A stretch of DNA of 64,000 nt, taken from positions 62,001 to 126,000 of the forward strand of contig NZ_JAJMLZ010000004.1 in assembly GCF_022227765.1 (NCBI RefSeq), written 5' to 3'. Below the pieces are notes generated by a model. It was not told the origin of the DNA and did not search any database. It worked only from the letters and a program-made list of their open reading frames with translations. Shown here one piece after another: positions 1 through 64,000 of this stretch (position 1 is its first letter; each line of letters begins with the position of its first letter). The stretch is from Ectothiorhodospira shaposhnikovii (GTDB lineage Bacteria > Pseudomonadota > Gammaproteobacteria > Ectothiorhodospirales > Ectothiorhodospiraceae). The position numbers were made by a program, and so were the translations under genes.

Positions 1-51
1 TTTGTTGGGGCGGACCCACTTCACCCATCGACCAAAAAAAGGGAGTTGACC

Positions 52-192
52 ATGTTGGATCTGAATAAAGAAATCGAGCGAATCATGGAGCGTCTTGTGG
101 ACTCCGAGGAACACGCCACCGATAGCGCCATACCCCAGGTGGCTCTGGATGCCAATGACCTGCTCGCCAAAATCCAGAACGAACTGAACTGA
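52..192 (+). CDS. Small hypothetical protein, 46 aa
   Basis: Short acidic protein starting MLDLNKEIERIMERLVDSEE. The start has a GGGAG ribosome-binding site 6 bases upstream, and the frame stays open to a TGA 16 bases before the next gene. The sequence suggests one helical segment with no motif I recognise. It probably shares a transcript with the lipoprotein gene that follows. Function unknown; it is called on start context, frame length and tight spacing. Confidence 0.55.
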   Translation: MLDLNKEIERIMERLVDSEEHATDSAIPQVALDANDLLAKIQNELN

Positions 193-208
193 TCAAGAGG
201 GAAGTGCC

Positions 209-589
209 ATGAAAAAGACCGCAATCGCAGCAGCAATCGCCCTGGCGCTGACCGCCTGCGGCTCGGACAACCCGCCCAAGGGCAAAGTCTGGTTTGACCC
301 CTTCGACCCGGACCACGTTGAGATCGTGGAGGACTTTGCCTCCGAATCATGGATGAACCGCTGCCCGGTGGTAGAAACCGTCAAGCTGGTTATGGACAAA
401 CAGAAAAACATTCTGGTTCACCCCGACCAGACCAACGACTTCCTGAGCATCATCAGGAACGAACTGCAAAATTGGGACACCAGCTACATCATTGGCGATG
501 GAACCGACTGCCCGCAAGCGTTCCCCTCATTTGAAGCGTGGCAAAAGGAAATTGACCGGCGGAATCAGGAATACCTGAACTCCCTTTGA
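209..589 (+). CDS. Predicted phage lipoprotein, 126 aa
   Basis: The N-terminus is a typical type II signal peptide: MKK, a hydrophobic stretch of Ala, Ile and Leu, then the lipobox LTAC with the lipidated Cys at residue 17. The mature part is soluble and acidic, with two further Cys that could pair (in NRCP and TDCP). The product is expected to be anchored to a host membrane, probably facing the periplasm. Phage lipoproteins of this kind sometimes block superinfection, but nothing here shows that. A GGGAAG ribosome-binding site precedes the start, and a hairpin follows the gene at 608-629. Confidence 0.8.
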   Translation: MKKTAIAAAIALALTACGSDNPPKGKVWFDPFDPDHVEIVEDFASESWMNRCPVVETVKLVMDKQKNILVHPDQTNDFLSIIRNELQNWDTSYIIGDGTDCPQAFPSFEAWQKEIDRRNQEYLNSL

Positions 590-607
590 CCCATCAACAA
601 TCCAAGC

Positions 608-629
608 GACACCCCTTCACGGGGGTGTC
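608..629 (+). terminator. Hairpin after the lipoprotein gene
   Basis: An 8-bp perfect stem, GACACCCC with GGGGTGTC, around a 6-base loop, followed by a weak T-containing tail (ATTCTGTCT). It lies between the lipoprotein gene and the next operator and gene, so it probably ends the upstream transcript. Confidence 0.6.
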
Positions 630-653
630 ATTCTGTCTATGTCTTCAAAAACA

Positions 654-669
654 AAGTAAGGGGTGACTT
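654..669. promoter_or_regulatory. Dyad operator AAGTNANNNNTNACTT (perfect)
   Basis: AAGTAAGGGGTGACTT matches all ten fixed positions of the genome-wide dyad. Its last base touches the ATG of the gene at 670, so a bound protein would cover the ribosome-binding region and the promoter together. Confidence 0.75.
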
Positions 670-918
670 ATGGAAAGCGCATTCAACGCCTGGCTCGACA
701 CGTTCCTGCAGGAGAAGGGAATCGACCTTGAGGAATATATCACGGTTCTTGGGCACTCCGGAGAGAACCACATGCCCCTTCTGGCCGTCGTCAACGCCAT
801 CAAGAAAGCACCAAAGCACGAGCAAAGCGCCATCAAGGATACGATGGTCAAGCTCGATTTCAACAACGCGCCCATCAAGCCGTATCTGGCTTGGCTGGCC
901 AAAGCCATCGCTCAATAA
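670..918 (+). CDS. Hypothetical protein, 82 aa
   Basis: Small, probably helical protein (starts MESAFNAWLDTFLQEKG) with no motif I recognise. The start codon directly abuts the perfect dyad at 654-669, whose central GGGG may also act as the ribosome-binding site. It is the first gene of an overlapping run that continues to about 2587. Function unknown. Confidence 0.65.
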   Translation: MESAFNAWLDTFLQEKGIDLEEYITVLGHSGENHMPLLAVVNAIKKAPKHEQSAIKDTMVKLDFNNAPIKPYLAWLAKAIAQ

Positions 919-929
919 GGAGGTCAAAC

Positions 930-1163
930 ATGGCTTACGCAACCAAAGAAGAGCGCGAGTTGGCCGAGTCCCTGGGTTTTGAGCGGGAAACCAACGTGCA
1001 GTTTGGGGATAGGTTCAAAAAGAACGAAAGGCACGTTTGGTTTGCCACTTACGCCTACGTTGGTTGGCAGACTGCCGATCTGATCGACGGCAGATTCTGC
1101 AACCATCAAAAGTTCCGGACCCTGACCGAAGCGTTGAACCGTCCTTTGAGGGGTGAACCGTGA
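930..1163 (+). CDS. Hypothetical protein, 77 aa
   Basis: The start at 930 is chosen because AAGGAGG sits 6 bases upstream; a longer frame would begin inside the previous gene. The protein (MAYATKEERELAESLGF) has a helical N-terminus followed by an aromatic-rich segment. Its end overlaps the next start (GTGA), so the two are translationally coupled. Function unknown. Confidence 0.65.
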   Translation: MAYATKEERELAESLGFERETNVQFGDRFKKNERHVWFATYAYVGWQTADLIDGRFCNHQKFRTLTEALNRPLRGEP

Positions 1164-1345
1164 GCGACACCGAAGCCTACGCCCTTTGGCCTGATGGATT
1201 CTACTGCCACATAGAAGAGCTTATGGAGCAGACCCACCGTTCCGACGACTACCGGATCATTCAGGTCAGCGACATCGACGACCAGGGCCGCATCCACGCG
1301 GTAGACCCTAAAACCGGACAGCTTTACATCGTCAACGAGGAATGA
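1160..1345 (+). CDS. Hypothetical protein, 61 aa
   Basis: GTG start overlapping the previous stop by four bases, and its own stop overlaps the next ATG in the same way. The acidic protein reads like a small beta-rich fold (segments DYRIIQVSDIDDQGRIHAVD and GQLYIVNEE). No known family is recognised. Confidence 0.6.
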   Translation: MSDTEAYALWPDGFYCHIEELMEQTHRSDDYRIIQVSDIDDQGRIHAVDPKTGQLYIVNEE

Positions 1346-1590
1346 CCATAAGCACCTACGAACAATTCTTAACACGGAGCAACGAAATGACCAAGACCGA
1401 TGAGGCCGTTCATGCCGCAGTCCAGGCCATGATCAACGAGATAGGTGAGCTGAGAATGCTTGTTGCCATCGACAGTATGCCCGAGAAGCTCCAAAAGGCG
1501 CGCCAACTGCTTCGTGAGCTTGATGAGGAGCTGCATCAGCGCGCCAACCAGTCCCGGTTAATGCGGGAAGAAGACAGCTTGCGCCAATAA
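1342..1590 (+). CDS. Hypothetical protein, 82 aa
   Basis: The ATG at 1342 overlaps the previous stop. An internal ATG at 1387 with CGGAGC upstream is an alternative start giving 67 aa. I prefer 1342 because its residues STYEQFL recur at the start of the protein encoded at 1621, in frame, within a 20-bp identical DNA repeat. The rest is a charged helical segment rich in Glu, Leu and Arg. Function unknown. Confidence 0.55.
   Translation: MTISTYEQFLTRSNEMTKTDEAVHAAVQAMINEIGELRMLVAIDSMPEKLQKARQLLRELDEELHQRANQSRLMREEDSLRQ
1351..1370 (+). repeat. 20-bp direct repeat, copy 1
   Basis: Identical to 1624-1643 and in the same reading frame relative to the gene it lies in, encoding STYEQFL in both. Confidence 0.9.
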
Positions 1591-1620
1591 CTAGCCACCA
1601 CAACACACAGAGCGCCAGAC

Positions 1621-2259
1621 ATGAGCACCTACGAACAATTCTTGAGCGACGTAAAAGACCACGAAATCACAGTCTTTCAGAACGATGGACCGTACAGGAC
1701 CGTGCGGTTCGCCATCCGCGACAAGTCCCAATACCATTTCTATCTGACCACCTGGCCGGGGCATCTGGTGATTTCCGGCGACATGGGGACTTATGCCTTC
1801 AGAAGACTTACGGATATGTTCCAGTTCTTCCGTGGGAAGCCCGGCAAAATCAACCCCGGCTATTGGCACGAAAAACTCATCAGCCAAGACGTAAGGACGC
1901 CGGCCGAAAGTTTTTCCCGCGAGCAGTTCAAGGCCGCAGTGGTCAAAGAGTGGCGCAAATACTGGAGAAATTCTTTCAGGGATAGATGGGCCAACCTCGA
2001 TACATTCTTTGATGACAGACGTGATGATTGGAGAGAAATTCGACGCAGCATACTGGAGAATGAAGACCTCGAATCGGCTGATCTGGCCTTCAGGGAGACT
2101 CAGGAGTTTGATTCCCTGGCAAATCTGTATCTGCATGGATACGACCTGAACGAGTACACCTATCACTTCATTTGGTGCTTGCACGCAATCGTCTGGGGCA
2201 TCGGCCAATACGACGCCCACATGGCAGCAAAAGAAGAGGAAAAGCGCAGTGCCAGTTAA
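1621..2259 (+). CDS. Hypothetical protein, 212 aa
   Basis: Begins MSTYEQFLSDVKDHEITVF. The N-terminal half looks like a small beta-rich domain (FAIRDKSQYHFYLTTWPGHLVISGDMGTY, given in part). A charged helical region follows (about residues 85-170), then a C-terminal aromatic helix (YHFIWCLHAIVWGIGQYDAH). I have the impression that related proteins occur in the early regions of other siphoviruses, but cannot assign a function. Its end overlaps the next gene by 11 bases. Confidence 0.7.
   Translation: MSTYEQFLSDVKDHEITVFQNDGPYRTVRFAIRDKSQYHFYLTTWPGHLVISGDMGTYAFRRLTDMFQFFRGKPGKINPGYWHEKLISQDVRTPAESFSREQFKAAVVKEWRKYWRNSFRDRWANLDTFFDDRRDDWREIRRSILENEDLESADLAFRETQEFDSLANLYLHGYDLNEYTYHFIWCLHAIVWGIGQYDAHMAAKEEEKRSAS
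1624..1643 (+). repeat. 20-bp direct repeat, copy 2
   Basis: Second copy of the sequence at 1351-1370; it encodes residues 2-8 of the 212-aa protein. Confidence 0.9.
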
Positions 2260-2587
2260 AGCAACAGGAAAAGACTACAAGGACTTTGCCAATTCCCTCG
2301 CAGAAACCGACTTCATCCCCACCGAGATCCTTGTCGTCAATGGTGCAGAGTGGAGCACGGAACAAGAGGAAGACTTCGACCGCAACCAAATACCGGACGA
2401 TGCCAAAGTCACCATCGTCGAAGGGACCATCTTCTGCTCCAAGACGGATGAGAGCAGGGATTTGCTCAAGGAATACAGAAGCTGGAGCAAAGCCCAAAGC
2501 ACCGCCCGGATCATCGTGGAGTGCGACAAAACCATCAAGGAAGCCGTAGAAAAAGCCATCAAGGAAGCAGGCGGAAAAGTTCTCTAA
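2249..2587 (+). CDS. Hypothetical protein, 112 aa
   Basis: GTG start overlapping the previous gene by 11 bases, with GAGGAAAA upstream. The sequence alternates predicted strands and helices and ends in a Lys/Glu-rich helix (KTIKEAVEKAIKEAGGKVL). No family recognised. The strong terminator at 2604-2655 follows 16 bases later, marking the end of the first transcription unit. Confidence 0.65.
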   Translation: MPVKATGKDYKDFANSLAETDFIPTEILVVNGAEWSTEQEEDFDRNQIPDDAKVTIVEGTIFCSKTDESRDLLKEYRSWSKAQSTARIIVECDKTIKEAVEKAIKEAGGKVL

Positions 2588-2603
2588 CCTTCAAGAAATG
2601 CAC

Positions 2604-2655
2604 AAAGGAGGGCCAGCAGAATCTTCAAAAGGTTCAACGCTGGCCCTCCTTTTTT
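2604..2655 (+). terminator. Intrinsic terminator
   Basis: AAAGGAGGGCCAGC pairs fully with GCTGGCCCTCCTTT around a 21-base loop, and the downstream arm runs into a T tract. It closes the operon of small genes that ends at 2587. Confidence 0.85.
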
Positions 2656-3168
2656 ACGCGCAGAGTTCACGCCCGGCAGGCCCCAAAACTCCAAAAACCA
2701 ACCAGGAAAACCAAACCGACCATGCACGCCGTCGAGGGAAAGACCACCGCCCAACGCCTCTTCTCCCCAGGAAAAACAAGCCTACTCACCCGAGGATCAA
2801 CGCCAAGCCCACCCCGGCAACCCCGACGAAAGCACCACGCACACCGATGGCCCAAGAGAGATCGAGCATCACCACCGACACTGCACACCAAAAGGCAAAG
2901 TTAAAGCAACCATCCAGATGTCATCCAGATGGTTTAACAACAAAATCAAATAGATAGGATATTCAAGTACATGGAAGCGCCAGTTAAAGTTAGCTCTCAA
3001 GACCGTAAGAGACGACAGAAGCAACCCCAAGACCCGACCCGCTACCGGGACAAGACCCGACCCGCCCAAGACGCTCAGAAGCGGTCACAATAACGCACAG
3101 ACACAAGCCCAAAGCCCCGACAAGACACGCACAGCCGGGGAGAAGGGAAGCAAGCAGGAGCAGAGCAG
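2656..3168. other. Gene-free stretch, 513 bp
   Basis: Purine- and C-rich sequence with no frame that has both a start context and plausible composition. It contains short direct repeats: CATCCAGATG twice near 2921-2940, and CAAGACCCGACCCGC at 3028-3042 and again at 3050-3064. The last 25 bases carry AGGAG ahead of the gene at 3169. Confidence 0.5.
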
Positions 3169-4032
3169 ATGCAGAAGAGACACCAATTCCACTTCATCAG
3201 CGAACACGCCAACGGCTATCAAGTCCGGGTATGGGTCAGCGAAGAAGGGATACCAGAGTCCGGAAGAGAGAACGAATGGTCCGGGGAACCAAGAAGAATC
3301 GGGAAGGGAGAGCGAGCAGAGAGGGCGTTGAGGGTGGGAGAGCCAAGAAGAATCGGGAAGGTGGAAGAGCCAAGAAGAATCGGGAGGGTGGAAGAGCCAA
3401 GAAGAATCGGGAGAGTAGAGGGGGCGTTTCATGTGGGTAAGGGCCGCCACTCTCTCCAAGCCGCCTTACAGGAAAGGAACTCCATTCTCTACCTGGCTCC
3501 CCACTTCACTGTCCGGTCCATCAGTCTCAGGCAAGAAGGCTTCTTCGACCACCAGGCCAGGAGCAATACAGGCTACGACCGCATCACCATTGCCTCTTGT
3601 GGCAAATCCAACGGCAGGAAGTACCTGTGCGTCAGCCTGAAGGTGCGCTCCCTGCTGACCGGGAGATGGAGTCAGATTGCCTTTTCCTTCGGGGCGGAGA
3701 AGGGCGGTCGGACCTACGAAGAGGCGCTGGCCAGGGCACTTGAGTGCCGGCGCCTACATGCGGACATCCACAACGTCATCGTGGATCACTACAACGAGCT
3801 TGCCAAAGCCGCGATGTTGGCTCTGGCAGAAAGGGAGAAGGAGACGCTGGAGCCGGAAATCTGGAGGGCTTATGGCTTCTGCAGAGGGAGATGGGAAAAG
3901 GCGCTGGAGGGGCTGGACCGCAGTCTGTTGAAGGAGTTTGAGCGGACGAAGGAGAGCGAGCGGATGCTGGAGTGTTATGGGGAATTGCGGGAGCAGTTGG
4001 GTTTGGTGTCAGTGGCTTGTGAGAAGGGATAA
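3169..4032 (+). CDS. Hypothetical protein with nonapeptide repeats, 287 aa; AP2-like segment possible
   Basis: AGGAG precedes the ATG. Residues about 39-84 are low complexity: EPRRIG occurs four times, the last three in near-identical 27-bp tandem units (3340-3420). Residues about 145-200 (KYLCVSLKVRSLLTGRW, then FSFGAEKGGRTYEEALARA) resemble an AP2-type DNA-binding domain, which would fit a homing-endonuclease or regulatory protein; this is a weak pattern match. The C-terminal third is a charged coiled-coil-like helix. There are no catalytic HNH residues. Confidence 0.6.
   Translation: MQKRHQFHFISEHANGYQVRVWVSEEGIPESGRENEWSGEPRRIGKGERAERALRVGEPRRIGKVEEPRRIGRVEEPRRIGRVEGAFHVGKGRHSLQAALQERNSILYLAPHFTVRSISLRQEGFFDHQARSNTGYDRITIASCGKSNGRKYLCVSLKVRSLLTGRWSQIAFSFGAEKGGRTYEEALARALECRRLHADIHNVIVDHYNELAKAAMLALAEREKETLEPEIWRAYGFCRGRWEKALEGLDRSLLKEFERTKESERMLECYGELREQLGLVSVACEKG
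3340..3420 (+). repeat. Tandem 27-bp repeats, three copies
   Basis: Three consecutive near-identical units encode the nine-residue repeat EEPRRIGRV. A diverged EPRRIG copy lies upstream near 3286. The repeats are in frame within the coding region, so copy-number change would not break the gene. Confidence 0.85.
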
Positions 4033-4358
4033 GCCTTCCCGGCGCTTTCTGGGACCGTGGGCATGGGTGGCCATAGGGATCTGGCCCCCTTTCTGCCTAC
4101 AGGTATGGCCATGGGTTTGCGTATGGGTGTGGGGAGCCATGGTTCCGGGGATGGTTTTCCATGGGGTTCCATGGGTGGAGCATGGGGTTCCATGGTTCCG
4201 GGTGTATGGGTTCCCTTGGGTCCGGAGCATGGGGTTCCATGGGTTCCCTTGGGGCGGCGTATGGGTTCCGGGGGTGGTTTTCCATGGTTCCGGAGCGCCT
4301 ACGGGGGCAAACCCGCACTCTGTCCCCGCTTCCCAAGCGCCGGGGGCACTTTGAACGC

Positions 4359-4426
4359 GCTCCCTAAGCCCCGGAGAAGCCCGTAGGGAGACGATCTCAC
4401 CCGGACCCTAGTCACCGTAGCGGGGT
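4359..4426 (+). repeat. 68-bp dispersed repeat, copy 1
   Basis: Closely matches 5486-5552. The shared ends are GCTCCCTAAGCCCCGGAGAA and ACCCTAGTCACCGTAGCGGG. This copy can fold CTCCCTA with TAGGGAG; the second copy does not keep that pairing. Confidence 0.8.
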
Positions 4427-4522
4427 AAAGCGTTGGAGAGCTGATTCTGGGGCTTCTTGGGTCCGGGGATGTTCCTGGGGGGTTCCTGGTTCCGGAGGTG
4501 GTTTTCCACGGGGAACCATGGT

Positions 4523-4580
4523 TCCGGGGATGTTCTTTGGGTTCCCTTGGGTCCGGGGATGTTCTTTGGGTTCCCTTGGG
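4523..4580 (+). repeat. 29-bp tandem repeat, two copies plus a partial
   Basis: Two identical units beginning TCCGGGGATGTTC and ending CCCTTGGG, followed by the first bases of a third at 4581. Confidence 0.9.
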
Positions 4581-4602
4581 TCCGGGGATCTGCATCTGGG
4601 TA

Positions 4603-4630
4603 CCCATATGGGGCGTTTCGGGGGTTTGTA
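4603..4630 (+). repeat. CCCATATGGG element, copy 1
   Basis: This 28-bp sequence is present exactly, in inverse orientation, at 25531-25558, just upstream of the terminase genes. The bases before it (GCATCTGGGT) match 25444-25453. It is followed by T-rich DNA, as at the other copies. Confidence 0.9.
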
Positions 4631-4821
4631 GTTTTTTGGTTTTTTGGTTTTTTGGTTTTTTGGTTTTTGTTTTTAAATTAAATAAATAAATTACCTTAAT
4701 CGCCTGCGCGCACGCACACATGCACGCACGCATACGCGAATAAGTCATCGAAACAGGTCTGTCAAGCCCCACCAGACAAGAGCCAAAAAAATCGCCGCGC
4801 CGCGCCCCAAACAGCTTCCAC

Positions 4822-4850
4822 TTCTGCTCCCTACGGGTGCCGGCGATAAT
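4822..4850 (+). promoter_or_regulatory. Sigma70-like promoter for the gene at 4887
   Basis: TTCTGC, a 17-base spacer and GATAAT, followed by a CAAACAACAACACGCAAGGAG leader like those ahead of the other single-gene cassettes. Confidence 0.6.
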
Positions 4851-4886
4851 GCGCAACATCAAACAACAACACGCAAGGAGATCAGC

Positions 4887-5177
4887 ATGAAATTCGCTTT
4901 CATCAGCCGCCACAGCCCGACCCCGGAACAGCACGCCCTCGCCGCCGAGCAAGGTGTGGAGCTGGTTCACGTTGGGGACGCCGATGCGTTCTCGGTGGAC
5001 TCCGGGTTCGTCCATGACCACGGGCCGTTCGAGGGCGTGGTGGTGCATCCGGCCGCAGCATTGCGGCTGGCAAACAACTTCCTGGTGGGAGTGTTCGAGA
5101 ACGCCAACCGGGCGCCGGAAGGTGCCCGCCCCGAGTTCTACGCTCGGGCCTTCCACCTTTACGACTTGAGGGGCTAA
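4887..5177 (+). CDS. Hypothetical protein, 96 aa
   Basis: Begins MKFAFISRHSPTPEQHALAA, with AAGGAG upstream. The alternation of strand (FAFIS, VELVHV, VVVHP, FLVGVF) and helix suggests a small Rossmann-like alpha/beta fold. No catalytic motif is evident and I cannot name a family. It is the first gene after the repeat-dense region and has its own promoter. A short gene follows after 2 bases. Confidence 0.65.
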   Translation: MKFAFISRHSPTPEQHALAAEQGVELVHVGDADAFSVDSGFVHDHGPFEGVVVHPAAALRLANNFLVGVFENANRAPEGARPEFYARAFHLYDLRG

Positions 5178-5179
5178 AA

Positions 5180-5332
5180 ATGGAACAAGCACTGAACTAT
5201 CTGCACCACGTTCTCGACATGGAAAACACCAACGGGCTGCATGGAGGCCGCCCACCGACCCGCGAAGAGGCCCAGCAGTACCTGGAGCGCCTTCTCGCTC
5301 TTCTCCCCACCAACCAAACCCAGGAAGGGTGA
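5180..5332 (+). CDS. Small hypothetical protein, 50 aa
   Basis: ATG two bases after the preceding stop, with GAGG upstream inside that gene, so probably coupled to it. The product (MEQALNYLHHVLDMENTNG) is a short helical protein ending in Leu/Pro-rich sequence. Function unknown. Confidence 0.5.
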   Translation: MEQALNYLHHVLDMENTNGLHGGRPPTREEAQQYLERLLALLPTNQTQEG

Positions 5333-5485
5333 GGGTTACGCCAAGGATGGCGTGCGGGCAAGGCCATGGATGACCATGGCCCGCCAGTAGAACCCTCCGG
5401 CTTGCCTCTCCAACGCTTTTCCTCAAGACTCCCCTGAAAAATCCGCCGACAATGAATCATCGACGGAAAACACCGGGCTGGGGAC

Positions 5486-5552
5486 GCTCCCTAAGCCCCG
5501 GAGAAGCCCTGAGAGCCGCGATCTCGCCCTGACCCTAGTCACCGTAGCGGGT
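5486..5552 (+). repeat. 68-bp dispersed repeat, copy 2
   Basis: Second copy of 4359-4426, with the middle about 25 bases diverged and both ends nearly identical. It lies in the 287-bp gap between the genes at 5180 and 5620. Confidence 0.8.
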
Positions 5553-5586
5553 GGGTGCTTTGAGATGCCCAAAACGGCTTAGAATT

Positions 5587-5602
5587 GACTTACCACTGAC
5601 TT
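5587..5602. promoter_or_regulatory. Dyad operator, 2 mismatches
   Basis: GACTTACCACTGACTT upstream of the gene at 5620. The right arm is perfect and the left arm has two mismatches to AAGTNA. Confidence 0.5.
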
Positions 5603-5619
5603 ACCTGCGGAGACAGAAC

Positions 5620-5904
5620 ATGACGGCCAAGCGCGAGTACCTGGTGATCGATCTGAGTGGGGAGAAGGAAGACAAGAGGATCAGAGCCACAGGCCCGGAT
5701 GTGGCGGTGCTGACGGCCTGGGCCGAAGAGGTGCCGGGTGGCTCTGAAGTCATGCGGGCCACGTCCCTGCGGCATCCGCCCCTGACGTGGGGGAGGAAGT
5801 CGGTGGCGTGTGGGAATTGGGGGGTCGTGCTGGAAGAGGGCGACCTGGTGGATGCCGATGAACACTGGGACCAGGTGCGGCGCCGGAACTTGGCGAGTGC
5901 CTAA
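5620..5904 (+). CDS. Hypothetical protein, 94 aa
   Basis: Start at 5620 chosen for its GCGGAG ribosome-binding site; the frame extends further upstream through the operator, which is unlikely to be coding. The product (MTAKREYLVIDLSGEKEDKR) looks like a small beta-rich protein with conserved-looking aromatic and Gly residues in the second half. Function unknown. A 13-bp hairpin follows. Confidence 0.6.
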   Translation: MTAKREYLVIDLSGEKEDKRIRATGPDVAVLTAWAEEVPGGSEVMRATSLRHPPLTWGRKSVACGNWGVVLEEGDLVDADEHWDQVRRRNLASA

Positions 5905-5916
5905 GCCATTTTGGTG

Positions 5917-5945
5917 AATGTTAGGCTGGTTTCCAGCCTAACATT
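5917..5945 (+). terminator. Long hairpin after the gene at 5620
   Basis: Perfect 13-bp stem, AATGTTAGGCTGG with CCAGCCTAACATT, around a TTT loop. There is no T tract, so it may be a terminator or an RNA-stabilising structure. Confidence 0.6.
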
Positions 5946-5996
5946 AACTAAGTGGTGATTTCTATACCCTAACTTTTATGCTGCGAGGTTTTTTCC

Positions 5997-6305
5997 ATGA
6001 AAATGATCGTTGATGGTTGCAATGGCATCTACATCCCCAAGCTCTTTGCCGAGAGAGTGGAAAGCACCTGCACGGGTTGGCGGCTTGGGGATCTGACCAT
6101 CACCGGGTTGGATGATGAGCGCATGGAAGAGAACCTGGTGGCGCTCAGACAGGGGCCGAGAGCGCCGGACTACTGGGAAGCCTGGGATGAGATGGTCAAC
6201 GCCCTGTCGTTCCACAACGTCGCCGGCTGCAGGATGACCCTGTACCCAGATGGCGACTTGTTCCTGATGTCTGAGGACGATGTGCTCATGGAGCTGGACG
6301 GGTGA
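5997..6305 (+). CDS. Hypothetical protein, 102 aa
   Basis: Start MKMIVDGCNGIYIPKLFAER with GAGG about 10 bases upstream. The N-terminal half (CNGIYIPKLFAER, then WRLGDLTI) resembles phage proteins sometimes seen near replication genes, but I cannot name a family. The C-terminus is acidic. Single-gene cassette. Confidence 0.6.
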   Translation: MKMIVDGCNGIYIPKLFAERVESTCTGWRLGDLTITGLDDERMEENLVALRQGPRAPDYWEAWDEMVNALSFHNVAGCRMTLYPDGDLFLMSEDDVLMELDG

Positions 6306-6311
6306 GGTCTT

Positions 6312-6350
6312 TTCTGGCCAGGCCAAAGGTCTTTGTGGGTCAGGCCAGAA
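6312..6350 (+). terminator. Possible hairpin
   Basis: TTCTGGCC at 6312-6319 is complementary to GGCCAGAA at 6343-6350 across a 23-base loop. No T tract. Confidence 0.3.
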
Positions 6351-6372
6351 CATTCCCTTCGTCTTTCCACTT

Positions 6373-6388
6373 CAGTAACCACTGACTT
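6373..6388. promoter_or_regulatory. Dyad operator, 1 mismatch
   Basis: CAGTAACCACTGACTT, followed by TATCTGC and a TAGAAT -10-like hexamer, upstream of the gene at 6434. Confidence 0.65.
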
Positions 6389-6433
6389 ATCTGCAAAATA
6401 GAATCATCGAAACACACACAAGAGGGTAAGCAG

Positions 6434-6790
6434 ATGAGCACCACGACTGTTAAGGGTTTCACCAGCGTCAGCGAGCAGATCGAGCGCGCCAGAAACGCCA
6501 AAGACCGCATCAGGGTGTCGGACTTTGTAGGCGCTATCCCCTTGCTGACCACCTCGGTGGCCAACGCCAAGATTATTCTCTACCGGCGACCGGCAGGGGG
6601 CTTTTTCACCCATGTCGAGCGCCGGGTTGATGGGATCTACCGGCACATGGACTTCAACCTGTCCCGGCGCTATGCCGAGTATCAGCAGGGGGAGAAGGCG
6701 TTTTACAAAGCCGTCAGGAAGTGTGCCAGTGACTCTCCCTACTACCCGAATCTGCATCATCCCAAGATGCCCGTGCCGGCATCCAACTGA
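6434..6790 (+). CDS. Hypothetical protein, 118 aa
   Basis: ATG preceded by AGAGGG. Basic, mostly helical protein (MSTTTVKGFTSVSEQIERAR) with a central IILYRRPAGGFFTHVERR strand segment. No family recognised. It forms a cassette between the dyad at 6373 and the TTCG-loop terminator at 6814. Confidence 0.6.
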   Translation: MSTTTVKGFTSVSEQIERARNAKDRIRVSDFVGAIPLLTTSVANAKIILYRRPAGGFFTHVERRVDGIYRHMDFNLSRRYAEYQQGEKAFYKAVRKCASDSPYYPNLHHPKMPVPASN

Positions 6791-6813
6791 TTTTCTCCGT
6801 GGTGTGTTGTCTT

Positions 6814-6839
6814 GGGGGAGCTTCGGCTCCCTCCTTTTT
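6814..6839 (+). terminator. Intrinsic terminator with TTCG loop
   Basis: GGGAGC and GCTCCC close a TTCG tetraloop, followed by TCCTTTTTG. Confidence 0.8.
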
Positions 6840-6992
6840 GCACCTTCAAGGGCCATGGCTGTATGGCGGCATAGGTATATGGCGGCAATGTGGCATAGGT
6901 GTGGGAGGCGCCATGGAGAACCATGGGAAGGCGTGACCCCATGGAGAACCATGGGCTGCCAGAACCTGCTGCGGAAACCACAACATCTCCAG

Positions 6993-7021
6993 TTCGCTTA
7001 CCTGTGTTTCGTCCGCATCAT
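6993..7021 (+). promoter_or_regulatory. Sigma70-like promoter for the gene at 7053
   Basis: TTCGCT, 17 bases, CATCAT, then the leader GACTCACACAACAACCCGGA shared with other cassettes. Confidence 0.5.
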
Positions 7022-7052
7022 GAAGACTCACACAACAACCCGGAGCAGGACA

Positions 7053-7307
7053 ATGAAAAAGACGCCTGAAACCAACGCAGAGTTTGCCGCCAATCTTTTT
7101 GAGGAACGCAGAAGTGGGAAAAACTGCTTCTTCCGCATCTTGGGCGGAAATTGGCACCGTATTCCCGATCTGGACGATGCGGAGCAGATGGAAAGGTTCC
7201 TGGCTGCACTAAAGAGGTCTGGTCCATTGAGGGTCAAGGTGGAGAACGGGCCTGAAGTGAAGATGTGGCGTTGGGTCTGGGAAGAGGGTTGGAAGGCTTA
7301 CAACTGA
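7053..7307 (+). CDS. Hypothetical protein, 84 aa; paralogue of the protein at 8729
   Basis: Start chosen for GGAGCAGG upstream and for matching position with the sister cassette at 8729. The two proteins share NAEF/NEEF near residue 8, an FF pair, G-x-WHxIPD and a spaced A-x-x-M-x-x-F-x-x-x-L pattern, so they are paralogues. The gene has its own promoter, leader and terminator. Function unknown. Confidence 0.65.
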   Translation: MKKTPETNAEFAANLFEERRSGKNCFFRILGGNWHRIPDLDDAEQMERFLAALKRSGPLRVKVENGPEVKMWRWVWEEGWKAYN

Positions 7308-7314
7308 TCCACCG

Positions 7315-7342
7315 GGGCGCAGGGAAGCGCCCTGTTTTTTTC
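7315..7342 (+). terminator. Intrinsic terminator
   Basis: GGGCGC and GCGCCC around AGGGAA, followed by TGTTTTTTT. The same stem and loop recur at 10036-10053. Confidence 0.85.
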
Positions 7343-7425
7343 TCACAAGCAAACCATGGAGAACCATGGCTTTCGGCCTTTGCGGCCCATAAGAAGATCC
7401 CAAACAAACGCCACAACGCCTCCAG

Positions 7426-7454
7426 TTCGCTTCCCAACAACCCGGCGTCACAAT
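7426..7454 (+). promoter_or_regulatory. Sigma70-like promoter for the gene at 7486
   Basis: TTCGCT, 17 bases, CACAAT, then AAGACTCACACAACAACCCG leading to GGAGCA. Confidence 0.55.
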
Positions 7455-7485
7455 CAAGACTCACACAACAACCCGGAGCAGTACA

Positions 7486-7926
7486 ATGACCAACGAAGAA
7501 CTTGTCAATTTCGCCAATAAAATCCGTGAGCGGAGCCATTATGCCACCTACAGAAATCCAGAAGCGGTGAAAGCAATTCTTGATGCCGCCAAGAAAACGA
7601 CCACGGAAAACGGGAAACTCAAGACAGACATAAACGATGCCCTTTGGGTTTCTCCCTGGGAATTTGAAGCAGAAACCCCAGAAGAATTTGTCATGTACAT
7701 GATCGGATTCGATCTGGAAACCGGGGATCGTGAAATCTTTTTCGATGACGACCGTTTTCCAAAAGAACTGATTGCCGACAACATCCAAGTCTACGTCCAA
7801 ACGATGTTGAGCGTCGGCGTCACCAAAGAGCTGATCAACAAGCACTTGCATAACCTGATCGGCTGTGACCGGGAAGAAAATCCGGAAGTGTATGACCTGT
7901 TCGAGCAGGCACTGAACCAAGTATGA
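7486..7926 (+). CDS. Hypothetical protein, 146 aa
   Basis: ATG with GGAGCA upstream. Acidic protein (MTNEELVNFANKIRERSHYA) with a probable helical start, a central strand-rich segment (EEFVMYMIGFDLETGDREIF) and a helical end. No family recognised. It has its own promoter and terminator. Confidence 0.6.
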   Translation: MTNEELVNFANKIRERSHYATYRNPEAVKAILDAAKKTTTENGKLKTDINDALWVSPWEFEAETPEEFVMYMIGFDLETGDREIFFDDDRFPKELIADNIQVYVQTMLSVGVTKELINKHLHNLIGCDREENPEVYDLFEQALNQV

Positions 7927-7932
7927 TCCATC

Positions 7933-7957
7933 GGGGCACCTACGGGTGCCCTGTCTT
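7933..7957 (+). terminator. Intrinsic terminator with TACG loop
   Basis: GGGCACC and GGTGCCC close a TACG loop, followed by TGTCTT. Near-identical to the terminators at 8425 and 9001. Confidence 0.75.
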
Positions 7958-8164
7958 AGCAGTCTTTCTTCCCATGGCAATCCATGGTCTTCCATTCCCA
8001 GGCAGGGCTTGTCCAATCCAAGGCCAACAGGTTATCCAGCTTCAGGCCAAGGTTTTCCAGATAAAGCCAAAACCAAGCTCAATCCAAAACCAAAACAAAG
8101 ACCAGCTCAAATTTCCCTATACACAACCTGAACACTCCCATTAGTAACGCCTATCTCCGTTTCG

Positions 8165-8170
8165 GATAAT
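8165..8170 (+). promoter_or_regulatory. Probable -10 box for the gene at 8215
   Basis: GATAAT, followed by AT-rich bases and a small GTAGC-loop-GCTAC hairpin before the leader. The -35 region is weak; a TTAGTAAC half-dyad lies about 18 bases upstream. Confidence 0.4.
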
Positions 8171-8214
8171 TAAATCGTAGCAAGAACGCTACACACAAAA
8201 ACGGAGATAAGACC

Positions 8215-8412
8215 ATGAGCAACGAACTGAGCGCCCTCCTGAGCGACGGCAACGACGAAACCCAAGAGCTGCGGGCCAAGTACGGCAGCCGGGGCGCCCT
8301 GAGCCAAGCGTTCGCGGAATACGCGGACGGCCTCCAAGACCTCTTTGACGAGCTTGCCCAGGAGGAGCGGACCATCGCCGCCGACTTCAGGCAAGCCCGG
8401 TACGCTGATTGA
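8215..8412 (+). CDS. Small hypothetical protein, 65 aa
   Basis: ATG with CGGAGAT upstream. Acidic and Ala-rich, predicted helical (MSNELSALLSDGNDETQELR). Function unknown; single-gene cassette with its own terminator. Confidence 0.6.
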   Translation: MSNELSALLSDGNDETQELRAKYGSRGALSQAFAEYADGLQDLFDELAQEERTIAADFRQARYAD

Positions 8413-8424
8413 CGTACCACTAGC

Positions 8425-8449
8425 GGGGCACCTTCGGGTGCCCTGTCTC
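8425..8449 (+). terminator. Intrinsic terminator with TTCG loop
   Basis: GGGCACC and GGTGCCC close a TTCG tetraloop, followed by TGTCTCT. Confidence 0.75.
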
Positions 8450-8662
8450 TCACCTGCAGCAAGCCATGACAAACCATGGCCTGTGAGCCAAGGAGAAGCC
8501 CTATGGGACGCCATGGATACCCGGCCCTATGGTGGCATAGGAATCTGGCGCCCCATGGCCGTGTGTGGTTGGGGAGCCTTGGGAAACCATGGGAAGGCAT
8601 GACTGGAAAACCATGGTCCCGGTTGGCGCGGCCCACGCCGACCAAGCCCACAACACCTCCAA
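8450..8662. other. CCATGG/CCATAGG-rich spacer
   Basis: Gene-free. It carries five CCATGG palindromes and one GGCATAGGAATCTGGC element (8534-8549), resembling the spacers at 6852-6960, 9550-9680 and 10060-10195. Confidence 0.6.
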
Positions 8663-8691
8663 TTCTCGCTCCAACATCCCGGCGTCACAAT
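8663..8691 (+). promoter_or_regulatory. Sigma70-like promoter for the gene at 8729
   Basis: TTCTCG, 17 bases, CACAAT; the spacer and leader are nearly identical to those at 7426. Confidence 0.55.
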
Positions 8692-8728
8692 CAAAGCTCA
8701 CACAACAACACAAGCGGAGCAAGCCAAG

Positions 8729-8995
8729 ATGAGCGCATTCACGGTCAAGACCAACGAAGAGTTCGAAGTTCGTTTCGTTCTCAATGTAATGGGCGGCCGT
8801 CAATTCTTTATGCTTGACAGCAGCGGAGTTTGGCACGAGATACCCGATAGTATTAGTGCAAAAGAAATGAGGGGGTTTTTTCTCTCTCTCATAAAAGGAA
8901 ACTACAACAAAGTTTTTGTCAAAGAGATGGTCGAGGAGTCGGTAGAGACTGTGTGGGAGTTCTGTTCGCCCGATATGTGGAGGTTGATTGCGTAA
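8729..8995 (+). CDS. Hypothetical protein, 88 aa; paralogue of the protein at 7053
   Basis: Begins MSAFTVKTNEEFEVRFVLNV, with GCGGAGC upstream. It matches the 7053 product along the first 60 residues (N-x-EF, FF, G-x-WHxIPD, A-x-x-M-x-x-F). The two C-termini diverge but both are Trp-rich. Likely a duplicated early gene of unknown role. Confidence 0.65.
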   Translation: MSAFTVKTNEEFEVRFVLNVMGGRQFFMLDSSGVWHEIPDSISAKEMRGFFLSLIKGNYNKVFVKEMVEESVETVWEFCSPDMWRLIA

Positions 8996-9000
8996 ACTGC

Positions 9001-9026
9001 GGGGCACCTACGGGTGCCCTGTTTTT
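9001..9026 (+). terminator. Intrinsic terminator with TACG loop
   Basis: GGGCACC and GGTGCCC close a TACG loop, followed by TGTTTTT. Confidence 0.85.
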
Positions 9027-9088
9027 CCAGTCAATCAAAACCATGAGAAAAACCCAAAAGCTCCCAACTAAACTCGCAAAATTCCCTA

Positions 9089-9117
9089 TTCTGTTTCCTG
9101 TACGATGTCGATACTAT
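9089..9117 (+). promoter_or_regulatory. Sigma70-like promoter for the gene at 9153
   Basis: TTCTGT, 17 bases, TACTAT, then the AAGACTCACACAACACAACA leader. Confidence 0.55.
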
Positions 9118-9152
9118 TAAGACTCACACAACACAACACGGAGTAAAACAAG

Positions 9153-9443
9153 ATGAACACTATTGAACAAATCAAAAATTCACCCGTCTTTCGCTCCTTC
9201 ATGAGTGAAGAAATGCCGGTCGCAGGGAGCGTCTTCCGGCACTGGGACAATCAGTGCCCCGCCGACCTTCTGGCGGCGATGTCCGCCGTTCTCGATCACG
9301 GGGCAAACCCGTGGTGCTTTGTGGCGGACCGGAGCCACTTCGAGCAATTCAGCGGGGCGGAAGATATCGCCGCCATGAACGCGCTCACGGACGAGCAGGC
9401 AAGCGCACTGCTCACATGGGACAGAGCTGATCTTTGGTGGTGA
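9153..9443 (+). CDS. Hypothetical protein, 96 aa
   Basis: ATG with CGGAGT upstream. The protein (MNTIEQIKNSPVFRSFMSEE) has a helical N-terminus and three Trp residues in the C-terminal half. No motif recognised. Own promoter and terminator-like hairpin. Confidence 0.6.
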   Translation: MNTIEQIKNSPVFRSFMSEEMPVAGSVFRHWDNQCPADLLAAMSAVLDHGANPWCFVADRSHFEQFSGAEDIAAMNALTDEQASALLTWDRADLWW

Positions 9444-9453
9444 GTCCTCCCTT

Positions 9454-9491
9454 TACAAGCCCTTCCTCGCATCCGTGAGGAGGGGCTTGTA
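9454..9491 (+). terminator. Long hairpin after the gene at 9153
   Basis: TACAAGCCCTTCCTC pairs with GAGGAGGGGCTTGTA (one G-T pair) around an 8-base loop. The T tract is poor, so termination is probable but not certain. Confidence 0.6.
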
Positions 9492-9595
9492 TGCCCTTAA
9501 AAGAGAAATGTAGTGATGAAAAAGGTGAACATTTAGCAAGGCCCGAACCCATGGAAACACCAACAGCAAACCATGGTCCTCCATTCTCAGGCACC

Positions 9596-9663
9596 TTGGG
9601 CTTATTAGGGCTTAGGCCAACTCAGGCCATTGGGCTTATTAGGGCTTAGGCCAACTCAGGCCA
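9596..9663 (+). repeat. 34-bp tandem repeat, two copies
   Basis: Two identical units starting TTGGGCTTATTAGGGCTTAG and ending CAACTCAGGCCA, inside a CCATGG-containing spacer. No gene is present between 9444 and 9777. Confidence 0.95.
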
Positions 9664-9710
9664 TCGTGGTCCATGGATTTCAGGCCACAAGAGAACCTGA
9701 AAACCTCCAA

Positions 9711-9739
9711 TATCAAGCCCAACATCCCGGCGATAGTAT
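9711..9739 (+). promoter_or_regulatory. Sigma70-like promoter for the gene at 9778
   Basis: TATCAA, 17 bases, TAGTAT, then an AAAGCTCATACAACAACACA leader. Confidence 0.5.
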
Positions 9740-9777
9740 GAAAGCTCATACAACAACACACGCTGGAGATCAAAAAC

Positions 9778-10023
9778 ATGACCACGCAAATCACCGACCA
9801 GGAAATCAACAAGCTGATGACCCTGCCTGTCATTTCCCACATTGACGACATCTCCAATGTGGAGGGGCGCACGTTCCTTGAGGAACGTGATGGATTTGAA
9901 AGGTGGTCAGTGGGTGAGGAAGAGTCCTACTGGTTCTGCCTGGAGTGCGGGGAAGAGGGACACCCTGATGACGGGTGTCTGAGCTGTGGAGACGGCTGGG
10001 AGCCGGAGGAAGATTGCTGCTGA
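9778..10023 (+). CDS. Small zinc-ribbon-like protein, 81 aa
   Basis: Start with GGAGAT upstream. Residues about 54-72 contain CLECGEEGHPDDGCLSCGDG, two CxxC pairs 11 residues apart, which is a plausible zinc ribbon. The chain is acidic and ends in two Cys. Small zinc-ribbon proteins in phages often bind nucleic acid or RNA polymerase, but nothing here proves a target. Own promoter and terminator. Confidence 0.65.
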   Translation: MTTQITDQEINKLMTLPVISHIDDISNVEGRTFLEERDGFERWSVGEEESYWFCLECGEEGHPDDGCLSCGDGWEPEEDCC

Positions 10024-10035
10024 TAGGGCAGAGCA

Positions 10036-10059
10036 GGGCGCAGGGAAGCGCCCTTTTCT
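10036..10059 (+). terminator. Intrinsic terminator
   Basis: GGGCGC and GCGCCC around AGGGAA, followed by TTTTCTG; same stem and loop as at 7315. Confidence 0.8.
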
Positions 10060-10454
10060 GTCATGGATACCCGCCCATGGAGAGCGTCATGGAGGACCAT
10101 GGTGAGCCATAGGTATCTGGCTTGGGGGGAACCATAGGGCCTATAGGGATCTGGCCCTGGAGGACCATGGCGGGCCATAGGGATCTGGCGCCGTCCCACC
10201 ATCGCCCCAACCCCAACCCCACCGGCGCCCAACGCCAACGCCGTCCCAACGGTCAAAATGACGGGCAAAACATACTATTATATCACGGAACTAGCATCGC
10301 CGTCAATAGACCCAGATCAAAAAAAAGTGAATTTTTTGAAAATATTTTTTTCGCTTTCAAATCAGATACTTACGACAAAAAAAGAAAATATTTTTTCAAT
10401 TTCCGTAAGTGTCTGTTTTTCAATGAAAAATAATTCGTCACGGATGTTTACACT
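10060..10454. other. Gene-free region: CCATAGG-rich spacer, then AT-rich DNA
   Basis: 10060-10195 carries three copies of a CCATAGG-(A/T)ATCTGGC-type element (10106-10121, 10140-10157, 10174-10193) among CCATGG palindromes. From about 10258 base composition changes sharply to AT-rich. AGATACTTACG at 10364-10374 pairs, with one G-T, with CGTAAGTGTCT at 10404-10414, and GAAAATATTTTTT occurs twice. A TACTAT hexamer near 10273 could be a distant promoter for the gene at 10531. Confidence 0.5.
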
Positions 10455-10473
10455 AAGTAACGAATGAGTTACT
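10455..10473. promoter_or_regulatory. Dyad operator variant with longer spacer
   Basis: AAGTAAC and GTTACT separated by 6 bases, running into TATTAA, which could be a -10 box for the gene at 10531. The arms match the dyad but the spacing is 4 bases longer. Confidence 0.5.
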
Positions 10474-10530
10474 ATTAACTCACGTCGGAAGTGAACGACG
10501 GAACAAAACAACATAAGCGGAGATTAAAAA

Positions 10531-11106
10531 ATGAACACTGAAATCAACGTCAAGAATGCCGAAAACAACGCAATCGTTCTTCGCGCTATTGAGCGCGCTA
10601 AGTCTTCCGGCACTACCGAGAAAGCCGGCAAGATCTTGATGTCTTTTGCAGCACAAGCTGCAAACTATGAGCACAAGATAATGATTCCCGACTATGACGG
10701 CGACAATGTTTATAGTCTTGAGAAGTTTGTAAAGTTTACTCAAGCGGTCGGCATGAACAGCTTACATTTTCTTGATAATTACACTGTTTCTATTTTGTAT
10801 AATCTTCTGAATCAGAAAGACAAGAAAATAAGTAATAAAGACACAAACGCTATTTGTTGTGTCGACTTAGAAACGGAAAAGACATATAAATTCCGTTTGA
10901 TTTACGGGGCATCGACTGCAACAACGCAGTCAAGCAGCACTCGCAATCTACTTGCGGCAGTCGGCATCTTGAAAGACTATCAGCCGAAAAAGTCAACATT
11001 TATTCAATTGTCGGATGAACCGAGACATGCTGATTTTCTCAAATTATTTACACTCGCAAACGTCCGCGAACGATTCAAACATGAATCAAAATGCACTAAG
11101 TCATAA
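10531..11106 (+). CDS. AT-rich hypothetical protein, 191 aa
   Basis: ATG with GCGGAGATT upstream. Codon use is clearly more AT-rich than in the neighbours. The protein (MNTEINVKNAENNAIVLRAI) has a helical N-terminus, then a mixed strand/helix body with no recognised motif. The stop codon lies within the perfect dyad at 11098. Composition suggests acquisition from another source; function unknown. Confidence 0.65.
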   Translation: MNTEINVKNAENNAIVLRAIERAKSSGTTEKAGKILMSFAAQAANYEHKIMIPDYDGDNVYSLEKFVKFTQAVGMNSLHFLDNYTVSILYNLLNQKDKKISNKDTNAICCVDLETEKTYKFRLIYGASTATTQSSSTRNLLAAVGILKDYQPKKSTFIQLSDEPRHADFLKLFTLANVRERFKHESKCTKS

Positions 11107-11117
11107 CTGACTTAGTG
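11094..11117. promoter_or_regulatory. Extended dyad operator, 10-bp perfect arms
   Basis: CACTAAGTCA and TGACTTAGTG are perfect inverted repeats around TAAC. The core AAGTCATAACTGACTT (11098-11113) matches the genome-wide dyad at all fixed positions. It overlaps the stop codon of the gene at 10531. Confidence 0.8.
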
Positions 11118-11118
11118 A

Positions 11119-11144
11119 CTCGGGAATCACGGAAGATTCCCGAG
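11119..11144 (+). terminator. Hairpin
   Basis: CTCGGGAATC and GATTCCCGAG form a perfect 10-bp stem around a 6-base loop, directly after the dyad. Tail is TAATTC. Confidence 0.55.
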
Positions 11145-11173
11145 TAATTCATGCGGATATTAGACTGAGCGCG

Positions 11174-11197
11174 ACAGTCGGGATAATTCCCGACTGT
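11174..11197 (+). terminator. Hairpin
   Basis: ACAGTCGGGA and TCCCGACTGT form a perfect 10-bp stem around TAAT, followed by TTTC. Second of two consecutive hairpins after the AT-rich gene. Confidence 0.55.
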
Positions 11198-11268
11198 TTC
11201 GGGGGGTCTTAGAGCGCAGCGAAACCCCGGATGGTATAGCCCCCTACTTCTCCCACCCCCGCCCCGAC

Positions 11269-11376
11269 TATCTCCATACCCAGGCCCGGTCCTTCTGGTT
11301 ATCTCCATACCCAGGCCCGGTCCTTCTGGTTATCTCCATACCCCCGGCCGACCAGTCTCCTTATTATCTCCATACC
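11269..11376. repeat. Tandem 31-bp repeats between convergent genes
   Basis: TATCTCCATACC occurs at 11269, 11300, 11331 and 11365, so the spacing is 31, 31 and 34 bases. The first two whole units are identical and the last is diverged. The units are full tandem repeats, not CRISPR repeat-spacer units. No gene is present between 11107 and 11435. Confidence 0.9.
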
Positions 11377-11390
11377 CCGATCAGGGCAAA

Positions 11391-11415
11391 AGAAAGGCCC
11401 GCTTGCGCGGGCCTC
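11391..11415 (-). terminator. Intrinsic terminator, minus strand
   Basis: AGGCCCGC and GCGGGCCT around TTGC. Read on the minus strand, the stem is followed by TTTCTTTT. It ends the minus-strand transcript through the gene at 11436-11642. Confidence 0.8.
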
Positions 11416-11435
11416 TTGGTGCGTTGGGTGGAGGT

Positions 11436-11642
11436 CTATGCAGCCTCTTTCATGCGGCTCATTGTGGCTCTGATGCGGTTCTCGATGGCCGCTCTGGCCG
11501 CTTCCGGGGTGTTCGCTTGGGTCCAACCGAAGGTATTGATGGCCGGGCAACTCCAGGCCCACCCAAGGCGCCGATCCTTGCGCCTCATCTTCATGGAGTA
11601 GGGCGGCACTGGGGTCAGGGTGTCCACGATAAAGGATTTCAC
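11436..11642 (-). CDS. Hypothetical protein, 68 aa
   Basis: Begins MKSFIVDTLTPVPPYSMKMR. Its ATG overlaps the stop of the upstream gene (ATGA), so it is translationally coupled. The basic sequence with GWAWSCPAINTFGWTQANTP and an Ala/Arg helix at the end suggests a small alpha/beta protein. Function unknown. Confidence 0.6.
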   Translation of the reverse strand: MKSFIVDTLTPVPPYSMKMRRKDRRLGWAWSCPAINTFGWTQANTPEAARAAIENRIRATMSRMKEAA

Positions 11643-11992
11643 TTGGCCACCTCTTTCATGACCTTGCCGAGCGCATCAATGATGGAGTCGGCATCGAAAA
11701 CCTCCGCTTTTTCCTTCAGGACTATTTCGGTCACGACTGTCACGCCATCCACGACCTTGGTCTTGAATGCCAGCCTGCCCAGGTTGTTCAGCAAGAACCA
11801 GAACATCTGTGCCTCGCGCTCAAGCTCCACCGTGCGCGAGACGATCCTTGCGGCGTTCGCCACTTTTGTCGCCGTTTGGACGCTGCAAACGAGATCCGCG
11901 ATGTCCTCGGCCAAACGAATTTCACGCTCTTCCTCGACAATCTCGACGGTTGGAGACTTGAACAGATTAAGCATTTTCTCGAAAAAACCCAT
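11639..11992 (-). CDS. Hypothetical protein, 117 aa
   Basis: I take the ATG at 11992 (MGFFEKMLNLFKSPTVEIVE), with GGGTG just upstream. A GTG at 12001 would add three residues. The chain is acidic, with an amphipathic N-terminus, a helical middle rich in Ala and Val, and a Lys/Glu-rich end. Downstream of the Bro-N gene at 12013 and coupled to the gene at 11436. Function unknown. Confidence 0.6.
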   Translation of the reverse strand: MGFFEKMLNLFKSPTVEIVEEEREIRLAEDIADLVCSVQTATKVANAARIVSRTVELEREAQMFWFLLNNLGRLAFKTKVVDGVTVVTEIVLKEKAEVFDADSIIDALGKVMKEVAK

Positions 11993-11994
11993 GT

Positions 11995-12010
11995 TATTCA
12001 CCCGTTACTT
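11995..12010. promoter_or_regulatory. Dyad operator, 2 mismatches
   Basis: Right arm TTACTT perfect, left arm degenerate. It sits at the start of the minus-strand gene at 11992. Confidence 0.4.
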
Positions 12011-12012
12011 AT

Positions 12013-12792
12013 TTATGAAAAAATGAAGAGAGCCTTTTGAGGCTTGCTCATGACCGGAAGACCATCGACTTTTTCAAGGGCGATGCGCGGGTAAAGGTTG
12101 ACCCGAACCAGTCTTACCGAGCCGGAATGAATGCTGTCCATCCTGCGCTCCTGCTTCTGAATTTCCAGCCCGTTTTCCCGGCAATACCGGCCAGCGCGAT
12201 GACCCAGGGAGATTTTGTCGCCATGCGCCATGTACCGACCTGTCATGGCGACGTACTGATCAACGGTCATGTAGTCCAGTCTGCGCTTGTAGGGGACCAG
12301 CTTCTTGATGGCCTCGCCCTGTTTTTCGATCTTTGCGTCTTTCTTCTCGATGGCGGCCCTCATGTTCTCCACCTTCCGGTTGAGGATGGTCATGGCCTTG
12401 AGAATGAACTCGGCCTCTTCCAGCTCGCCGGAGGCGACCTCTTCCTCGCCCATCACATAGCCACCATCCTTGCGGATAGCCGGGAGGACTACGCCGTGAA
12501 TCCAGCGGTTGAGGCGTTTGCCGGCCTCGGTGTTGGAGCGGGACACCAAGAAGGTGACGGCAGGCTCCGAAATGACGGTGACGTTTTGGGTTCCGCCTGC
12601 GGTCTGGAAGGGGGTAATCATCGTATACCCCCCTCCCAAGCCTTCTTCGATGGCGGTTTTGGCGATGGCGGGCCGGGTGCTGCTGCCCATCGCTGCAAGC
12701 ACATCGCGCAGGACGAACCACGGCTGGCCGCTCTCGTTCGTAATCACGCGCACGTCATTGGATTCAAACTCAAAAGAAACGATGTTGCTCAT
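12013..12792 (-). CDS. Bro-N domain antirepressor-like protein, 259 aa
   Basis: Residues about 5-110 fit the Bro-N domain: FEFESNDVRVITNESGQPWF, VLRDVLAAMG, then ISEPAVTFLVSRSNTEAGKR and W-x-x-G-VVLPAIR. A coiled-coil-like segment follows (about 120-165), then a C-terminal domain (YMTVDQYVAMTGRYMAHGDK) that also occurs in the protein at 12941. In phages, Bro-N proteins are typically DNA-binding antirepressors or regulators. The gene has a dyad and TATACT box upstream on the minus strand. Confidence 0.85.
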   Translation of the reverse strand: MSNIVSFEFESNDVRVITNESGQPWFVLRDVLAAMGSSTRPAIAKTAIEEGLGGGYTMITPFQTAGGTQNVTVISEPAVTFLVSRSNTEAGKRLNRWIHGVVLPAIRKDGGYVMGEEEVASGELEEAEFILKAMTILNRKVENMRAAIEKKDAKIEKQGEAIKKLVPYKRRLDYMTVDQYVAMTGRYMAHGDKISLGHRAGRYCRENGLEIQKQERRMDSIHSGSVRLVRVNLYPRIALEKVDGLPVMSKPQKALFIFS

Positions 12793-12847
12793 GAAAGTCC
12801 CTCTGGAACTGATTGTGTTTCGGCGGTACTGCTTACGGGGTGAAGTA

Positions 12848-12863
12848 TAGTCATGAATTACTT
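12848..12863. promoter_or_regulatory. Dyad operator with abutting -10 box (minus strand)
   Basis: One mismatch to the dyad. On the minus strand the right arm TGAC runs straight into TATACT, the likely -10 box of the Bro-N gene at 12792. Confidence 0.7.
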
Positions 12864-12882
12864 ATTTTCGGGCGCCCAGATG

Positions 12883-12927
12883 AAAAAAAATTAGAGCAAG
12901 AAGGGGGCGCCGCACTGACCCCCTTCT
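12883..12927 (-). terminator. Intrinsic terminator, minus strand
   Basis: AGAAGGGGG and CCCCCTTCT pair around an 11-base loop. On the minus strand a tract of eight T follows. It ends the transcript of the tandem Bro-N gene. Confidence 0.8.
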
Positions 12928-12940
12928 CGTTGCCAAAGCA

Positions 12941-14035
12941 TCAGCCGCCAAACACGCTCTGACCGTCGATCTCTTCCAGCACAGCCCTTGGGTACTCGTT
13001 GACCTGGATCTCACGAACCATCCCGTCACGCTGAATCTGGCGCCGCTGTACCTGGATCGGTATTTCTCTCTCCTTGCAGATCCTGGCCGCACGGCTGCCC
13101 AGCGAAGCCTTCTGGCTCTTGGTCATGTAGCGGTGGGTGAGGGCGCGGTATTCGTCCACGGTCAGGTAGTTCAGATGCTGTCCCATGGTTGAGATGGTCT
13201 TTTGCTGATGACGAACCATGACCTCGGCCCTTTCTGCGCGCTCGCATTGGTCGGCTGCCAGCCGAAGCGCCTCCGGCAGTGTCTTGGGGATGTCGAAGGC
13301 GTTTTCTGGTTGGGCACGGTATTCCCCGGTTCTGCGGATGGCCGGGAGAACTTCGCCGGCGATCCACTTCTGGAAGGGGAGCGATTTGGGCTTGTTACTG
13401 CGAGCCAAAAAGAAGTACAGTCCAGGCTCGGAAAGGCAAGTCAAGTCTTGAGTACCGGATGGGGTACGAATCGGATTCGTACCCCTCCATTCTTCAGGTA
13501 CATGCTTGACCAGATTGCTGTCGAACTTGGTGTACCCCAGCGCCTCGGCAATGTCCTTGGCCACAAACCAAAGCTCCCCGCCAACCTCCGTCACCCTGAC
13601 ATCCATCCCCTCGAACATGAAGGGAACCTCTCTTGGCTGCGTCTGAGCCACCGGCTCGGGCACGCCAGCGATCTCCGGTTCCGTCTCCGGCGTCGGTTCG
13701 ACTTCCGGCAGGTTTGAAAGCGCCGGAATGACCGTATCGTTCAGCCACTGACTGACCCGCACGCTGTTTGCCGTGCTGCTTCTGGACAGCATCATGACCG
13801 CCGCGCTGTGGGTGATGATCTTGACGGCGATGATGCCGCTGGACACGCGGATGCTCTGCTCGTCCACCATGCCCTTGCCAAGTTTCTTCTCGATCAGAGC
13901 CTCTGCTCTGGTCACTGGGATGGTGGTCCCCATGGCGTTGAGCAAGTCCTTGGCGACCATCCAAAGTTGACCATCACGAAGGACAAAGCGGATTTCGTGG
14001 TTTTGAAAGGCAAAGGTGATGATCTCGGTATTCAT
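12941..14035 (-). CDS. Tandem Bro-N antirepressor-like protein, 364 aa
   Basis: Start at 14035 (MNTEIITFAFQNHEIRFVLR), chosen for AGGAGC upstream. There are two Bro-N-like domains in one chain: residues about 3-100 (LWMVAKDLLNAMGT, then MMLSRSSTANSVRVSQWLND) and about 135-240 (LWFVAKDIAEALGYTKFDSN, CLSEPGLYFFLARSNKPKSL). A Pro/Glu linker (EVEPTPETEPEIAGVPEPVA) joins them. The C-terminal domain (YLTVDEYRALTHRYMTKSQK) is shared with the 259-aa protein. The first domain is more diverged. Probably a regulator. Confidence 0.85.
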   Translation of the reverse strand: MNTEIITFAFQNHEIRFVLRDGQLWMVAKDLLNAMGTTIPVTRAEALIEKKLGKGMVDEQSIRVSSGIIAVKIITHSAAVMMLSRSSTANSVRVSQWLNDTVIPALSNLPEVEPTPETEPEIAGVPEPVAQTQPREVPFMFEGMDVRVTEVGGELWFVAKDIAEALGYTKFDSNLVKHVPEEWRGTNPIRTPSGTQDLTCLSEPGLYFFLARSNKPKSLPFQKWIAGEVLPAIRRTGEYRAQPENAFDIPKTLPEALRLAADQCERAERAEVMVRHQQKTISTMGQHLNYLTVDEYRALTHRYMTKSQKASLGSRAARICKEREIPIQVQRRQIQRDGMVREIQVNEYPRAVLEEIDGQSVFGG

Positions 14036-14115
14036 TTTTGCTCCTGGCAACGACCTCAATCGGCCTCACCATAGTTATAGAAGGAAGGCTCGGAAGGTTG
14101 CCGGTTCCAGTGGCC

Positions 14116-14165
14116 AAATCAATATAGTGTGCTTGATATAATTCCAAGCCCCCAAATATTGATTT
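14116..14165. promoter_or_regulatory. nrdD promoter region with inverted repeat
   Basis: TATAAT at 14137-14142 is a likely -10 box. It lies between AAATCAATAT (14116-14125) and its exact inverse ATATTGATTT (14156-14165). ATATAGTGT at 14122-14130 fits half of an NrdR box, and ATCAA/TTGAT half-sites recall FNR-type sites, but neither forms a full consensus. Confidence 0.5.
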
Positions 14166-14183
14166 CCACGGAAAGAATCGTCC

Positions 14184-15929
14184 ATGCAGCAACCTCATTT
14201 TCCCTCCGCAGAATCCGGCCAGAAGCCCAAAGTTGACGTTGGTTCGTCCATCGAAGAGTACCTGGACCGTTCCGACTGGCGGGTGAATGCCAACGCCAAC
14301 CAGGGTTACTCTCTGGGCGGCCTGATCCTCAACACCTCCGGCAAGGTGGTTGCAAATTACTGGCTGAGCCACGTCTATCCCGAAGCCGTGGGTCAGGCCC
14401 ACCGCGACGGCGACTATCACATTCACGATCTCGACCTCCTGGCCGGTTACTGCGCTGGCTGGTCCCTGCGCACCCTGCTGGTGGAAGGTTTCAACGGCGT
14501 GCCGGGTAAGGTGGAGTCGGCGCCGCCCCGCCACTTCTCCTCCGCCGTGGGCCAGATCGTCAATTTCCTGGGCACGATGCAGAACGAGTGGGCCGGCGCT
14601 CAGGCGTTCTCCAGCTTTGATACCTACATGGCTCCGTTTGTCCGTATCGACAACCTGACCTACGAGCAGGTCAAGCAGCACATGCAGGAACTGATCTACA
14701 ACCTGAACGTGCCGTCCCGGTGGGGCTGTCAGGCTCCGTTCGTCAATCTGACCTTCGATTGGGTCTGCCCGGAAGACCTGCGGGAGCAGGTGCCCGTCAT
14801 CGGCGGCCGGGAGCAGGATTTCTGCTACGGCGACCTGCAGGCGGAGATGGACATGATCAACCGGGCCTACATCGAGGTCATGACCGAGGGCGATGACAAG
14901 GGTCGCGTGTTCACGTTCCCCATTCCCACCTACAACATCACCCAAGACTTTCCCTGGGAAAGCGAAAATGCCCAGCGCCTGTTTGAAATGACCGCCAAGT
15001 ACGGCCTGCCGTATTTCCAGAATTTCGTCAATTCGGAGCTGTCGCCCAACATGGTGCGTTCCATGTGCTGCCGGCTGCAGCTTGACCTGCGGGAACTGCT
15101 CAAGCGTGGCAACGGCTTGTTTGGCTCGGCGGAACAGACCGGCTCCCTGGGCGTCGTGACCATCAACTGCGCCCGCCTTGGGTATCTTTTCCGTGGAGAC
15201 GAAGCCGGCCTGATGCAGCGCCTGGATCATCTTCTGGATCTGGCCAAGGAAAGCCTGGAGATCAAGCGCAAGTTCATTACCGACCACATGCAAACCGGCC
15301 TGTTCCCCTACAGCAAGCGGTATCTGGGTACCCTGCGCAACCACTTCTCCACCATCGGCGTGAATGGCATCAATGAAATGATCCGCAACTTCACCCACGA
15401 TGCCGAGGACATCACCACGGAGTTTGGTCATGCCATGGCCCTGCGTCTGCTGGATCATGTCCGCGCCAGGATGCTGGAGTTCCAAGAGGAAACGGGGAAT
15501 ATGTACAACCTGGAGGCAACGCCGGCCGAAGGAACCACCTACCGCTTTGCCCGCGAGGACAAGAAGCGGTATTCGGACATCATCCAGGCCGGCACCGACG
15601 AGGCGCCTTACTACACCAACAGCTCCCAGCTCCCGGTGGGCTTTACCGACGATCCCTTCGAGGCGCTGGCCCGCCAGGAGGCTCTGCAGACCCGTTACAC
15701 CGGCGGGACCGTGCTGCACCTGTACATGAACGAACGGGTGTCCTCTGCGGAAGCCTGTAAGCGTCTGGTACGCCGGTCGCTGGAGAATTTCCGGCTGCCC
15801 TACATCACCGTGACGCCAGTGTTCTCGATTTGCCCCAAGCATGGGTACATCGCCGGTGAACACACCTTCTGCCCCAAATGCGACGAGGAAATCATCGCTC
15901 GCAAGAAGGCCAAACTCAAAGCTGCCTGA
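14184..15929 (+). CDS. nrdD: Anaerobic ribonucleoside-triphosphate reductase, catalytic part, 581 aa
   Basis: Class III RNR, which reduces NTPs to dNTPs by glycyl-radical chemistry without oxygen. Family features: GDYHIHDLDLLAGYCAGWSL with a candidate catalytic Cys, SMCCRLQLDL for the second Cys region, NLEATPAEGTTYRFA holding the active-site Glu, and a C-terminal zinc site CPKHGY...CPKC. The chain stops 15 residues after CPKC, so the glycyl-radical RVxGY segment is missing; it is encoded by the next gene. There is no N-terminal ATP-cone, so dATP inhibition is probably absent. Confidence 0.95.
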   Translation: MQQPHFPSAESGQKPKVDVGSSIEEYLDRSDWRVNANANQGYSLGGLILNTSGKVVANYWLSHVYPEAVGQAHRDGDYHIHDLDLLAGYCAGWSLRTLLVEGFNGVPGKVESAPPRHFSSAVGQIVNFLGTMQNEWAGAQAFSSFDTYMAPFVRIDNLTYEQVKQHMQELIYNLNVPSRWGCQAPFVNLTFDWVCPEDLREQVPVIGGREQDFCYGDLQAEMDMINRAYIEVMTEGDDKGRVFTFPIPTYNITQDFPWESENAQRLFEMTAKYGLPYFQNFVNSELSPNMVRSMCCRLQLDLRELLKRGNGLFGSAEQTGSLGVVTINCARLGYLFRGDEAGLMQRLDHLLDLAKESLEIKRKFITDHMQTGLFPYSKRYLGTLRNHFSTIGVNGINEMIRNFTHDAEDITTEFGHAMALRLLDHVRARMLEFQEETGNMYNLEATPAEGTTYRFAREDKKRYSDIIQAGTDEAPYYTNSSQLPVGFTDDPFEALARQEALQTRYTGGTVLHLYMNERVSSAEACKRLVRRSLENFRLPYITVTPVFSICPKHGYIAGEHTFCPKCDEEIIARKKAKLKAA

Positions 15930-15955
15930 AACCATTACCTCTCAAGGAGACAATC

Positions 15956-16105
15956 ATGCAAGATCAAATCGAACTGAAGGATGAAGAGCGTACCCGCTGC
16001 GAAGTCTGGACCCGAGTGATGGGCTACCATCGCCCCGTATCGGCCTTCAACAAGGGCAAGCAGTCCGAACACAAGGATCGGGTCTGCTTCAAAGAGCCGC
16101 AGTGA
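15956..16105 (+). CDS. Separate glycyl-radical domain of NrdD, 49 aa
   Basis: The whole protein is the segment that normally ends NrdD: RCEVWTRVMGYHRPVSAFNK followed by GKQSEHKDR. The Gly of RVMGY (residue 23) is the predicted radical site. It has its own AAGGAGA ribosome-binding site and ATG, 26 bases after the nrdD stop, and its stop overlaps the nrdG start (GTGA). This is an intact, expressed-looking gene rather than a readthrough remnant. It would have to bind NrdD in trans and be activated by NrdG. Confidence 0.9.
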   Translation: MQDQIELKDEERTRCEVWTRVMGYHRPVSAFNKGKQSEHKDRVCFKEPQ

Positions 16106-16761
16106 AGCCTGCCGGCCCAACCCAAGCCAGTGTCCTGCCGGTCCTGCCGGCAGGCGCTCGTCCTGACATTCGCGTGGGCGGTCTGACGCCCATGACATCC
16201 ATCGACTATCCGGGCGAGCTTGCCGCCGTGGTATTTCTGCAAGGGTGCCCCTGGCGCTGTAGCTATTGTCAAAACGCCCATCTGCTTTCTGCCAGGCCGG
16301 ACGGTGAAATGACCTGGCGCCAGACGCTCGACTTTTTGACCTCACGCAAGGGACTTCTGGATGCGGTGGTGTTCAGTGGCGGCGAGCCGACCCTGCAGGC
16401 CGGTCTGCCAGATGCGATAGGGGCTGTAAAAGCACTTGGACTCAAGGTGGGTCTGCACACGGCAGGTATCTACCCTAAGCGCCTTGCAGGTGTTCTCCCG
16501 CTGATCGACTGGCTGGGACTGGACATCAAGACGCTGCCGGAACACTACGAGGCTATCACTGGGATTCCCGGCTCCGGAGAGGCCGCCTGGGAAAGCCTTG
16601 AGCTGGCGATTGATTCCGGAGTGTGTCTTCAGGTCAGAACGACCGTTGCGCCGCCCGTAGAGCCTTACATTGAGGCCCTGACCCTCAAACTGAAACAGGC
16701 GGGAGTCAGTGACCACCGCCTGCAACAGTACAGACCGCCTGCAATGCCGATAAAGCCCTAA
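16102..16761 (+). CDS. nrdG: Anaerobic RNR-activating protein (radical SAM), 219 aa
   Basis: GTG start overlapping the previous stop by four bases. The radical-SAM cluster motif CxxxCxxC is present in GCPWRCSYCQN, followed by FSGGEPTLQ, the usual SAM-contacting GGE segment. It would use S-adenosylmethionine and a 4Fe-4S cluster to generate the glycyl radical on the 49-residue protein. The layout nrdD, radical domain, nrdG is a tight operon. Its end overlaps the convergent gene at 16758 by four bases. Confidence 0.93.
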   Translation: MKPAGPTQASVLPVLPAGARPDIRVGGLTPMTSIDYPGELAAVVFLQGCPWRCSYCQNAHLLSARPDGEMTWRQTLDFLTSRKGLLDAVVFSGGEPTLQAGLPDAIGAVKALGLKVGLHTAGIYPKRLAGVLPLIDWLGLDIKTLPEHYEAITGIPGSGEAAWESLELAIDSGVCLQVRTTVAPPVEPYIEALTLKLKQAGVSDHRLQQYRPPAMPIKP

Positions 16762-17195
16762 ATCCTGGCCGGGGTGAAGTGATGCTCCGGCTTTTTCGCG
16801 CTCATGGGGGCGCGATTTTTCAGAAAGGTCAGCTCGTGCTTCTTGGGTACCCAAACGATGCCGTAATACTTGAGGACGGTATTCAGCTTATATCGACTGT
16901 CCAGCCCCAGCAGCTTCATCCCGTCCTCCTTGGTGTGATCGCGGGAGGCGGCCATGTCGCGTAGGCGCGTGAGAGTTGCTTCGCTCAGCCTGGGATCAAT
17001 CGGGTTGGGTCCGGACTTCTTCGACACCCAATCAACCCCGTGGTCAATCAGAATGTCCTCCATGGCGCCTTGCTGGTAATAGCCCAGCTCATCCTTCAGA
17101 TCCAGCCAGGATTTGTTTGGGTCTTTTGCATAGTTCAGAATCAGGTTGATCTCTTCCTGGGTGAACTGCTTTGGTTTACGTCCGCGCTTCTTCAT
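16758..17195 (-). CDS. Hypothetical DNA-binding-like protein, 145 aa
   Basis: Starts MKKRGRKPKQFTQEEINLIL; RGRKPK resembles an AT-hook, and the following helices could be a helix-turn-helix. A middle segment has LSEATLTRLRDMAASRDHTK and the C-terminus is basic. Last gene of the minus-strand overlapping operon, with an ATGA junction to the gene upstream. Function unknown; nucleic-acid binding is a guess from the sequence. Confidence 0.6.
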   Translation of the reverse strand: MKKRGRKPKQFTQEEINLILNYAKDPNKSWLDLKDELGYYQQGAMEDILIDHGVDWVSKKSGPNPIDPRLSEATLTRLRDMAASRDHTKEDGMKLLGLDSRYKLNTVLKYYGIVWVPKKHELTFLKNRAPMSAKKPEHHFTPARI

Positions 17196-17386
17196 GGTGA
17201 TTCCTTTGGAACGAAATTGGTACAGGGAGAATGGTCAGGCATTGCGATGGTCCAGGCGTCATAGCGTTCGTTGAGCTTTCCTGGGCTGCGCCATACGATG
17301 TGTCGCAGACATTCATCGCGTCTGTCGCAGTGGACGGTCCCGTGCGCCCGGCTGCCGGTACATGCGGTGTTGTCCCTGAGCATCAC
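17192..17386 (-). CDS. Small Cys-rich protein, 64 aa
   Basis: Overlaps both neighbours by four bases, so it is embedded in a translationally coupled run. Cys at residues 9, 20, 26 and 54, with His residues between, could bind zinc. The pattern CDRRDECLRHIVWRSPGKLN is distinctive but I do not know the family. Confidence 0.6.
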   Translation of the reverse strand: MMLRDNTACTGSRAHGTVHCDRRDECLRHIVWRSPGKLNERYDAWTIAMPDHSPCTNFVPKESP

Positions 17387-17844
17387 GCCGTCATCCTGAA
17401 AACGGAGACTTCGATGTTTGCTTGCCTGAAAGTGTCAAGCGCCCACTCAATGTCTTGTCGCCAACGCTGAATGAAGTCTTCCGTAGGCTCCATGAAGCAA
17501 ACACGGCTGATACCGACCTGCGCGATTTTGCTGGCACACGAAGAGCAGGGCGGGGCGGTGATGTAAATCGTGTGGCCGGCAAGGTCACGACGGGCAAAAA
17601 GAATGGCATTCTCTTCCGCATGAATGGTTCTTCGAATGCGCTCTTCGCGGGGCATGTTCACGTCCTTGACGCCCCTGGGAAGACCATTGAATCCGGAACT
17701 CACATGCTCACGACTTGGGCTGACGATGACCGCGCCAACCTTGGTTGAGGGATCTTTCGACTTTCTGGAGGCGACCATTGCCAGCGACAGAAAATAGTCG
17801 TCCCAACCGATTTCACTGACCAACTCCTGCTCTGCTGCGCTCAT
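17383..17844 (-). CDS. Deoxycytidylate deaminase, 153 aa
   Basis: Zinc-dependent dCMP deaminase, converting dCMP to dUMP for thymidylate synthesis. The catalytic HAEENAILFARRDL (HAE) and PPCSSCASK (PCxxC) motifs are both present, with SKDPSTKVGAVIVSPSRE near the start. The start at 17844 (MSAAEQELVSEIGWDD) overlaps the preceding stop as ATGA; an in-frame ATG six codons upstream is less likely. It complements the RNR operon next door in dNTP supply. Confidence 0.93.
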   Translation of the reverse strand: MSAAEQELVSEIGWDDYFLSLAMVASRKSKDPSTKVGAVIVSPSREHVSSGFNGLPRGVKDVNMPREERIRRTIHAEENAILFARRDLAGHTIYITAPPCSSCASKIAQVGISRVCFMEPTEDFIQRWRQDIEWALDTFRQANIEVSVFRMTA

Positions 17845-18023
17845 TCTGCGACCCCCATCCACTCGTCAGTCATGGGGCCATCCAGAGGCGTAACGCAAAG
17901 AGTGACCGCGCCTTTGTCCACCAGGTCACGCTCAACTTTGGCAAGCTCTTCCGGCGTCTCGACCTCGAACTCTTCCACAAACGATTCCTTGTCGATATTT
18001 TCCCACTTGACTTCAATTTTCAT
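17841..18023 (-). CDS. Small hypothetical protein, 60 aa
   Basis: Starts MKIEVKWENIDKESFVEEFE; the ATG directly follows a perfect dyad, and a GTG within that dyad is an alternative start. Acidic protein reading like a short beta-alpha-beta unit (VTLCVTPLDGPMTDEWMG). Coupled to the deaminase gene. Function unknown. Confidence 0.6.
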   Translation of the reverse strand: MKIEVKWENIDKESFVEEFEVETPEELAKVERDLVDKGAVTLCVTPLDGPMTDEWMGVAE

Positions 18024-18024
18024 T

Positions 18025-18040
18025 AAGTAATCACTCACTT
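18025..18040. promoter_or_regulatory. Dyad operator (perfect)
   Basis: AAGTAATCACTCACTT matches all fixed positions. It lies immediately upstream of the minus-strand ATG at 18023, as the site at 654 does for its gene. Confidence 0.75.
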
Positions 18041-18042
18041 AT

Positions 18043-18282
18043 TTACCAGTTTACGCCAAACCAAATCCCGATGCCGTGGATGATGCCCACGGGAAAAGCG
18101 ATCACGCCGATAATCAAAAGCAGGTATTTTTCATTCAGAAGGCAGTTGATGATGTGCGTGACCAAAGATGCCGGTGGCACCACGAAGATCATCAGAAATG
18201 TCAAAGTCACCAGAGTGATCTTGACCAATTCGGTGGCTTTTTCGTTGATTTTCTTCATTGCTCTGTACCTTTGCAGTCTCAT
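18043..18282 (-). CDS. Small membrane protein, 79 aa
   Basis: Two hydrophobic segments likely span the membrane: ITLVTLTFLMIFVVPPASLV and YLLLIIGVIAFPVGIIHGIG. The start overlaps the upstream stop (ATGA) and AGGAAG lies upstream; an internal ATG eight codons in is possible. It does not belong to the lysis cluster, so calling it a holin would be unsupported. Confidence 0.65.
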   Translation of the reverse strand: MRLQRYRAMKKINEKATELVKITLVTLTFLMIFVVPPASLVTHIINCLLNEKYLLLIIGVIAFPVGIIHGIGIWFGVNW

Positions 18283-18716
18283 TTTTTGCTTCCTATAACA
18301 TTAACGCCAAGGTGCTCAATGGCTGCGATCACCAATGGCACTTTATCAATGGGGCACTTGGCAGTAACCATTCGGAACTTTGACATTTCGTAGCGCCAAG
18401 TACGAATGGCTCTGGTCAGTTTCAGGTTTTTTGTTCCTGTCTTTTCGACAATCCGGCCGCGTCGAATTTGCACCTTGTCCAACGGCTTTACGATTGAAAG
18501 ATTCAGCGGATCGCTGACCAGGCTTCCATTCACCAGAACATAAGGGTTTTCGAGGCGCATTTGAGGTTTCCAGTATTCGATGACGAATGCTCGCCACTCG
18601 TCCCCGTACATCCTGACCCACGATGCCGGAGGGTCGAGATCACCAAGTTCCGGCGAACTCTCCCTTGGTCTGACATGACTCGATCTTTTTCTCGTCACGA
18701 CTGCATTTTCCCCCAT
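18279..18716 (-). CDS. Hypothetical protein, 145 aa
   Basis: The longest start is at 18716 (MGENAVVTRKRSSHVRPRES), which overlaps the upstream gene by 77 bases. An internal ATG at 18611 (MYGDEWRAFVIEYWKPQMRL) would remove the overlap and may be the real start. The C-terminal half is basic with strand-like segments (FRMVTAKCPIDKVPLVIAAI). No family recognised. Confidence 0.5.
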   Translation of the reverse strand: MGENAVVTRKRSSHVRPRESSPELGDLDPPASWVRMYGDEWRAFVIEYWKPQMRLENPYVLVNGSLVSDPLNLSIVKPLDKVQIRRGRIVEKTGTKNLKLTRAIRTWRYEMSKFRMVTAKCPIDKVPLVIAAIEHLGVNVIGSKK

Positions 18717-18891
18717 TGTTGTAATCTTCGATCAGATCAAGGAGATAGGAAAGATCCCCAGCCGTACTGATCAACTTGCCAAGGGCAATAATTTGTTTCG
18801 TGGAGCCGTAAAAGGTGACATTCAGAGTGAGCTTGCCGGCATGGCCAGGCCCCTCAATTCTCCCGGCCGTGATGTTTTTCGCGGAGATCAT
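18640..18891 (-). CDS. Hypothetical protein, 83 aa
   Basis: Start at 18891 (MISAKNITAGRIEGPGHAGK) overlapping the upstream stop as ATGA. It looks like a beta-rich N-terminus (LTLNVTFYGSTKQIIALG) followed by a helix and a polar tail with two Cys. A longer frame upstream is out-of-phase overlap and unlikely. Function unknown. Confidence 0.55.
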   Translation of the reverse strand: MISAKNITAGRIEGPGHAGKLTLNVTFYGSTKQIIALGKLISTAGDLSYLLDLIEDYNNGGKCSRDEKKIESCQTKGEFAGTW

Positions 18892-19127
18892 GCGCTTCTC
18901 CTGTCGATGCGGGCCGAGGCGCAGATGAACCTCATGGCCTCGGTGGCCTCTTCCATCAGGGTAGGGCGGCGGCCGCAGACGATTTTGCAGCGTGCCAGGG
19001 CCAAAAAGCGCAAGGTCACCTTGCGCTGCTCTTCGGTCTGGCAACTGTCCCATACTCTCTGGCACTTCTCTTCGAGCGTCAGTGACTGGCGCTCCAGACG
19101 GTCATGTTCTTCTTGGGTGGTCAACAC
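18888..19127 (-). CDS. Hypothetical protein, 79 aa
   Basis: GTG start with GGAGGAAGG upstream. Charged helical protein (MLTTQEEHDRLERQSLTLEE) with four Cys, including CGRRPT near the C-terminus. A dyad and TATACT box about 35 bases upstream give it its own promoter. Function unknown. Confidence 0.6.
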   Translation of the reverse strand: MLTTQEEHDRLERQSLTLEEKCQRVWDSCQTEEQRKVTLRFLALARCKIVCGRRPTLMEEATEAMRFICASARIDRRSA

Positions 19128-19163
19128 GGTCCTTCCTCCGATGCTCTTCCCGTGCCACGAGTA

Positions 19164-19179
19164 TAGTCAGTGATGAATT
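19164..19179. promoter_or_regulatory. Dyad operator with abutting -10 box (minus strand)
   Basis: Two mismatches. On the minus strand CTGAC runs into TATACT, about 30 bases ahead of the GTG at 19127. Confidence 0.55.
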
Positions 19180-19185
19180 AACTTT

Positions 19186-19395
19186 CTACTCGTCCTGCAC
19201 AAATCCTATGGAGCGCATTCCACTCTGACCGTCGGCATCGGCCCCGGCGTGGTAGCCCTGCTCGGAGGGCTGCCTGAGCAGAATCAAGGCCATAAGGGCA
19301 AGCGGTTCTCGGAGGAAGAAGAGGGCGGAGAGGATGGAGGCGAGGATGATGAGGTTGAAGATGTTGACTTCGGTAAGGATCAGGTAGCGAAACAT
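19186..19395 (-). CDS. Small membrane protein, 69 aa
   Basis: MFRYLILTEVNIFNLIILAS begins with a long hydrophobic stretch, which continues as ILSALFFLREPLALMALILL, giving one or two membrane segments. The C-terminal 25 residues are polar. GAGG lies upstream of the ATG, and TATAAT about 30 bases upstream. Role unknown. Confidence 0.6.
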   Translation of the reverse strand: MFRYLILTEVNIFNLIILASILSALFFLREPLALMALILLRQPSEQGYHAGADADGQSGMRSIGFVQDE

Positions 19396-19425
19396 TGGCG
19401 GGCCTCATTTTTGGACCCGCCAATT

Positions 19426-19441
19426 ATATCACCAGTTACTT
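19426..19441. promoter_or_regulatory. Dyad operator with TATAAT (minus strand)
   Basis: Two mismatches. On the minus strand AAGTAACTGG is followed by TGATATAATTGG, placing a perfect -10 hexamer next to the dyad, ahead of the gene at 19395. Confidence 0.6.
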
Positions 19442-21065
19442 ATGCCGCCTTCCTTCCAAGCAACCCCATCCCGGCCAGATCAAAGTCGGCGCCAGGGGGC
19501 AAGATGTTCTCGACAAAGCCCTCGGTGGCCTCGACAATGGCGCGTCTCGTTGCGCCGTGCTCCTTCAGGTGCGCGTTGTGACTGTCGCTAAAGTCCACCA
19601 CCAGAGCCACGTTGGGACCGCACTTCTTGCGTCTCAGACCACGGCCAATACGCTGTCTCAGGGCAACCTCAGCCTTGCCGCCGCCGGCCAGAACTACAAG
19701 GCCCACTGCCGGCACGTCCACGCCCACATCGAGAATGGTGGACCCGATCAGCACCTGCAGCGAGCCATCTCCAAGGGCGCCCAAAGCGGCCCGCCGCTGC
19801 TCCTGCTCGTGCTTGCCGTAGATGAATTGAGCGCGGATTCCGGCCCTCTCCATCATGTCCTGCAGGATTTCACCGTGGCGCTGATGCTGAACCAGGACCA
19901 TGGATGGCATGTTCAGCTTCGAGGCTCTGAGGCATTCCTTGACGATAGCAAGGTTTCGCTCCTTGTTTTCCACGATGCCGATACGATAGGCGCGCTGCCA
20001 CGGCGTTGTCCGATAGAGCTTGTCAGGTTTTGGCAGGTCCACATACTTGAAGAAGGGCTTTGCCAGGATGCCACGGTCAATCAGCATTTTTTCGCTGATC
20101 CTGATGCCGACCTGACCGGCCACCGCCATCAGGCGCATATTGGCTTCTTCGTCCTGGCGCATGAAGGGTGTCGCGGTCAGGGCGAGTCGGTAATGCGCGT
20201 TCTTGCAGGCGTTGAGGATGTCGTAATAGCCAGAGGCCGATGCTTCGTGGGCCTCTTCCAGAATCACAAACTCAAAGTAGGCCAAAATCCGCTTGACCAG
20301 TGCGCGTCTATCCTCGTGCGCCTTCATCTTGGCCTGAATCTGCCGCTTCATCGCCTCAACTGGCATCTCCTTGTACGCAACACCTTCCTTGAGTGCCTTG
20401 GCCTGAGCCTTGAGATTTTCACCCTTCATTCGTTCAAGCTCTGCCTTGGGGTCAAAGGGCAGGAGCCGGGCGATCAGCGTCTGAACCATAGCCACATTGA
20501 ACCCCTTTCTCGGGGACCACTCGCTGTCGCCCATGACGCCGGCCTTGATTTTGAAAGCCTCTTCAAAGGCATCCTTCATTTGGTACATCAGCACCGAACG
20601 GGTGGTGAGAAACAGGGCAGGGCGCTTGATTCTTGCGTAAGCGAGGCGACAAATCCGACTCTTGCCCCCTCCGGTGGCGACCTGGGCAATTATCCGCCCG
20701 TGTCTCTCCAGACGCCTCACCGTTTCCATCTGATAGTCGTACTTGGGATCGTCGCCAAAGGTGTCGATGACCGGATTCTCCGGCCCCAGTGGCTCCGGCA
20801 GCGGCTTTCTGACGATCTGCACGACATAGCCGCGCCCTGACAGCTTCTCTTGCACATACCCAACGAAACCTGCTGGGAAAGTGCCCTGACGGAAGTCGAA
20901 GAAGGTGCTGCGACCATCCCAGTTGCCGCTTTTGAAGGCTCCAGAATGCTCGGCACCATTGACTCGATAGGAAAGCAGGGTTGACACCTCCAGCTTGATC
21001 TCCCTTGATGGGTTTACCAATTTGGCGGTGACTGCGTTATGCGCAATTTGAAGGACTTGACTCAT
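19440..21065 (-). CDS. UvsW-like SF2 DNA helicase, 541 aa
   Basis: ATP-dependent helicase of the DEAD/DEAH type. Walker A is ATGGGKSR (residues about 128-135), motif II is ILEEAHEA (EEAH in place of DEAH), motif III is LTATP, and motif VI is QRIGRGLRRK. The N-terminal 110 residues (SGNWDGRSTFFDFRQGTFPA) fit the UvsW-type N-terminal domain. T4 UvsW unwinds R-loops and branched DNA during recombination-dependent replication; a similar role is inferred. First gene of the minus-strand operon. Confidence 0.88.
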   Translation of the reverse strand: MSQVLQIAHNAVTAKLVNPSREIKLEVSTLLSYRVNGAEHSGAFKSGNWDGRSTFFDFRQGTFPAGFVGYVQEKLSGRGYVVQIVRKPLPEPLGPENPVIDTFGDDPKYDYQMETVRRLERHGRIIAQVATGGGKSRICRLAYARIKRPALFLTTRSVLMYQMKDAFEEAFKIKAGVMGDSEWSPRKGFNVAMVQTLIARLLPFDPKAELERMKGENLKAQAKALKEGVAYKEMPVEAMKRQIQAKMKAHEDRRALVKRILAYFEFVILEEAHEASASGYYDILNACKNAHYRLALTATPFMRQDEEANMRLMAVAGQVGIRISEKMLIDRGILAKPFFKYVDLPKPDKLYRTTPWQRAYRIGIVENKERNLAIVKECLRASKLNMPSMVLVQHQRHGEILQDMMERAGIRAQFIYGKHEQEQRRAALGALGDGSLQVLIGSTILDVGVDVPAVGLVVLAGGGKAEVALRQRIGRGLRRKKCGPNVALVVDFSDSHNAHLKEHGATRRAIVEATEGFVENILPPGADFDLAGMGLLGRKAA

Positions 21066-21101
21066 CGCTGGTTTGCCTGTAGGAATCTTGTCGTATAAGA
21101 T

Positions 21102-21117
21102 AAGTCACCAGTAGGTT
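21102..21117. promoter_or_regulatory. Dyad operator in divergent promoter region, 2 mismatches
   Basis: AAGTCACCAGTAGGTT lies between the divergent helicase gene (minus) and first ParB-like gene (plus). On the minus strand TTATAC follows at about 21098-21093. Confidence 0.5.
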
Positions 21118-21131
21118 ATCTGTCACCCATT

Positions 21132-21827
21132 ATGATGGAACGAAAATCCTTGCAGATCGCAAATATGCAACTGTCGCAAGCTGATCCCAAAACCTTGCTT
21201 CCAAACCCGTTCAACCCCAACGTGGTGACGCCGGAAAACGAAGAAAAACTCTCTGCCAGCGTTGACCGGCTGAGCATGTTCAAGCCGATTCTGGTTCGCA
21301 CCCTTGAGAGCGGTCGCCTTGAAATTCTGGGCGGACACCATCGCAATGTGATTGCCATTCGCAAGGGCTTTGAAAGCGTGCCGATTCTGAACCTTGGCAA
21401 GATTTCTGACGACAAGGCCAAGGAAATCGCCCTGATTGACAACAGTCGATATGGCGCGGACGACTCCCAGAAGCTCTCCGAAATCCTTTCTGAACTTGGC
21501 AGTCCGGAAGAGTTGGCCACCTTTATGCCTTTCAGCCAGGTCGATTTTGAGTCGATCTTCTCAAGCACAAGTATAGAGCTGGAAGACTTAGGCATCGAAG
21601 ACGACGAAGAGCCTACCCATATCGAATTTCCGACCCTGCCGAAGATTCAGACCCACCAAGTCATGCGCTTCAAGGTGCCATCCGAAGATGCCGCGAGGGT
21701 GTCCGAGGTGCTGGAGCGCATCATGAAAACTCAAGGCTTCACCGAACAGGACTCGCTGACCAATGCCGGCGATGCCCTGGTGTGGCTGATTACCAACGCC
21801 GTAGAGACTGAAGATGGACAAGTTTGA
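21132..21827 (+). CDS. ParB-like domain protein, 231 aa
   Basis: Residues about 15-105 fit the ParB/sulfiredoxin N-terminal fold: NPFNPNVVTPENEEKLSASV, then ILGGHHRNVIAIRKGFESVP and KEIALIDNSRYGADD. GGHHR stands where partition ParB has GERR, so CTP or nucleotide handling may differ. The C-terminal 100 residues are acidic and unassigned. No obvious ribosome-binding site precedes ATGATG. First gene of a tightly overlapped operon to 25438. Confidence 0.85.
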   Translation: MMERKSLQIANMQLSQADPKTLLPNPFNPNVVTPENEEKLSASVDRLSMFKPILVRTLESGRLEILGGHHRNVIAIRKGFESVPILNLGKISDDKAKEIALIDNSRYGADDSQKLSEILSELGSPEELATFMPFSQVDFESIFSSTSIELEDLGIEDDEEPTHIEFPTLPKIQTHQVMRFKVPSEDAARVSEVLERIMKTQGFTEQDSLTNAGDALVWLITNAVETEDGQV

Positions 21828-21942
21828 CGAGTGCCACGACTGCGATAACCGACACACCGACCTTTGCGAAGAGTGTCACGCTGGCGAGTTTTTCGAGGAG
21901 CGCGAAGAAGAGAGTCCCTTTGACTGCTTGGAGGCCGCATGA
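21814..21942 (+). CDS. Small zinc-ribbon protein, 42 aa
   Basis: Overlaps the end of the ParB-like gene by 14 bases and the next start by four. CHDCDNRHTDLCEECH has two CxxC pairs separated by eight residues, a compact zinc ribbon, and the rest is acidic. Its position between two ParB-like genes suggests it acts with them; function unknown. Confidence 0.65.
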   Translation: MDKFDECHDCDNRHTDLCEECHAGEFFEEREEESPFDCLEAA

Positions 21943-22601
21943 GCCAGCAGCTTGAGTCGTGGGACATTGGCAGGCTGATCCCTTACGAGAAGAACGCCAA
22001 AAAGCACACGCCGGAGAAGATCAACAAGCTGGCCAATGCCATTCGTGAGTTTGGCTGGGACCAGCCCATCGTCGTTGATAAGGACGGCGTGATCATCAAG
22101 GGCCACGGCCGGCGCCTGGCCGCCCTGCAGCTTGGCATGACCAAGGTGCCGGTACTGGTTCGGCGCGATCTGACGCCGGAGCAGGTCAAAGCTGCCCGTC
22201 TGTCGGACAACCGGGTGGCTTACGGTGAAATCGACGCCGATCTGCTGCAGGAGGAATTGCGCAGCCTGCAGAGCGCCGCCTTTGATCTTGGCGTGATTGG
22301 CTTCGACGAAAAAGAGCTGTCCTTCCTGACCGAAGAATTGACCGAAATGGATCTGGATTCCCTGGTGGAAGACCTGAATGCCGAGGTCAATGAGCAGGCT
22401 CAGGCCGGTGATCGTCACGTCAAGGATGCCAAGGAGCGCACAGTCAAGCTGCAAGAGGCGTTCGGATTCTCCGGCTTCACCATCGAACAGGCCCGCGTCG
22501 TTACCCGCTTCATGAGCCAACTGGAGAGCGAGTCCGGAAAGAGCGGCGCCGAGGCGCTGGTTGAGTTTGTTCAGGGGCTGGTGGAGGCGTCATGGAACTG
22601 A
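21939..22601 (+). CDS. ParB-like domain protein, 220 aa
   Basis: Clear ParB-type N-terminal domain: LIPYEKNAKKHTPEKINKLA, FGWDQPIVVDKDGVIIKGHG followed by RRLAALQLG, and RLSDNRVAYGEID. This subtype, with GHGRR, is common beside phage DNA methyltransferases and other modification genes. C-terminal half acidic and helical. Overlaps the zinc-ribbon gene and the ATPase gene. Confidence 0.9.
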   Translation: MSQQLESWDIGRLIPYEKNAKKHTPEKINKLANAIREFGWDQPIVVDKDGVIIKGHGRRLAALQLGMTKVPVLVRRDLTPEQVKAARLSDNRVAYGEIDADLLQEELRSLQSAAFDLGVIGFDEKELSFLTEELTEMDLDSLVEDLNAEVNEQAQAGDRHVKDAKERTVKLQEAFGFSGFTIEQARVVTRFMSQLESESGKSGAEALVEFVQGLVEASWN

Positions 22602-23236
22602 CCATCACCAAGAAGTTCAGCTCCACGGCGGAACGCTCGCCAAGAGTGCTTGAGGTGGCCGAAGCCTTTGGTCTGGGCCTGGCTGAAAAGGAATTTGTGA
22701 TCTACGACGACCTGAAGCTGGAGATTCGCCAGGGCGACGTGGTGTATGTCACCGGCCAGTCAGGGTCCGGCAAGTCGATCATCCTGCGCGAGATCGAGCA
22801 GGAGATGGTCAAGCACGGTGCCAAGGTGGCCAACATCGACATGGTGCCCATGGAAAGCCGCGCCTTGATTGATCAGGTGGGCACCGACATGGCCGATGCC
22901 ATCCGTCTGCTGTCTCTGGCCGGCCTCAATGACGCCTACCTGTTCATCCGCAAGCCAGAAGAACTCTCCGACGGCCAAAAGTACCGATTCCGGCTGGCCA
23001 AGCTGATCGAGTCTGGATCAACCGTGTGGGTGGCCGACGAGTTTACTGCCACTCTGGATCGGATCACCGCAGCCGTGGTCGCCTTCAATCTGCAGAAGAT
23101 CGCCCGCAAGGTCGGGGCCACGGTCATCGTTGCCACCACCCACATGGACCTTCGGGAAAGTCTCCAGCCCTCCCTGTACATCGAGAAGTATTACCGGGAC
23201 CGCCTGCATGTCGAGCGGCCCGTGGAGCAAAAGTGA
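22592..23236 (+). CDS. ABC-type ATPase, soluble, 214 aa
   Basis: Walker A GQSGSGKS (residues about 55-62), ABC signature LSDGQKYRFRLAKL, Walker B VWVADEFTATLDR and a switch His in ATTHMD, all in order. There is no membrane partner, so it is not a transporter but a soluble ABC ATPase coupled to the ParB-like and GNAT proteins. Its start overlaps the previous stop by 10 bases. Possible role: energy-dependent step or DNA engagement in a modification reaction (inference). Confidence 0.88.
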   Translation: MELTITKKFSSTAERSPRVLEVAEAFGLGLAEKEFVIYDDLKLEIRQGDVVYVTGQSGSGKSIILREIEQEMVKHGAKVANIDMVPMESRALIDQVGTDMADAIRLLSLAGLNDAYLFIRKPEELSDGQKYRFRLAKLIESGSTVWVADEFTATLDRITAAVVAFNLQKIARKVGATVIVATTHMDLRESLQPSLYIEKYYRDRLHVERPVEQK

Positions 23237-23610
23237 TGAACGACAACCAAATTGAGCAGGAAATCCAGGCCAAAGGGCTTAACGCCCCCCGCGTGACGCC
23301 CGAGGATATCGAGGCGAACATCGTGGCCGAGCACTTCTTCACTGCGCTCGACGGTCGGGCCGGCGCCATTCATGCAGAAACTTACGTTGGACGCGAAGCG
23401 CCTTGCGCTGACGACAGTGATCTGGCTTCGCTGGGCTTGCTGACCTTCTGCGTTTTGGTTTTGCGCAATGGATTCACCGTTACCGGAGAGTCGGCCTGCG
23501 CCTCGCCGGAGAACTTCGATGCCGACCTGGGCCGAAAGCGTGCCCGGATGAACGCTGTTCAGAAGGTGTGGCCTCTGATGGGGTATGCGCTGAAGGAGAA
23601 GTTGGCATGA
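23236..23610 (+). CDS. Phage gp49/gp66-like protein, 124 aa
   Basis: Start at 23236 overlaps the previous stop (TGATG). The pattern LTFCVLVLRNGFTVTGESAC, then DADLGRKRARMNAVQKVWPL and MGYALKEKL matches the widespread Phage_gp49_66 family, whose function is not established. Family members are common among early genes of temperate and lytic phages. Confidence 0.85.
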   Translation: MNDNQIEQEIQAKGLNAPRVTPEDIEANIVAEHFFTALDGRAGAIHAETYVGREAPCADDSDLASLGLLTFCVLVLRNGFTVTGESACASPENFDADLGRKRARMNAVQKVWPLMGYALKEKLA

Positions 23611-23897
23611 AATTTCAGGCAGCCTACAGCTATTTGAAGCGCGGCCATGCGATTGCCCTGCCGGAGTGGGGTGGGTTTTGGAGGTGGAACAACGAAACCA
23701 AATCCATCGACATGCACAGGCGCAATGGTCAGGTGATGGACCTTCGTAGCACGGAGGATCTGGATTACACCCTGTCCTTTATGTTCCGAGACGACTGGGT
23801 GCTGGTGAAGTGCGCTGGCGAGACGGAGCACGTCAAAAACCGAGAGGCCGTGGATGCGGATACGGACAACTTCCCGGCAGGGTGGGAATCCGCATGA
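23607..23897 (+). CDS. DUF2829 (Tad2-like) protein, 96 aa
   Basis: Start at 23607 is chosen for its ATGA overlap with the previous stop. The family pattern is present: MKFQAAYSYLKRGHAIALPE, W-x-x-x-x-x-W, SIDMHRRNGQVMDLRST and FRDDWVLV (typical DUF2829 has a hydrophobic-D-x-DW end). The DUF2829 phage protein Tad2 sequesters the signalling molecule of Thoeris defence. The match here is by pattern only, and binding residues were not checked. Coupled to the RyR gene. Confidence 0.75.
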   Translation: MKFQAAYSYLKRGHAIALPEWGGFWRWNNETKSIDMHRRNGQVMDLRSTEDLDYTLSFMFRDDWVLVKCAGETEHVKNREAVDADTDNFPAGWESA

Positions 23898-24274
23898 TCA
23901 GCGTCGAAGACGTTGCCAAGGTCGCCCATGAGGTCAACCGGGCCTACTGTCTGGCTGCGACCAACGACGACACTCAAAAGCCATGGGAAGAGACGCCGCA
24001 GTGGCTGCGCGAGTCGGTCATTGCCGGAGTAAGGTTTCATCTGACCAACCCACAGGCCGGCCCCGAGGCCAGCCACGAAAACTGGCTTGAGTACAAAAGA
24101 GCCGAAGGCTGGCGGTACGGCCACCGCAAGGACGAGGCCAAGAAGCTGCATCCTTGCATGATTCCCTTTGTCGATCTGCCACGCTCCCAGCAGACCAAGG
24201 ATCACCTGTTCCGGGCCGTTGTTCATGCCCTGATGGACAAGATCAACGAGAAGCCCGTAGAGGCGCGAAACTGA
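23894..24274 (+). CDS. RyR-domain protein, 126 aa
   Basis: Start at 23894, overlapping the preceding stop as ATGA. The ryanodine-receptor repeat pattern is complete: VEDVAKVAHEVNRAYCLAAT, W-x-x-x-P, NPQAGPEASHENWLEYKRAE followed by GWRYG, then KKLHPCMIPFVDLP and KDHLFRAVVHAL. RyR domains in prokaryotes and phages are thought to bind nucleotides. Coupling to a Tad2-like gene suggests a joint role in nucleotide sensing or sequestration (inference). Confidence 0.88.
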   Translation: MISVEDVAKVAHEVNRAYCLAATNDDTQKPWEETPQWLRESVIAGVRFHLTNPQAGPEASHENWLEYKRAEGWRYGHRKDEAKKLHPCMIPFVDLPRSQQTKDHLFRAVVHALMDKINEKPVEARN

Positions 24275-24275
24275 C

Positions 24276-25163
24276 ATGATCTTGACCGAGACAGCAGACA
24301 TTCTTGTGGAGCGCCCCGAGACGTTCTCAGGGGCTTTCCCGTTGCTTTCCGGCATGTATGTTGAGCGCGGAACGAACGATGACTGGAAGGCGCTGCAGGA
24401 ACTGCACTACAAGGGCGAAGGCCGGGTGCTGGGCCGGGTGTATCGCTGCATGTTGGATGGCCAACTGGTCGGCGTGGCCATGATGTCTTCCCCGCGCCTG
24501 CTGCTGTCTGGCCGCCATGATGTCTTCCCCAAGCTCAGAAATGGCCAGGACACCCACCTGGTCAACGTCCACCGGGCAAAGTTCGTCAACCGGCACTTTG
24601 TTCTCAACTCGCGGATCGTGGTGGACACCATGTTCCGGGCCGCCGGTGTGTCCTATCGGTTTCTCAACCTGGTAGCCAGAATGGAAGGCAAGTCCTTCGT
24701 TGAAATCCAGTCCTCAATGAGCCGGTTCAATCCCTTTGCCATTCGGGCCGGATTTCAATTCGCCAAGCCAAAGCACTCCAACGCCTACGAGAAGGGCCTG
24801 ACCTTGATCACGCGGCACTTCGACAGCCACCCGGCGGATGCGCTGGGCATCCTGGCCGAGATCGAGGCGATGCCCGAGGCGTACCGGGAGCGTGTGCTTG
24901 ATGAGCTGCGCCTGTTCTACCTGAAGAACTCGGCCCGAGAGCAAACCGGGACCAACCTGCATGGACCGAACCTTGAGCGCATCAAGACCTACAGCAACAC
25001 CCGTCTAATCAAGAGTCTCGTTCAGCTTGTGTTCTCCACCCCCATGTACGGCGTCTATCGCAATCCGGACGCTGGCAAGGCACTGCCGGAGCGCCTGCCG
25101 CTGCTGGCATTTGACAACCAAAAACCCAGCGAGCCGCTGGATCTTCAGCGAATCAAAGCATGA
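24276..25163 (+). CDS. Mom-like GNAT-fold protein, 295 aa
   Basis: The GNAT-type core (residues about 15-165) includes LQELHYKGEGR, MLDGQLVGVAMMSSP, VNVHRAKFVNRHFVLNSRIV and SMSRFNPFAIRAGFQFA. This resembles Mu Mom and relatives, which alter adenine in phage DNA, more than ordinary acetyltransferases. The C-terminal 130 residues are helical and unassigned. Its position with ParB-like and ABC ATPase genes supports a DNA-modification role. Assignment is by pattern; substrate unknown. Confidence 0.7.
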   Translation: MILTETADILVERPETFSGAFPLLSGMYVERGTNDDWKALQELHYKGEGRVLGRVYRCMLDGQLVGVAMMSSPRLLLSGRHDVFPKLRNGQDTHLVNVHRAKFVNRHFVLNSRIVVDTMFRAAGVSYRFLNLVARMEGKSFVEIQSSMSRFNPFAIRAGFQFAKPKHSNAYEKGLTLITRHFDSHPADALGILAEIEAMPEAYRERVLDELRLFYLKNSAREQTGTNLHGPNLERIKTYSNTRLIKSLVQLVFSTPMYGVYRNPDAGKALPERLPLLAFDNQKPSEPLDLQRIKA

Positions 25164-25438
25164 CCAAGAAACAGCGGGCCATTCTGATGGTGGTGAACCG
25201 TGGCAATCCGGACGGTTCGTTTGTGGACGTGGACCAGATCATCGAGCGGGTGCCTTATCCCGCGAGAAAGGATGCCATCAAGCTCTCTCTGCGGATTCTG
25301 GAGGGGCACGGCTGCATCCGGAGACTTCCTCTGGAAAAGCGCCGTGGTCAGAAGAGGCGGGTTATTGCCCCAACCCCGAAGGGTATGCAGGTGACGGCGC
25401 CGGCCCTCTCCGCGTCAGAGATCGGCGTGTCCCTGTAG
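25160..25438 (+). CDS. Winged-helix protein, 92 aa
   Basis: ATGA overlap with the GNAT gene. MTKKQRAILMVVNRGNPDGS, then VDQIIERVPYPARKDAIKLS and LRILEGHGCIRRLPLEKRRG fits a small winged helix-turn-helix with a basic wing (KRRGQKRRV). It could regulate the operon or bind DNA for the modification proteins. Last gene before the pac-like region. Confidence 0.7.
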   Translation: MTKKQRAILMVVNRGNPDGSFVDVDQIIERVPYPARKDAIKLSLRILEGHGCIRRLPLEKRRGQKRRVIAPTPKGMQVTAPALSASEIGVSL

Positions 25439-25443
25439 CGCCG

Positions 25444-25471
25444 GCATCTGGGTGCCCCATATGGGGCGTTT
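25444..25471 (+). repeat. CCCATATGGG element, copy 2
   Basis: GCATCTGGGT and CCCCATATGGGGCGTTT match 4592-4619 with small changes, same orientation. It faces copy 3 at 25531-25558 across about 60 bases of AT-rich DNA. Confidence 0.85.
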
Positions 25472-25609
25472 GCGCTCGACGTAGTTTATTGTTTTCTTTG
25501 TTTTAAGAAGTAAGAAGATATTAAATAAAATACAAACCCCCGAAACGCCCCATATGGGTCGCCCCAGACGAAGAGGAAGGATGCGGACCCAAGTTATCGC
25601 CGGAAAGGT
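25472..25609. other. AT-rich, palindrome-flanked region upstream of terminase; candidate packaging site
   Basis: No gene lies between 25439 and 25772. AT-rich DNA (about 25482-25530) sits between two facing CCATATGG elements. Phage pac or cos sites often lie next to the small terminase gene, and this is the most structured DNA there; assignment as pac/cos is inference. Confidence 0.4.
25531..25558 (-). repeat. CCCATATGGG element, copy 3 (inverse)
   Basis: Exact inverse of 4603-4630 over 28 bases. Confidence 0.95.
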
Positions 25610-25650
25610 AAGTAATGAGTGACGATATTTTCAGAAAAAGCAGGTATAAT
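25610..25650 (+). promoter_or_regulatory. Dyad operator and TATAAT upstream of terminase
   Basis: AAGTAATGAGTGACGA (25610-25625, two mismatches), followed by TATAAT at 25645-25650. Together they look like the promoter-operator of the structural gene block. Confidence 0.6.
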
Positions 25651-25772
25651 CACCCCAGACGCGGCGCCTTCCCCCCTTCTTCGTCGCGTCTGACTCTTGA
25701 CACATACCCTCTGCTTACTGGGCGGGCACATCTCCCCCCGCCCATTTTTTTCTTCCTTGAGGTTCCCAGTTA

Positions 25773-26414
25773 ATGCGAGCGCCCGCGCCACGAAAGCCAG
25801 GCAGCTCTTCGCGTCGCCTTGGCGAAGCTGACTGGATTGAAGCTGCGACTCTATGGGAGTCCGGCAATTACACGCTGGAAGACCTCTCCAACCGCTTTGG
25901 TATCAGCAAGGAGGCTCTGTCAAAAGGCTTCAAGAAGCGCGGTTCGGAGAAGGGCGCAAAGTCCAAGGAGTATGCCGAGAAGGTGAAGGCGGCAATCGGC
26001 CGCGCAGCCGAGGAAGAGGCTCTGATTCACGCTCAGCGCGTCATGGAGACGCGGGAAAAGAGCTACGAGTGGATCATGGCCCTGACCAAGATGGCCATGA
26101 GTGAGGCTGTCAGCGCCGCCAAGGCCCGCGTTCCCATCGCCACCAAGCTCGACAACCTCAAGGCCATCGAGAAGGCCATGAACGTGGTTTCCACGGGTTC
26201 CAATGAGCTGTTTCGAGTCCTCAATATCAAGCCTGACGATATTGGCGACGATCAGCTTCCGGAGTTGACCATTTCCGAAATGACCGCAGACGAGATTGCG
26301 GCGGTCCAGCGTGCAGCGTCCGGCGACGATGAGGATCTGGATCTTTCGGATCTTGAGGACGATCTGGATGACTGTATCGAGGGGGATGAGGAAGAAGAGG
26401 AAGTCTCGCCGTGA
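25773..26414 (+). CDS. Terminase small subunit, 213 aa
   Basis: DNA-recognition subunit of the packaging motor. The N-terminal helix-turn-helix is visible (DWIEAATLWESGNYTLEDLS, then NRFGISKEALSKGFKKRG, residues about 18-55). A helical oligomerisation region follows, and a very acidic C-terminus (DDEDLDLSDLEDDLDDCIEG) is probably the large-subunit or DNA-mimic tail. Its stop overlaps the large subunit start (GTGA). Confidence 0.85.
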   Translation: MRAPAPRKPGSSSRRLGEADWIEAATLWESGNYTLEDLSNRFGISKEALSKGFKKRGSEKGAKSKEYAEKVKAAIGRAAEEEALIHAQRVMETREKSYEWIMALTKMAMSEAVSAAKARVPIATKLDNLKAIEKAMNVVSTGSNELFRVLNIKPDDIGDDQLPELTISEMTADEIAAVQRAASGDDEDLDLSDLEDDLDDCIEGDEEEEEVSP

Positions 26415-27682
26415 CTGGACTTCCGCCGGCAACTTCCGTGGCCCAGGCCGTCTCTCTCAGCCTGCATCCAAAGCAGTTCGAGGTATTGCAGGACTCTGCC
26501 AGGTTTAAGGTTGTCGTGGCCGGGCGCAGATTCGGCAAGACGTTCCTAGCCAGAGCCGCCATCATCAAGATGGCAAGAGTTCAGAAGCGTCGAATCTGGT
26601 ACGTCGCACCATCCTATCGCATGGCAAAGCAGATCATGTGGTCTGATCTGCTCGACGCGCTACCGAAAAAATGGATTGTGCGCGTCAATGAAACGGCCAT
26701 GCGAATCGAGCTGATCAACCGCACGGTGATTGAGCTTAAAGGCGCCGACAAGCCCGACAGTTTGCGTGGCGTGGGTCTGCATTTTCTGGTCATGGATGAG
26801 TTTCAGGACATGCGCGGCGACGTGTGGACCAAGGTGCTTCGTCCCACGCTGACCTCCACTGGCGGTCATGCGCTGTTCATTGGGACGCCAAAGAGCTTCA
26901 ATCATCTGTACGAACTTTGGTCACTGGGCCAGAAGGCCGAAATGACCCGGATCGGCCGGTGGAGATCCTGGCAGTTCACCACGGCCATGTCCCCGTTCAT
27001 CCCGGCGGAAGAGCTTGAGGCCGCCAGAAGGGATATGGATGAAAAGAGCTTCCAGCAGGAGTTCGAGGCGTCTTTTTTGTCCATGTCTGGATTGGTCTAC
27101 TACCCATTTGATCGGTCGGTTCATGTGGGCGAGTATCCGTTCAATCCTGCGCTGCCGATTTGGGTGGGTCAGGACTTCAACATTGATCCCATGTCCTCCG
27201 TGATTTTGCAGCCTCAACCTTCCGGCGAAGTATGGGCGGTGGACGAGATTGTGCGCTTCAGCTCCAACACCCAGGACGTTTGTGACGAGTTGGAGCGAAG
27301 GTTTTGGCGTTATCAGAAGCAAATCACCATCTATCCGGACCCGGCTGGTGGCGCAAGACAGCACGCAAGAGGCGAGTCGGACCTGGACATTTTCCGCGAA
27401 CGTGGTTTCAGACGTATCAAGTATCGCCGCAAGCATCCATTTGTGGCCGACCGAGTGAACGCCGTCAACCGCATGTTGAGATCAGGCGATGGCCAGGTGA
27501 GGCTCAGGATAAACCACTCCTGTCGCTCGCTTATTGAGTCGCTTGAGCAGACCATATACAAGCCCGGCAGTCGAGACATCGACAAGTCAGGTGGTCTTGA
27601 GCATTCGACCGATGCGCTGGGATACCCGGTTGAAATTGAATTTCCCTTGCGCAAGATCGAGATTGCCGGCGTGTCCTTGTAG
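26411..27682 (+). CDS. Terminase large subunit, 423 aa
   Basis: ATPase-nuclease of the packaging motor. Walker A is VVAGRRFGKT (residues about 36-45), Walker B is FLVMDEFQD (about 127-135), and the coupling-motif region IGTPKSFNH follows. The C-terminal RNase H-type nuclease has GQDFNIDP and YPDPAGGAR as candidate acidic sites. Length is typical. GTG start overlapping terS. Confidence 0.93.
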   Translation: MTGLPPATSVAQAVSLSLHPKQFEVLQDSARFKVVVAGRRFGKTFLARAAIIKMARVQKRRIWYVAPSYRMAKQIMWSDLLDALPKKWIVRVNETAMRIELINRTVIELKGADKPDSLRGVGLHFLVMDEFQDMRGDVWTKVLRPTLTSTGGHALFIGTPKSFNHLYELWSLGQKAEMTRIGRWRSWQFTTAMSPFIPAEELEAARRDMDEKSFQQEFEASFLSMSGLVYYPFDRSVHVGEYPFNPALPIWVGQDFNIDPMSSVILQPQPSGEVWAVDEIVRFSSNTQDVCDELERRFWRYQKQITIYPDPAGGARQHARGESDLDIFRERGFRRIKYRRKHPFVADRVNAVNRMLRSGDGQVRLRINHSCRSLIESLEQTIYKPGSRDIDKSGGLEHSTDALGYPVEIEFPLRKIEIAGVSL

Positions 27683-27694
27683 GCTTGACATAAT

Positions 27695-27719
27695 AAGTAA
27701 GTGGTTACTAAACTATAAT
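27695..27719 (+). promoter_or_regulatory. Dyad operator between TTGACA and TAAACT/TATAAT
   Basis: TTGACA at 27685-27690, then AAGTAAGTGGTTACTA (27695-27710, one mismatch), then TAAACT at 27709 (18-base spacing from TTGACA) and TATAAT at 27714-27719. This is the clearest case of the dyad sitting between -35 and -10. It drives the portal gene at 27740. Confidence 0.75.
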
Positions 27720-27739
27720 CATTCTTCCAGAGAAAAACC

Positions 27740-29239
27740 GTGGCACTTTCAAGCAAAGAAATTGAAACCCTGGTTAAGCGGCGACACCCCGGCTTCGAGG
27801 CTGGCGTGTCGCACTGGGATTTTCTGGAAAGCTGCTACAACGGTGGCCGCGAGTGGTTTGATGATCACATTTTTCGCTACATCAAGGAAGGCGATGGCGA
27901 GTACAAGGATCGCGTGAAGCGCGCCTATCGCTTCAACCACACGCGGGAAATCGTCGATCTGGTCAACAAGTATCTGTTCAAGGCTGAAGTGCATCGCAAT
28001 TACGAAGACGCGCCCAAAGTCGTGCAGGAATTTTGGATGCGGGCCACCAGGGCCGGTCAGCCCATCGAGCAGTACATGCGTCAACTCTCCCTCAAATCCA
28101 GCACCTTCGGTCGAATCTGGGTGGTGGTGGACAACACCAAGGCCGACGGCAGCCTGATCAGCCGCCGGGATGAGAAAAAGGCCGGTATCCGCACCTACTC
28201 CTACTTTGTCAGACCGCAAATGGTTCTGGATATGAGCTTTGACAAAGAGCAGAACCTCAACTGGATTCTGATCGAGGAAAGCGCCAGGGATGACGCGGAC
28301 CCGTTCGACTCCAGTGGCAAGCTGATCCGGCGCTTCCGCCTGTGGACCAGAGAATACTGGCTGCTGTTTGAAGAGAAGGGCAGCGGCAATCGCAAAACCT
28401 ATCACCAGATTGACGGTGCCGAGCACGGTCTTGGCGTGGTTCCAGTGTTCAACTTCGACAACATCGAGACGGACGACCTTTACAGCGCACCGGCCCTGAT
28501 AGGCGACATTGCCTACCTTGACCGAGCAGTGGCCAATTATCTGTCCAACCTGGACGCCATCATTCAGGACCAATCCTTCAGTCAGCTCGCCATGCCGGCG
28601 CAAGGCTTGCTGCCGGGCGATGACGCCTACAACAAGCTGCTGGAAATGGGCACCAAGCGCGTATTTCTGTTTGACGGAGAAGGCGGCAGTCAGCCCTTTT
28701 ATCTATCTCCAGATGTGAAGCAGGCCGAGCTGATTTTGCAAGTGGTCAAGCAAATCATCAATGAAATCTACCACTCAGTCGGTATGGCCGGCGAGCGCAC
28801 CAAGCAGGATAACTCGGTCGGCATCGACAACAGCTCAGGCGTGGCCAAGGCATACGACTTTGAGCGGGTCAATTCTCTGTTGGCCAGCAAGGGCGACTCT
28901 CTGGACCGCTGCGAGGCCAATCTGGTTCGTCTGGTGTGTCTCTGGAATGGCGAGGAAGAGCCTGAAGACCTGGTGAAGTACCCGGATTCCTTTGACGTTC
29001 GCCGCCTGGTGGACGAGTTCGACATTTCCAGTCGCCTTGCGCTGCTGGAAGCCCCCAGTGCAGTTCGCCGCGAACAAATGCGGGCGCTGGTGGACAAGCT
29101 GTTCCCACGTCTCAAGGACGACCTCAGAAAGTCCATTGATGGCGAGTTGCAGACGTGGCCCCCGAAAGATCCCGTTGACAGCCTGTATGGATCGGCTGTC
29201 AACACAGATACCGGCCAAGATACCGGCCAACCAACCTGA
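27740..29239 (+). CDS. Portal protein, 499 aa
   Basis: Dodecameric ring at the capsid vertex. GTG start after the promoter at 27695. Portal-like features: an N-terminal mixed region, segments such as VKRAYRFNHTREIVDLVNKY and YLFKAEVHRN, and the long helical wing with VVKQIINEIYHSVGMAGER followed by TKQDNSVGIDNSSGVAKAYD. Length and position after terL fit. Family assignment rests on pattern and order. Confidence 0.88.
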   Translation: MALSSKEIETLVKRRHPGFEAGVSHWDFLESCYNGGREWFDDHIFRYIKEGDGEYKDRVKRAYRFNHTREIVDLVNKYLFKAEVHRNYEDAPKVVQEFWMRATRAGQPIEQYMRQLSLKSSTFGRIWVVVDNTKADGSLISRRDEKKAGIRTYSYFVRPQMVLDMSFDKEQNLNWILIEESARDDADPFDSSGKLIRRFRLWTREYWLLFEEKGSGNRKTYHQIDGAEHGLGVVPVFNFDNIETDDLYSAPALIGDIAYLDRAVANYLSNLDAIIQDQSFSQLAMPAQGLLPGDDAYNKLLEMGTKRVFLFDGEGGSQPFYLSPDVKQAELILQVVKQIINEIYHSVGMAGERTKQDNSVGIDNSSGVAKAYDFERVNSLLASKGDSLDRCEANLVRLVCLWNGEEEPEDLVKYPDSFDVRRLVDEFDISSRLALLEAPSAVRREQMRALVDKLFPRLKDDLRKSIDGELQTWPPKDPVDSLYGSAVNTDTGQDTGQPT

Positions 29240-29271
29240 CCTAGAGACTGGTCGATAGAGGAAATCCAACC

Positions 29272-30117
29272 ATGAATTTTGGACGTATTCGCAGAACCCT
29301 GATTGCCCGTGGTTACTGGGACGAGGCCGGCGCCGATGGTGGCGCGGGCGGTGCTTCCGGTGGCGCTGGTAATGAAGGTTCCAAGGGCGACAATCACCCC
29401 GAAAATGCCAAGCCCAAGGGCGAAGGCGACAACGAAGGTGACGGCAAAAAGGAGGAAGGTCGAAAGCCCTCCGATGCCGAAGCCAAGTTGCTCAAGGAGG
29501 TGATGCAGAAAAAGGAACGCATCCGTGACCTCGAAGAGCAGGTCAAAAAGTTCGACGGCATCAACGCGGACGAAGTTCGGGCGCTGCTGAAGGAGCGCCA
29601 GGAACAGGAGCAGCGCAAGCTGGAGGAGAAGGGCGAATGGGAGGCTCTGAAAAAGCAGATGGCCGACGCTCACCAAAATGAGCTGAAGGCTGTCCGTGAA
29701 GAGCTGAGCACCCTCAAGTCCTCGCTGACCGAGCGGGAGCAGGTGATTGAGCGCCTGACCGTCGGCCATCACTTCGACGCCTCCAAGTTCATTGCCGACG
29801 AACTGACGCTGACTCCGGCCAAGGCCAGAGTAGTGTATGGCCCTCACTTCGATGTGGTTGACGGCAACGTGGTGGCTTACGACAAGCCCAGAGGCGCAAA
29901 AGATCGCGCCCCGCTGGTGGACGCCAATGGCGATCATCTGAGCTTTGAACAGGCCATCAAGAAGCTGGTGGATGCCGACCCCGACCGGGACGATCTGTAC
30001 CGTGCCAAAGCCAAGCCTGGCGCGAACAGTCAGACCCTTCCCGGCAAGACTCCGCAAGCGAAGCCGGAGCTGCGTGGGGCGACCAAAATCGCCGCTGCCC
30101 TGAATACCTCCAAGTGA
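29272..30117 (+). CDS. Scaffolding-like protein, 281 aa
   Basis: Gly/Glu/Lys-rich N-terminus, then a long charged coiled coil (residues about 65-165, e.g. KKERIRDLEEQVKKFDGINA), then a smaller C-terminal domain ending TKIAAALNTSK. This is the usual form of siphovirus scaffold proteins encoded between portal and major capsid. No protease gene is seen nearby, so the scaffold may be expelled rather than cleaved. Confidence 0.8.
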   Translation: MNFGRIRRTLIARGYWDEAGADGGAGGASGGAGNEGSKGDNHPENAKPKGEGDNEGDGKKEEGRKPSDAEAKLLKEVMQKKERIRDLEEQVKKFDGINADEVRALLKERQEQEQRKLEEKGEWEALKKQMADAHQNELKAVREELSTLKSSLTEREQVIERLTVGHHFDASKFIADELTLTPAKARVVYGPHFDVVDGNVVAYDKPRGAKDRAPLVDANGDHLSFEQAIKKLVDADPDRDDLYRAKAKPGANSQTLPGKTPQAKPELRGATKIAAALNTSK

Positions 30118-30135
30118 AGTTGCGCCCGAAATAGT

Positions 30136-30151
30136 AAGTAAACAGTTACCT
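30136..30151. promoter_or_regulatory. Dyad operator, 1 mismatch
   Basis: AAGTAAACAGTTACCT, 20 bases ahead of the major capsid start at 30171. Confidence 0.7.
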
Positions 30152-30170
30152 ATCACTTGAGGATATTGCA

Positions 30171-31073
30171 ATGCCTTTGCTGAAAGAAGAAGCTGCCAAG
30201 CTCTCCAATAACGATCTGGTCGCCGGTGTCATCGAAGAAGTGATCGACAAGGAAGACCTGCTGGCTGTCCTGCCCTTTACCGAAACCAAGGGCAAGGCTT
30301 ACGTCTACAACCGGGAAAACTTCATTTCCGAGGCCGTGTTCCTTGACCCGAACGAAGTGGTGCCGGAAGAAGCCTCCACGTTCGAGGAAGTGGTGGCTCG
30401 CCTGCGCATCCTGATCGGTGACGTGGATGTGGACAAGTTCCTGAACACCACCATGGACGATACCAACAACCAGAAGGCAATCCAGATTGCACAGAAGGCC
30501 AAGGGTATCGCTCGCAAGTTCCGTCGCACCCTGGCCAACGGTAACGCCAGCGTCAACGCCAAGGAGTTCGATGGCGTGCATCGCCTGGTGACTGCCAATC
30601 AGACCATCTCTGCCGGCACCAATGGCAACGCTCTGACGCTCTCCATGCTGGACGAGCTGCTGGATGCAGTGCCCAATGGCGCCGACGTGCTGATGATGCG
30701 TTCCGGCACCATTCGCGCCTACCGTGCCCTGCTGCGGGCCTCCGGCGGCCTGGAGCCTGCACACGTCATGATGGAAAACTTCGGTCGCCCGATGCTGACC
30801 CATAACGGCGTGCCGATCATCGTCAACGACTTCCTGCCCTCCAATGAAGTCCAGGGTTCTTCCTCCGCTACCGCTTCCATCTACGCCATGCGTCTGAACG
30901 AAGTGGACGGTCTGCACGGCATCTTCGGCGGTGGTAATGCCGGTTTCGTGGTCGAGGACATCGGCACTGTGCAGAACAAGGACGCTACCCGGACCCGCGT
31001 GAAGTGGTACTGCGGTCTGGCGCTGAAGAGCACCCGTTCCCTGGCTCGTGTTCGCGGTGTCACCAACGTCTAA
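30171..31073 (+). CDS. Major capsid protein, 300 aa
   Basis: HK97-fold capsid subunit by position, length and sequence style: an N-terminal arm, a spine helix region (DNNQKAIQIAQKAKGIARKF is near it), an A-domain end with RTRVKWYCGLALKSTRSLAR. TTGAGGATATT lies ahead of the ATG. Between scaffold and head-completion genes, with a dyad upstream and a terminator downstream, as expected for the most highly expressed gene. Confidence 0.9.
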   Translation: MPLLKEEAAKLSNNDLVAGVIEEVIDKEDLLAVLPFTETKGKAYVYNRENFISEAVFLDPNEVVPEEASTFEEVVARLRILIGDVDVDKFLNTTMDDTNNQKAIQIAQKAKGIARKFRRTLANGNASVNAKEFDGVHRLVTANQTISAGTNGNALTLSMLDELLDAVPNGADVLMMRSGTIRAYRALLRASGGLEPAHVMMENFGRPMLTHNGVPIIVNDFLPSNEVQGSSSATASIYAMRLNEVDGLHGIFGGGNAGFVVEDIGTVQNKDATRTRVKWYCGLALKSTRSLARVRGVTNV

Positions 31074-31081
31074 GGAATAGT

Positions 31082-31101
31082 AAGTAACGGATTACTATAA
31101 T
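31082..31101 (+). promoter_or_regulatory. Dyad operator overlapping TATAAT
   Basis: AAGTAACGGATTACTA (31082-31097, one mismatch) shares bases with TATAAT at 31096-31101. Confidence 0.7.
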
Positions 31102-31131
31102 GCGGGTGAGGGGAAACCTTCACCCGCTTTT
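31102..31131 (+). terminator. Intrinsic terminator after the major capsid gene
   Basis: GCGGGTGA and TCACCCGC close a stem extended by GG/CC around GAAA, followed by TTTT. It directly follows the promoter-like dyad at 31082. Confidence 0.85.
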
Positions 31132-31149
31132 CATTGAACAGGAGAAACC

Positions 31150-31608
31150 ATGAAGCTGCGAATTGTTGAACCAGGCTGGGAGTTTTACACCGGACCCTTC
31201 TCTGGCGTGATGTTTCTGAATGGCGTATCAACCCGAGACGTGACCAAGTTCGAGGAAGACCGCATCGCCGCCAGCGTGCGAGTGGTTTCCGAGGACGGCC
31301 AGGCCGTCGGTGCCGCCAACGACATCATCAGGGGAAAGGATCTGCGGGCCGAGGTAGTGCCCGAAAGTGCCAGAGCCGATGCCGAATCCGAGAAGGTCAC
31401 TGTCGAGGCTGTCCAAGAGCCGCCGGTGGCCAAGAAAGTCTCTGACGACAAAGTGTGGACCCAGGAAGAGTTGGAGAGCGTTGCTGACAGCAGGGGTATC
31501 GCCGGCCTGCGCGAAATTGGCGAGCCTCTTGGCGTTCGATCCAAGTCCATCAAGGAGCTGATCGACGGCATCATCAAGGCCCAGGGCGGCCAAACCTCTG
31601 CGGAGTAA
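31150..31608 (+). CDS. Head-region protein with HeH/LEM-like C-terminus, 152 aa
   Basis: AGGAGAAACC precedes the ATG. The N-terminus (MKLRIVEPGWEFYTGPFSGV) is beta-rich. The last 45 residues (WTQEELESVADSRGIAGLRE, then IGEPLGVRSKSIKELIDGII) fit the small two-helix HeH/LEM-type domain found in phage head-completion proteins. Linker is Glu/Val-rich. Exact role unknown. Confidence 0.7.
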   Translation: MKLRIVEPGWEFYTGPFSGVMFLNGVSTRDVTKFEEDRIAASVRVVSEDGQAVGAANDIIRGKDLRAEVVPESARADAESEKVTVEAVQEPPVAKKVSDDKVWTQEELESVADSRGIAGLREIGEPLGVRSKSIKELIDGIIKAQGGQTSAE

Positions 31609-31614
31609 TCAACC

Positions 31615-32400
31615 ATGAACGTCTACCGCAATGGCTCCGTGGTGCATGTGACCATCGACTTTTTGAACGAGTCGGGCATTCCATTTGTGCCGACCGAGGC
31701 CGTCTACCGCGTGGTTGACGAGTCTCTGACTGAAATCGTCGGAGAAACGCCGATTGAATTGGCTCCCGGCAGCACGTCCATTGTGGTAGCGGTCGATGGT
31801 GAGCATAACGAACTTGGCGAGGACGCCATTCGATCCATCCGCAAGATCGAGGTGATTGCCAAGACCCAGGAGCAAAACCACGTTTTGCTGTCTGAAATGT
31901 ATCTGATTGCCTCCGCCAATCTGCTCGTGCCCGGCAAAAACAGCTTTCAGACCTACGAGCAGGCGCTGATGACGGCCATGGACATGCCGGAAATGGTGGG
32001 TTGGGAGGCTTCTTCGAGGGATCAGCGTGTCGGCGCCATGGTCGAGGCACACCACCGCATCGGCGCTCTGAAGTTTTCGGTGGCATTTGATGACTGGCAA
32101 TCCAGGTTGACCACCAGCGGCTATATCGCGGACGTGCGCGAGCTGACCGAGGCCGAGTTGGCAGCTTTGTCCGTTCGCTTCTTGCAGGCCATCCGCAAGG
32201 CACAGGTGGCCGAGGCCAACGTCATCCTGGGAGGTGATCCCGTGGCGGACAGACGAAGAGAGGGTCTGATGGTGGATACCGTGGGCGAGTCCAAGACCAT
32301 GTTCAGACATGGAAAACCGATCCAACTGCCGGTATCCAGCCATGCCCTGCGGTATCTCTCCGGCTACATCAGCATGACCGTTGGGATCGGCCGCAGATGA
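31615..32400 (+). CDS. Head-tail connector-like protein, 261 aa
   Basis: Begins MNVYRNGSVVHVTIDFLNES, a beta-rich first 90 residues, then a helical half (QTYEQALMTAMDMPEMVGWE and onward) typical of connector or adaptor proteins. Position after the major capsid supports head completion. No specific family identified. Confidence 0.6.
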   Translation: MNVYRNGSVVHVTIDFLNESGIPFVPTEAVYRVVDESLTEIVGETPIELAPGSTSIVVAVDGEHNELGEDAIRSIRKIEVIAKTQEQNHVLLSEMYLIASANLLVPGKNSFQTYEQALMTAMDMPEMVGWEASSRDQRVGAMVEAHHRIGALKFSVAFDDWQSRLTTSGYIADVRELTEAELAALSVRFLQAIRKAQVAEANVILGGDPVADRRREGLMVDTVGESKTMFRHGKPIQLPVSSHALRYLSGYISMTVGIGRR

Positions 32401-33137
32401 ATGTCGCCAACGAGCTTGAGAGACAGGCGAGCCAGTTTGCTCTCCGACACGAGCGGTTCCTGTTGGCTCTGCGCGGCGTCATGTCCGAGGCCATCGGTGG
32501 CAAAGACTGGATGACGCAGCGAGGCATTGGCCAGGTGCGAAGGCAAGGTAGAGAGCTTGGCAGACAGCACTTTCTGGATCAACGCGAGAGCATGAGAAAG
32601 CTGGCCGACGACCTCGTGAGCGGCCTCTGCAGCGGTGCCAAAACTTCTTCTGTCGAGGGACGGGCGAGGGCGAGCCAGCACGCCGCGTCACTACTGAAGG
32701 AAAGCTGGGCCTCTCTGCAGGCCCAAATAGAGAGGGATGTGTTGGCCGCAGAGCGCCAGGTTCGACACATGGCCATGCGGGTCAGAATGTTGGCTGACAA
32801 TCAGGGGTGGTCCCTGTCGGCATCTGCAATCGCAGTTCGGGAGCAAACTCAGGGCGACCCAAGGTTTCGGTTTGTGGATCGCTCAGGGCGCGCCTGGGGT
32901 TCTCAGAGATATGTCCGGACGCTGCTCAGGGCGCTTCTGTTTGAGCTTCACAACGAATGCACGATGATCCTGCTGGCCGACATGGGCTTTGACAGTGCGG
33001 TGGTGAGATACCCGGAGCCGCATCGTTTTGACGGCATTATCATCAGCCTGATTGGGCACGATGGGCTACCCACCTATGATCAGCTCAGGGACGATGTTTT
33101 CCACCCAAATTCCCCTGCATTGATAAGTCATCGGTGA
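32397..33137 (+). CDS. Minor capsid protein-like, 246 aa
   Basis: ATGA overlap with the previous gene. The C-terminal half carries VDRSGRAWGSQRYVRTLLRA, then HRFDGIIISLIGHDGLPTYD and FHPNSPALI, resembling minor capsid proteins of the Phage_min_cap2 type, where a GR-W-YV...R and an HPN motif recur. The N-terminal half is helical and charged. Assignment is moderate. Confidence 0.65.
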   Translation: MNVANELERQASQFALRHERFLLALRGVMSEAIGGKDWMTQRGIGQVRRQGRELGRQHFLDQRESMRKLADDLVSGLCSGAKTSSVEGRARASQHAASLLKESWASLQAQIERDVLAAERQVRHMAMRVRMLADNQGWSLSASAIAVREQTQGDPRFRFVDRSGRAWGSQRYVRTLLRALLFELHNECTMILLADMGFDSAVVRYPEPHRFDGIIISLIGHDGLPTYDQLRDDVFHPNSPALISHR

Positions 33138-33167
33138 CTTTTGTCAAGAGCGTTTTGGAGATATAAT
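33125..33167 (+). promoter_or_regulatory. Dyad operator (perfect) and TATAAT
   Basis: AAGTCATCGGTGACTT (33125-33140) matches at all fixed positions. TATAAT follows at 33162-33167 with TTTTGT 17 bases before it, ahead of the gene at 33174. Confidence 0.75.
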
Positions 33168-33173
33168 TGAGGC

Positions 33174-33518
33174 ATGTTTACGCCGACCGCATTCTGCAAA
33201 GTGACGAGGATCTTGCCCGACTATGACGAGTTCGGGCAGAACCGTTTTGGCGTTACCAGAACCTCGCGCTGCGGCGTGGTCAAGTTGTCGGTTGGCCAAA
33301 CCAAAACTTCGGTTCGGGCCGACAGCTCTGCCAGCCGTGGCGCGGCCAGAGAAGAGGTTGCCGACGCGGTGCTGCTGTTCCGTCACCAGGAGCAAATCAG
33401 CCTGGGCGACAAGATCGAGGTGGCCGGCGTCACGCTGAGAACAACCGGAATCGTCATTCGCCATGATGTCTATGGTCGCATAGATCATCTTGAGGTGAGC
33501 TGTCAGATATGGGCATGA
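33174..33518 (+). CDS. Head-closure/neck-like protein, 114 aa
   Basis: Small beta-rich protein (MFTPTAFCKVTRILPDYDEF) between head and tail genes. It sits in the place of the head-closure or stopper protein of lambda-like phages, but the sequence alone does not prove it. Only seven bases separate TATAAT and the ATG, so the upstream transcript may also serve it. Confidence 0.6.
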   Translation: MFTPTAFCKVTRILPDYDEFGQNRFGVTRTSRCGVVKLSVGQTKTSVRADSSASRGAAREEVADAVLLFRHQEQISLGDKIEVAGVTLRTTGIVIRHDVYGRIDHLEVSCQIWA

Positions 33519-33961
33519 GAATTTTCAACTCAGCCACTGCCGGCCTTTTCAGGATTGGCAATGCCGTCAGAGCAAAGGCAAGAAGTAGCATGAGCGGCAG
33601 TGCGGAAGAGTTGGCAGCCGTTGCTCGCAAGATGGCGCCGGTTGACGAGGGCAATCTTGAGGATGCCATTGTCGTGAGCGAGGCCGGACGTGGCCTGTTT
33701 GGCGGTATCAAATTCGAGGTCAAGATCGACGAGAACATGCCCCTGCCGGAGAAGCCAGGCAAAACGGTGGGCGACTACGCGACCATCATGCACGAGCAAC
33801 TGACGCCATACGGGCCGCTTCAGCTTGGACCTGCGTCCATTGAGAAGCAAAAGACCACCGACGTGATCGTGGGCGGCGGATTTCTTGAAAGAGCGGCCGA
33901 TCAGGTGTCCCCGAGTATCGTCCGCTCCATTCATGATGCCATTGCAAAGGTGCTCAGATGA
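33509..33961 (+). CDS. HK97 gp10-like tail component, 150 aa
   Basis: Overlaps the preceding gene by 10 bases. The N-terminal basic helical part (FRIGNAVRAKARSSMSGSAE), then MAPVDEGNLEDAIVVSEAGR, YATIMHEQLTPYGPL and GGGFLERAADQVSPSIVRSI match the gp10 tail-completion type (APVDxGxLxxxI, MHExG-like and FLxRAxxxxxxxI). ATG at 33509; a second ATG at 33515 is possible. Confidence 0.8.
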   Translation: MGMRIFNSATAGLFRIGNAVRAKARSSMSGSAEELAAVARKMAPVDEGNLEDAIVVSEAGRGLFGGIKFEVKIDENMPLPEKPGKTVGDYATIMHEQLTPYGPLQLGPASIEKQKTTDVIVGGGFLERAADQVSPSIVRSIHDAIAKVLR

Positions 33962-34335
33962 TTTCCTCCTTGTCCAAGTATCTTGAGGCGCAAGGCGTCG
34001 GCGTTGTTGGTCGGGACATCTTCGTCCGCAACATGCCCTATACGGTTCGACGTGGCATTTTGATCACAGAGCCGCTTACCGGGACCATGATTGATCCGGA
34101 GCTGCCTGATTATTACAAGACGCGCATCAACCTGATCGTGCGCAGCCAGACCTACGAGGATGGGCTTGCGCTGGCCGAAACCCTGGTGGATCGCTTGAAG
34201 CTGAACGAAACCAGAATGCAGGGCGTTCTGGTCAAGTACATGCACCCAAGGCACCTTCCTGTGCCATACCCAATCTCCGACGGTGAGAACCTGGAGATCA
34301 GCGTCAGTTTCGACGTTGTTTTTGTCAAAGACTAA
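33958..34335 (+). CDS. Tail terminator/minor capsid-like protein, 125 aa
   Basis: ATGA overlap with the gp10-like gene. MISSLSKYLEAQGVGVVGRD, then YYKTRINLIVRSQTYEDGLA and a C-terminal strand pair (LEISVSFDVVFVKD) fit tail terminators or the small minor capsid proteins found in this slot. The terminator ring would cap the tail tube and join it to the head. Confidence 0.7.
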   Translation: MISSLSKYLEAQGVGVVGRDIFVRNMPYTVRRGILITEPLTGTMIDPELPDYYKTRINLIVRSQTYEDGLALAETLVDRLKLNETRMQGVLVKYMHPRHLPVPYPISDGENLEISVSFDVVFVKD

Positions 34336-34349
34336 GTAAACAATGACTT
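34334..34349. promoter_or_regulatory. Dyad operator (perfect)
   Basis: AAGTAAACAATGACTT overlaps the stop codon of the tail-terminator gene and lies 19 bases ahead of the major tail gene. Confidence 0.75.
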
Positions 34350-34367
34350 ATTAGGAGTTTGAAAGGC

Positions 34368-34874
34368 ATGTCCGATACCAAAAACGTGAAACTTGGCGTA
34401 TGCACGGTCTATTTCGACGACAAGGACTTGGGATTCACCAAGGGCGGCGTTGAAGTGGAAGTGAGTACCGACACCCATAAGGTCACTGTTGACCAGTTTG
34501 GTGAGTCCGAGGTCAACGAGTACATCATGAAGCGTACCGTTGTCGCCCGCGTCCCCCTGGCCGAAACCACGCTGCAGAACCTGGTCAAGATCATGCCCGG
34601 CGCCGAGCTGGTTGGTAGCGGCGACAAGCTGCGCGTCGATGTGACCAATGGCGTGGGCATCAGCTTGCTCGATACCGCCAAAAAGCTGCGCCTGGTTCCC
34701 GTGGGCGCTGTCGATTCCAACGACGACTTTGTGATTCACCGGGCGGCCACTGCCGGCGCCATCAGCTTTGCCTACAAGGTCAACGAAGAGCGCATTTTCA
34801 ACTGCGAATTTACCGGCTATCCCGACCCGAGCACCAAGCTGCTGTTCAGCGTTGGTGACGAAGAAGCCGCTTAA
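34368..34874 (+). CDS. Major tail (tube) protein, 168 aa
   Basis: Start at 34368 is chosen for TAGGAG upstream. The beta-rich sequence (VKLGVCTVYFDDKDLGFTKG, GVEVEVSTDTHKVTVDQFGE, then EYIMKRTVVARVPLAE) is typical of siphovirus tube proteins. A dyad precedes it and a hairpin follows, consistent with high expression. Position between the tail terminator and the chaperone pair supports it. Confidence 0.88.
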   Translation: MSDTKNVKLGVCTVYFDDKDLGFTKGGVEVEVSTDTHKVTVDQFGESEVNEYIMKRTVVARVPLAETTLQNLVKIMPGAELVGSGDKLRVDVTNGVGISLLDTAKKLRLVPVGAVDSNDDFVIHRAATAGAISFAYKVNEERIFNCEFTGYPDPSTKLLFSVGDEEAA

Positions 34875-34898
34875 TTCTCCACTCAGCAACCCAAGACA

Positions 34899-34922
34899 AT
34901 GGCCTCTGTATCAAGAGGCCAT
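34899..34922 (+). terminator. Hairpin after the major tail gene
   Basis: ATGGCCTCT and AGAGGCCAT, a perfect 9-bp stem around GTATCA. No T tract; possibly a partial terminator reducing expression of downstream genes. Confidence 0.5.
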
Positions 34923-34944
34923 GACCCAACGAAAGGAATAGAAC

Positions 34945-35298
34945 ATGGCAAAGCTGCTCAATCTCGATGACCTGGCTCCGAAGACCGATCTGGTGATCCG
35001 CTTTGGAGGTGAAGAGTATCCCATCGAACCCATGAGTGTTGAGGCGTTCATCGAGCTGAACAAGAAGGCTCAGAAGCTGGACGCGAAGGCCGAGAAGGAC
35101 AAAAGCCCTGCGGAAGAGGTGGAGATGCTGGTTGAAACCATCCGCGCTTCCGTGCCGGCCTGTCCCGAGAAGGTACTGCGGTCCATGAAGCTGGTTCAGC
35201 TCTACGCCATTATGAATTTCATTCGTGAGCAGGCCGGCGAACAGGCCGTCGCCAATGATGCCGAGGAACCCGCCAAGGAGGGCGAGGAAAAAAAGTAA
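34945..35298 (+). CDS. Tail assembly chaperone, upstream (G-like), 117 aa
   Basis: Helical acidic protein (MAKLLNLDDLAPKTDLVIRF, then MSVEAFIELNKKAQKLDAKA) between the tube and tape-measure genes, the place of lambda G. The last codons GAA AAA AAG TAA contain a slippery A-AAA-AAG at 35289-35295. A -1 shift there enters the open frame that runs through the next gene, giving a 225-residue G-GT fusion. Confidence 0.88.
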   Translation: MAKLLNLDDLAPKTDLVIRFGGEEYPIEPMSVEAFIELNKKAQKLDAKAEKDKSPAEEVEMLVETIRASVPACPEKVLRSMKLVQLYAIMNFIREQAGEQAVANDAEEPAKEGEEKK

Positions 35299-35621
35299 AT
35301 GATGAGGTGGAAGCGGTTGATTTCGGCTATCTGTTCAGCCGCTTCTGCCACTTCTACCGCATGACCGACGATCAGGTTTTGGCAATGCCTGTTCGTCGGT
35401 TCTGGCTGATGAATGCAAACATCAATCGCATTCAGGCCGAGGGTGACTTGAGGCAACTGGTGCTTTTGACCACCGCACAGGCCGCCGATGGGGATGTAAG
35501 AGAGAAGCAGCGTCAGGCGCTGGTTGCAGAAATGGGCAATGTCATGGTGATGAACAGAAGGGAGGAACTTGACCGGAGCGGGCTTGAACTGCTCAGGGCC
35601 ATGAGTAAAGGCTTAATGTAG
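34945..35621 (+). CDS. Frameshift tail assembly chaperone fusion (G-GT type)
   Basis: The downstream frame is open from the slippery site: after A-AAA-AAG the -1 frame reads V N D E V E A V D F and continues to 35621. Tail chaperone pairs across long-tailed phages use such -1 (sometimes +1) shifts to make a fixed ratio of short and long forms. The slip would replace the stop at 35296-35298. Efficiency cannot be judged from sequence alone. Confidence 0.8.
35289..35295 (+). other. -1 ribosomal slippery site
   Basis: A-AAA-AAG in the correct phase, one codon before the stop of the G-like gene. Confidence 0.8.
35307..35621 (+). CDS. Tail assembly chaperone, downstream (T) part
   Basis: Reads GTG-start MEAVDFGYLFSRFCHFYRMT if begun independently, but most likely expressed only by frameshift from 34945. 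The sequence is helical and ends with ELLRAMSKGLM. No strong ribosome-binding site lies upstream of the GTG, supporting the frameshift model. Confidence 0.75.
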   Translation: MEAVDFGYLFSRFCHFYRMTDDQVLAMPVRRFWLMNANINRIQAEGDLRQLVLLTTAQAADGDVREKQRQALVAEMGNVMVMNRREELDRSGLELLRAMSKGLM

Positions 35622-35629
35622 GGAAGACC

Positions 35630-38600
35630 GTGAGCGCAAATACAGTAAGAGTCGAGCTAAATCTGGACGATAGGGATTTTTCCGTTCGTATCAGAAGAGC
35701 TGGTCAAGCCACTCAAAATTTTCAAAACACGCTGTCCGAGACTGACAGTACATTGCGGCGCATTGACAGGGGCATCAACGGAATGCTGCCCACTTTGCGC
35801 GACTACCTCATCACCATTTCCATTGTCAAAGGCGGCATTCGGAACCTCTGGAGCGTAACGGGTTCCTGGCAGGCCAGAATCATTCAGACCAATGCCGAGA
35901 TCGAGCGCATGACCATGCTGCTCGAAGGCATGAGTACCCAGTTGACGCAGATCGGCAGGCAGATGGAGGCCAAGAGTGATCTTGATTTCCTGTTCGGCCT
36001 TTCTGAAGACACGCCGTTCGGCCTGACTGAGCTGACCAACTCCTTCGTCAAGTTCAAGACGGTGGGTATCGACCCCACCAACGGATCGCTGAAGGCGCTG
36101 ACCGACGCGCTTGCATCCTTCGGGGGAGACAAGCACGCACTGCACCGGGCCACCATCGCCATTCAGCAGATGGCCGGTAAAGGCGTGATCTCGATGGAAG
36201 AGTTGCGTCAGCAGTTGGGTGAGCACGTTCCACGCGCCATCAACCTCATGGCTCGCTCCGCCTCCATGAGTTACGAAATGCTGGTTGACAAGGTATCCAA
36301 GGGGCAGATGGAGAGTACGACTGCCATTCAGCTTATGCTGGATGAGTTTGAGCGTACCTTTGGTGGCTCCGCCGAGCGCATGATGACCACATGGACCGGC
36401 CTCATCTCCATCCTTGAAACCAGATGGACAAAGTTCCAGCTCAAGATTGGAGAGGGTGGCTATTTCGAGACGGCCAAGGGAATGCTGCAGGATTTTCTGA
36501 TGGCTTTCGACGAGACGGCCATTGATCTGTTTGGTCAAAAATTTGGTCAGATCATGGCTGACATGATCGGCATGATGGACCGGGCGGTTCGGACAATGTT
36601 CCACTACCGTAGCGAAATCGGCTCAACCCTCAAATTTATGGGGTATCTGATCGCGGTCTACATGGCCTGGAAGATCGCCATTGCCGCAAAGATGGTTGTC
36701 ATGGGAGCCTCGTCTGCTGCCATATCCGCGTATCGCCTGCAGCTTGCCCAGGCTCAGGCTCAGGTGGGCACATTGACGGTTGCAACGCACCTTCAGACCG
36801 CAGCTTTCGTGGCAAAGACCAGAGCCGCAACAATGGCCACCGCAGCACTGGCGGCCATGGGTGGCCCTATCGGCGCCATCATTCTTGCGCTGGGCGTGGC
36901 CGGTGCCGCATTTCTGGCTTTCGGCAACAAGACCAAAAAGGCGGCCGCAGAACTCAAAGAGTTTGGGATCTTGTTGGATGAAAACTCGGTCAAGATGAAC
37001 CAGAAGTATGCCGACGAGTTGGCCAGAAAGATTGCCAGAAATGAAACCAGAATCGAGGTTATGAATGAAAAGCTCCGCAGGGGGCAAATTTGGGCGCCAA
37101 ATGCGAGGGAGCAGAGAGATAAGGTAGTCGCGGAAAACGCAAAGCTCATTGAAGAGCTTGAGGCGCACAACGTCAGGCTTGCGCAAGCTATGGACGCAAG
37201 AAACGAGGCGTTGGCCGGTCGCAGTGCCCAGCAGAAAATGCTGGAACTGAGTCGCACGATTGATGGTTTCAGGGTTCAGTATGAATCCGAAATGCAGTTC
37301 CTCGACGAAGCTCTCAAGGTTGGAGCTATCAACCGCGAAGAGTACAAAGCGCAGTACATGCACGCGGTCCAGTTGTTTTTTGAGCGAAGGATTGAGCTTT
37401 TTACCAGCGAAATCGAAACGCTGCGTAATGGTATTGAAACGCTCAACGAGCAGGAGCGACGCGAGCGCCTTCGGCAGCTTGAGGCCATTCAGGAGGCCAG
37501 AGACTCCCTGATCGCCGCCAAGGATGCCCAACTTTCCCGTATTCAGGAGGGCATCTTTGAGCTTCCTGGCATCACGGCCTCCAAAGGCGGCATGTCCAAA
37601 CTCGACACTTGGCTCAATACGATGCGCGGCAACCTGGAGTCTGTCCGTGCTGATTTTGCCGGCCTCAATGGTGAGGTGGCCAAGTTCACCTACCTGCTGG
37701 GTTCCGGCGCCTTCGGTGAGCAGGGCTTTGCTCTACTGAAGGATCAGGAGCGCCTGAGCAGTATCAAGAAGGAAATCGAAGAACTGGCTCGCCTGCGTGA
37801 TGCGCTCAAGCAGGCGCAGAAGGCCAGAGAAGAGGCGGCCGCCGCCCAGGAGCGTCTGGGCGATATGTTTGCCAGATCGGCAGAAGAGGCGAGCATCCTT
37901 CGGCGGGCGTTTGACTCTGGACAGGATACTGACAAGGTAAGCCGGATCGCCAGGCTGACCTCTGAGATTGAAAAGCTGCGTGCAAGGCTGCCAGAGGCCG
38001 CCAGAGAGGCGATTGAACTTCAGGAAGCCATCGACCAGCTCTTTTACAATGAAGCCTCCAGAGGCTCCCTGAGCTTTGCAGAGGACATGCGCGAGCAGAC
38101 CCGAGAGATCCGCTTGTCCTTGATGCGTGAAAGGCAGGCCGCTCAGGCATCCTATGAGCATCAGGTCGAGATGGCCCACAAGAAGGCCAACCTTTCCGAG
38201 CTGAACGCGGAGGATCGGGCCAGGGTCGAGGTGGAGCTGATGGAGTACCTTGCCGCGCTGAACGAAAAGCACATGCGCGACATGGAAACCCCCATTCAGA
38301 AGTTGGCCCGAAGCTGGGAAGACGCCGCAGAGCGAATGCAGGACGCATCGGCCAAGTGGCTTGACGATCTGACCAACCGGCTGGCCGATTTCGTGATGAC
38401 CGGCAAGTTCAATTTCAATGACTTTGCCAACAGCATCATCCGTGACCTGATCCGCATTCGGATTCAGGAGGGAATGAGCAAGATCATCAGTGGAATGTCG
38501 TTCTCCTTTGGTGCAGACGCCGGAAAGGCCGTTGAGCCGAAGAAGTTTGCCAACGGCGGCATTATGACCTCAGAAGGCCGGCTGCCACTCAAGGCGTACT

Positions 38601-38884
38601 CCAGGGGCGGCATCGCCAACACTCCACAGCTTGCGCTGTTTGGCGAAGGCCGAATGCCCGAAGCCTACGTTCCGTTGCCGGACGGCAAAACCATCCCCGT
38701 CACCATGAGGGGTGGGGCAGGGGCCAATGTCCAGGTCAACGTCATCAACCAGACCGGCATGGAGGTGGATGCTGAGCAGACCGCGCCACGTTTTGACGGC
38801 AGGCAGATGATCCTTGATGTGGTCCTGACCGCCGCCTCCAGCCCAGGCTCTTTCCGTGACGGCATGAGAGGTGCCATGCGATGA
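35630..38884 (+). CDS. Tape measure protein, 1084 aa
   Basis: GTG start. Lambda-like tape measure layout: N-terminal helical part, a tape-measure domain (residues about 85-280, e.g. DLDFLFGLSEDTPFGLTELT and KGVISMEELRQQLGEHVPRA), hydrophobic segments (YLIAVYMAWKIAIAAKMVVM and PIGAIILALGVAGAAFLAFG), a long coiled coil, and a C-terminus with FANGGIMTSEGRLPLKAYSR and EAYVPLPDGKTIPV. Its length sets tail length; by the lambda rule of about 0.15 nm per residue the tail would be on the order of 160 nm (estimate). Confidence 0.93.
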   Translation: MSANTVRVELNLDDRDFSVRIRRAGQATQNFQNTLSETDSTLRRIDRGINGMLPTLRDYLITISIVKGGIRNLWSVTGSWQARIIQTNAEIERMTMLLEGMSTQLTQIGRQMEAKSDLDFLFGLSEDTPFGLTELTNSFVKFKTVGIDPTNGSLKALTDALASFGGDKHALHRATIAIQQMAGKGVISMEELRQQLGEHVPRAINLMARSASMSYEMLVDKVSKGQMESTTAIQLMLDEFERTFGGSAERMMTTWTGLISILETRWTKFQLKIGEGGYFETAKGMLQDFLMAFDETAIDLFGQKFGQIMADMIGMMDRAVRTMFHYRSEIGSTLKFMGYLIAVYMAWKIAIAAKMVVMGASSAAISAYRLQLAQAQAQVGTLTVATHLQTAAFVAKTRAATMATAALAAMGGPIGAIILALGVAGAAFLAFGNKTKKAAAELKEFGILLDENSVKMNQKYADELARKIARNETRIEVMNEKLRRGQIWAPNAREQRDKVVAENAKLIEELEAHNVRLAQAMDARNEALAGRSAQQKMLELSRTIDGFRVQYESEMQFLDEALKVGAINREEYKAQYMHAVQLFFERRIELFTSEIETLRNGIETLNEQERRERLRQLEAIQEARDSLIAAKDAQLSRIQEGIFELPGITASKGGMSKLDTWLNTMRGNLESVRADFAGLNGEVAKFTYLLGSGAFGEQGFALLKDQERLSSIKKEIEELARLRDALKQAQKAREEAAAAQERLGDMFARSAEEASILRRAFDSGQDTDKVSRIARLTSEIEKLRARLPEAAREAIELQEAIDQLFYNEASRGSLSFAEDMREQTREIRLSLMRERQAAQASYEHQVEMAHKKANLSELNAEDRARVEVELMEYLAALNEKHMRDMETPIQKLARSWEDAAERMQDASAKWLDDLTNRLADFVMTGKFNFNDFANSIIRDLIRIRIQEGMSKIISGMSFSFGADAGKAVEPKKFANGGIMTSEGRLPLKAYSRGGIANTPQLALFGEGRMPEAYVPLPDGKTIPVTMRGGAGANVQVNVINQTGMEVDAEQTAPRFDGRQMILDVVLTAASSPGSFRDGMRGAMR

Positions 38885-39237
38885 GTTTGAAACTGCCACT
38901 CAATCACAAGCTGGACTCTTCCGGGCTTGAAGAAACCCCGGAAGATTCGACCATTCGCAAGAACACTGAGGGCGGGTACACGGCCACCCGCCCAAGACAC
39001 ACCAGACGCCCGAGGATGACCTTCAAGCTCAAGTTGACCAACATCAGTCAGGCCGAAAAGGCGCAATTTGAGAGCTTCTGGATGCAGGTGAAGGGTTCTG
39101 TGGAGTTCGAGCTGACTCACCCAGTAACCAAGCAGGTCAAGCATGTCCGGTTCGAGGGTCCACCGCGTTTTGTCTATTCTGGGATCGGCTCAAGCCATCG
39201 CTGGGACGTGGTTGACATCTTGGTTCGTGAGGTTTAA
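38881..39237 (+). CDS. Minor tail protein, gpM-like, 118 aa
   Basis: ATGA overlap with the tape measure gene. The lambda M-type pattern is visible: a basic Arg-rich loop (YTATRPRHTRRPRMTFKLKL), FWMQVKGSVEFELTHP and a C-terminal WDVVDILVREV strand. It would cap the tail tip below the tape measure. Confidence 0.8.
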   Translation: MSLKLPLNHKLDSSGLEETPEDSTIRKNTEGGYTATRPRHTRRPRMTFKLKLTNISQAEKAQFESFWMQVKGSVEFELTHPVTKQVKHVRFEGPPRFVYSGIGSSHRWDVVDILVREV

Positions 39238-39238
39238 T

Positions 39239-39254
39239 AAGTCACCGCTTACTG
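39239..39254. promoter_or_regulatory. Dyad operator, 1 mismatch
   Basis: AAGTCACCGCTTACTG just after the gpM-like stop, with TATCAT at 39258-39263, ahead of the gpL-like gene. Confidence 0.65.
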
Positions 39255-39270
39255 TGGTATCATCGGCGCC

Positions 39271-39903
39271 ATGGACAATCGAATCTCTATCGCAACTGCC
39301 ATCGAAAAAAACAAGATCGCGTCTGATACGCCGTTCCTGTTTTTGCTCGTTATCGAGGTTGTCAATCCCGACACCGGAACCACCGTCGAAACGCTGAGGA
39401 TTGCCAACAACAACGAGCCGGTATCGCACAAGGGAAATCATTATGACCCGGCCCACTTTGAGCTGAACACGCGCAATGCCTCCGGCGAAATTCAGCAGAT
39501 TCAGCTCACCATCACGGATCTGACCAGGGCAATTCAGGCCAGGATGCAGGCTTATGGCGGCGGCGTCGGTTTTCGCGTCACCCTGATCGCCATCAACGCA
39601 GGTCAGCCCGACGAAGAGCCTTACCACTTCGAGCGTTTCGAGGTGACTGGCGCTTCGGCCAAGGATTATGTGGTGACGTGGACCCTGGGTGCGGAAAACC
39701 CGCTGACCATGAATTTTCCACGCAGGCGCCAGATGCGGGATTTTTGCCCCTGGCGATACAAAGGCGAGGACTGCGGTTATGTCGGACCCATGACCGAGTG
39801 TGACCTTAGCCTTGCTGGACCCAAGGGGTGCAGGGCGCACAACAACGAGCACCGCTTTGGCGGATGCCCGGCCATTCCCAACGCCGGAACCCGATATGTC
39901 TGA
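39271..39903 (+). CDS. Minor tail protein, gpL-like with Cys cluster, 210 aa
   Basis: A beta-rich N-terminal domain (about 1-140) and the lambda L-type C-terminus with four spaced Cys: DFCPWRYKGEDCGYVG, ECDLSLAGPKGCRAHNNEHR and FGGCP. In lambda L the Cys cluster binds an iron-sulfur cluster; the same is likely here. Overlaps the next gene by 8 bases. Confidence 0.85.
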   Translation: MDNRISIATAIEKNKIASDTPFLFLLVIEVVNPDTGTTVETLRIANNNEPVSHKGNHYDPAHFELNTRNASGEIQQIQLTITDLTRAIQARMQAYGGGVGFRVTLIAINAGQPDEEPYHFERFEVTGASAKDYVVTWTLGAENPLTMNFPRRRQMRDFCPWRYKGEDCGYVGPMTECDLSLAGPKGCRAHNNEHRFGGCPAIPNAGTRYV

Positions 39904-40264
39904 GTGGGACGGTCTGCTCGACAAGCGGTTTGAGTTGGGCGGTCGCGGGCCAGATACCTTCGATTGTTACGGTCTGGTTCAGGAAATCTACCGGCGCCAA
40001 GGCATTCAGGTGCCAGATTACGCAACCCCCGAATCAGGTCCACTGATTGCCGCACTTATCGCCATGGAGCTGCGCCTGTGGGAGAAGGTCGATCCCCAGG
40101 CCGGCGCCATGGCTGTTTTTCGCATTCCGGGCAGTCTCCATGTTGGTTACTGCCTGAGTTCGCACGAGTTCATTCATGTTTGGGAAGGCTCAAATTGCGT
40201 CATTCGTGAGCGTTTGAACCTTTGGAAACCACGTTTGATTGGTTGCTACCGTTATGTCGGCTGA
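39896..40264 (+). CDS. NlpC/P60 tail peptidase, gpK-like, 122 aa
   Basis: Start at 39896 (MSEWDGLLDKRFELGGRGPD). The catalytic Cys lies in FDCYGLVQEIYR and the His in LHVGYCLSSHEFIHVWEGSN, as in NlpC/P60 peptidases. It would cut peptidoglycan at the tail tip during entry. Lambda K normally has an extra N-terminal MPN domain, which is absent here. Confidence 0.85.
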   Translation: MSEWDGLLDKRFELGGRGPDTFDCYGLVQEIYRRQGIQVPDYATPESGPLIAALIAMELRLWEKVDPQAGAMAVFRIPGSLHVGYCLSSHEFIHVWEGSNCVIRERLNLWKPRLIGCYRYVG

Positions 40265-43200
40265 GATCCTTCTGGCAAATCCCGTCTTCATCAACCGCAT
40301 TCGCTTGATGAACCCCTTTGACCCCTCTGATCGGGTCATCGAGTCGCTTCCCTGGTCTTACGGGAAGACCATCCGCGATTATCTGCCGGAAGATAGCGGC
40401 AATGCCGTGGTCAGCGTCAGCGGTCGCATCGTGCCGGAAAGCGAGTTTGATGTCGCCATCGACGCGGATCAGACCATCGTAATCTGTCAGGTTCCGCACG
40501 GTGGCGGCGACGGCGGCAAAAACGTGCTTCGCATCGCGGCCCTGATTGCCATTGCCGTGTTTGCCCCTGCGGCTGGCGGTTGGGCCGCAGGTGCCATGGG
40601 CGCAAGCACAACCGGCTTGGTGGCCGGCGCCATGCAGGTGGGCTTCATCATTGGCGGCTCCATGCTGGTCAATGCGGTTCTGCCGCCTCCGGAAGATTCC
40701 CTGAAGGGCAGCGACAAGAGTAAGCCGACCTACGGCATGGATGGCCCCAAGAACTCATCCACGGAAGGCGTGGCGGTCCCTATCTGCTACGGCACAACCA
40801 GGATGGGTGGCAACCTCATCGCCCGGCATGTGGAGAACATTGGCAAAAATCAATACCTGTACATGCTGCTCAATGCCGGTGAGGGGCCGGTGGCCAGCTT
40901 GACGGACATTGAAATTAACGACCAGCCTCTGTATCTGCCCGGCACTTCGGAAAAAACCTTTGTCGATGTGGACGTGGTGATGAAGCCATGCGGCTCCGTT
41001 GACAGCATGGATGATGAGGAATACCAGAAGCTCTACACCTGGTTTGGCCAGGTCATCGACCCGGTAAATCGCGGGGTTCGCCTCAGCAATAGCTACACTC
41101 TGCACACGACCGGCGCCCCGGTGGATGCTCTGCGTCTGGACTTTGTGTTGCCCGGCGGCCTGTTCCATGTGAACAAAAAAGGGAAAACCAAGGAGCACTC
41201 CGTCACCATTGAGGCTGAATATCGCCTCAACGGCACGAGCACATGGGTCAAATTCCCCAACCACAGCATAGTCGATGGTCATAATAGAATTTTCAAGGTT
41301 TTCAAGTCGTCTCTTTTGGGCGACCGCATCAAAACTACCGTAGAAACCACGACTACACAGCCATCCAATACGACCATTCAAGGCACCAAGATCCTCAATA
41401 GCAAGGGCATGGTTATTGGCTTTGTTGAAAGGGTAAACAGGTACGGTACAAGCACCAAGGTGACGCTGAAGAAGACTTCGGCCTACCGCTTCTCCATTGC
41501 CAGTGACAAGCTGCCGCGTGGCGTTTACCACATTCGCGTCAGACGTTCTTCTGCCGAAAGCACCGATACCAAGACGGTTGATAGAGTTGATTTGGTGGAT
41601 GTGAATGAGATCCAGCATTCCAAGGTTGGCTATCTCAATACCGCCCTGGTCGGAATCCGGATTCGCGCCAACGACCAGCTTTCATCGCTGCCGTCTGTCA
41701 CCTACATCAACCACGGCAAGATCATCCGAGTCTACGACACCACTGCAGGCCAGTGGACGTTGGAGGCGAGCAACAATCCGGCCTGGATCACGCTGGACGC
41801 AATGACCAACGAGATTTATGGCGGCGGCCTGTCGGATGACCGCTTCAACCTGGACAACTGGATCGAATGGGCAGAGCACTGCCGGGCCAATGATCTGACC
41901 TTCGATGGTCTGATTGATGGTCAAAGCAACCTGTGGGACGCCCTGCAGCCGGTATTCCGCGCCGGCCACGCCCGTCTTCTGAGAACCGGAACCCGTTATT
42001 CGGTGGCTATCGAGCGTGCCGCCGATCCGGTTATGTCCTTCAACGTCGCCAATATCATCGAAGGTTCGTTCCAGGTTAGTTGGCTACCCATGTCCGACCG
42101 CGCCAACGAGATCGAGGCGACCTTTGCCGACAAGGAAAAGGGCTACCAGCCCACCACGATCAAGCTCTACGACAAGGCGGCTCTGCAGATGGGATTGCCG
42201 CCTCGCACCTCGAAAATCAACCTGCCCGGCATTGTGGAGACGGACAAGGCCGTGCGCGAGGCCCAGCTTCAGCTCAACATGAACCGATACATTCGCCAGT
42301 CGGTCACGTTCGATGCGCTGGTCGAGGCTATCGGTTGCCATATTGGCGACGTGATCCTGGTTCAGCACGACATGCCCCAGTGGGGCTACGGCGGCCGCCT
42401 GGAGGCCGGAAGCACGAACACCAGCCTGAAGCTGGACCGGCCGGTGAGAATGCTCTCTGGACGCTCCTACAAGGCGCTGGTGGCTTTTGACGCGCTGAAG
42501 GTGCATACGGGCACCGTTCACAGCGTATCGTCCACCCTGGTCCGCGTAAGCGGGTTTGACGGCACCAAGCGGGTTCGCCGTCTGAAGATCAACGGAAAGG
42601 AGCACGAGATCATCCGTGTGGTTTCCGGCAGTGTGGACGGCGTAGTGATTGCCAGCACCGCAGGCATCAATCCCGGTCAGACGTGTGAGCTTTGGGATAC
42701 CGATGCTCTTGTTGAGCGCAATGTGATCTTTGCCGCCGGTGAAACAGACCAGATCAACCTGGTAACGCCGCTTCCGGAAGCCCCCGCAAGGTTGACCAAG
42801 TGGTTGTTTGGCGAAACTGAAAGGATCAGCAAGCCCTTCCGCGTAACCGCCATTGCCGGCAGTAGTGACTATGTGAGGACTATCGAGGCGACCGAGTACA
42901 GTGCCAGCGTCTACGATATGTCTGGCATCATTCACCCCATCATCAACTACTCCGACTTGGTTGCCGGCATTGGTCATGTGCAAAACCTGACGCTGGCCGA
43001 AGAGATTGAGTTTGCCGGGGATCAGCCTATTTCGACCATCTCCGTAGGCTGGATGGAGTCCGAGAGCGGCGCCTATGCAGGGGCCAACGTCTACGCCTCC
43101 ATCAACGACTCCGCGATGGAGATGGTTGAGTCTGTCCGTGGCGCCAGAACCTCTTTCCGTCTTGGCGGGCTTGATATTGGTGACAAGGTGAGGGTGCGCG

Positions 43201-46200
43201 TGGTTGCGGTGGATACCGTTGGGGCCGCCGCCAATTTCGCCACTGCGCCGACCAGAGAGATCACCGTCACCGGCAAGACTCAGGCATCAGAGGACATGAT
43301 GCTCAATGACTTTCAGGCGGAGGGTGGCGTTTTGGCCGCCACGCTGACCTGGGTTGAACCTGAAGGATTGGACTTTGCCAGGGTTGAGGTCTGGCGCAAC
43401 ACCACGAACAATCAAAGCACTGCCGTCATGGTCAGCTACGCAGTGGGCGGTCGCTTTCAGGATCTGCTCTACCAGCCCGGAACCTACTGGTACTGGGCAA
43501 GGCCAGTGGACACCTCGAAGAATTACGGTCCCTGGGTAGGTCCGGCATCCGCCACGGTAACGTCCATCGCTTCGAGCACCGAGGAAATTCTGGAAAAGCT
43601 CACCGGGGAGATTCGCAAGGATCACCTCTTTACCGAGCTTGCCAAGGAAATCGAGCTGATTTCCGGCAACGGCGAAGGCTCTGTCAACCAGCGCATCTTG
43701 GAAGAGGCTCAGGCCCGAATTGAAGAGGCCGAGCAGCTTGCCACCGAGATTGGCGCAGTGGCTTCTGCCATTGCAGCGGAGGCTACGGAAAGAGTTGGTC
43801 AAGTCTCTGCGCTTGCAGGGGAGATCGGCACCGTTGCTTCGGCCATCAACGCCGAGGCTCAAGCCCGGATTGCGCAAGGAAATGCGCTTGCAGGGGAGAT
43901 CGGCACCGTTGCTTCGGCCATCAACGCCGAGGCTCAAGCCCGGATTGCGCAAGGAAATGCGCTGGTTGGAGAGCTTGAGAGTGTATCTTCCTCTCTCGCC
44001 TCTGAAGTGCAAGCCAGGGTCGAACAGGGCAACGCGCTGGCCGACAGTATCGTGGCCGAAAGCGAGGCCCGCATGGTGGCTATCGGCGCGGCAAAAGACG
44101 CGCTCCAGGCCGAGATCGACGGTCTGATGGCAACCGTGTCTGACCTGCAGGGCGTCAGTGAGTACGACCCTGACGGCGGATACGAAAAGGACGCTCTGGT
44201 GAAGTACCAGGGGGCGCTCTACAAGGCCCGGCAGAATCTGGCAGCCCCGGTGCCACTGCCGACGAACGGGACTTTCTGGGCGAAGGTGGGCGACTATGCC
44301 TCCTTGGGCGAGGCTGTAGCGGCCCACGCTGCTCAACTCAGCAGTCACGGTACGCGGATCACCACGGCGGAGGGCAATATCACGTCCCAAGGCCAATCCA
44401 TCAGCACGCTGCAGTCCACAATTAACAATCCGACCACCGGACTTGCGTCTAAGGCGTCCATTACCGCGCTGAATAACGCCATCACCACAGAGCAGAACGC
44501 CAGAGCGTCGGCGGTCAACAGCATCAACACGAATCTGGCAAACAACTACGCCACCAAGACCGACTTGACCACGGCAGAGTCGAACATCAAAGGCGCTTCC
44601 GTCGACAGCTTCAGCCAGATCAAGACTCGTTTTGACGGGGTAGATACCGCCATCGGGCAGCGTGCAACCACAACGGCCATGAACACGGCCATAAGCACTG
44701 CCAAGAGCGACGTATTCGGGGCGGAAGTCACCAGCTTCAGTAAGATCAACACTCGCTTTCAGCAGACTGATACTGCCATCGGCCAGCGCGTCACCATTGA
44801 AAACTTCAACAGCGCCATATCTACCGAGCAAAGCGCCCGTGGCACGGCGATTCAACGCCTGGCCGCCATTCGAGACACGGATAATCTGATCCCCGATGGT
44901 AATTTCTCCATCAGTTCCAGGCTCAATGCGTTTTCTTCGTACTGGTCCACATCTTCTGCCTGGCTCACGCAAAGCGAAGGCGGCGCAAGCAATGGCCCGT
45001 GTCTGCGAATCAACTCTGGCAGTGCAAACCGTGACGTTTATGTGCGCGATGGAAATGCCGCAACGCTCCTGCTCCCGGTAAACTCCGGGGAAACCTTCAC
45101 GGTATCGTTCAAGTACCTCTATTCCTCGGATTTCGCATCCATCGGGAATCGCCTGAGTCTGCTTTTGTTGGTGAGAAATGCAGATGACAGTGCCACTTTG
45201 CAGACCCTGACCGTAAGTACGACCGTTTCCACTTTGAACTCGTGGCTTGAACGAACCCATACGGTAGTTGCGAGTGCGTCGGGCGCGGCCTTCCTGCGCG
45301 TGTTTATCCGCCTCAATTCCAGCGCAACCGCAGGTCACGTCCTGGTCAGCGATGTGAAACTGACCAAGATGGCATCGAGAGCCGAACTTCAGTCGGTTCA
45401 GGATGCGCTGACGAGCGAAACCCAGGCTCGCGTAGACGCCATCAATACCATCAATGCGAATCTGAATGACAACTACGCCACCAAGACTGATCTGACCACG
45501 GCAGAGACGAACATCAAAGGCTCTGCGGTCAATACGTTCAGTCAAATCAATGCCCGGTTTACCTCCACTGACACGGCCATCAATAACCGGCCGACCACTT
45601 CAGCGATGAACACCGCTATCAGCGATGCAAAGGCTGACGTGTTCGGGGCGGAAGTCACCAATTTCAGTAAAATCAACGCCAAATTCAGCGCGACCGACAC
45701 TGCGCTCAACGCCAGACCCACTACCACGGCGATGAACACCGCCATAGATAGTGCAAAGGCCGATGTGTTTGGCGCGGCTGTCAGTAGTTTTAGCCAGATC
45801 AACACCCGATTCACTTCCACTGACACGGCCATCAACAATCGTCCCACGACGACGGCCATGAACACCGCTATCAACACGGCCAAGAGTGACGTGTTTGGGG
45901 CCTCCGTTGACAGCTTCAGTCAGATCAAGACGCGCTTTGATGGGGTGGACGGTGCTATTGGAACTAGAGCCACCATTGACCAGCTCAATACGGCCATCTC
46001 CAACGAGCAAAGTGCCAGGGTAACGGCGATCCAGAATTTGGCCGCCGCGAGAGATGTGGAAAATCTCGTGCCCGATGGCAGTTTTGCCTTGAGCGCACGC
46101 GCCGGTGCCGTTGATAGCTACTGGGTGCCACACTCGACCCTACTTGTTCAGAGTGACGGTGGCTATGCCGGCGCTCCTTGTGCGCGGGTAAATTCGTCCA

Positions 46201-49200
46201 CGACCAACAGAGACTATTGGGCCAGGGATGGCGCCGGTCGGCTCCTGCTGGTCCCGGCTGTCACCGGCGAGACGGTCACTGTGTCGTTTTGGTATCGGTA
46301 CTCCGAGGATTTTGCTTCGGTGGGAAATCGGTTCCGGATTCGACTGTTGGCGCGGGATTTTGGTGACACTGTTACCCAGCAAACCATAGATTGTGTGACT
46401 CAGACGAGCACTGTCGGTCAGTGGCACTTCAGAACTGCCACCTTCACGATCACGGCCACTGCCGTGGCGTGGATTCGTGCTGCTCTGCGGATCGACTCTT
46501 CGGCCACTGCCGGTCACATCCTCATCAGCGACCTTCGCGTTTCGCGGATGGCGTCGAAGGCTGAGCTTCAGTCTGTCCAGAGTGCCTTGGCTGACGAGAC
46601 AACGGCTCGCGTCAACGCCGTAAACACCATCAACACGAATCTGGCGAACAATTACGCCACCAAAACAGAGCTGACCAACGCTGAAACCAACATCAAGGGT
46701 TCAGCAGTCAACACCTTCAGCCAGATTCACGCTAAGTTTAACGCGACCGATACCGCCATCAACAATCGCCCCACCACTACGGCGATGAACACGGCCATCA
46801 GTGATGCGAAGGCTGACGTGTTCGGGGCGGCCGTTACCAACTTCAGCCAGATTGACGCTCGATTCACTTCGACCGATACGGCCATCAACAATCGCCCGAC
46901 CACTACGGCGATGAATACGGCCATCAACACCGCTAAGGCCGACGTGCTTGGAGCTGCCGTCACCAGCTTCAGCCAAATCAATGCCCGGTTTACCTCTACT
47001 GATACCGCCATCAACAATCGCCCCACTACCACGGCGATGAACACGGCCATAAATGACGCCAAGGCCGATGTATTTGGCGCTGCCGTCACCAGCTTCAATC
47101 AGATCAACGCCAGATTTGCTTCCACTGACACGGCCATCGGTCAGCGCGTCACGGTTGACAGTTTTAACACGGCCATCTCCAACGAGCAGAGCGCCCGTGG
47201 CACCGCGATTCAACGTCTGGCCGCGATCCGCGACACGGATAACCTGGTCCCTGATGGCAATTTCGCCATCAGCTCTCGTTTGAATGCGTTTGCCTCCTAT
47301 TGGACGACAAACGCGAATTGGGCCATGCAGGCCGATGGTGGATTTAACAATGGCCCCTGCTTGCGGATCAACTCAGGCAGCGTACATCTGCAGCCCCATG
47401 CCAGAGATGGAAATGGTGCGACACTTCTTCTCCCGGTCAACTCCGGGGAAACCTTCACGGTGTCTTTCCGGTATTTCTACTCGACCGATTTTGCCAGCGT
47501 AGGCAATCGCCTGAGTGTTCGTCTCGCCATCAGAAATGTAACAGATAGCACCACCCTACAGACCCTGACGGTAGCCACCACTGACTCCACTCGCGGGGTG
47601 TGGCTTGAGCGCACTGCGACTGTGACGGTGAATGTCTCTGGGGCTGCGGTGGCTCGGATCTATGCTCAGCTCGACTCGACAGCCACTGCCGGTCACATCC
47701 TCATCAGTGACATCCGTGTGACCAGAACCGCCTCAAGAGCGGAGCTTCAGTCGGTTCAGGATGCGCTCACGACTGAAACCCAGGCTCGTGTGAATGCTAT
47801 CAATACCATCAACACGAACCTCAACAACAACTACGCCACCAAGACGGATCTGACCAATGCCGAAACCAGCATCAAGGGTTCGGCCGTCAACACCTTCAGC
47901 CAGATCAACGCCCGATTCACTTCCACTGACACGGCCATCAACGCCAGACCCACTACCACGGCGATGAACACCGCCATAGATAGTGCAAAGGCGGACGTGT
48001 TCGGAGCGGCCGTTACCAGTTTCACTCAAATCAACGCCCGATTCACTTCCACTGACACGGCCATCAACAACCGGCCGACCACTTCGGCCGTTCAGACGAC
48101 CGTAAACAACGCCGTCGCAGCGGAGACGCAGGCCAGGAACGAGGCGCTGCGTAAGCTGGAAACCGGCATGTCGGACCTGATTCGGAGAGTGGTGTGGAAC
48201 TTCGATACTGCAGTCGAGGGGTGGACGGCTGCTGGCGGCACCCATAGCATCGTCAATGGGGCCTTGAGGATCGCGTCCAGCGGGACAGACCCTCGCTCAG
48301 TGTCTCCGGTAGTTGCCATCAACGGCGCGGCAAACCGAGTCGTTCAGGCGAAGGTCATGCGTCTGGCCGGCAGTGGGTGGGATGGATCTCTCTACTATCA
48401 CACCTCCGGACACGGTGAAACCAATAGCTTCCGCAAGGTGATCCCCAACACTACCGTGCTGAACGAGTGGTGCATCCTTGAGTGGCGCATGGATGAGCTG
48501 ACTGCAGGTGGGGATGACTGGATCAACAGCACGATCACCAGAATCCGTATCGACCTCGGCAGCACTGCGAGCGACATCTTCCTCATCGACTGGGTTGCCA
48601 TTTGCGGCAATGGCGTTGAGACGCTGGCCACTAAAACCGAACTGGCAACGACTGAATCCAACATCAAGGGTTCAGCCGTCAACACCTTCAGTCAAATTCA
48701 TGCCAAGTTCAACGCAACGGACACGGCTCTCGACGCTCGCCCCACCACTACGGCGATGAACACGGCCATCAACACGGCCAAGAGTGACGTGTTTGGAGCG
48801 GCTGTCACCAGCTTCAGCCAGATCAACACGCGGTTTCAACAGACCGATACCGCCATCGGCCAGCGCGTTACCATCGACAACTTCAATACGGCTATCTCCA
48901 ACGAGCAGAGCGCCCGTGGGACCGCCATTCAGCGTCTGGCCGCGATCCGCGATAGCGACAACCTGATTCCTGATGGTAATTTCGCTCTCAGTTCCAGGCT
49001 CAATGCGTTGGCCTCTTACTGGACGACTCACTCCACCTGGGCGGTGCAGGCTGATGGCGGGTTCAACAACGGTCCTTGCCTAAGAAGGACCTCTGATGGC
49101 GCCAACCGCGACATTTACGCCAGAGACGGAAATGGGGCGACCCTGTTGGTCCCGGTCAACTCCGGCGAAACCTACACGGTATCGTACAAGTATTTCTACT

Positions 49201-50966
49201 CGGCCGATTTCGCCACTGTGGGAAACCGCCTGAATGTGGTTCTGTTGGTCAGAAATCTTGCAGACAGCGCCACTGTTCAAACCATTACCGTCGCCACTGC
49301 CAACTCGACCCGTGGGACTTGGATCGAGCGCACTGCAACCGTGACGGTGAATGCGTCTGGCGCGGCCGTGATGCGCGTGTACAGCCGCCTCGACTCCAAC
49401 GCTACCGCCGGACACGTCCTTGTCAGTGACATCCGCGTGACCCGCATGGCGTCGAGGGCGGAATTGCAGTCGGTTCAGGATGCTCTGGCTGACGAGACAA
49501 CGGCCCGTGTCAATGCCATCAACACCATCAACACGAACCTCAACAACAACTACGCCACCAAGACTCAGGTCAGTACGCTTGAATCCACTATCAAGGGTGC
49601 AAACGCATCCTGGTTTACCGGGCTGACCTCCACGTTCAATGGGCTGCAGAACGACATCAACAGCCGGGCAACGCAGGCCAGCGTCAACACGCTGTCCACG
49701 ACCATCAGCAATGAAACCACCGCACGGGCCACGGCTATCCAGCAGCTCGCGGCCATCCGCGACTCCGACAACCTCTGCACGGATGGTAATTTCGCCCTGA
49801 CGGCAGCGAAGGGTTCCTTGGGGGATTACTGGGAATCTCAGTCTTGGGCCTCTGTGCTGGCGACTGGCGGCTACAACGGGAGTCCCGGCATCCAGATTAA
49901 CGCCGCCAGCGCAAACCGCAGCCTGACGGCCAGAAACGGCGCTGGTGGCTGGCTGAAGGTGCCCGCAGCCCCAGGCGATCAGTTCGAGGTGACATTCTGG
50001 ACGTTTTACTCGACCAACTTTGCTGCCGTTGGTAATCGTTTCCGGGTCATTCTCTACGGGCGAAACCTGGCCGATAGCGCGACCACGCAGACCCTCAGCC
50101 GGTACACCCTGACTTCCACGGTGGGCGTGTGGCAGAAGCACACTGGCATCCTGACGGTGACTGGAGCTAACACGGCATGGATTCGGATCGCCTTGTACCT
50201 CGACTCCACGGCCACCGCCGGGCACGTCATCGTCAGCGACCTGAAGGTGACGCGGGGCGTCACTCAGGAGTCTTTCCTTGAAACCAAGTCCATCGCTGAC
50301 AGTATGTTCTCGCAGTGGGGCGTCAAGACCCAAGTGGGGCAACTGGTTGGCGGCGTGGGTCTTCTGAATGATGGTTCGAGCACAAAGTTTTACGTCCAGG
50401 CCGACAGGTTTGCTATCTACAGCTCCACCTTGCCGACCGACAAGAATCAGCTCGTTCCATTCTTGGTCGAAAATAACCGCGTCTACATCAAGCAGGCGAC
50501 CATCAAGGATGGCGATATTACAACGGCGAAGATTCAAAACCTCTCCGTTGATACCATCAAAATCAAAGATGGAGCCATCAGCGTAAATAGAGCATGGTAT
50601 GAGGTGTTCTCTACGCCTTATCCTTATCCGACCAATGAAATGCTACTTGTGACGGTCAATGTTCCGGCCGTTAGTGTTCCAACTGTATTGGTTGCACTTG
50701 GATCTGTTTATATTCAGGGATCTCATACATCCTCAACTGAGGTTCATTTGAGAATTACATTTCAAAGAGCCAACAGTTCAAATGAAACCAGTTATGGGTG
50801 GTACGTTAGAAATGGGCTTTTTTATGATTTCACTGCTTCTCAACAAGTAGTTTCTGGAGTTGATTATATTGTCAGGCTTTATGCTAGGACGACTAATTTG
50901 AACACTTTTGATGGCCATCGTGGAGTAACAAGAGCACACTTGGCCGTACTTGGATCAATGAAATGA
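40254..50966 (+). CDS. Giant tail-tip/host-specificity protein (I-J type), 3570 aa
   Basis: Start at 40254 (ATG, overlapping gpK-like by 11 bases). Residues 1-150 resemble lambda I, with a hydrophobic stretch near 95-145. Residues about 150-1100 are the J-like tail hub and fibronectin-like modules. From about 1100 to 3350 come tandem repeats: coiled-coil 39-residue units such as FSQINARFTSTDTAINNRPT and five similar beta-sandwich domains (starts near residues 1545, 1930, 2325, 2900, 3170), plus one of a different type near 2645. The last about 125 residues are AT-rich and probably receptor-binding. Confidence 0.93.
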   Translation: MSAEILLANPVFINRIRLMNPFDPSDRVIESLPWSYGKTIRDYLPEDSGNAVVSVSGRIVPESEFDVAIDADQTIVICQVPHGGGDGGKNVLRIAALIAIAVFAPAAGGWAAGAMGASTTGLVAGAMQVGFIIGGSMLVNAVLPPPEDSLKGSDKSKPTYGMDGPKNSSTEGVAVPICYGTTRMGGNLIARHVENIGKNQYLYMLLNAGEGPVASLTDIEINDQPLYLPGTSEKTFVDVDVVMKPCGSVDSMDDEEYQKLYTWFGQVIDPVNRGVRLSNSYTLHTTGAPVDALRLDFVLPGGLFHVNKKGKTKEHSVTIEAEYRLNGTSTWVKFPNHSIVDGHNRIFKVFKSSLLGDRIKTTVETTTTQPSNTTIQGTKILNSKGMVIGFVERVNRYGTSTKVTLKKTSAYRFSIASDKLPRGVYHIRVRRSSAESTDTKTVDRVDLVDVNEIQHSKVGYLNTALVGIRIRANDQLSSLPSVTYINHGKIIRVYDTTAGQWTLEASNNPAWITLDAMTNEIYGGGLSDDRFNLDNWIEWAEHCRANDLTFDGLIDGQSNLWDALQPVFRAGHARLLRTGTRYSVAIERAADPVMSFNVANIIEGSFQVSWLPMSDRANEIEATFADKEKGYQPTTIKLYDKAALQMGLPPRTSKINLPGIVETDKAVREAQLQLNMNRYIRQSVTFDALVEAIGCHIGDVILVQHDMPQWGYGGRLEAGSTNTSLKLDRPVRMLSGRSYKALVAFDALKVHTGTVHSVSSTLVRVSGFDGTKRVRRLKINGKEHEIIRVVSGSVDGVVIASTAGINPGQTCELWDTDALVERNVIFAAGETDQINLVTPLPEAPARLTKWLFGETERISKPFRVTAIAGSSDYVRTIEATEYSASVYDMSGIIHPIINYSDLVAGIGHVQNLTLAEEIEFAGDQPISTISVGWMESESGAYAGANVYASINDSAMEMVESVRGARTSFRLGGLDIGDKVRVRVVAVDTVGAAANFATAPTREITVTGKTQASEDMMLNDFQAEGGVLAATLTWVEPEGLDFARVEVWRNTTNNQSTAVMVSYAVGGRFQDLLYQPGTYWYWARPVDTSKNYGPWVGPASATVTSIASSTEEILEKLTGEIRKDHLFTELAKEIELISGNGEGSVNQRILEEAQARIEEAEQLATEIGAVASAIAAEATERVGQVSALAGEIGTVASAINAEAQARIAQGNALAGEIGTVASAINAEAQARIAQGNALVGELESVSSSLASEVQARVEQGNALADSIVAESEARMVAIGAAKDALQAEIDGLMATVSDLQGVSEYDPDGGYEKDALVKYQGALYKARQNLAAPVPLPTNGTFWAKVGDYASLGEAVAAHAAQLSSHGTRITTAEGNITSQGQSISTLQSTINNPTTGLASKASITALNNAITTEQNARASAVNSINTNLANNYATKTDLTTAESNIKGASVDSFSQIKTRFDGVDTAIGQRATTTAMNTAISTAKSDVFGAEVTSFSKINTRFQQTDTAIGQRVTIENFNSAISTEQSARGTAIQRLAAIRDTDNLIPDGNFSISSRLNAFSSYWSTSSAWLTQSEGGASNGPCLRINSGSANRDVYVRDGNAATLLLPVNSGETFTVSFKYLYSSDFASIGNRLSLLLLVRNADDSATLQTLTVSTTVSTLNSWLERTHTVVASASGAAFLRVFIRLNSSATAGHVLVSDVKLTKMASRAELQSVQDALTSETQARVDAINTINANLNDNYATKTDLTTAETNIKGSAVNTFSQINARFTSTDTAINNRPTTSAMNTAISDAKADVFGAEVTNFSKINAKFSATDTALNARPTTTAMNTAIDSAKADVFGAAVSSFSQINTRFTSTDTAINNRPTTTAMNTAINTAKSDVFGASVDSFSQIKTRFDGVDGAIGTRATIDQLNTAISNEQSARVTAIQNLAAARDVENLVPDGSFALSARAGAVDSYWVPHSTLLVQSDGGYAGAPCARVNSSTTNRDYWARDGAGRLLLVPAVTGETVTVSFWYRYSEDFASVGNRFRIRLLARDFGDTVTQQTIDCVTQTSTVGQWHFRTATFTITATAVAWIRAALRIDSSATAGHILISDLRVSRMASKAELQSVQSALADETTARVNAVNTINTNLANNYATKTELTNAETNIKGSAVNTFSQIHAKFNATDTAINNRPTTTAMNTAISDAKADVFGAAVTNFSQIDARFTSTDTAINNRPTTTAMNTAINTAKADVLGAAVTSFSQINARFTSTDTAINNRPTTTAMNTAINDAKADVFGAAVTSFNQINARFASTDTAIGQRVTVDSFNTAISNEQSARGTAIQRLAAIRDTDNLVPDGNFAISSRLNAFASYWTTNANWAMQADGGFNNGPCLRINSGSVHLQPHARDGNGATLLLPVNSGETFTVSFRYFYSTDFASVGNRLSVRLAIRNVTDSTTLQTLTVATTDSTRGVWLERTATVTVNVSGAAVARIYAQLDSTATAGHILISDIRVTRTASRAELQSVQDALTTETQARVNAINTINTNLNNNYATKTDLTNAETSIKGSAVNTFSQINARFTSTDTAINARPTTTAMNTAIDSAKADVFGAAVTSFTQINARFTSTDTAINNRPTTSAVQTTVNNAVAAETQARNEALRKLETGMSDLIRRVVWNFDTAVEGWTAAGGTHSIVNGALRIASSGTDPRSVSPVVAINGAANRVVQAKVMRLAGSGWDGSLYYHTSGHGETNSFRKVIPNTTVLNEWCILEWRMDELTAGGDDWINSTITRIRIDLGSTASDIFLIDWVAICGNGVETLATKTELATTESNIKGSAVNTFSQIHAKFNATDTALDARPTTTAMNTAINTAKSDVFGAAVTSFSQINTRFQQTDTAIGQRVTIDNFNTAISNEQSARGTAIQRLAAIRDSDNLIPDGNFALSSRLNALASYWTTHSTWAVQADGGFNNGPCLRRTSDGANRDIYARDGNGATLLVPVNSGETYTVSYKYFYSADFATVGNRLNVVLLVRNLADSATVQTITVATANSTRGTWIERTATVTVNASGAAVMRVYSRLDSNATAGHVLVSDIRVTRMASRAELQSVQDALADETTARVNAINTINTNLNNNYATKTQVSTLESTIKGANASWFTGLTSTFNGLQNDINSRATQASVNTLSTTISNETTARATAIQQLAAIRDSDNLCTDGNFALTAAKGSLGDYWESQSWASVLATGGYNGSPGIQINAASANRSLTARNGAGGWLKVPAAPGDQFEVTFWTFYSTNFAAVGNRFRVILYGRNLADSATTQTLSRYTLTSTVGVWQKHTGILTVTGANTAWIRIALYLDSTATAGHVIVSDLKVTRGVTQESFLETKSIADSMFSQWGVKTQVGQLVGGVGLLNDGSSTKFYVQADRFAIYSSTLPTDKNQLVPFLVENNRVYIKQATIKDGDITTAKIQNLSVDTIKIKDGAISVNRAWYEVFSTPYPYPTNEMLLVTVNVPAVSVPTVLVALGSVYIQGSHTSSTEVHLRITFQRANSSNETSYGWYVRNGLFYDFTASQQVVSGVDYIVRLYARTTNLNTFDGHRGVTRAHLAVLGSMK
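43809..43958 (+). repeat. 75-bp tandem duplication inside the J-like gene
   Basis: Two identical 75-bp units (43809-43883 and 43884-43958), each encoding 25 residues around EIGTVASAINAEAQARIAQG. In frame. Confidence 0.95.
44550..49700 (+). repeat. 39-codon coiled-coil repeats and beta-sandwich repeats in the J-like gene
   Basis: At least 14 copies of a unit about 117 bp long (pattern FSQIN-x-RF-x-x-TDTAI, then TTAMNTAI-x-x-AK-x-DVFGA), interleaved with five copies of an about 165-residue domain that begins with DNL(I/V)PDGNF and ends TAGH(V/I)L(V/I)SD(I/V). DNA identity between copies is high enough to permit recombination. Confidence 0.85.
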
Positions 50967-51373
50967 ATTTCATCGTTTACGAAAAAGACACTGGCAGAAT
51001 TACCAGCATTGTTTCTGGGGTATGTGTTTCTGCTAGTGAGATGGAAAAAAATATCTCTCATTATCAAAATAGAAAATTTATTGCTGGAGAGGCGGACCCT
51101 GAAAGGCAATATATTTGCGTCAAAACGCTGGATATTTTGAATAGAGAGGAAATGCCATTTTATTTTGATGGAACGAGGATGGTGGTTCCCTCAAATACCC
51201 GCTTTTTTCTTTACGGCGCCACAGAAGTATCGGGGGTTACGGATGCAAGTGGAGTTCTTGAATTTCAGTTTGAAGAGCCTGGCTCTTACTTTCTTGATTT
51301 GTTCTGTTTTCCTTTTTTAAGTAAAAAGGTTGAAATCCATGTTGATTCGAGTCTCCAAGTTTCATTCGTCTGA
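50963..51373 (+). CDS. Hypothetical tail-associated protein, 136 aa
   Basis: ATGA overlap with the J-like gene. AT-rich like the last part of that gene. Beta-rich sequence (MNFIVYEKDTGRITSIVSGV, then VSGVTDASGVLEFQFEEPGS) resembling small fibre-tip or accessory adhesion proteins. Function unknown; likely exchanged together with the J C-terminus. Confidence 0.65.
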   Translation: MNFIVYEKDTGRITSIVSGVCVSASEMEKNISHYQNRKFIAGEADPERQYICVKTLDILNREEMPFYFDGTRMVVPSNTRFFLYGATEVSGVTDASGVLEFQFEEPGSYFLDLFCFPFLSKKVEIHVDSSLQVSFV

Positions 51374-51740
51374 CGAGGCAATTCTTTTTGCCATTGAAAA
51401 AATCGACGCCGCTGCAGAACAGGCCCGCCTCAAGTACCTCACTCCCGGCTCCGGACAAGCCATGGAGTACGAAGAGGCGCATCGTCAGGCTCTGGAGTTC
51501 ATATCCAATCCAAGAAGCGGCCACTATCCCATGCTGGAGGCAGACGTGGAGGCCGGCCTTTGTGAAACCGTCGAGCAGGCCGCATCCACCGTCATCGCCA
51601 TGCGGCAACAGTGGGAGCAGGTGGGTCAGGCCATTCGGCGCATCCGACTGGAAGCCAAGCGGCGCATCCGAGAATCCGGCGATCCCGCCGAGATCGCCAG
51701 AATCAGAGAAGAGGCGGTGAGTCTTTTGAGCGGCCTTTAA
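51339..51740 (+). CDS. Phage tail-region helical protein, 133 aa
   Basis: Start at 51339 (MLIRVSKFHSSDEAILFAIE). Mostly alpha-helical: VEAGLCETVEQAASTVIAMR and QAIRRIRLEAKRRIRESGDP. Similar helical proteins follow tail tips in several siphoviruses, but no function is known. Overlaps the previous gene by 35 bases. Confidence 0.65.
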   Translation: MLIRVSKFHSSDEAILFAIEKIDAAAEQARLKYLTPGSGQAMEYEEAHRQALEFISNPRSGHYPMLEADVEAGLCETVEQAASTVIAMRQQWEQVGQAIRRIRLEAKRRIRESGDPAEIARIREEAVSLLSGL

Positions 51741-51743
51741 GGT

Positions 51744-51759
51744 AAGTAACCACTGACTG
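51744..51759. promoter_or_regulatory. Dyad operator, 1 mismatch
   Basis: AAGTAACCACTGACTG, first site ahead of the lysis cluster. Confidence 0.7.
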
Positions 51760-51821
51760 TACAAAAGGCTTTGTTTGCCATATCCTTTTGAAAAATTTTC
51801 CATCAAGCGAGCGGTGGAGCA

Positions 51822-52193
51822 GTGGAATCCCAACACAACGCGAGCATCAGCTTTGGTATGGCAAAAGAAATCGCTGAGGCTGTCGCCCTCTCTGCGGCCA
51901 CGAAGGTGGCCCAGGAGCTTCGGCACGAAATGCAGATGGAAAACAAGAAGCTCAGGGATGAGCTTCTTGAAGGTGTGCGTAACGAAATCAAGCTGTACCA
52001 CGGCGACATGACGCCTACCGAGCACGCCATTCAACACGCCCGGATCAATCGCTTCCTCTCATGGATGGATCGCACATCGCAAAACGTCTGGGCACAAGTC
52101 CTGAAGACTATCGTATCCGCCATGCTGTTTTTGTTCTTGCTTGGTTACTTCCTCTGGAACCAGGGCATTGGCGATAAGGTTCTGGGAGGCTGA
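51822..52193 (+). CDS. Membrane-anchored protein, 123 aa; lysis-cluster
   Basis: GTG start with GGAG upstream. Helical charged N-terminus (MAKEIAEAVALSAATKVAQE) and one C-terminal membrane segment (IVSAMLFLFLLGYFLWNQGI). Directly ahead of the M15 lysin and holin, so probably a lysis-related membrane protein, but its exact role is open. Confidence 0.65.
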   Translation: MESQHNASISFGMAKEIAEAVALSAATKVAQELRHEMQMENKKLRDELLEGVRNEIKLYHGDMTPTEHAIQHARINRFLSWMDRTSQNVWAQVLKTIVSAMLFLFLLGYFLWNQGIGDKVLGG

Positions 52194-52196
52194 GAA

Positions 52197-52598
52197 ATGT
52201 TGGTCCACGCTGGAAAAACACTGTTTACCGAGGACGAGTTGAGGTGCAAAGGTAGTGGTCTTCTGATCCTGGCGCCGGGATTTGACCTTGAGCTTTTGAA
52301 GTTGCGTGTCGCCTTTGACATGCCAATGTCTGTCAATTCGTGTTGCCGCTCGGAATCCCATAATCGCGCTGTCGGGGGGCACCCAAGAAGCCTTCATGTT
52401 TGTGATAAGCCTTACTGGCCCACTGGCGGCTGCTGCTCCATCGACGTTGGCACCCGTCACCGGGGCGAGGGCTACAGGCAAAAGCTGATCAAGCTGGCCG
52501 AAAGTCTGAACTGGAGCGTAGGGATTCATCCCCACTTCATTCACCTGGACCGCCGGGTGGACTACACCTCAAGGCCAAGAGCCACTTTCCCGTACTGA
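52197..52598 (+). CDS. Endolysin, M15-type peptidase, 133 aa
   Basis: Zinc peptidase that would cut peptidoglycan peptides. The M15 signature residues are visible: SHNRAVGGHPRSLHV (His), SIDVGT (Asp) and WSVGIHPHFIHLDRR (His). Compact single-domain length. Three bases after the previous gene and followed by the holin. Confidence 0.88.
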   Translation: MLVHAGKTLFTEDELRCKGSGLLILAPGFDLELLKLRVAFDMPMSVNSCCRSESHNRAVGGHPRSLHVCDKPYWPTGGCCSIDVGTRHRGEGYRQKLIKLAESLNWSVGIHPHFIHLDRRVDYTSRPRATFPY

Positions 52599-52599
52599 C

Positions 52600-52830
52600 A
52601 TGCCATCGCTCATCATTCGCACGCATCAGGTTCTCACCACGATCTTCGTCATCTGGATGCTGGTCGTGACCACGGCCATTCTCTACAAGACCTTTTGGCA
52701 GCCGGTTGAGATCCCAAGTTCGACCGTCGCAGCTCTGACCGCTGTGTTAGGGCTGCCGACGATTGCGGTAGGACTTTGGAAGGCCCGTTGGGACTGGCTG
52801 ATGGCCACCAGGAAGCCTCGCCATGATTAA
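52600..52830 (+). CDS. Holin-like membrane protein, 76 aa
   Basis: Two hydrophobic segments (TTIFVIWMLVVTTAILYKTF and VAALTAVLGLPTIAVGLWKA) with a charged C-terminus (RWDWLMATRKPRHD), one base after the lysin. Size and topology fit a class II holin. Confidence 0.75.
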   Translation: MPSLIIRTHQVLTTIFVIWMLVVTTAILYKTFWQPVEIPSSTVAALTAVLGLPTIAVGLWKARWDWLMATRKPRHD

Positions 52831-53356
52831 GCTCGCGTCCCTCAAAAGCATGGCCCTGGTGGCGATTCTGACGGCCTCTGCTGGCTTTGGCGCCGGATTC
52901 TACATCAAGGGTGAGATTGAGGCTGCGGCCCGTCTGGCAGGCGTTGAGGCGGCTTTGCGAGCGCAGAAGGAGGCCGTGCGGCTGGTCCGCGAGCAAGCCG
53001 AGGCGCAGAGACAGATTGATCAGGCCGCCATGCAAAAGCTGATGCGCCAGGCCAACGAGTTCCGCGCCATTGAGCGCACCGTTCCGGAGGTTGTGATTCG
53101 CCATGTCCCCGCTGAAGACCACGATACTGACTGCCGCCTGCCTGTGGCTGTTGTCAGGATGCTCAACGATGCCCGGCGTGGCCATCGAGCAGAACTGCCC
53201 ACAGCCACCCTCGATACTGACGGAGAGGCCGGCGCCACTTCCGCTCTTGCCAGAAGAGCCGAGGTCGAGGCCCACGCCGACTGCGCACTGAAATACAACG
53301 CTCTGGCAGGGAAGTACAACGCCCTGATCGACTGGCTGCAGGATACGAGAAACTGA
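52823..53356 (+). CDS. Rz: Inner-membrane spanin (Rz-like), 177 aa
   Basis: N-terminal membrane anchor (MALVAILTASAGFGAGFYIK), followed by a long periplasmic coiled coil (RLAGVEAALRAQKEAVRLVR). Overlaps the holin gene by 8 bases. Together with the nested Rz1 it would link inner and outer membranes and fuse them in the last lysis step. Confidence 0.88.
   Translation: MIKLASLKSMALVAILTASAGFGAGFYIKGEIEAAARLAGVEAALRAQKEAVRLVREQAEAQRQIDQAAMQKLMRQANEFRAIERTVPEVVIRHVPAEDHDTDCRLPVAVVRMLNDARRGHRAELPTATLDTDGEAGATSALARRAEVEAHADCALKYNALAGKYNALIDWLQDTRN
53103..53291 (+). CDS. Rz1: Outer-membrane spanin lipoprotein (Rz1-like), 62 aa, nested in Rz
   Basis: Fully nested in the +1-related frame of Rz. The signal peptide and lipobox LLSGC give a lipidated Cys at residue 20, followed by a short Pro-rich periplasmic part (PPSILTERPAPLPLLPEEPR). 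This is the classic embedded Rz/Rz1 arrangement of Gram-negative phages. Confidence 0.9.
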   Translation: MSPLKTTILTAACLWLLSGCSTMPGVAIEQNCPQPPSILTERPAPLPLLPEEPRSRPTPTAH

Positions 53357-53397
53357 ATGTGCAATATGTTTTCAGGCTATCAAAACGCCATTAAAAT

Positions 53398-53413
53398 AAG
53401 TAATCAATGACTG
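53398..53413. promoter_or_regulatory. Dyad operator, 1 mismatch
   Basis: AAGTAATCAATGACTG, 11 bases ahead of the tail-fibre start at 53424. Confidence 0.7.
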
Positions 53414-53423
53414 AGGTTTTCGG

Positions 53424-56333
53424 ATGATTACCACGCGGGTAAACGCAAGACTTATTGATGGCGCCGGCAAGCCCATTGTCGGCGCAACTATCGTCGCCAG
53501 CCTGACCCGCGTCGAGCTGGATCATGGTGTGGTTGTGCCGCGCAAGGTGTCTTTTGTCACTGATGGCGCGGGCATGGCCAGCATGAACCTTTGGCCAAAC
53601 TCTCGCGGCACCGGCGAAAGTCGCTACCGGATCGAGGCTTTTTCAAAGTCCGACTCCAGGCCGCTGATGAATGTTTTTGCCAACGTGCCGGAGTCTGGCG
53701 AAACCCTCGATCTGCACACGCTGGTATCTACTGATGCACCGCCCAGTCTGAGTCAGGCCGAGGTCATTCTGAATCAGGCCAATCAGGCCATCCAGACTGC
53801 CAAGGCGGCGTCCGTCGAGGCCACCAACGAGGCTGACAGGGCAGAGCAGGCCGCCAGCGAAGCCTTGGCCGCTGTAGAAGGCGTGCAGGATCTGATTGAC
53901 GCTCTTGGAGAGAGCGCGGGCCACGTTCATGCGAACCTGAGCGTGTTGGCCGGGTTTGACACTGATCCACAAGGCACCCTGACGTGGCAAGGGCAGCTCG
54001 TCAATAAGCAGGCGGAATCCATCGAGCTTTCCGACGTGGCGCCCTCCAATCTTGGGGCCACTGCCTCTGCAGGCTCCGGCGACAAGGCTGCCCGTGAGGA
54101 TCACGTTCACCCGCTACCCACTGCGACCCAAGTAGGCGCAGAAGTGGCCGGCGCGGTGGCTTGGCATGTCGGTCAGGCCAATCCGCACCCGCAATATGCC
54201 CAAGCACTTGAAGCGCACGCCGCAGAACGCAATCCACACGGGGCAACTGCAGCCGACGTAGGGGCTGACCCCGCTGGCACGGCTGCCGGGCTTGTGACTG
54301 CGCATGGGGCGGAATCAAACCCCCATCCGCAGTATGCCCGATCCGCTGATGTTGCCGACGCCCTGAGTGGGAAGGCTGGGGTTGATCATGGTCACGAAGT
54401 AGGTCATGTGGCCGGCCTTGCGGAAGGGCTTTTGGCGATCAGCAATAGCGTACTTGAGATGGAGAACGCTATTGGCACTAAGCAAAACGTCCTTGTCTCC
54501 GGAACCAATATCAAGACCATCAACGGCCAGCCGATTCTTGGATCTGGGGATGTTCAGATTACGCCTTGGGATGGTCAGTCTTTGCTGTCCAATGCGGCGC
54601 CGCAACCACTTGGCACCGCCACCCCAGGCTCTGCAACCACCGTCAGTCGCTCTGACCATGTTCACGCGGTCCCGTCCCCAGCCCAAGTCGGTGCGGAGCC
54701 TGCAGGCGCTGTGTCCGCTCACGTCGCGGCGGCCAACCCGCACTCGCAGTATGTGCTTGGCGAAAACCTTGCCCCTCTACTCAGCGGAAAGGCAAACGTC
54801 GTGCATGGTCACGCCATCTCTGATGTGACCGGAATGCAGGCTGCGCTTGATGGAAAGGCGGCATCCGCACATACCCACACCATCGCCAACGTCTCTGGTC
54901 TGCAGGCCGAGTTGGACGCCAAACAGAACGCCCTTGTCTCAGGAACCAACATCAAGACCATCAATGGGCAGCCGGTTCTTGGATCTGGGAACATCGAAAT
55001 TGTGGCAAGTGGAGGCGAGGGCGCCGCGCTTTCCAACAGCGCACCTCTCGCTCTTGGGGTCGCCTCTGCGGGCACCGCCGCCACGGCCAGCCGCTCCGAC
55101 CACGTTCACCCGCTGCCTGGCGCGGCCCAAGTAGGTGCGGACCCCGCAGGCACTGCTTCCGCATCCATGGCGGCCCATACCGGCGCTTCAGATCCACACA
55201 CCCAATACGTCCAAAAGGTAGCAGGCAAGCAGCTCTCCACTGAAGATTTCACCAGCGCCGAGAAAACGAAGTTGGCCGGGGTAGCTGCAGGCGCTCAGGT
55301 GAACGTGGCAACGAACCTCGGAATTTCTGGTAGCGGAAACACCAGAAGCATCACCAGCTCCACAGGCTCCAGCGTATCGGTGCCGACGGCAACATCCTCG
55401 AACGCCGGATTCATGTCCACCGGCGACAAGGCAAAGCTGGATGCCATTGCTGCAGGTGCCACTGCCAATTCGACCGATGCTCACCTTCTCAACCGAAACA
55501 ATCACACTGGCTCTCAGGCCATTTCAACAGTGACTGGGCTTCAGGCCGCGCTTGATGAAAAGGCAGCATCTACTCATTCGCACACGCCTGCCGAGACGGG
55601 CGCAGATCCTGCGGGCACTGCTTCCGCATCCATGGCGGCCCATACCGGCGCTGCAGACCCACACCCTCAGTATTCGCTCAAGGCGTCGCTGGCCCAAGTG
55701 GCGAGCAGCGGTAACTACCTGGACCTGTCGAACCGTCCTACTCTTGGCACGGCGGCTGCAGCGGCCGTTGGCGACTTTGCCACAGCCGCTCAAGGGGCGA
55801 AGGCCGACGCCGCTCATGGCTGGGGCAATCACGCCACGGCCGGGTATCAGTCTGCGCTCGTCTCCGGAACCAACATCAAGACTATCAATGGCCAATCGGT
55901 CCTTGGACCTGGAAACATCGCCATTGATGGAGGCAGCAGTCTGCCTGCGGGTGGCAGTTTGATGTCAATGCTCATTTTTGGACCTGATGGCGCCGCTTGG
56001 TCGAGCACCATCACGCCGACGCTGCTTGGTCAGCCTGAGCACAACCTGGGCAACCTCGGCGCCGCGATCACCCTTGATCCGTCCTTGGGTAATCGGCAGA
56101 CCGGCCTTGTCAATGCGAACGTCACCATCACGATGCCTCCGCCTGTAGATGGTGGCGTCATCTTCGTTCGCCTTCGACTGATCAATTCCGGCGGCACGAG
56201 AGCCATCACCATCTCTGGCGCCTCTCGCATCGGCCCTGTTCCTGATCTGACCGATGCCGATGGCGGCGTTAATTTCCTGTTCTTCGAGGGCAACCCGTCC
56301 GGTTGGTACTTCAGTGGAGAGAAAGCAGAATGA
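53424..56333 (+). CDS. Tail fibre protein with repeated His-rich modules, 969 aa
   Basis: An N-terminal beta domain (about 1-95), an Ala-rich coiled coil (about 110-160), then many repeats with DHVHPLP, H-x-x-x-x-NPHPQY and SGTNIKTINGQPILGSG (three copies at about 54496, 54937 and 55860). His-rich H-x-H loops in fibres often bind metal ions in trimers. The C-terminal about 130 residues form a beta-rich knob. This is a side or tip fibre. Confidence 0.85.
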   Translation: MITTRVNARLIDGAGKPIVGATIVASLTRVELDHGVVVPRKVSFVTDGAGMASMNLWPNSRGTGESRYRIEAFSKSDSRPLMNVFANVPESGETLDLHTLVSTDAPPSLSQAEVILNQANQAIQTAKAASVEATNEADRAEQAASEALAAVEGVQDLIDALGESAGHVHANLSVLAGFDTDPQGTLTWQGQLVNKQAESIELSDVAPSNLGATASAGSGDKAAREDHVHPLPTATQVGAEVAGAVAWHVGQANPHPQYAQALEAHAAERNPHGATAADVGADPAGTAAGLVTAHGAESNPHPQYARSADVADALSGKAGVDHGHEVGHVAGLAEGLLAISNSVLEMENAIGTKQNVLVSGTNIKTINGQPILGSGDVQITPWDGQSLLSNAAPQPLGTATPGSATTVSRSDHVHAVPSPAQVGAEPAGAVSAHVAAANPHSQYVLGENLAPLLSGKANVVHGHAISDVTGMQAALDGKAASAHTHTIANVSGLQAELDAKQNALVSGTNIKTINGQPVLGSGNIEIVASGGEGAALSNSAPLALGVASAGTAATASRSDHVHPLPGAAQVGADPAGTASASMAAHTGASDPHTQYVQKVAGKQLSTEDFTSAEKTKLAGVAAGAQVNVATNLGISGSGNTRSITSSTGSSVSVPTATSSNAGFMSTGDKAKLDAIAAGATANSTDAHLLNRNNHTGSQAISTVTGLQAALDEKAASTHSHTPAETGADPAGTASASMAAHTGAADPHPQYSLKASLAQVASSGNYLDLSNRPTLGTAAAAAVGDFATAAQGAKADAAHGWGNHATAGYQSALVSGTNIKTINGQSVLGPGNIAIDGGSSLPAGGSLMSMLIFGPDGAAWSSTITPTLLGQPEHNLGNLGAAITLDPSLGNRQTGLVNANVTITMPPPVDGGVIFVRLRLINSGGTRAITISGASRIGPVPDLTDADGGVNFLFFEGNPSGWYFSGEKAE

Positions 56334-56923
56334 GACAGCAGCAATACCTGACCAATGATGGTGAGGTGATTCGTGATTTGAATCGACACCTCCCGAGCAA
56401 TACTACTGTCATCTTTCCTCACGTTCTGACGCATGAAGATGTAATGACTCATGGTGTAGTTCGATGCGAGGTTGTGCATCCGAAAGTTGAGTGGTGGCAG
56501 ACGCTTGGGGCAAAGACGGTCGATGGCTCAGTAAGTCCCGCCATCGTGAGTTGGGAAGTCATTGATCGTCCGATTGACGAGGTGAAGAGTGAAGCCATTT
56601 TTCGCATCAGCAGGCGGAGGTTTGAACTTGAGGATCGCGGCGTAACGATAGATGGCGTTCGGTATAGCGGAAGCCGTGAGAATCGACAAACCTTGGACGA
56701 GGCGGTGAGAGCCGCAGCGCGTTTGGGCATTACGCATTTCGTTCGCTGGAAAGATAGTGACAACAATTTCCACGCGAACCATCCCGTCAGCGCAGTTGAG
56801 GCCGCCATTGACCTAATTGTTCATGAAAGAAGCCAGTTGATCAACGCTGAGGGCGAAAAGGTTGAAGCGGTGATGCAGGCTGCGTCCGTGGCCGAGGTCG
56901 TTGATGCTGCGGGGTGGGAGTGA
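56330..56923 (+). CDS. DUF4376-containing fibre-associated protein, 197 aa
   Basis: ATGA overlap with the fibre gene; start at 56330 (MRQQQYLTNDGEVIRDLNRH). The second half (EVKSEAIFRISRRRFELEDR, then TLDEAVRAAARLGITHFVRW, FHANHPVSAVEAAIDLIVHE) fits the DUF4376 pattern common in proteins encoded beside tail fibres, likely a fibre-assembly or tip protein. Confidence 0.8.
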   Translation: MRQQQYLTNDGEVIRDLNRHLPSNTTVIFPHVLTHEDVMTHGVVRCEVVHPKVEWWQTLGAKTVDGSVSPAIVSWEVIDRPIDEVKSEAIFRISRRRFELEDRGVTIDGVRYSGSRENRQTLDEAVRAAARLGITHFVRWKDSDNNFHANHPVSAVEAAIDLIVHERSQLINAEGEKVEAVMQAASVAEVVDAAGWE

Positions 56924-57747
56924 TGGCGCAGTTCTTCGTTCTTGCCGGGAGTAGATCAGGCGGCATCACCACGAGAAAATTTGATAATAACGGTGATCTT
57001 CTCTGGTCAAGAGATCACGGAAACCACGTCATGTCTGTGGCGATAGATCAGAGAGACGGTTCCATCGTAACGGCTGGTAATAGAGCGAGTAACATCACTA
57101 CACGAAAATACAATTCTGAAGGTGATCTTCTCTGGTCAAGAGATCACGGAAACCAAGTTCGAGCCGTCGCAATATCCAGTATTGATGGTCGCATAATTAC
57201 GGGTGGAGTTGTTGTCTCCGGGGTGTCGACCAGATGTTATACCTCAGCAGGCACTGAACTGTGGGGATTAGATCACGGAGCCACTGTTCATTCGGTGAGC
57301 TTCGATCCGTATGGGGGTAGATTTCTGTCCTGTGGGGATCGGTTCGGAGGTATTACAACGAGGATATATAGTGTTGATGGGGTTTTAATATCTAATCTCG
57401 ATCACGGAGACTCTGCCCAGGCTGTATCTGTAGTACGTGAAACTGGGGATTTCGTCATCGGAGGGTTCGAAGTCTCTGGAATTTCTATAAGAAAGTTTAG
57501 TACGAATGGGGTCCCTCTACTCAGTATATCTCACGGTAGTGCAGTGTCGGTTTTGGCGGTTGACCAGAGTGATGGTTCGTTCTTTGCGACCGGATTCCAG
57601 TTCGATACTCCTCTATCCGTTACGCGATATAGTTCAGACGGTGACCCCATATGGTCGCTTCCTGGAACTACGAATGGTGTAGCCGTCATGCCAAGCGACC
57701 CTCAACCCTCCCGCCGCACGACGCCGCTTATGTGGAGCCAATTCTAA
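56923..57747 (+). CDS. Beta-propeller-like protein, 274 aa
   Basis: Start at 56923 overlaps the preceding stop (TGATG). About six repeats of roughly 42 residues with I-T-T-R-K-x-x-x-x-GDLLWSRDHG and a following V-x-x-V-A-I-D-x-x-D-G-x-x-x-T-x-G strand, i.e. propeller blades. First two copies are nearly identical at DNA level. Probably a fibre-tip or surface-binding protein; AT-richer than neighbours. Confidence 0.8.
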   Translation: MAQFFVLAGSRSGGITTRKFDNNGDLLWSRDHGNHVMSVAIDQRDGSIVTAGNRASNITTRKYNSEGDLLWSRDHGNQVRAVAISSIDGRIITGGVVVSGVSTRCYTSAGTELWGLDHGATVHSVSFDPYGGRFLSCGDRFGGITTRIYSVDGVLISNLDHGDSAQAVSVVRETGDFVIGGFEVSGISIRKFSTNGVPLLSISHGSAVSVLAVDQSDGSFFATGFQFDTPLSVTRYSSDGDPIWSLPGTTNGVAVMPSDPQPSRRTTPLMWSQF

Positions 57748-58031
57748 TGCGCCAACTCACAAGAATCTCCGCTTGGTTTTCCCAAGGTATCAACTGCCTT
57801 TTCCTTTGGGTGTTTGGCTTGGAATACGCAAGTCATGACCTGACCGTATCGGCCCGATGCTATGTTCAGGGCGAGGTAAACGGGCACAAGGGATGGAGGT
57901 TCGCTCAAAAAGTGATTGACGCCGGGTTCTTCTGGCAAAAGGCGCACTGCAGAGGCTCATTCAATAAGGACGTTGAGTTTGCCGATTGGGTGAAAGCGAT
58001 TCAGAGCCGAATCCATGCACGCAACACTTGA
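57747..58031 (+). CDS. Conserved phage hypothetical protein, 94 aa
   Basis: TAATG overlap; start at 57747 (MRQLTRISAWFSQGINCLFL). The pattern HDLTVSARCYVQGE, W-x-x-AQKVIDAGFFWQKAHCR recalls small proteins found near lysis and tail genes of many phages, often with T/S-VSAR and FFWQ-x-x-HC. No function known. Confidence 0.7.
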   Translation: MRQLTRISAWFSQGINCLFLWVFGLEYASHDLTVSARCYVQGEVNGHKGWRFAQKVIDAGFFWQKAHCRGSFNKDVEFADWVKAIQSRIHARNT

Positions 58032-58287
58032 GCCTCTTACGGTAATCATTCGCGTGCATGATCAGACCGAGGATTCCTTCGTTTGGTCATGCACGGCAAC
58101 GCTGGACCGGGCCACCGGCTCGGCAAGGCTTTACGGCGCAATCCAGGCGCCAACGCTCTCTCAAGTTCGCGCTCTCAAGGAAATTCTACTGGCGAGCGGT
58201 ATCCAACAGATCCTTTGGGAAAGGCGAACCGGGGTAGGGCGTAGGCTTGTATCGCTCAAACTCAAACCAAGAAAGGGCACAGAATGA
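58015..58287 (+). CDS. Hypothetical protein, 90 aa
   Basis: Overlaps the previous gene by 17 bases and the next by four. Starts MHATLEPLTVIIRVHDQTED with strand-rich sequence, then a helix (SQVRALKEILLASGIQQILW) and a basic tail. No family recognised. Confidence 0.6.
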   Translation: MHATLEPLTVIIRVHDQTEDSFVWSCTATLDRATGSARLYGAIQAPTLSQVRALKEILLASGIQQILWERRTGVGRRLVSLKLKPRKGTE

Positions 58288-59057
58288 AGGGCCGTCAACG
58301 GTTCAGCAAGAAAGACCAGCGTCAGCACCGGGCCGAAAAGAAAGCGGCCAGGGCGATGGCCAAAAACCAGGCGCTGTTGGAAATTGTCCAAAACGAAGCC
58401 ACGACAAAGCCTCGCCCCAATGAGGTCAAAGCCCTTGAGGCCCGCACGGAAGCCCAGGGGCATTACATCATCGCCATCAAAAGTGCTCAGCTTACTTTTG
58501 GCATTGGCCCCGCAGGGACCGGCAAGACCTACATTGCAGCCGCCATGGCCGCCGAGGCTCTTGCCAGCAAGAGGATCGAGCGCATCATCCTGACCCGCCC
58601 TGCCGTTGAGGCCGGCGAGCACCTTGGTTTCCTCCCCGGTGAACTGGCGGAGAAGATCGACCCCTACATGGCGCCTTTTATGGACGTGTTCCATGAGCGC
58701 CTGGGTCGTGGTTTTACCGAGTATCTGGTCAGGCACGGGACCATCGAATGCGCCCCGCTGGCATTCATGCGCGGCCGCACCTTCCGCAATGCCTTTGTGA
58801 TTCTGGACGAGGCCCAAAACACCACCCCAACCCAGATGAAGCTGTTTCTGACCAGGGCAGGGGAGGGCGCCAAGCTGATTGTGAACGGCGATCCGCGCCA
58901 GAAAGACATTCCCGGCCCCTCGGGACTGACTGACGCCGTGGACCGCTTACAGGGACTCTCAGGGGTCCGCACGGTGACGTTTGAAGCCGGTGATATCGTC
59001 CGCTCCGGGCTTGTGCAGAGGGTCATCGAGCGTTACGAGCTTCCCGCCGCAGCGTGA
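58284..59057 (+). CDS. PhoH-like ATPase, 257 aa
   Basis: Walker A GIGPAGTGKT (residues about 73-82), Walker B FVILDEAQN (about 171-179), and SGLTDAVDRL plus RSGLVQRVIERYE near the end match PhoH. A basic helical N-terminus (KGRQRFSKKDQRQHRAEKKA) precedes the P-loop. PhoH-like proteins are common in phages; RNA-related helicase or nuclease activity has been suggested for the family. Confidence 0.92.
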   Translation: MKGRQRFSKKDQRQHRAEKKAARAMAKNQALLEIVQNEATTKPRPNEVKALEARTEAQGHYIIAIKSAQLTFGIGPAGTGKTYIAAAMAAEALASKRIERIILTRPAVEAGEHLGFLPGELAEKIDPYMAPFMDVFHERLGRGFTEYLVRHGTIECAPLAFMRGRTFRNAFVILDEAQNTTPTQMKLFLTRAGEGAKLIVNGDPRQKDIPGPSGLTDAVDRLQGLSGVRTVTFEAGDIVRSGLVQRVIERYELPAAA

Positions 59058-59060
59058 CCA

Positions 59061-59149
59061 ACCCATATGGGTCATTTGCCGCCGTTGTAGTGTCTATAAT
59101 TCCGCTTGAAATAGTAAGTAAGAAGTAAGGTAATAAATTACAACGGCGG
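59061..59149. repeat. CCCATATGGG element, copy 4, with flanking stem
   Basis: ACCCATATGGGT (59061-59072) is followed by CCGCCGTTGTA (59079-59089), whose exact inverse TACAACGGCGG is at 59139-59149. Between them are TATAAT (59095-59100) and a degenerate dyad (59116-59131). The layout resembles the 25444-25558 region. Confidence 0.75.
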
Positions 59150-59152
59150 TGG

Positions 59153-59887
59153 ATGACCCAGATGACAACCCATATACCCAAGATTACCGTTCAAAGCACG
59201 ATTCATGGCAAATACACCGGCGCGGGACTCTCCACGGAGGTCTACGACGCCATTGCCCTGGGGAAGATCAACCCGCGCCTTTTTGACGAAGAAAAGGCGC
59301 TTTTCAATAGCAAGTGGTTCGACTACCGCCGAATGCACCCGGTTGAGGCCACCTACCTGTTTGCGGCCTGCTACAGCCACGCTTACGCCGCATCATCTAT
59401 AAAGCGCACCGGAAAATACAGCCCCGGAATCAGGGGCAGCCGGGACATCTTCAGTGGCAAATCCACCAATTATCAGGCCCTTTGGAGAGCCAGACAGCAG
59501 GCGGATCGTCTTGGCATCCCCTATCCGGTGTTCTGCGACTCCGGCATGGCTCACGCGGAAAGGCTGCTCTGGCAGCGCCCGCCCAGGCCACAGCACTTGT
59601 GCTGCGATGCGCTGCAGGTGGGGATCATCGAGGGTTGGCTGGACGCGATCAAGACCTCTGTTCGCGTCCCTTATGATGCTTGGTATCGACTGGATAACTT
59701 CGAGGGGCACCCGTACCAGGTGGCCTACCAGGACTGGCTGTGCGAGCAGATCAAGGAACGCCGGCACCAAGAGTATGCCCTGGCTACCTGCATCTTCATG
59801 GAGAAGGTGCTGAGCGTTGAGGTGGCCGCAAAGCACTTCCCGCCGGAGGTAGTGCGTAGGGCCGTTGATTTGGGGTGTGAAATGTAA
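59153..59887 (+). CDS. Hypothetical protein, 244 aa
   Basis: Start at 59153 with GGTGG upstream; a second ATG three codons on is possible. The protein (MTQMTTHIPKITVQSTIHGK) has a segment YLFAACYSHAYAASSIKRTG and a Cys/His-rich middle (YPVFCDSGMAHAERLLWQRP, then LCCDALQV). No family recognised. It lies after the CCCATATGGG element, separate from PhoH. Confidence 0.65.
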   Translation: MTQMTTHIPKITVQSTIHGKYTGAGLSTEVYDAIALGKINPRLFDEEKALFNSKWFDYRRMHPVEATYLFAACYSHAYAASSIKRTGKYSPGIRGSRDIFSGKSTNYQALWRARQQADRLGIPYPVFCDSGMAHAERLLWQRPPRPQHLCCDALQVGIIEGWLDAIKTSVRVPYDAWYRLDNFEGHPYQVAYQDWLCEQIKERRHQEYALATCIFMEKVLSVEVAAKHFPPEVVRRAVDLGCEM

Positions 59888-59905
59888 GTAACCACTGACT
59901 ATACT
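59886..59905 (+). promoter_or_regulatory. Dyad operator with abutting -10 box
   Basis: AAGTAACCACTGACTA (59886-59901, one mismatch) shares bases with TATACT at 59900-59905, ahead of the Hfq-like gene. Confidence 0.75.
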
Positions 59906-59963
59906 AGCCCCGCAAGTGAAAAGCGCCGTTCAAGTTCAAGTTCAATTTTTGGAGAGGAATCAC

Positions 59964-60290
59964 ATGACCGCACATACTGGCGAAAGATTGAAGGAAAAAC
60001 TGACCCTGAAGCGGACGCCCCCCCGCGACATCGTGATCGGGACGCATCACGGCAAGCAGGCTCGGGTTCCCATCGGCCATGAGGCGCTGCTGAACAAGTA
60101 CCGCAAGGGCGAAACGAAGGTCCGTTTCGTCTTTAACTCCGACCAGACGCTCGATGGAAAGGTTACTTCCTTCGACAAGTATACCGTCACCGTCAAATCG
60201 GCAGGCTCGAAAGATGACATCGGTGATCTTGAGGTCACGATTTTCAAGCACGCCATTCAGGCTTTCTTCCCCTTGCCCGACCAGGAGTAA
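59964..60290 (+). CDS. Hfq/Sm-like protein, 108 aa
   Basis: Start at 59964 with GGAGAGG upstream. Residues about 40-102 look like an Sm fold: VRFVFNSDQTLDGKVTSFDK, YTVTVKSAG and IFKHAIQAFFPL, matching Hfq Sm1 (L-x-G-x-V-x-x-FD-x-Y-x-V) and Sm2 (KHAI). The N-terminal 35 residues are basic. It may bind RNA or DNA; unusual ahead of replication genes. Confidence 0.75.
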   Translation: MTAHTGERLKEKLTLKRTPPRDIVIGTHHGKQARVPIGHEALLNKYRKGETKVRFVFNSDQTLDGKVTSFDKYTVTVKSAGSKDDIGDLEVTIFKHAIQAFFPLPDQE

Positions 60291-60293
60291 AGC

Positions 60294-61703
60294 ATGGCCG
60301 TCACCGAGGAATCGCTGGCAAAAGACATTGCTGCGCGGTTTGAGGGGACGGCCACCGCAACCGCCCCGGCAGTTTCTGCCGGGGATTGGTCCGACAATGC
60401 GGCGTTCGAGTTTGATTCCGCTTTTCAGACCAAAATTGCGGCATTGGCCGTCAAAGACCCCATCTTCGTAGAGCGCACCGATGGACTGGTACGGCCCGAG
60501 TATTTTGAGAACGTAGCCGAGGCTGCTTTGGTCAGCATCGCGCTTAGATACTATGGCAGATATCGGCGTCTGCCTGACACCGTGACGCTGATGCAGTTGG
60601 TCAAGGACGATCTCCGGGCAAAAGTAATTCGTCCGGAGCTGTTGGGTGAGGTCAAGACAGCCCTCAAGCGTGTACTCACGACCAACATTGATGACCGGGA
60701 TTATGTGGTGGACCAAGTGGCCACCTTCGCTCGGCATCAGGCGATTTCAGGCGCGATATTGACTTCGGTTGACCTGCTTGGCCGGGGCGATCATGCGCGG
60801 ATTCTGGAGTTGGTCAGAAAAGCAACGGAAGTGGGCGCAGCCGACTTTGCGGGCCAGTATGACTATGCCGAAAGGATTGACCAGCGGGCCGAATTGCGTC
60901 GGGCCGAGGCTGCGGGTGAGATCGCACCGCGAGGCATCTCCACCGGCGTTCGTGCCCTGGACAAGCTGCTCAAGCACAAAGGCTGGGGCAGGCGTGAACT
61001 GTCTTTGCTCATGGGCGGGCCGAAAGTGGGCAAATCGACCGGCCTTGCGATGTTTGCCAAGAACGCATGGCTGCAGGGGTGCAATGTTCTGTTTGTGACC
61101 CTTGAGGTGTCCAACGAGATTCTGAGCGACCGTCTGGACGCCTGTATTGCCGAAGTGCCCATGAGTGAGTTGAGCGACAGGATCATTGAGGTTCAGGAGC
61201 GAATCAAGTTGGCCGCAGCCAGCGCAGGCAAGCTCATGCTGCATGAGTACCCAACCGGCACATTCACGTCGGCCATGCTCAAGCGGCTGATTGCCCGTTA
61301 CAAGGCGCAGGGTATCCGGTTCGACATGGTGGTGGTTGACTATGCGGACATCATGGCTCCGAACCGTGCCACCGATGATCCCAGGGAGAACTCCAAGAGC
61401 ATCTATGTGGATCTGCGGGCCATTGCCCAAGAGGAAGACCTGGCCATGCTGTCCGCCACGCAGACGAACCGCGAAGGTGCCAAGTCCATCGTGGCAGGCA
61501 TGACCCACGTTGCCGAGGACTTCAACAAGATCCGCATTGCGGACATTGTGATTTCCATCAACAAGACCGAAGAGGAAGAAAAGCGAGGCGAAGCCAGATT
61601 GTTCTTCGCAGCATCCCGTAACCAGAAGGGCGGCATGACCTTGAGGATTCAGCAAGACCTTGAATCCATGATTTTCGTGAAGCGTGTAACGGGGATTGAA
61701 TGA
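60294..61703 (+). CDS. DnaB-like replicative helicase, 469 aa
   Basis: RecA-type helicase domain from about residue 215: STGVRALDKLLKHKGWGRRE, Walker A GGPKVGKST, LFVTLEVSNEI, Walker B VVVDYADIM and SATQTNREG. The N-terminal 170 residues (helical) replace the usual DnaB N-domain. ATGA overlap with the primase gene completes a helicase-primase pair. Confidence 0.92.
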   Translation: MAVTEESLAKDIAARFEGTATATAPAVSAGDWSDNAAFEFDSAFQTKIAALAVKDPIFVERTDGLVRPEYFENVAEAALVSIALRYYGRYRRLPDTVTLMQLVKDDLRAKVIRPELLGEVKTALKRVLTTNIDDRDYVVDQVATFARHQAISGAILTSVDLLGRGDHARILELVRKATEVGAADFAGQYDYAERIDQRAELRRAEAAGEIAPRGISTGVRALDKLLKHKGWGRRELSLLMGGPKVGKSTGLAMFAKNAWLQGCNVLFVTLEVSNEILSDRLDACIAEVPMSELSDRIIEVQERIKLAAASAGKLMLHEYPTGTFTSAMLKRLIARYKAQGIRFDMVVVDYADIMAPNRATDDPRENSKSIYVDLRAIAQEEDLAMLSATQTNREGAKSIVAGMTHVAEDFNKIRIADIVISINKTEEEEKRGEARLFFAASRNQKGGMTLRIQQDLESMIFVKRVTGIE

Positions 61704-62788
61704 GGCGCACAAACCTCCAAGAAGTTCTTGAAGCGATAGATCCGGAGAGCTATTTGGATCATCAGGGCATCACCTATAGGAGAACGACAGGCACTCGCGG
61801 TCCACAGCTCAACGTAAGGACGTGTCCGGCGTGTGGAACGAGCAAGTGGAAAGTGTTTTTGAACGCGGAGACTGGCCTTGGCAACTGCTTTTCCGGCGGT
61901 TGCGAGGCCAAGTTCAATTTGTTCACCTTCATCCGGGCGCATGTGGGCGGCAACAATGGCGACACGATCAATCATATCGAGGCCGTGGCCAAAGAGCTGG
62001 GATGGCGTCCGCGTAAGCGCGTGGAGCTGGCGGTTGAGATGGATAAGGGCGACCTGAAGTTGCCCGACTCCATGCCTCTGCCGATCAATGGGCGCAACCT
62101 TCGATATCTGGAAGAGCGCCGGATCAGCCTGGATCTGGCCCGGCACTTCCATTTGCGCTACAGCCACGATGGCGGGTTCTTCTACAAAGACCCCAGCGGC
62201 AAGTGGCGCCGGCAGGATTATTCCAAGAGGATCATCATCCCGGTGTTCAACCTGGATGCCGAGCTGGTGTCGTTTCAGGGCCGAGACATCACCGGGGCCG
62301 CCACCAATAAGTATCTGTTTCCGCCTGGTTACGCTGCGGCCGGGCGCTACCTGTTTGACGCTCACAACGTCCGTGGAAGTAAGTCAGTCGTTATTGGGGA
62401 AGGGGTGTTTGACGTGATGGCCATCCGCAGCGCACTGGATGAAGAGTGTAGCTTGCGGGAGGTCGGCGCCATCGGCACGTTCGGCAAGCATCTGTCCGAC
62501 GAGCAACTGATGATGCTCCTGACGCTCAAGGAGCGCGGCCTGGAAGAAGTGGTGTTCATGTGGGACGGCGAACCCAGGGCGATTCAGGATGCGTGTGAGA
62601 CAGCCCAGCGAGTATCCAAGTTGGGATTGAGGTGTCGCATCGCCATCCTTCCGCCGGGCAAAGATCCCAACGAGGTGGCGCCCTCCGTTGTGCGGGAAGC
62701 CTACTGGACGGCAAAGGTGGCGACGCTGGAGACGTTGGTGAAACTGAAGATGACTTTTGCCTTGAAAGCGGCGCAGGGAAGTCTGTAA
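61700..62788 (+). CDS. DnaG-like primase, 362 aa
   Basis: N-terminal zinc-binding part (TCPACGTSKWKVFLNAETGL then GNCFSGGC), then a Toprim domain with VVIGEGVFDVMAIRSAL, GAIGTFGKHLSDEQLMML and VVFMWDGEPRAIQDA. Short relative to bacterial DnaG; the helicase-binding C-domain is missing. Overlaps the helicase gene by four bases. Confidence 0.9.
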   Translation: MRRTNLQEVLEAIDPESYLDHQGITYRRTTGTRGPQLNVRTCPACGTSKWKVFLNAETGLGNCFSGGCEAKFNLFTFIRAHVGGNNGDTINHIEAVAKELGWRPRKRVELAVEMDKGDLKLPDSMPLPINGRNLRYLEERRISLDLARHFHLRYSHDGGFFYKDPSGKWRRQDYSKRIIIPVFNLDAELVSFQGRDITGAATNKYLFPPGYAAAGRYLFDAHNVRGSKSVVIGEGVFDVMAIRSALDEECSLREVGAIGTFGKHLSDEQLMMLLTLKERGLEEVVFMWDGEPRAIQDACETAQRVSKLGLRCRIAILPPGKDPNEVAPSVVREAYWTAKVATLETLVKLKMTFALKAAQGSL

Positions 62789-62843
62789 ATCCCTGCAATC
62801 AAGCAGTATCTTTGAATCATTCAGAAAGTAAAGCGAGGGAAAT

Positions 62844-63308
62844 ATGAGATACGTTTTTTATGAAGCCTCTTATTGGGTGCATCGTGGATACACCAAAGAC
62901 TACGCTATTGTGAGGCTTCACTCCAATACGTCCTCAGATGTGATTTTTAGAGCCTGGGGCAAAGTTGATCAAACTGGGCAAGTGAAAATTGACGTTTCGA
63001 CCAACGCAAGTTTTCTGGTGGATAAGTTTGAGAAAGAGAGAGCCGCAAAGGGTTATTTTAGAGTGGTTCAAGTCAGAACTAAATGTTCTGGTGATTTTAT
63101 GGCAAGCATTGCCAAGCATTTTGATCCTGCTTACGCCGAAAGGTCAAAAGTAAGGTTTGAGAGTTTGGTGGGAAGTAAAGAATTTTCTAATCATTTTAGC
63201 CGCATAATGGATGCTTCGAGAGGCAATTCCGAGCCTGAACAGGTATTCGTCGCCAAAAGCGTCATCGCGGTTTCTTCCATTGATAATAAGGAGTGGGGAG
63301 CATGGTAA
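62844..63308 (+). CDS. WGR-like domain protein, 154 aa
   Basis: AT-richer than neighbours. Residues about 20-75 resemble a WGR domain: YAIVRLHSNTSSDVIFRAWG, then KVDQTGQVKIDV and ASFLVDKFEKERAAKGYFRV. WGR domains typically bind DNA ends or nucleic acid in PARP-like proteins. The rest is unassigned. Confidence 0.6.
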   Translation: MRYVFYEASYWVHRGYTKDYAIVRLHSNTSSDVIFRAWGKVDQTGQVKIDVSTNASFLVDKFEKERAAKGYFRVVQVRTKCSGDFMASIAKHFDPAYAERSKVRFESLVGSKEFSNHFSRIMDASRGNSEPEQVFVAKSVIAVSSIDNKEWGAW

Positions 63309-63991
63309 ACGAGACTCAGGAAAACGCCGTCTCTGTTGATCAGTCCGTGGGCAATGGCAACGTCCACATTCACTGGTGTGACGCGCTCAATCAGCGCCGG
63401 TTCTACGGCTCCTGTCTGGTGACGCTTGAAGCCTGGAAGAAGGGAGAGGTCAGCACCGACGCGGAAAAGGATGTGCGCTGCGACTGCGCCGGCGCCATGA
63501 ACCGCAATAACTGCAGCGCCATGAAGTTGCGCCAGGAAGAGTTGACCGCCGGCAAGGCCATTTACTTCAAGCCTCTGAAGCGGCTTGAAGGGATGCCTGC
63601 GCTGTCCATGACCGTGGACAGGACCAGCCCCGGATTCATCCGTGGTTGGAATGCTGCTGGCAGCGACAAGTCGTTGAATCTGACCGTGCCGGGTCAAAAG
63701 ACAAACAGTGACGAGGTGTTCGCCAGAAAACCCGTGCCACGTCCGGAACCGAAGGTGCCGACCGATGATGGCTATGCTGGCCTGATTAACACAATGATGA
63801 AAGAGGCCGAAGGGGGTCCAGCAACGCCCGTCGAACTCAAGGTCGAGGAAAAGCCGCCGGTTCAGGTTGCGGCTGCGCTCAAGCCACAAACTGAAAAATC
63901 AGTAAGTGGTGACTCATTCAAGAAACCCGAAAGTATGCTTGAAAAGGCAAGAAGAATGGCTGCAGAAAGGAGATTGGCAAATGGACAGTAA
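63302..63991 (+). CDS. Hypothetical replication-region protein, 229 aa
   Basis: Start at 63302 with AAGGAG upstream, overlapping the previous stop by seven bases. The first half has Cys/His residues (HWCDALNQRRFYGSCLVTLE, then CDCAGAMNRNNC), possibly a zinc site. The second half is Pro/Glu-rich and probably disordered, ending in a basic helix (EKARRMAAERRLANGQ). Function unknown. Confidence 0.65.
   Translation: MVNETQENAVSVDQSVGNGNVHIHWCDALNQRRFYGSCLVTLEAWKKGEVSTDAEKDVRCDCAGAMNRNNCSAMKLRQEELTAGKAIYFKPLKRLEGMPALSMTVDRTSPGFIRGWNAAGSDKSLNLTVPGQKTNSDEVFARKPVPRPEPKVPTDDGYAGLINTMMKEAEGGPATPVELKVEEKPPVQVAAALKPQTEKSVSGDSFKKPESMLEKARRMAAERRLANGQ
63900..63915. promoter_or_regulatory. Dyad-like site inside a gene, 2 mismatches
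   Basis: CAGTAAGTGGTGACTC, the only dyad wholly inside a coding region, near the end of the gene at 63302. It could serve the gene that starts at 63981. Confidence 0.35.
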
Positions 63992-64000
63992 ATATGTCAT
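63981..64000 (+). CDS. Start of a gene cut by the window edge
   Basis: ATG with AGGAGATT upstream, overlapping the previous stop by 11 bases. Only M D S K Y V is visible, so nothing can be said about function. Confidence 0.5.

Follow-up and report, generated by a model that had tools for sequence, protein, structure and literature searches.

A predicted counter-defence cassette of coupled Acb4-family, Tad2-fold and RyR genes in a probable prophage of Ectothiorhodospira shaposhnikovii

The window analysed here, a stretch of 64,000 nucleotides from Ectothiorhodospira shaposhnikovii, carries three small overlapping genes in the order Acb4, Tad2-fold and RyDEP (23236-24274). By analogy with published relatives, this locus is probably a translationally coupled counter-defence cassette, whose three small nucleotide-binding products would sequester the signals of both CBASS and Thoeris. 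The layout of the locus, the families of the outer genes, the fold of the middle gene product and the recurrence of Acb4 fused or adjacent to RyR and Tad2 were all observed; that the products bind ligands and protect against CBASS and Thoeris is predicted from the published relatives, and their joint assembly is likewise a prediction. Changed residues in the Acb4 pocket, the absence of the canonical Tad2 motifs, and relatives that lie by terminase, portal or head genes count against this reading. According to the proposed mechanism, the three small proteins would be co-produced upon infection or induction. The Acb4-family protein would sequester CBASS cyclic dinucleotides and the RyR protein would capture TIR-made cADPR isomers, the Thoeris signals 2'/3'cADPR, while the Tad2-fold protein would probably serve either as a further sponge, its ligand specificity altered, or as an accessory domain.

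All three genes lie on the forward strand. The Acb4-family gene (23236-23610) encodes 124 residues, the Tad2-fold, DUF2829-like gene (23607-23897, ATG start) 96 residues, and the RyDEP-type RyR gene (23894-24274, ATG start) 126 residues. The stop codon of the first overlaps the start codon of the second as ATGA at 23607-23610, and the second is joined to the third in the same way at 23894-23897. A preliminary description of this DNA had placed the second and third genes and their shared ATGA at these positions, which the sequence confirms, and had concluded that the two are made together. Coupling is indeed likely, but it is not specific to that pair. Upstream, an ABC-type ATPase gene (phrog_293, 22592-23236, +), which lies outside the predicted sponge set, shares 1 nt with the Acb4 start; downstream, a phrog_886 gene (24276-25163, +), relevant here as context only, begins 1 nt past the RyR stop and runs into a phrog_900 gene through another ATGA (25160-25163). 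Because every junction from the ATPase gene to phrog_900 is tight and the entire operon is compact, coupling by itself is no proof of joint function. The operon spans 21132-25438, with two ParB-like proteins, the ABC ATPase, phrog_886 and phrog_900 around the cassette, and perhaps has a role in DNA modification or DNA handling. A search of NCBIfam with the three cassette genes returned no match.

The preliminary description had read the locus as a possible two-part unit and overlooked its upstream member; a three-gene cassette fits better. The product of 23236-23610 matches PF13876 ('Phage_gp49_66') with E 1.9e-29 and 102.4 bits against a cut-off of 27, and it is this match that makes the locus read Acb4, Tad2-fold, RyDEP. 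A profile built from this protein and 12 relatives (A6) has a single match in the PDB, Acb4 9E4W (E 3.1e-8). Acb4 proteins make up PF13876; the one from SPO1 is a sponge for CBASS cyclic dinucleotides, and each of eight tested homologs bound 3'3'-cGAMP (PMC11722364). Compared with SPO1 Acb4 (9E4W), the window protein keeps F48, F62 and a hydrophobic I66 (equivalent to F80, F94 and L98), has L for I66 and D for the backbone-contacting N63, and changes four further contacts (V56 to C, Y57 to A, T70 to R and K81 to P). The alignment shows that the pocket positions are variable in its relatives too. By transfer from the published relatives, the protein is a predicted sponge for CBASS cyclic dinucleotides. 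Unlike SPO1 Acb4, it is encoded by a gene coupled to genes for Thoeris-type sponges, and elsewhere members of its family are fused with such sponges.

Natural fusions were suspected since one protein family, PHROG 4435, matches the RyR gene and the Acb4-family gene alike. Among 120 nonredundant RyR loci, 11 have Acb4 fused (3) or adjacent (8), against 0.64 expected (Poisson tail 1e-10). Similarly, Acb4 is fused (3) or adjacent (6) in 9 of 89 canonical Tad2 loci, where 0.41 would be expected (Poisson tail 6e-10). In these counts, genes that share a strand and are at most 250 nt apart are called adjacent, and the expectation derives from the density of Acb4 elsewhere in the same loci, which were picked by similarity to the query and often have cut flanks; related phages among them are not fully independent. 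Eight fusion reading frames, redundant and out-of-set loci included, were read and scanned, and each domain scores above its Pfam cut-off: four join Acb4 to RyR (L052, L060, L078 and L346) and four join Acb4 to Tad2 (L002, L256, L284 and L305). Full-length or near full-length matches also occur in isolate phages, namely Vibrio phage vB_ValP_FGH and Erwinia phage Bue1 for Acb4-RyR, and Pasteurella phages Pm86 and Pmp13 and Alcaligenes phage QDWS595 for Acb4-Tad2. Such fusions suggest that phages assemble modular sponges with several targets. In a bolder and much more tentative version, phages fuse or co-translate Acb4 with domains of the RyDEP or Tad2 type, and a single polypeptide or assembly would thereby neutralise signals of CBASS and of Thoeris simultaneously, the window possibly holding a three-component version in which the Tad2-fold member binds a signal new for Tad2.

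The chances are about even that the three genes are independent morons, which share an operon since phages collect small anti-defence genes and each of which acts alone, the fusions then reflecting common selection and no complex. The exact triple was observed in the window alone, other neighbours stand beside the Tad2-like relatives, canonical Tad2 occurs in one of the 130 viral RyR records searched whole, and neither the 96-residue gene nor the RyR gene was found in the 46 other genomes of the host family (47 searched). Against independence stand the repeated in-frame fusions of Acb4 and its strong enrichment next to both partners.

Assignment of the middle gene to DUF2829 and Tad2, as proposed in the preliminary description, holds at the level of fold and remote homology, but the 96-residue protein scores 13.2 bits against PF11195, below the cut-off of 25. 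PF11195 is matched by 31 of 45 relatives (best 7.9e-6), and hhalign of the family with canonical Tad2s gives a probability of 89.6% and E 1.9e-6; the canonical set itself matches SPO1 Tad2, SptTad2, ModTad2 and AcrIIA7 at E 8e-14 or better. No significant match emerged when the PDB was searched by sequence with the protein alone or as a profile, and the relation to Tad2 is established by fold and profile-profile comparison only. In the AlphaFold model, residues 1-70 have block-mean pLDDT of at least 89, and a structure search with this model returned Tad2 or AcrIIA7 for all of the top 10 PDB entries (Z 7.0-7.8), the next unrelated row having Z 3.2. The modelled fold superposes on Tad2 over 60-63 residues with an rmsd of 1.5-1.9 Å. 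The N-terminal F..A...LK.G......W motif is shared with Tad2. In contrast, the canonical motifs R-x-GWNG and PWxxSQxDxLAxDW are replaced, and the internal insertion of Tad2 is lacking. Only G13, W21, G23, W64 and one position with S changed to T survive from the canonical set (alignments A3 versus A4). The family has its own invariants instead (LPxWGGxWxW ... DxR ... YT ... W), including L18, P19, W21, G22, G23, W25, T55 and W64, with D45, R47 and Y54 nearly invariant. As modelled, the protein thus has the Tad2 fold and belongs to a divergent sister family, to which the ligand of Tad2 is not transferable given the missed Pfam cut-off and the replaced motifs.

Some relatives of this protein have a single domain, and prophages of Halomonas-type hosts are among their sources; others are tandem proteins of Clostridia phages, with a window-type domain first and a canonical DUF2829 domain second. 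The tandem form is widespread in these phages (L094 3001-3495, and many loci among L118-L206). Terminase, portal or head genes adjoin most relatives, as identified from sequence or annotation and partly scanned; in the annotation of L093, for example, a DUF2829 gene adjoins a head scaffold gene and head genes. Loss of the canonical motifs and the recurrence of terminase, portal and scaffold genes nearby speak for a virion, packaging or unrelated anti-defence protein that is no nucleotide sponge, and DUF2829 does include the anti-CRISPR AcrIIA7. We consider this somewhat short of an even chance, because the fold is that of Tad2, relatives from Clostridia phages carry a canonical Tad2 domain on the same polypeptide, and Acb4 lies immediately upstream of the Tad2-fold gene in the window and in L178. 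Furthermore, in Vreelandella jeotgali (L002, the same as L176) an Acb4-Tad2 fusion is followed directly by a window-type Tad2-fold gene.

The RyR assignment made in the preliminary description is borne out. The 126-residue product scores 36.7 bits against PF02026 (cut-off 27.4) and matches the RyDEP crystal chain 35TM with E 7.8e-11. Its AlphaFold model has pLDDT 92 and matches RyR R12 domains (Z up to 9.4) and a Bacteroides RyR protein, and RyR proteins of Ruegeria and Pectobacterium phages are about 44-48% identical to it. RyDEP is its nearest relative of known function, and like RyDEP it is a small phage protein with an RyR/R12 domain. The DyoEdafos protein gp78, a RyDEP from a mycobacteriophage, cleaves 2'/3'cADPR as a glycosidase, through the dyad H75/D117 and the contacts W78 and H100 (PMC13232231, 2026). 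These four residues, H75, W78, H100 and D117, correspond with identical spacing to H61, W64, H86 and D103 in the window protein. The alignment with 35TM is ungapped across residues 75-113, in the C-terminal half, with an offset of 15, which would fit one additional tag residue in the deposited chain. H61 and W64 never vary among 89 aligned RyR homologs, and H86 and D103 hardly do; this near-universality supports family membership but does not discriminate a sponge from an enzyme.

Since the dyad is kept as H61/D103, the window protein might be expected to hydrolyse 2'/3'cADPR as the DyoEdafos RyDEP does. We regard this as unlikely. Six of eight other phage homologs tested bound 2'/3'cADPR, the tested homologs other than the DyoEdafos protein did not cleave it despite high conservation, and two homologs are nanomolar sponges that rescued phages from Thoeris (PMC13232231); moreover, a dyad that is present in nearly all homologs is no mark of hydrolysis. 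By analogy with the tested homologs, binding of 2'/3'cADPR is more likely than hydrolysis. The genomic settings differ as well, as the DyoEdafos RyDEP lies within a NARP1 NAD+ operon and the window RyR gene lies beside Acb4 and Tad2-fold genes. In Arthrobacter phage Argan (L327 1489-2223), an RyR gene stands immediately before one for a PnuC-like nicotinamide riboside transporter, which agrees with a connection of RyR proteins to NAD+ recovery.

Recurrence of the direct Tad2/RyR pair is weak, although both families recur with Acb4. As a common module the pair was rejected, the single hit among the 130 RyR records being L068, where RyR is followed by canonical Tad2 at 111 nt. From the Tad2 side, one locus (L219) has canonical Tad2 just ahead of a diverged RyR gene (759-1265) that has a long N-terminal extension and lacks equivalents of H86 and D103; a scan with this RyR as query found nothing beyond itself. 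None of the 11 close viral loci of relatives of the 96-residue protein has an RyR neighbour, nor does any member of the wider family except that in the window. Direct Tad2/RyR adjacency is therefore rare, seen in two other viral contigs. The ATGA overlap and the independent adjacencies in L068 and L219, in opposite orders, are what favour a dedicated two-part capture or sensor pair, a reading that is improbable because the pair is absent from every other RyR record searched, Acb4 is joined by the same ATGA overlap, and fusions were found with Acb4 whereas no Tad2-RyR fusion was. What endures from the preliminary description is counter-defence by signal capture, which is well grounded for the RyR protein through its published family and kept residues, equally so for the overlooked Acb4-family protein, and plausible for the Tad2-fold protein, whose comparison with Tad2 turned up the fold but not the canonical motifs.

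The bacterial genome measures 3.34 Mb, and the window lies on one of its contigs, of 295 kb. Genes for a phage helicase, terminase, portal, major head and tape-measure protein surround the cassette, an integrase gene lies about 31 kb to the left of the window, and host-type genes such as PEPCK start shortly past its right end. Together, these features indicate that the cassette is probably carried by a large prophage, whose extent is estimated from them. The window also holds a very long open frame downstream of the tail module (40239-50966, 3575 aa) and, on the reverse strand, a gene for a 653-residue protein with no Pfam or PHROG match that adjoins an anti-repressor gene (13974-15935). No SMODS CD-NTase was found in the host genome. 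It encodes two TIR_2 proteins, which are at most possible members of Thoeris. One is an 832-residue protein with NTPase-like and repeat-like regions (L329 682-3180, reverse strand), beside a 333-residue protein resembling a serine protease (L329 3450-4451, reverse strand); the other is a 515-residue NTPase-TIR protein (L325 430-1977, forward strand) whose gene adjoins one for a reverse transcriptase. Both are candidate defence genes.

The Acb4 and RyDEP families are already known, each described singly in separate studies (PMC11722364, PMC13232231). The searched portions of the text of these two papers describe neither an Acb4 fusion nor a cassette, and none of Acb4, Tad1 and Tad2 is named in the RyDEP text (PMC13232231); the literature searched, which covers few subscription journals, held no other report of either. 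The repeated fusions and the operon coupling show phages bringing anti-CBASS and anti-Thoeris domains together, and bifunctional proteins are predicted. Some Acb4 homologs carry 'additional extensions' (PMC11722364), for which the fusions offer an explanation. In addition, guilt by association with Acb4 provides a cheap route to further sponges, and a new ligand may well be found for the divergent Tad2-fold family.
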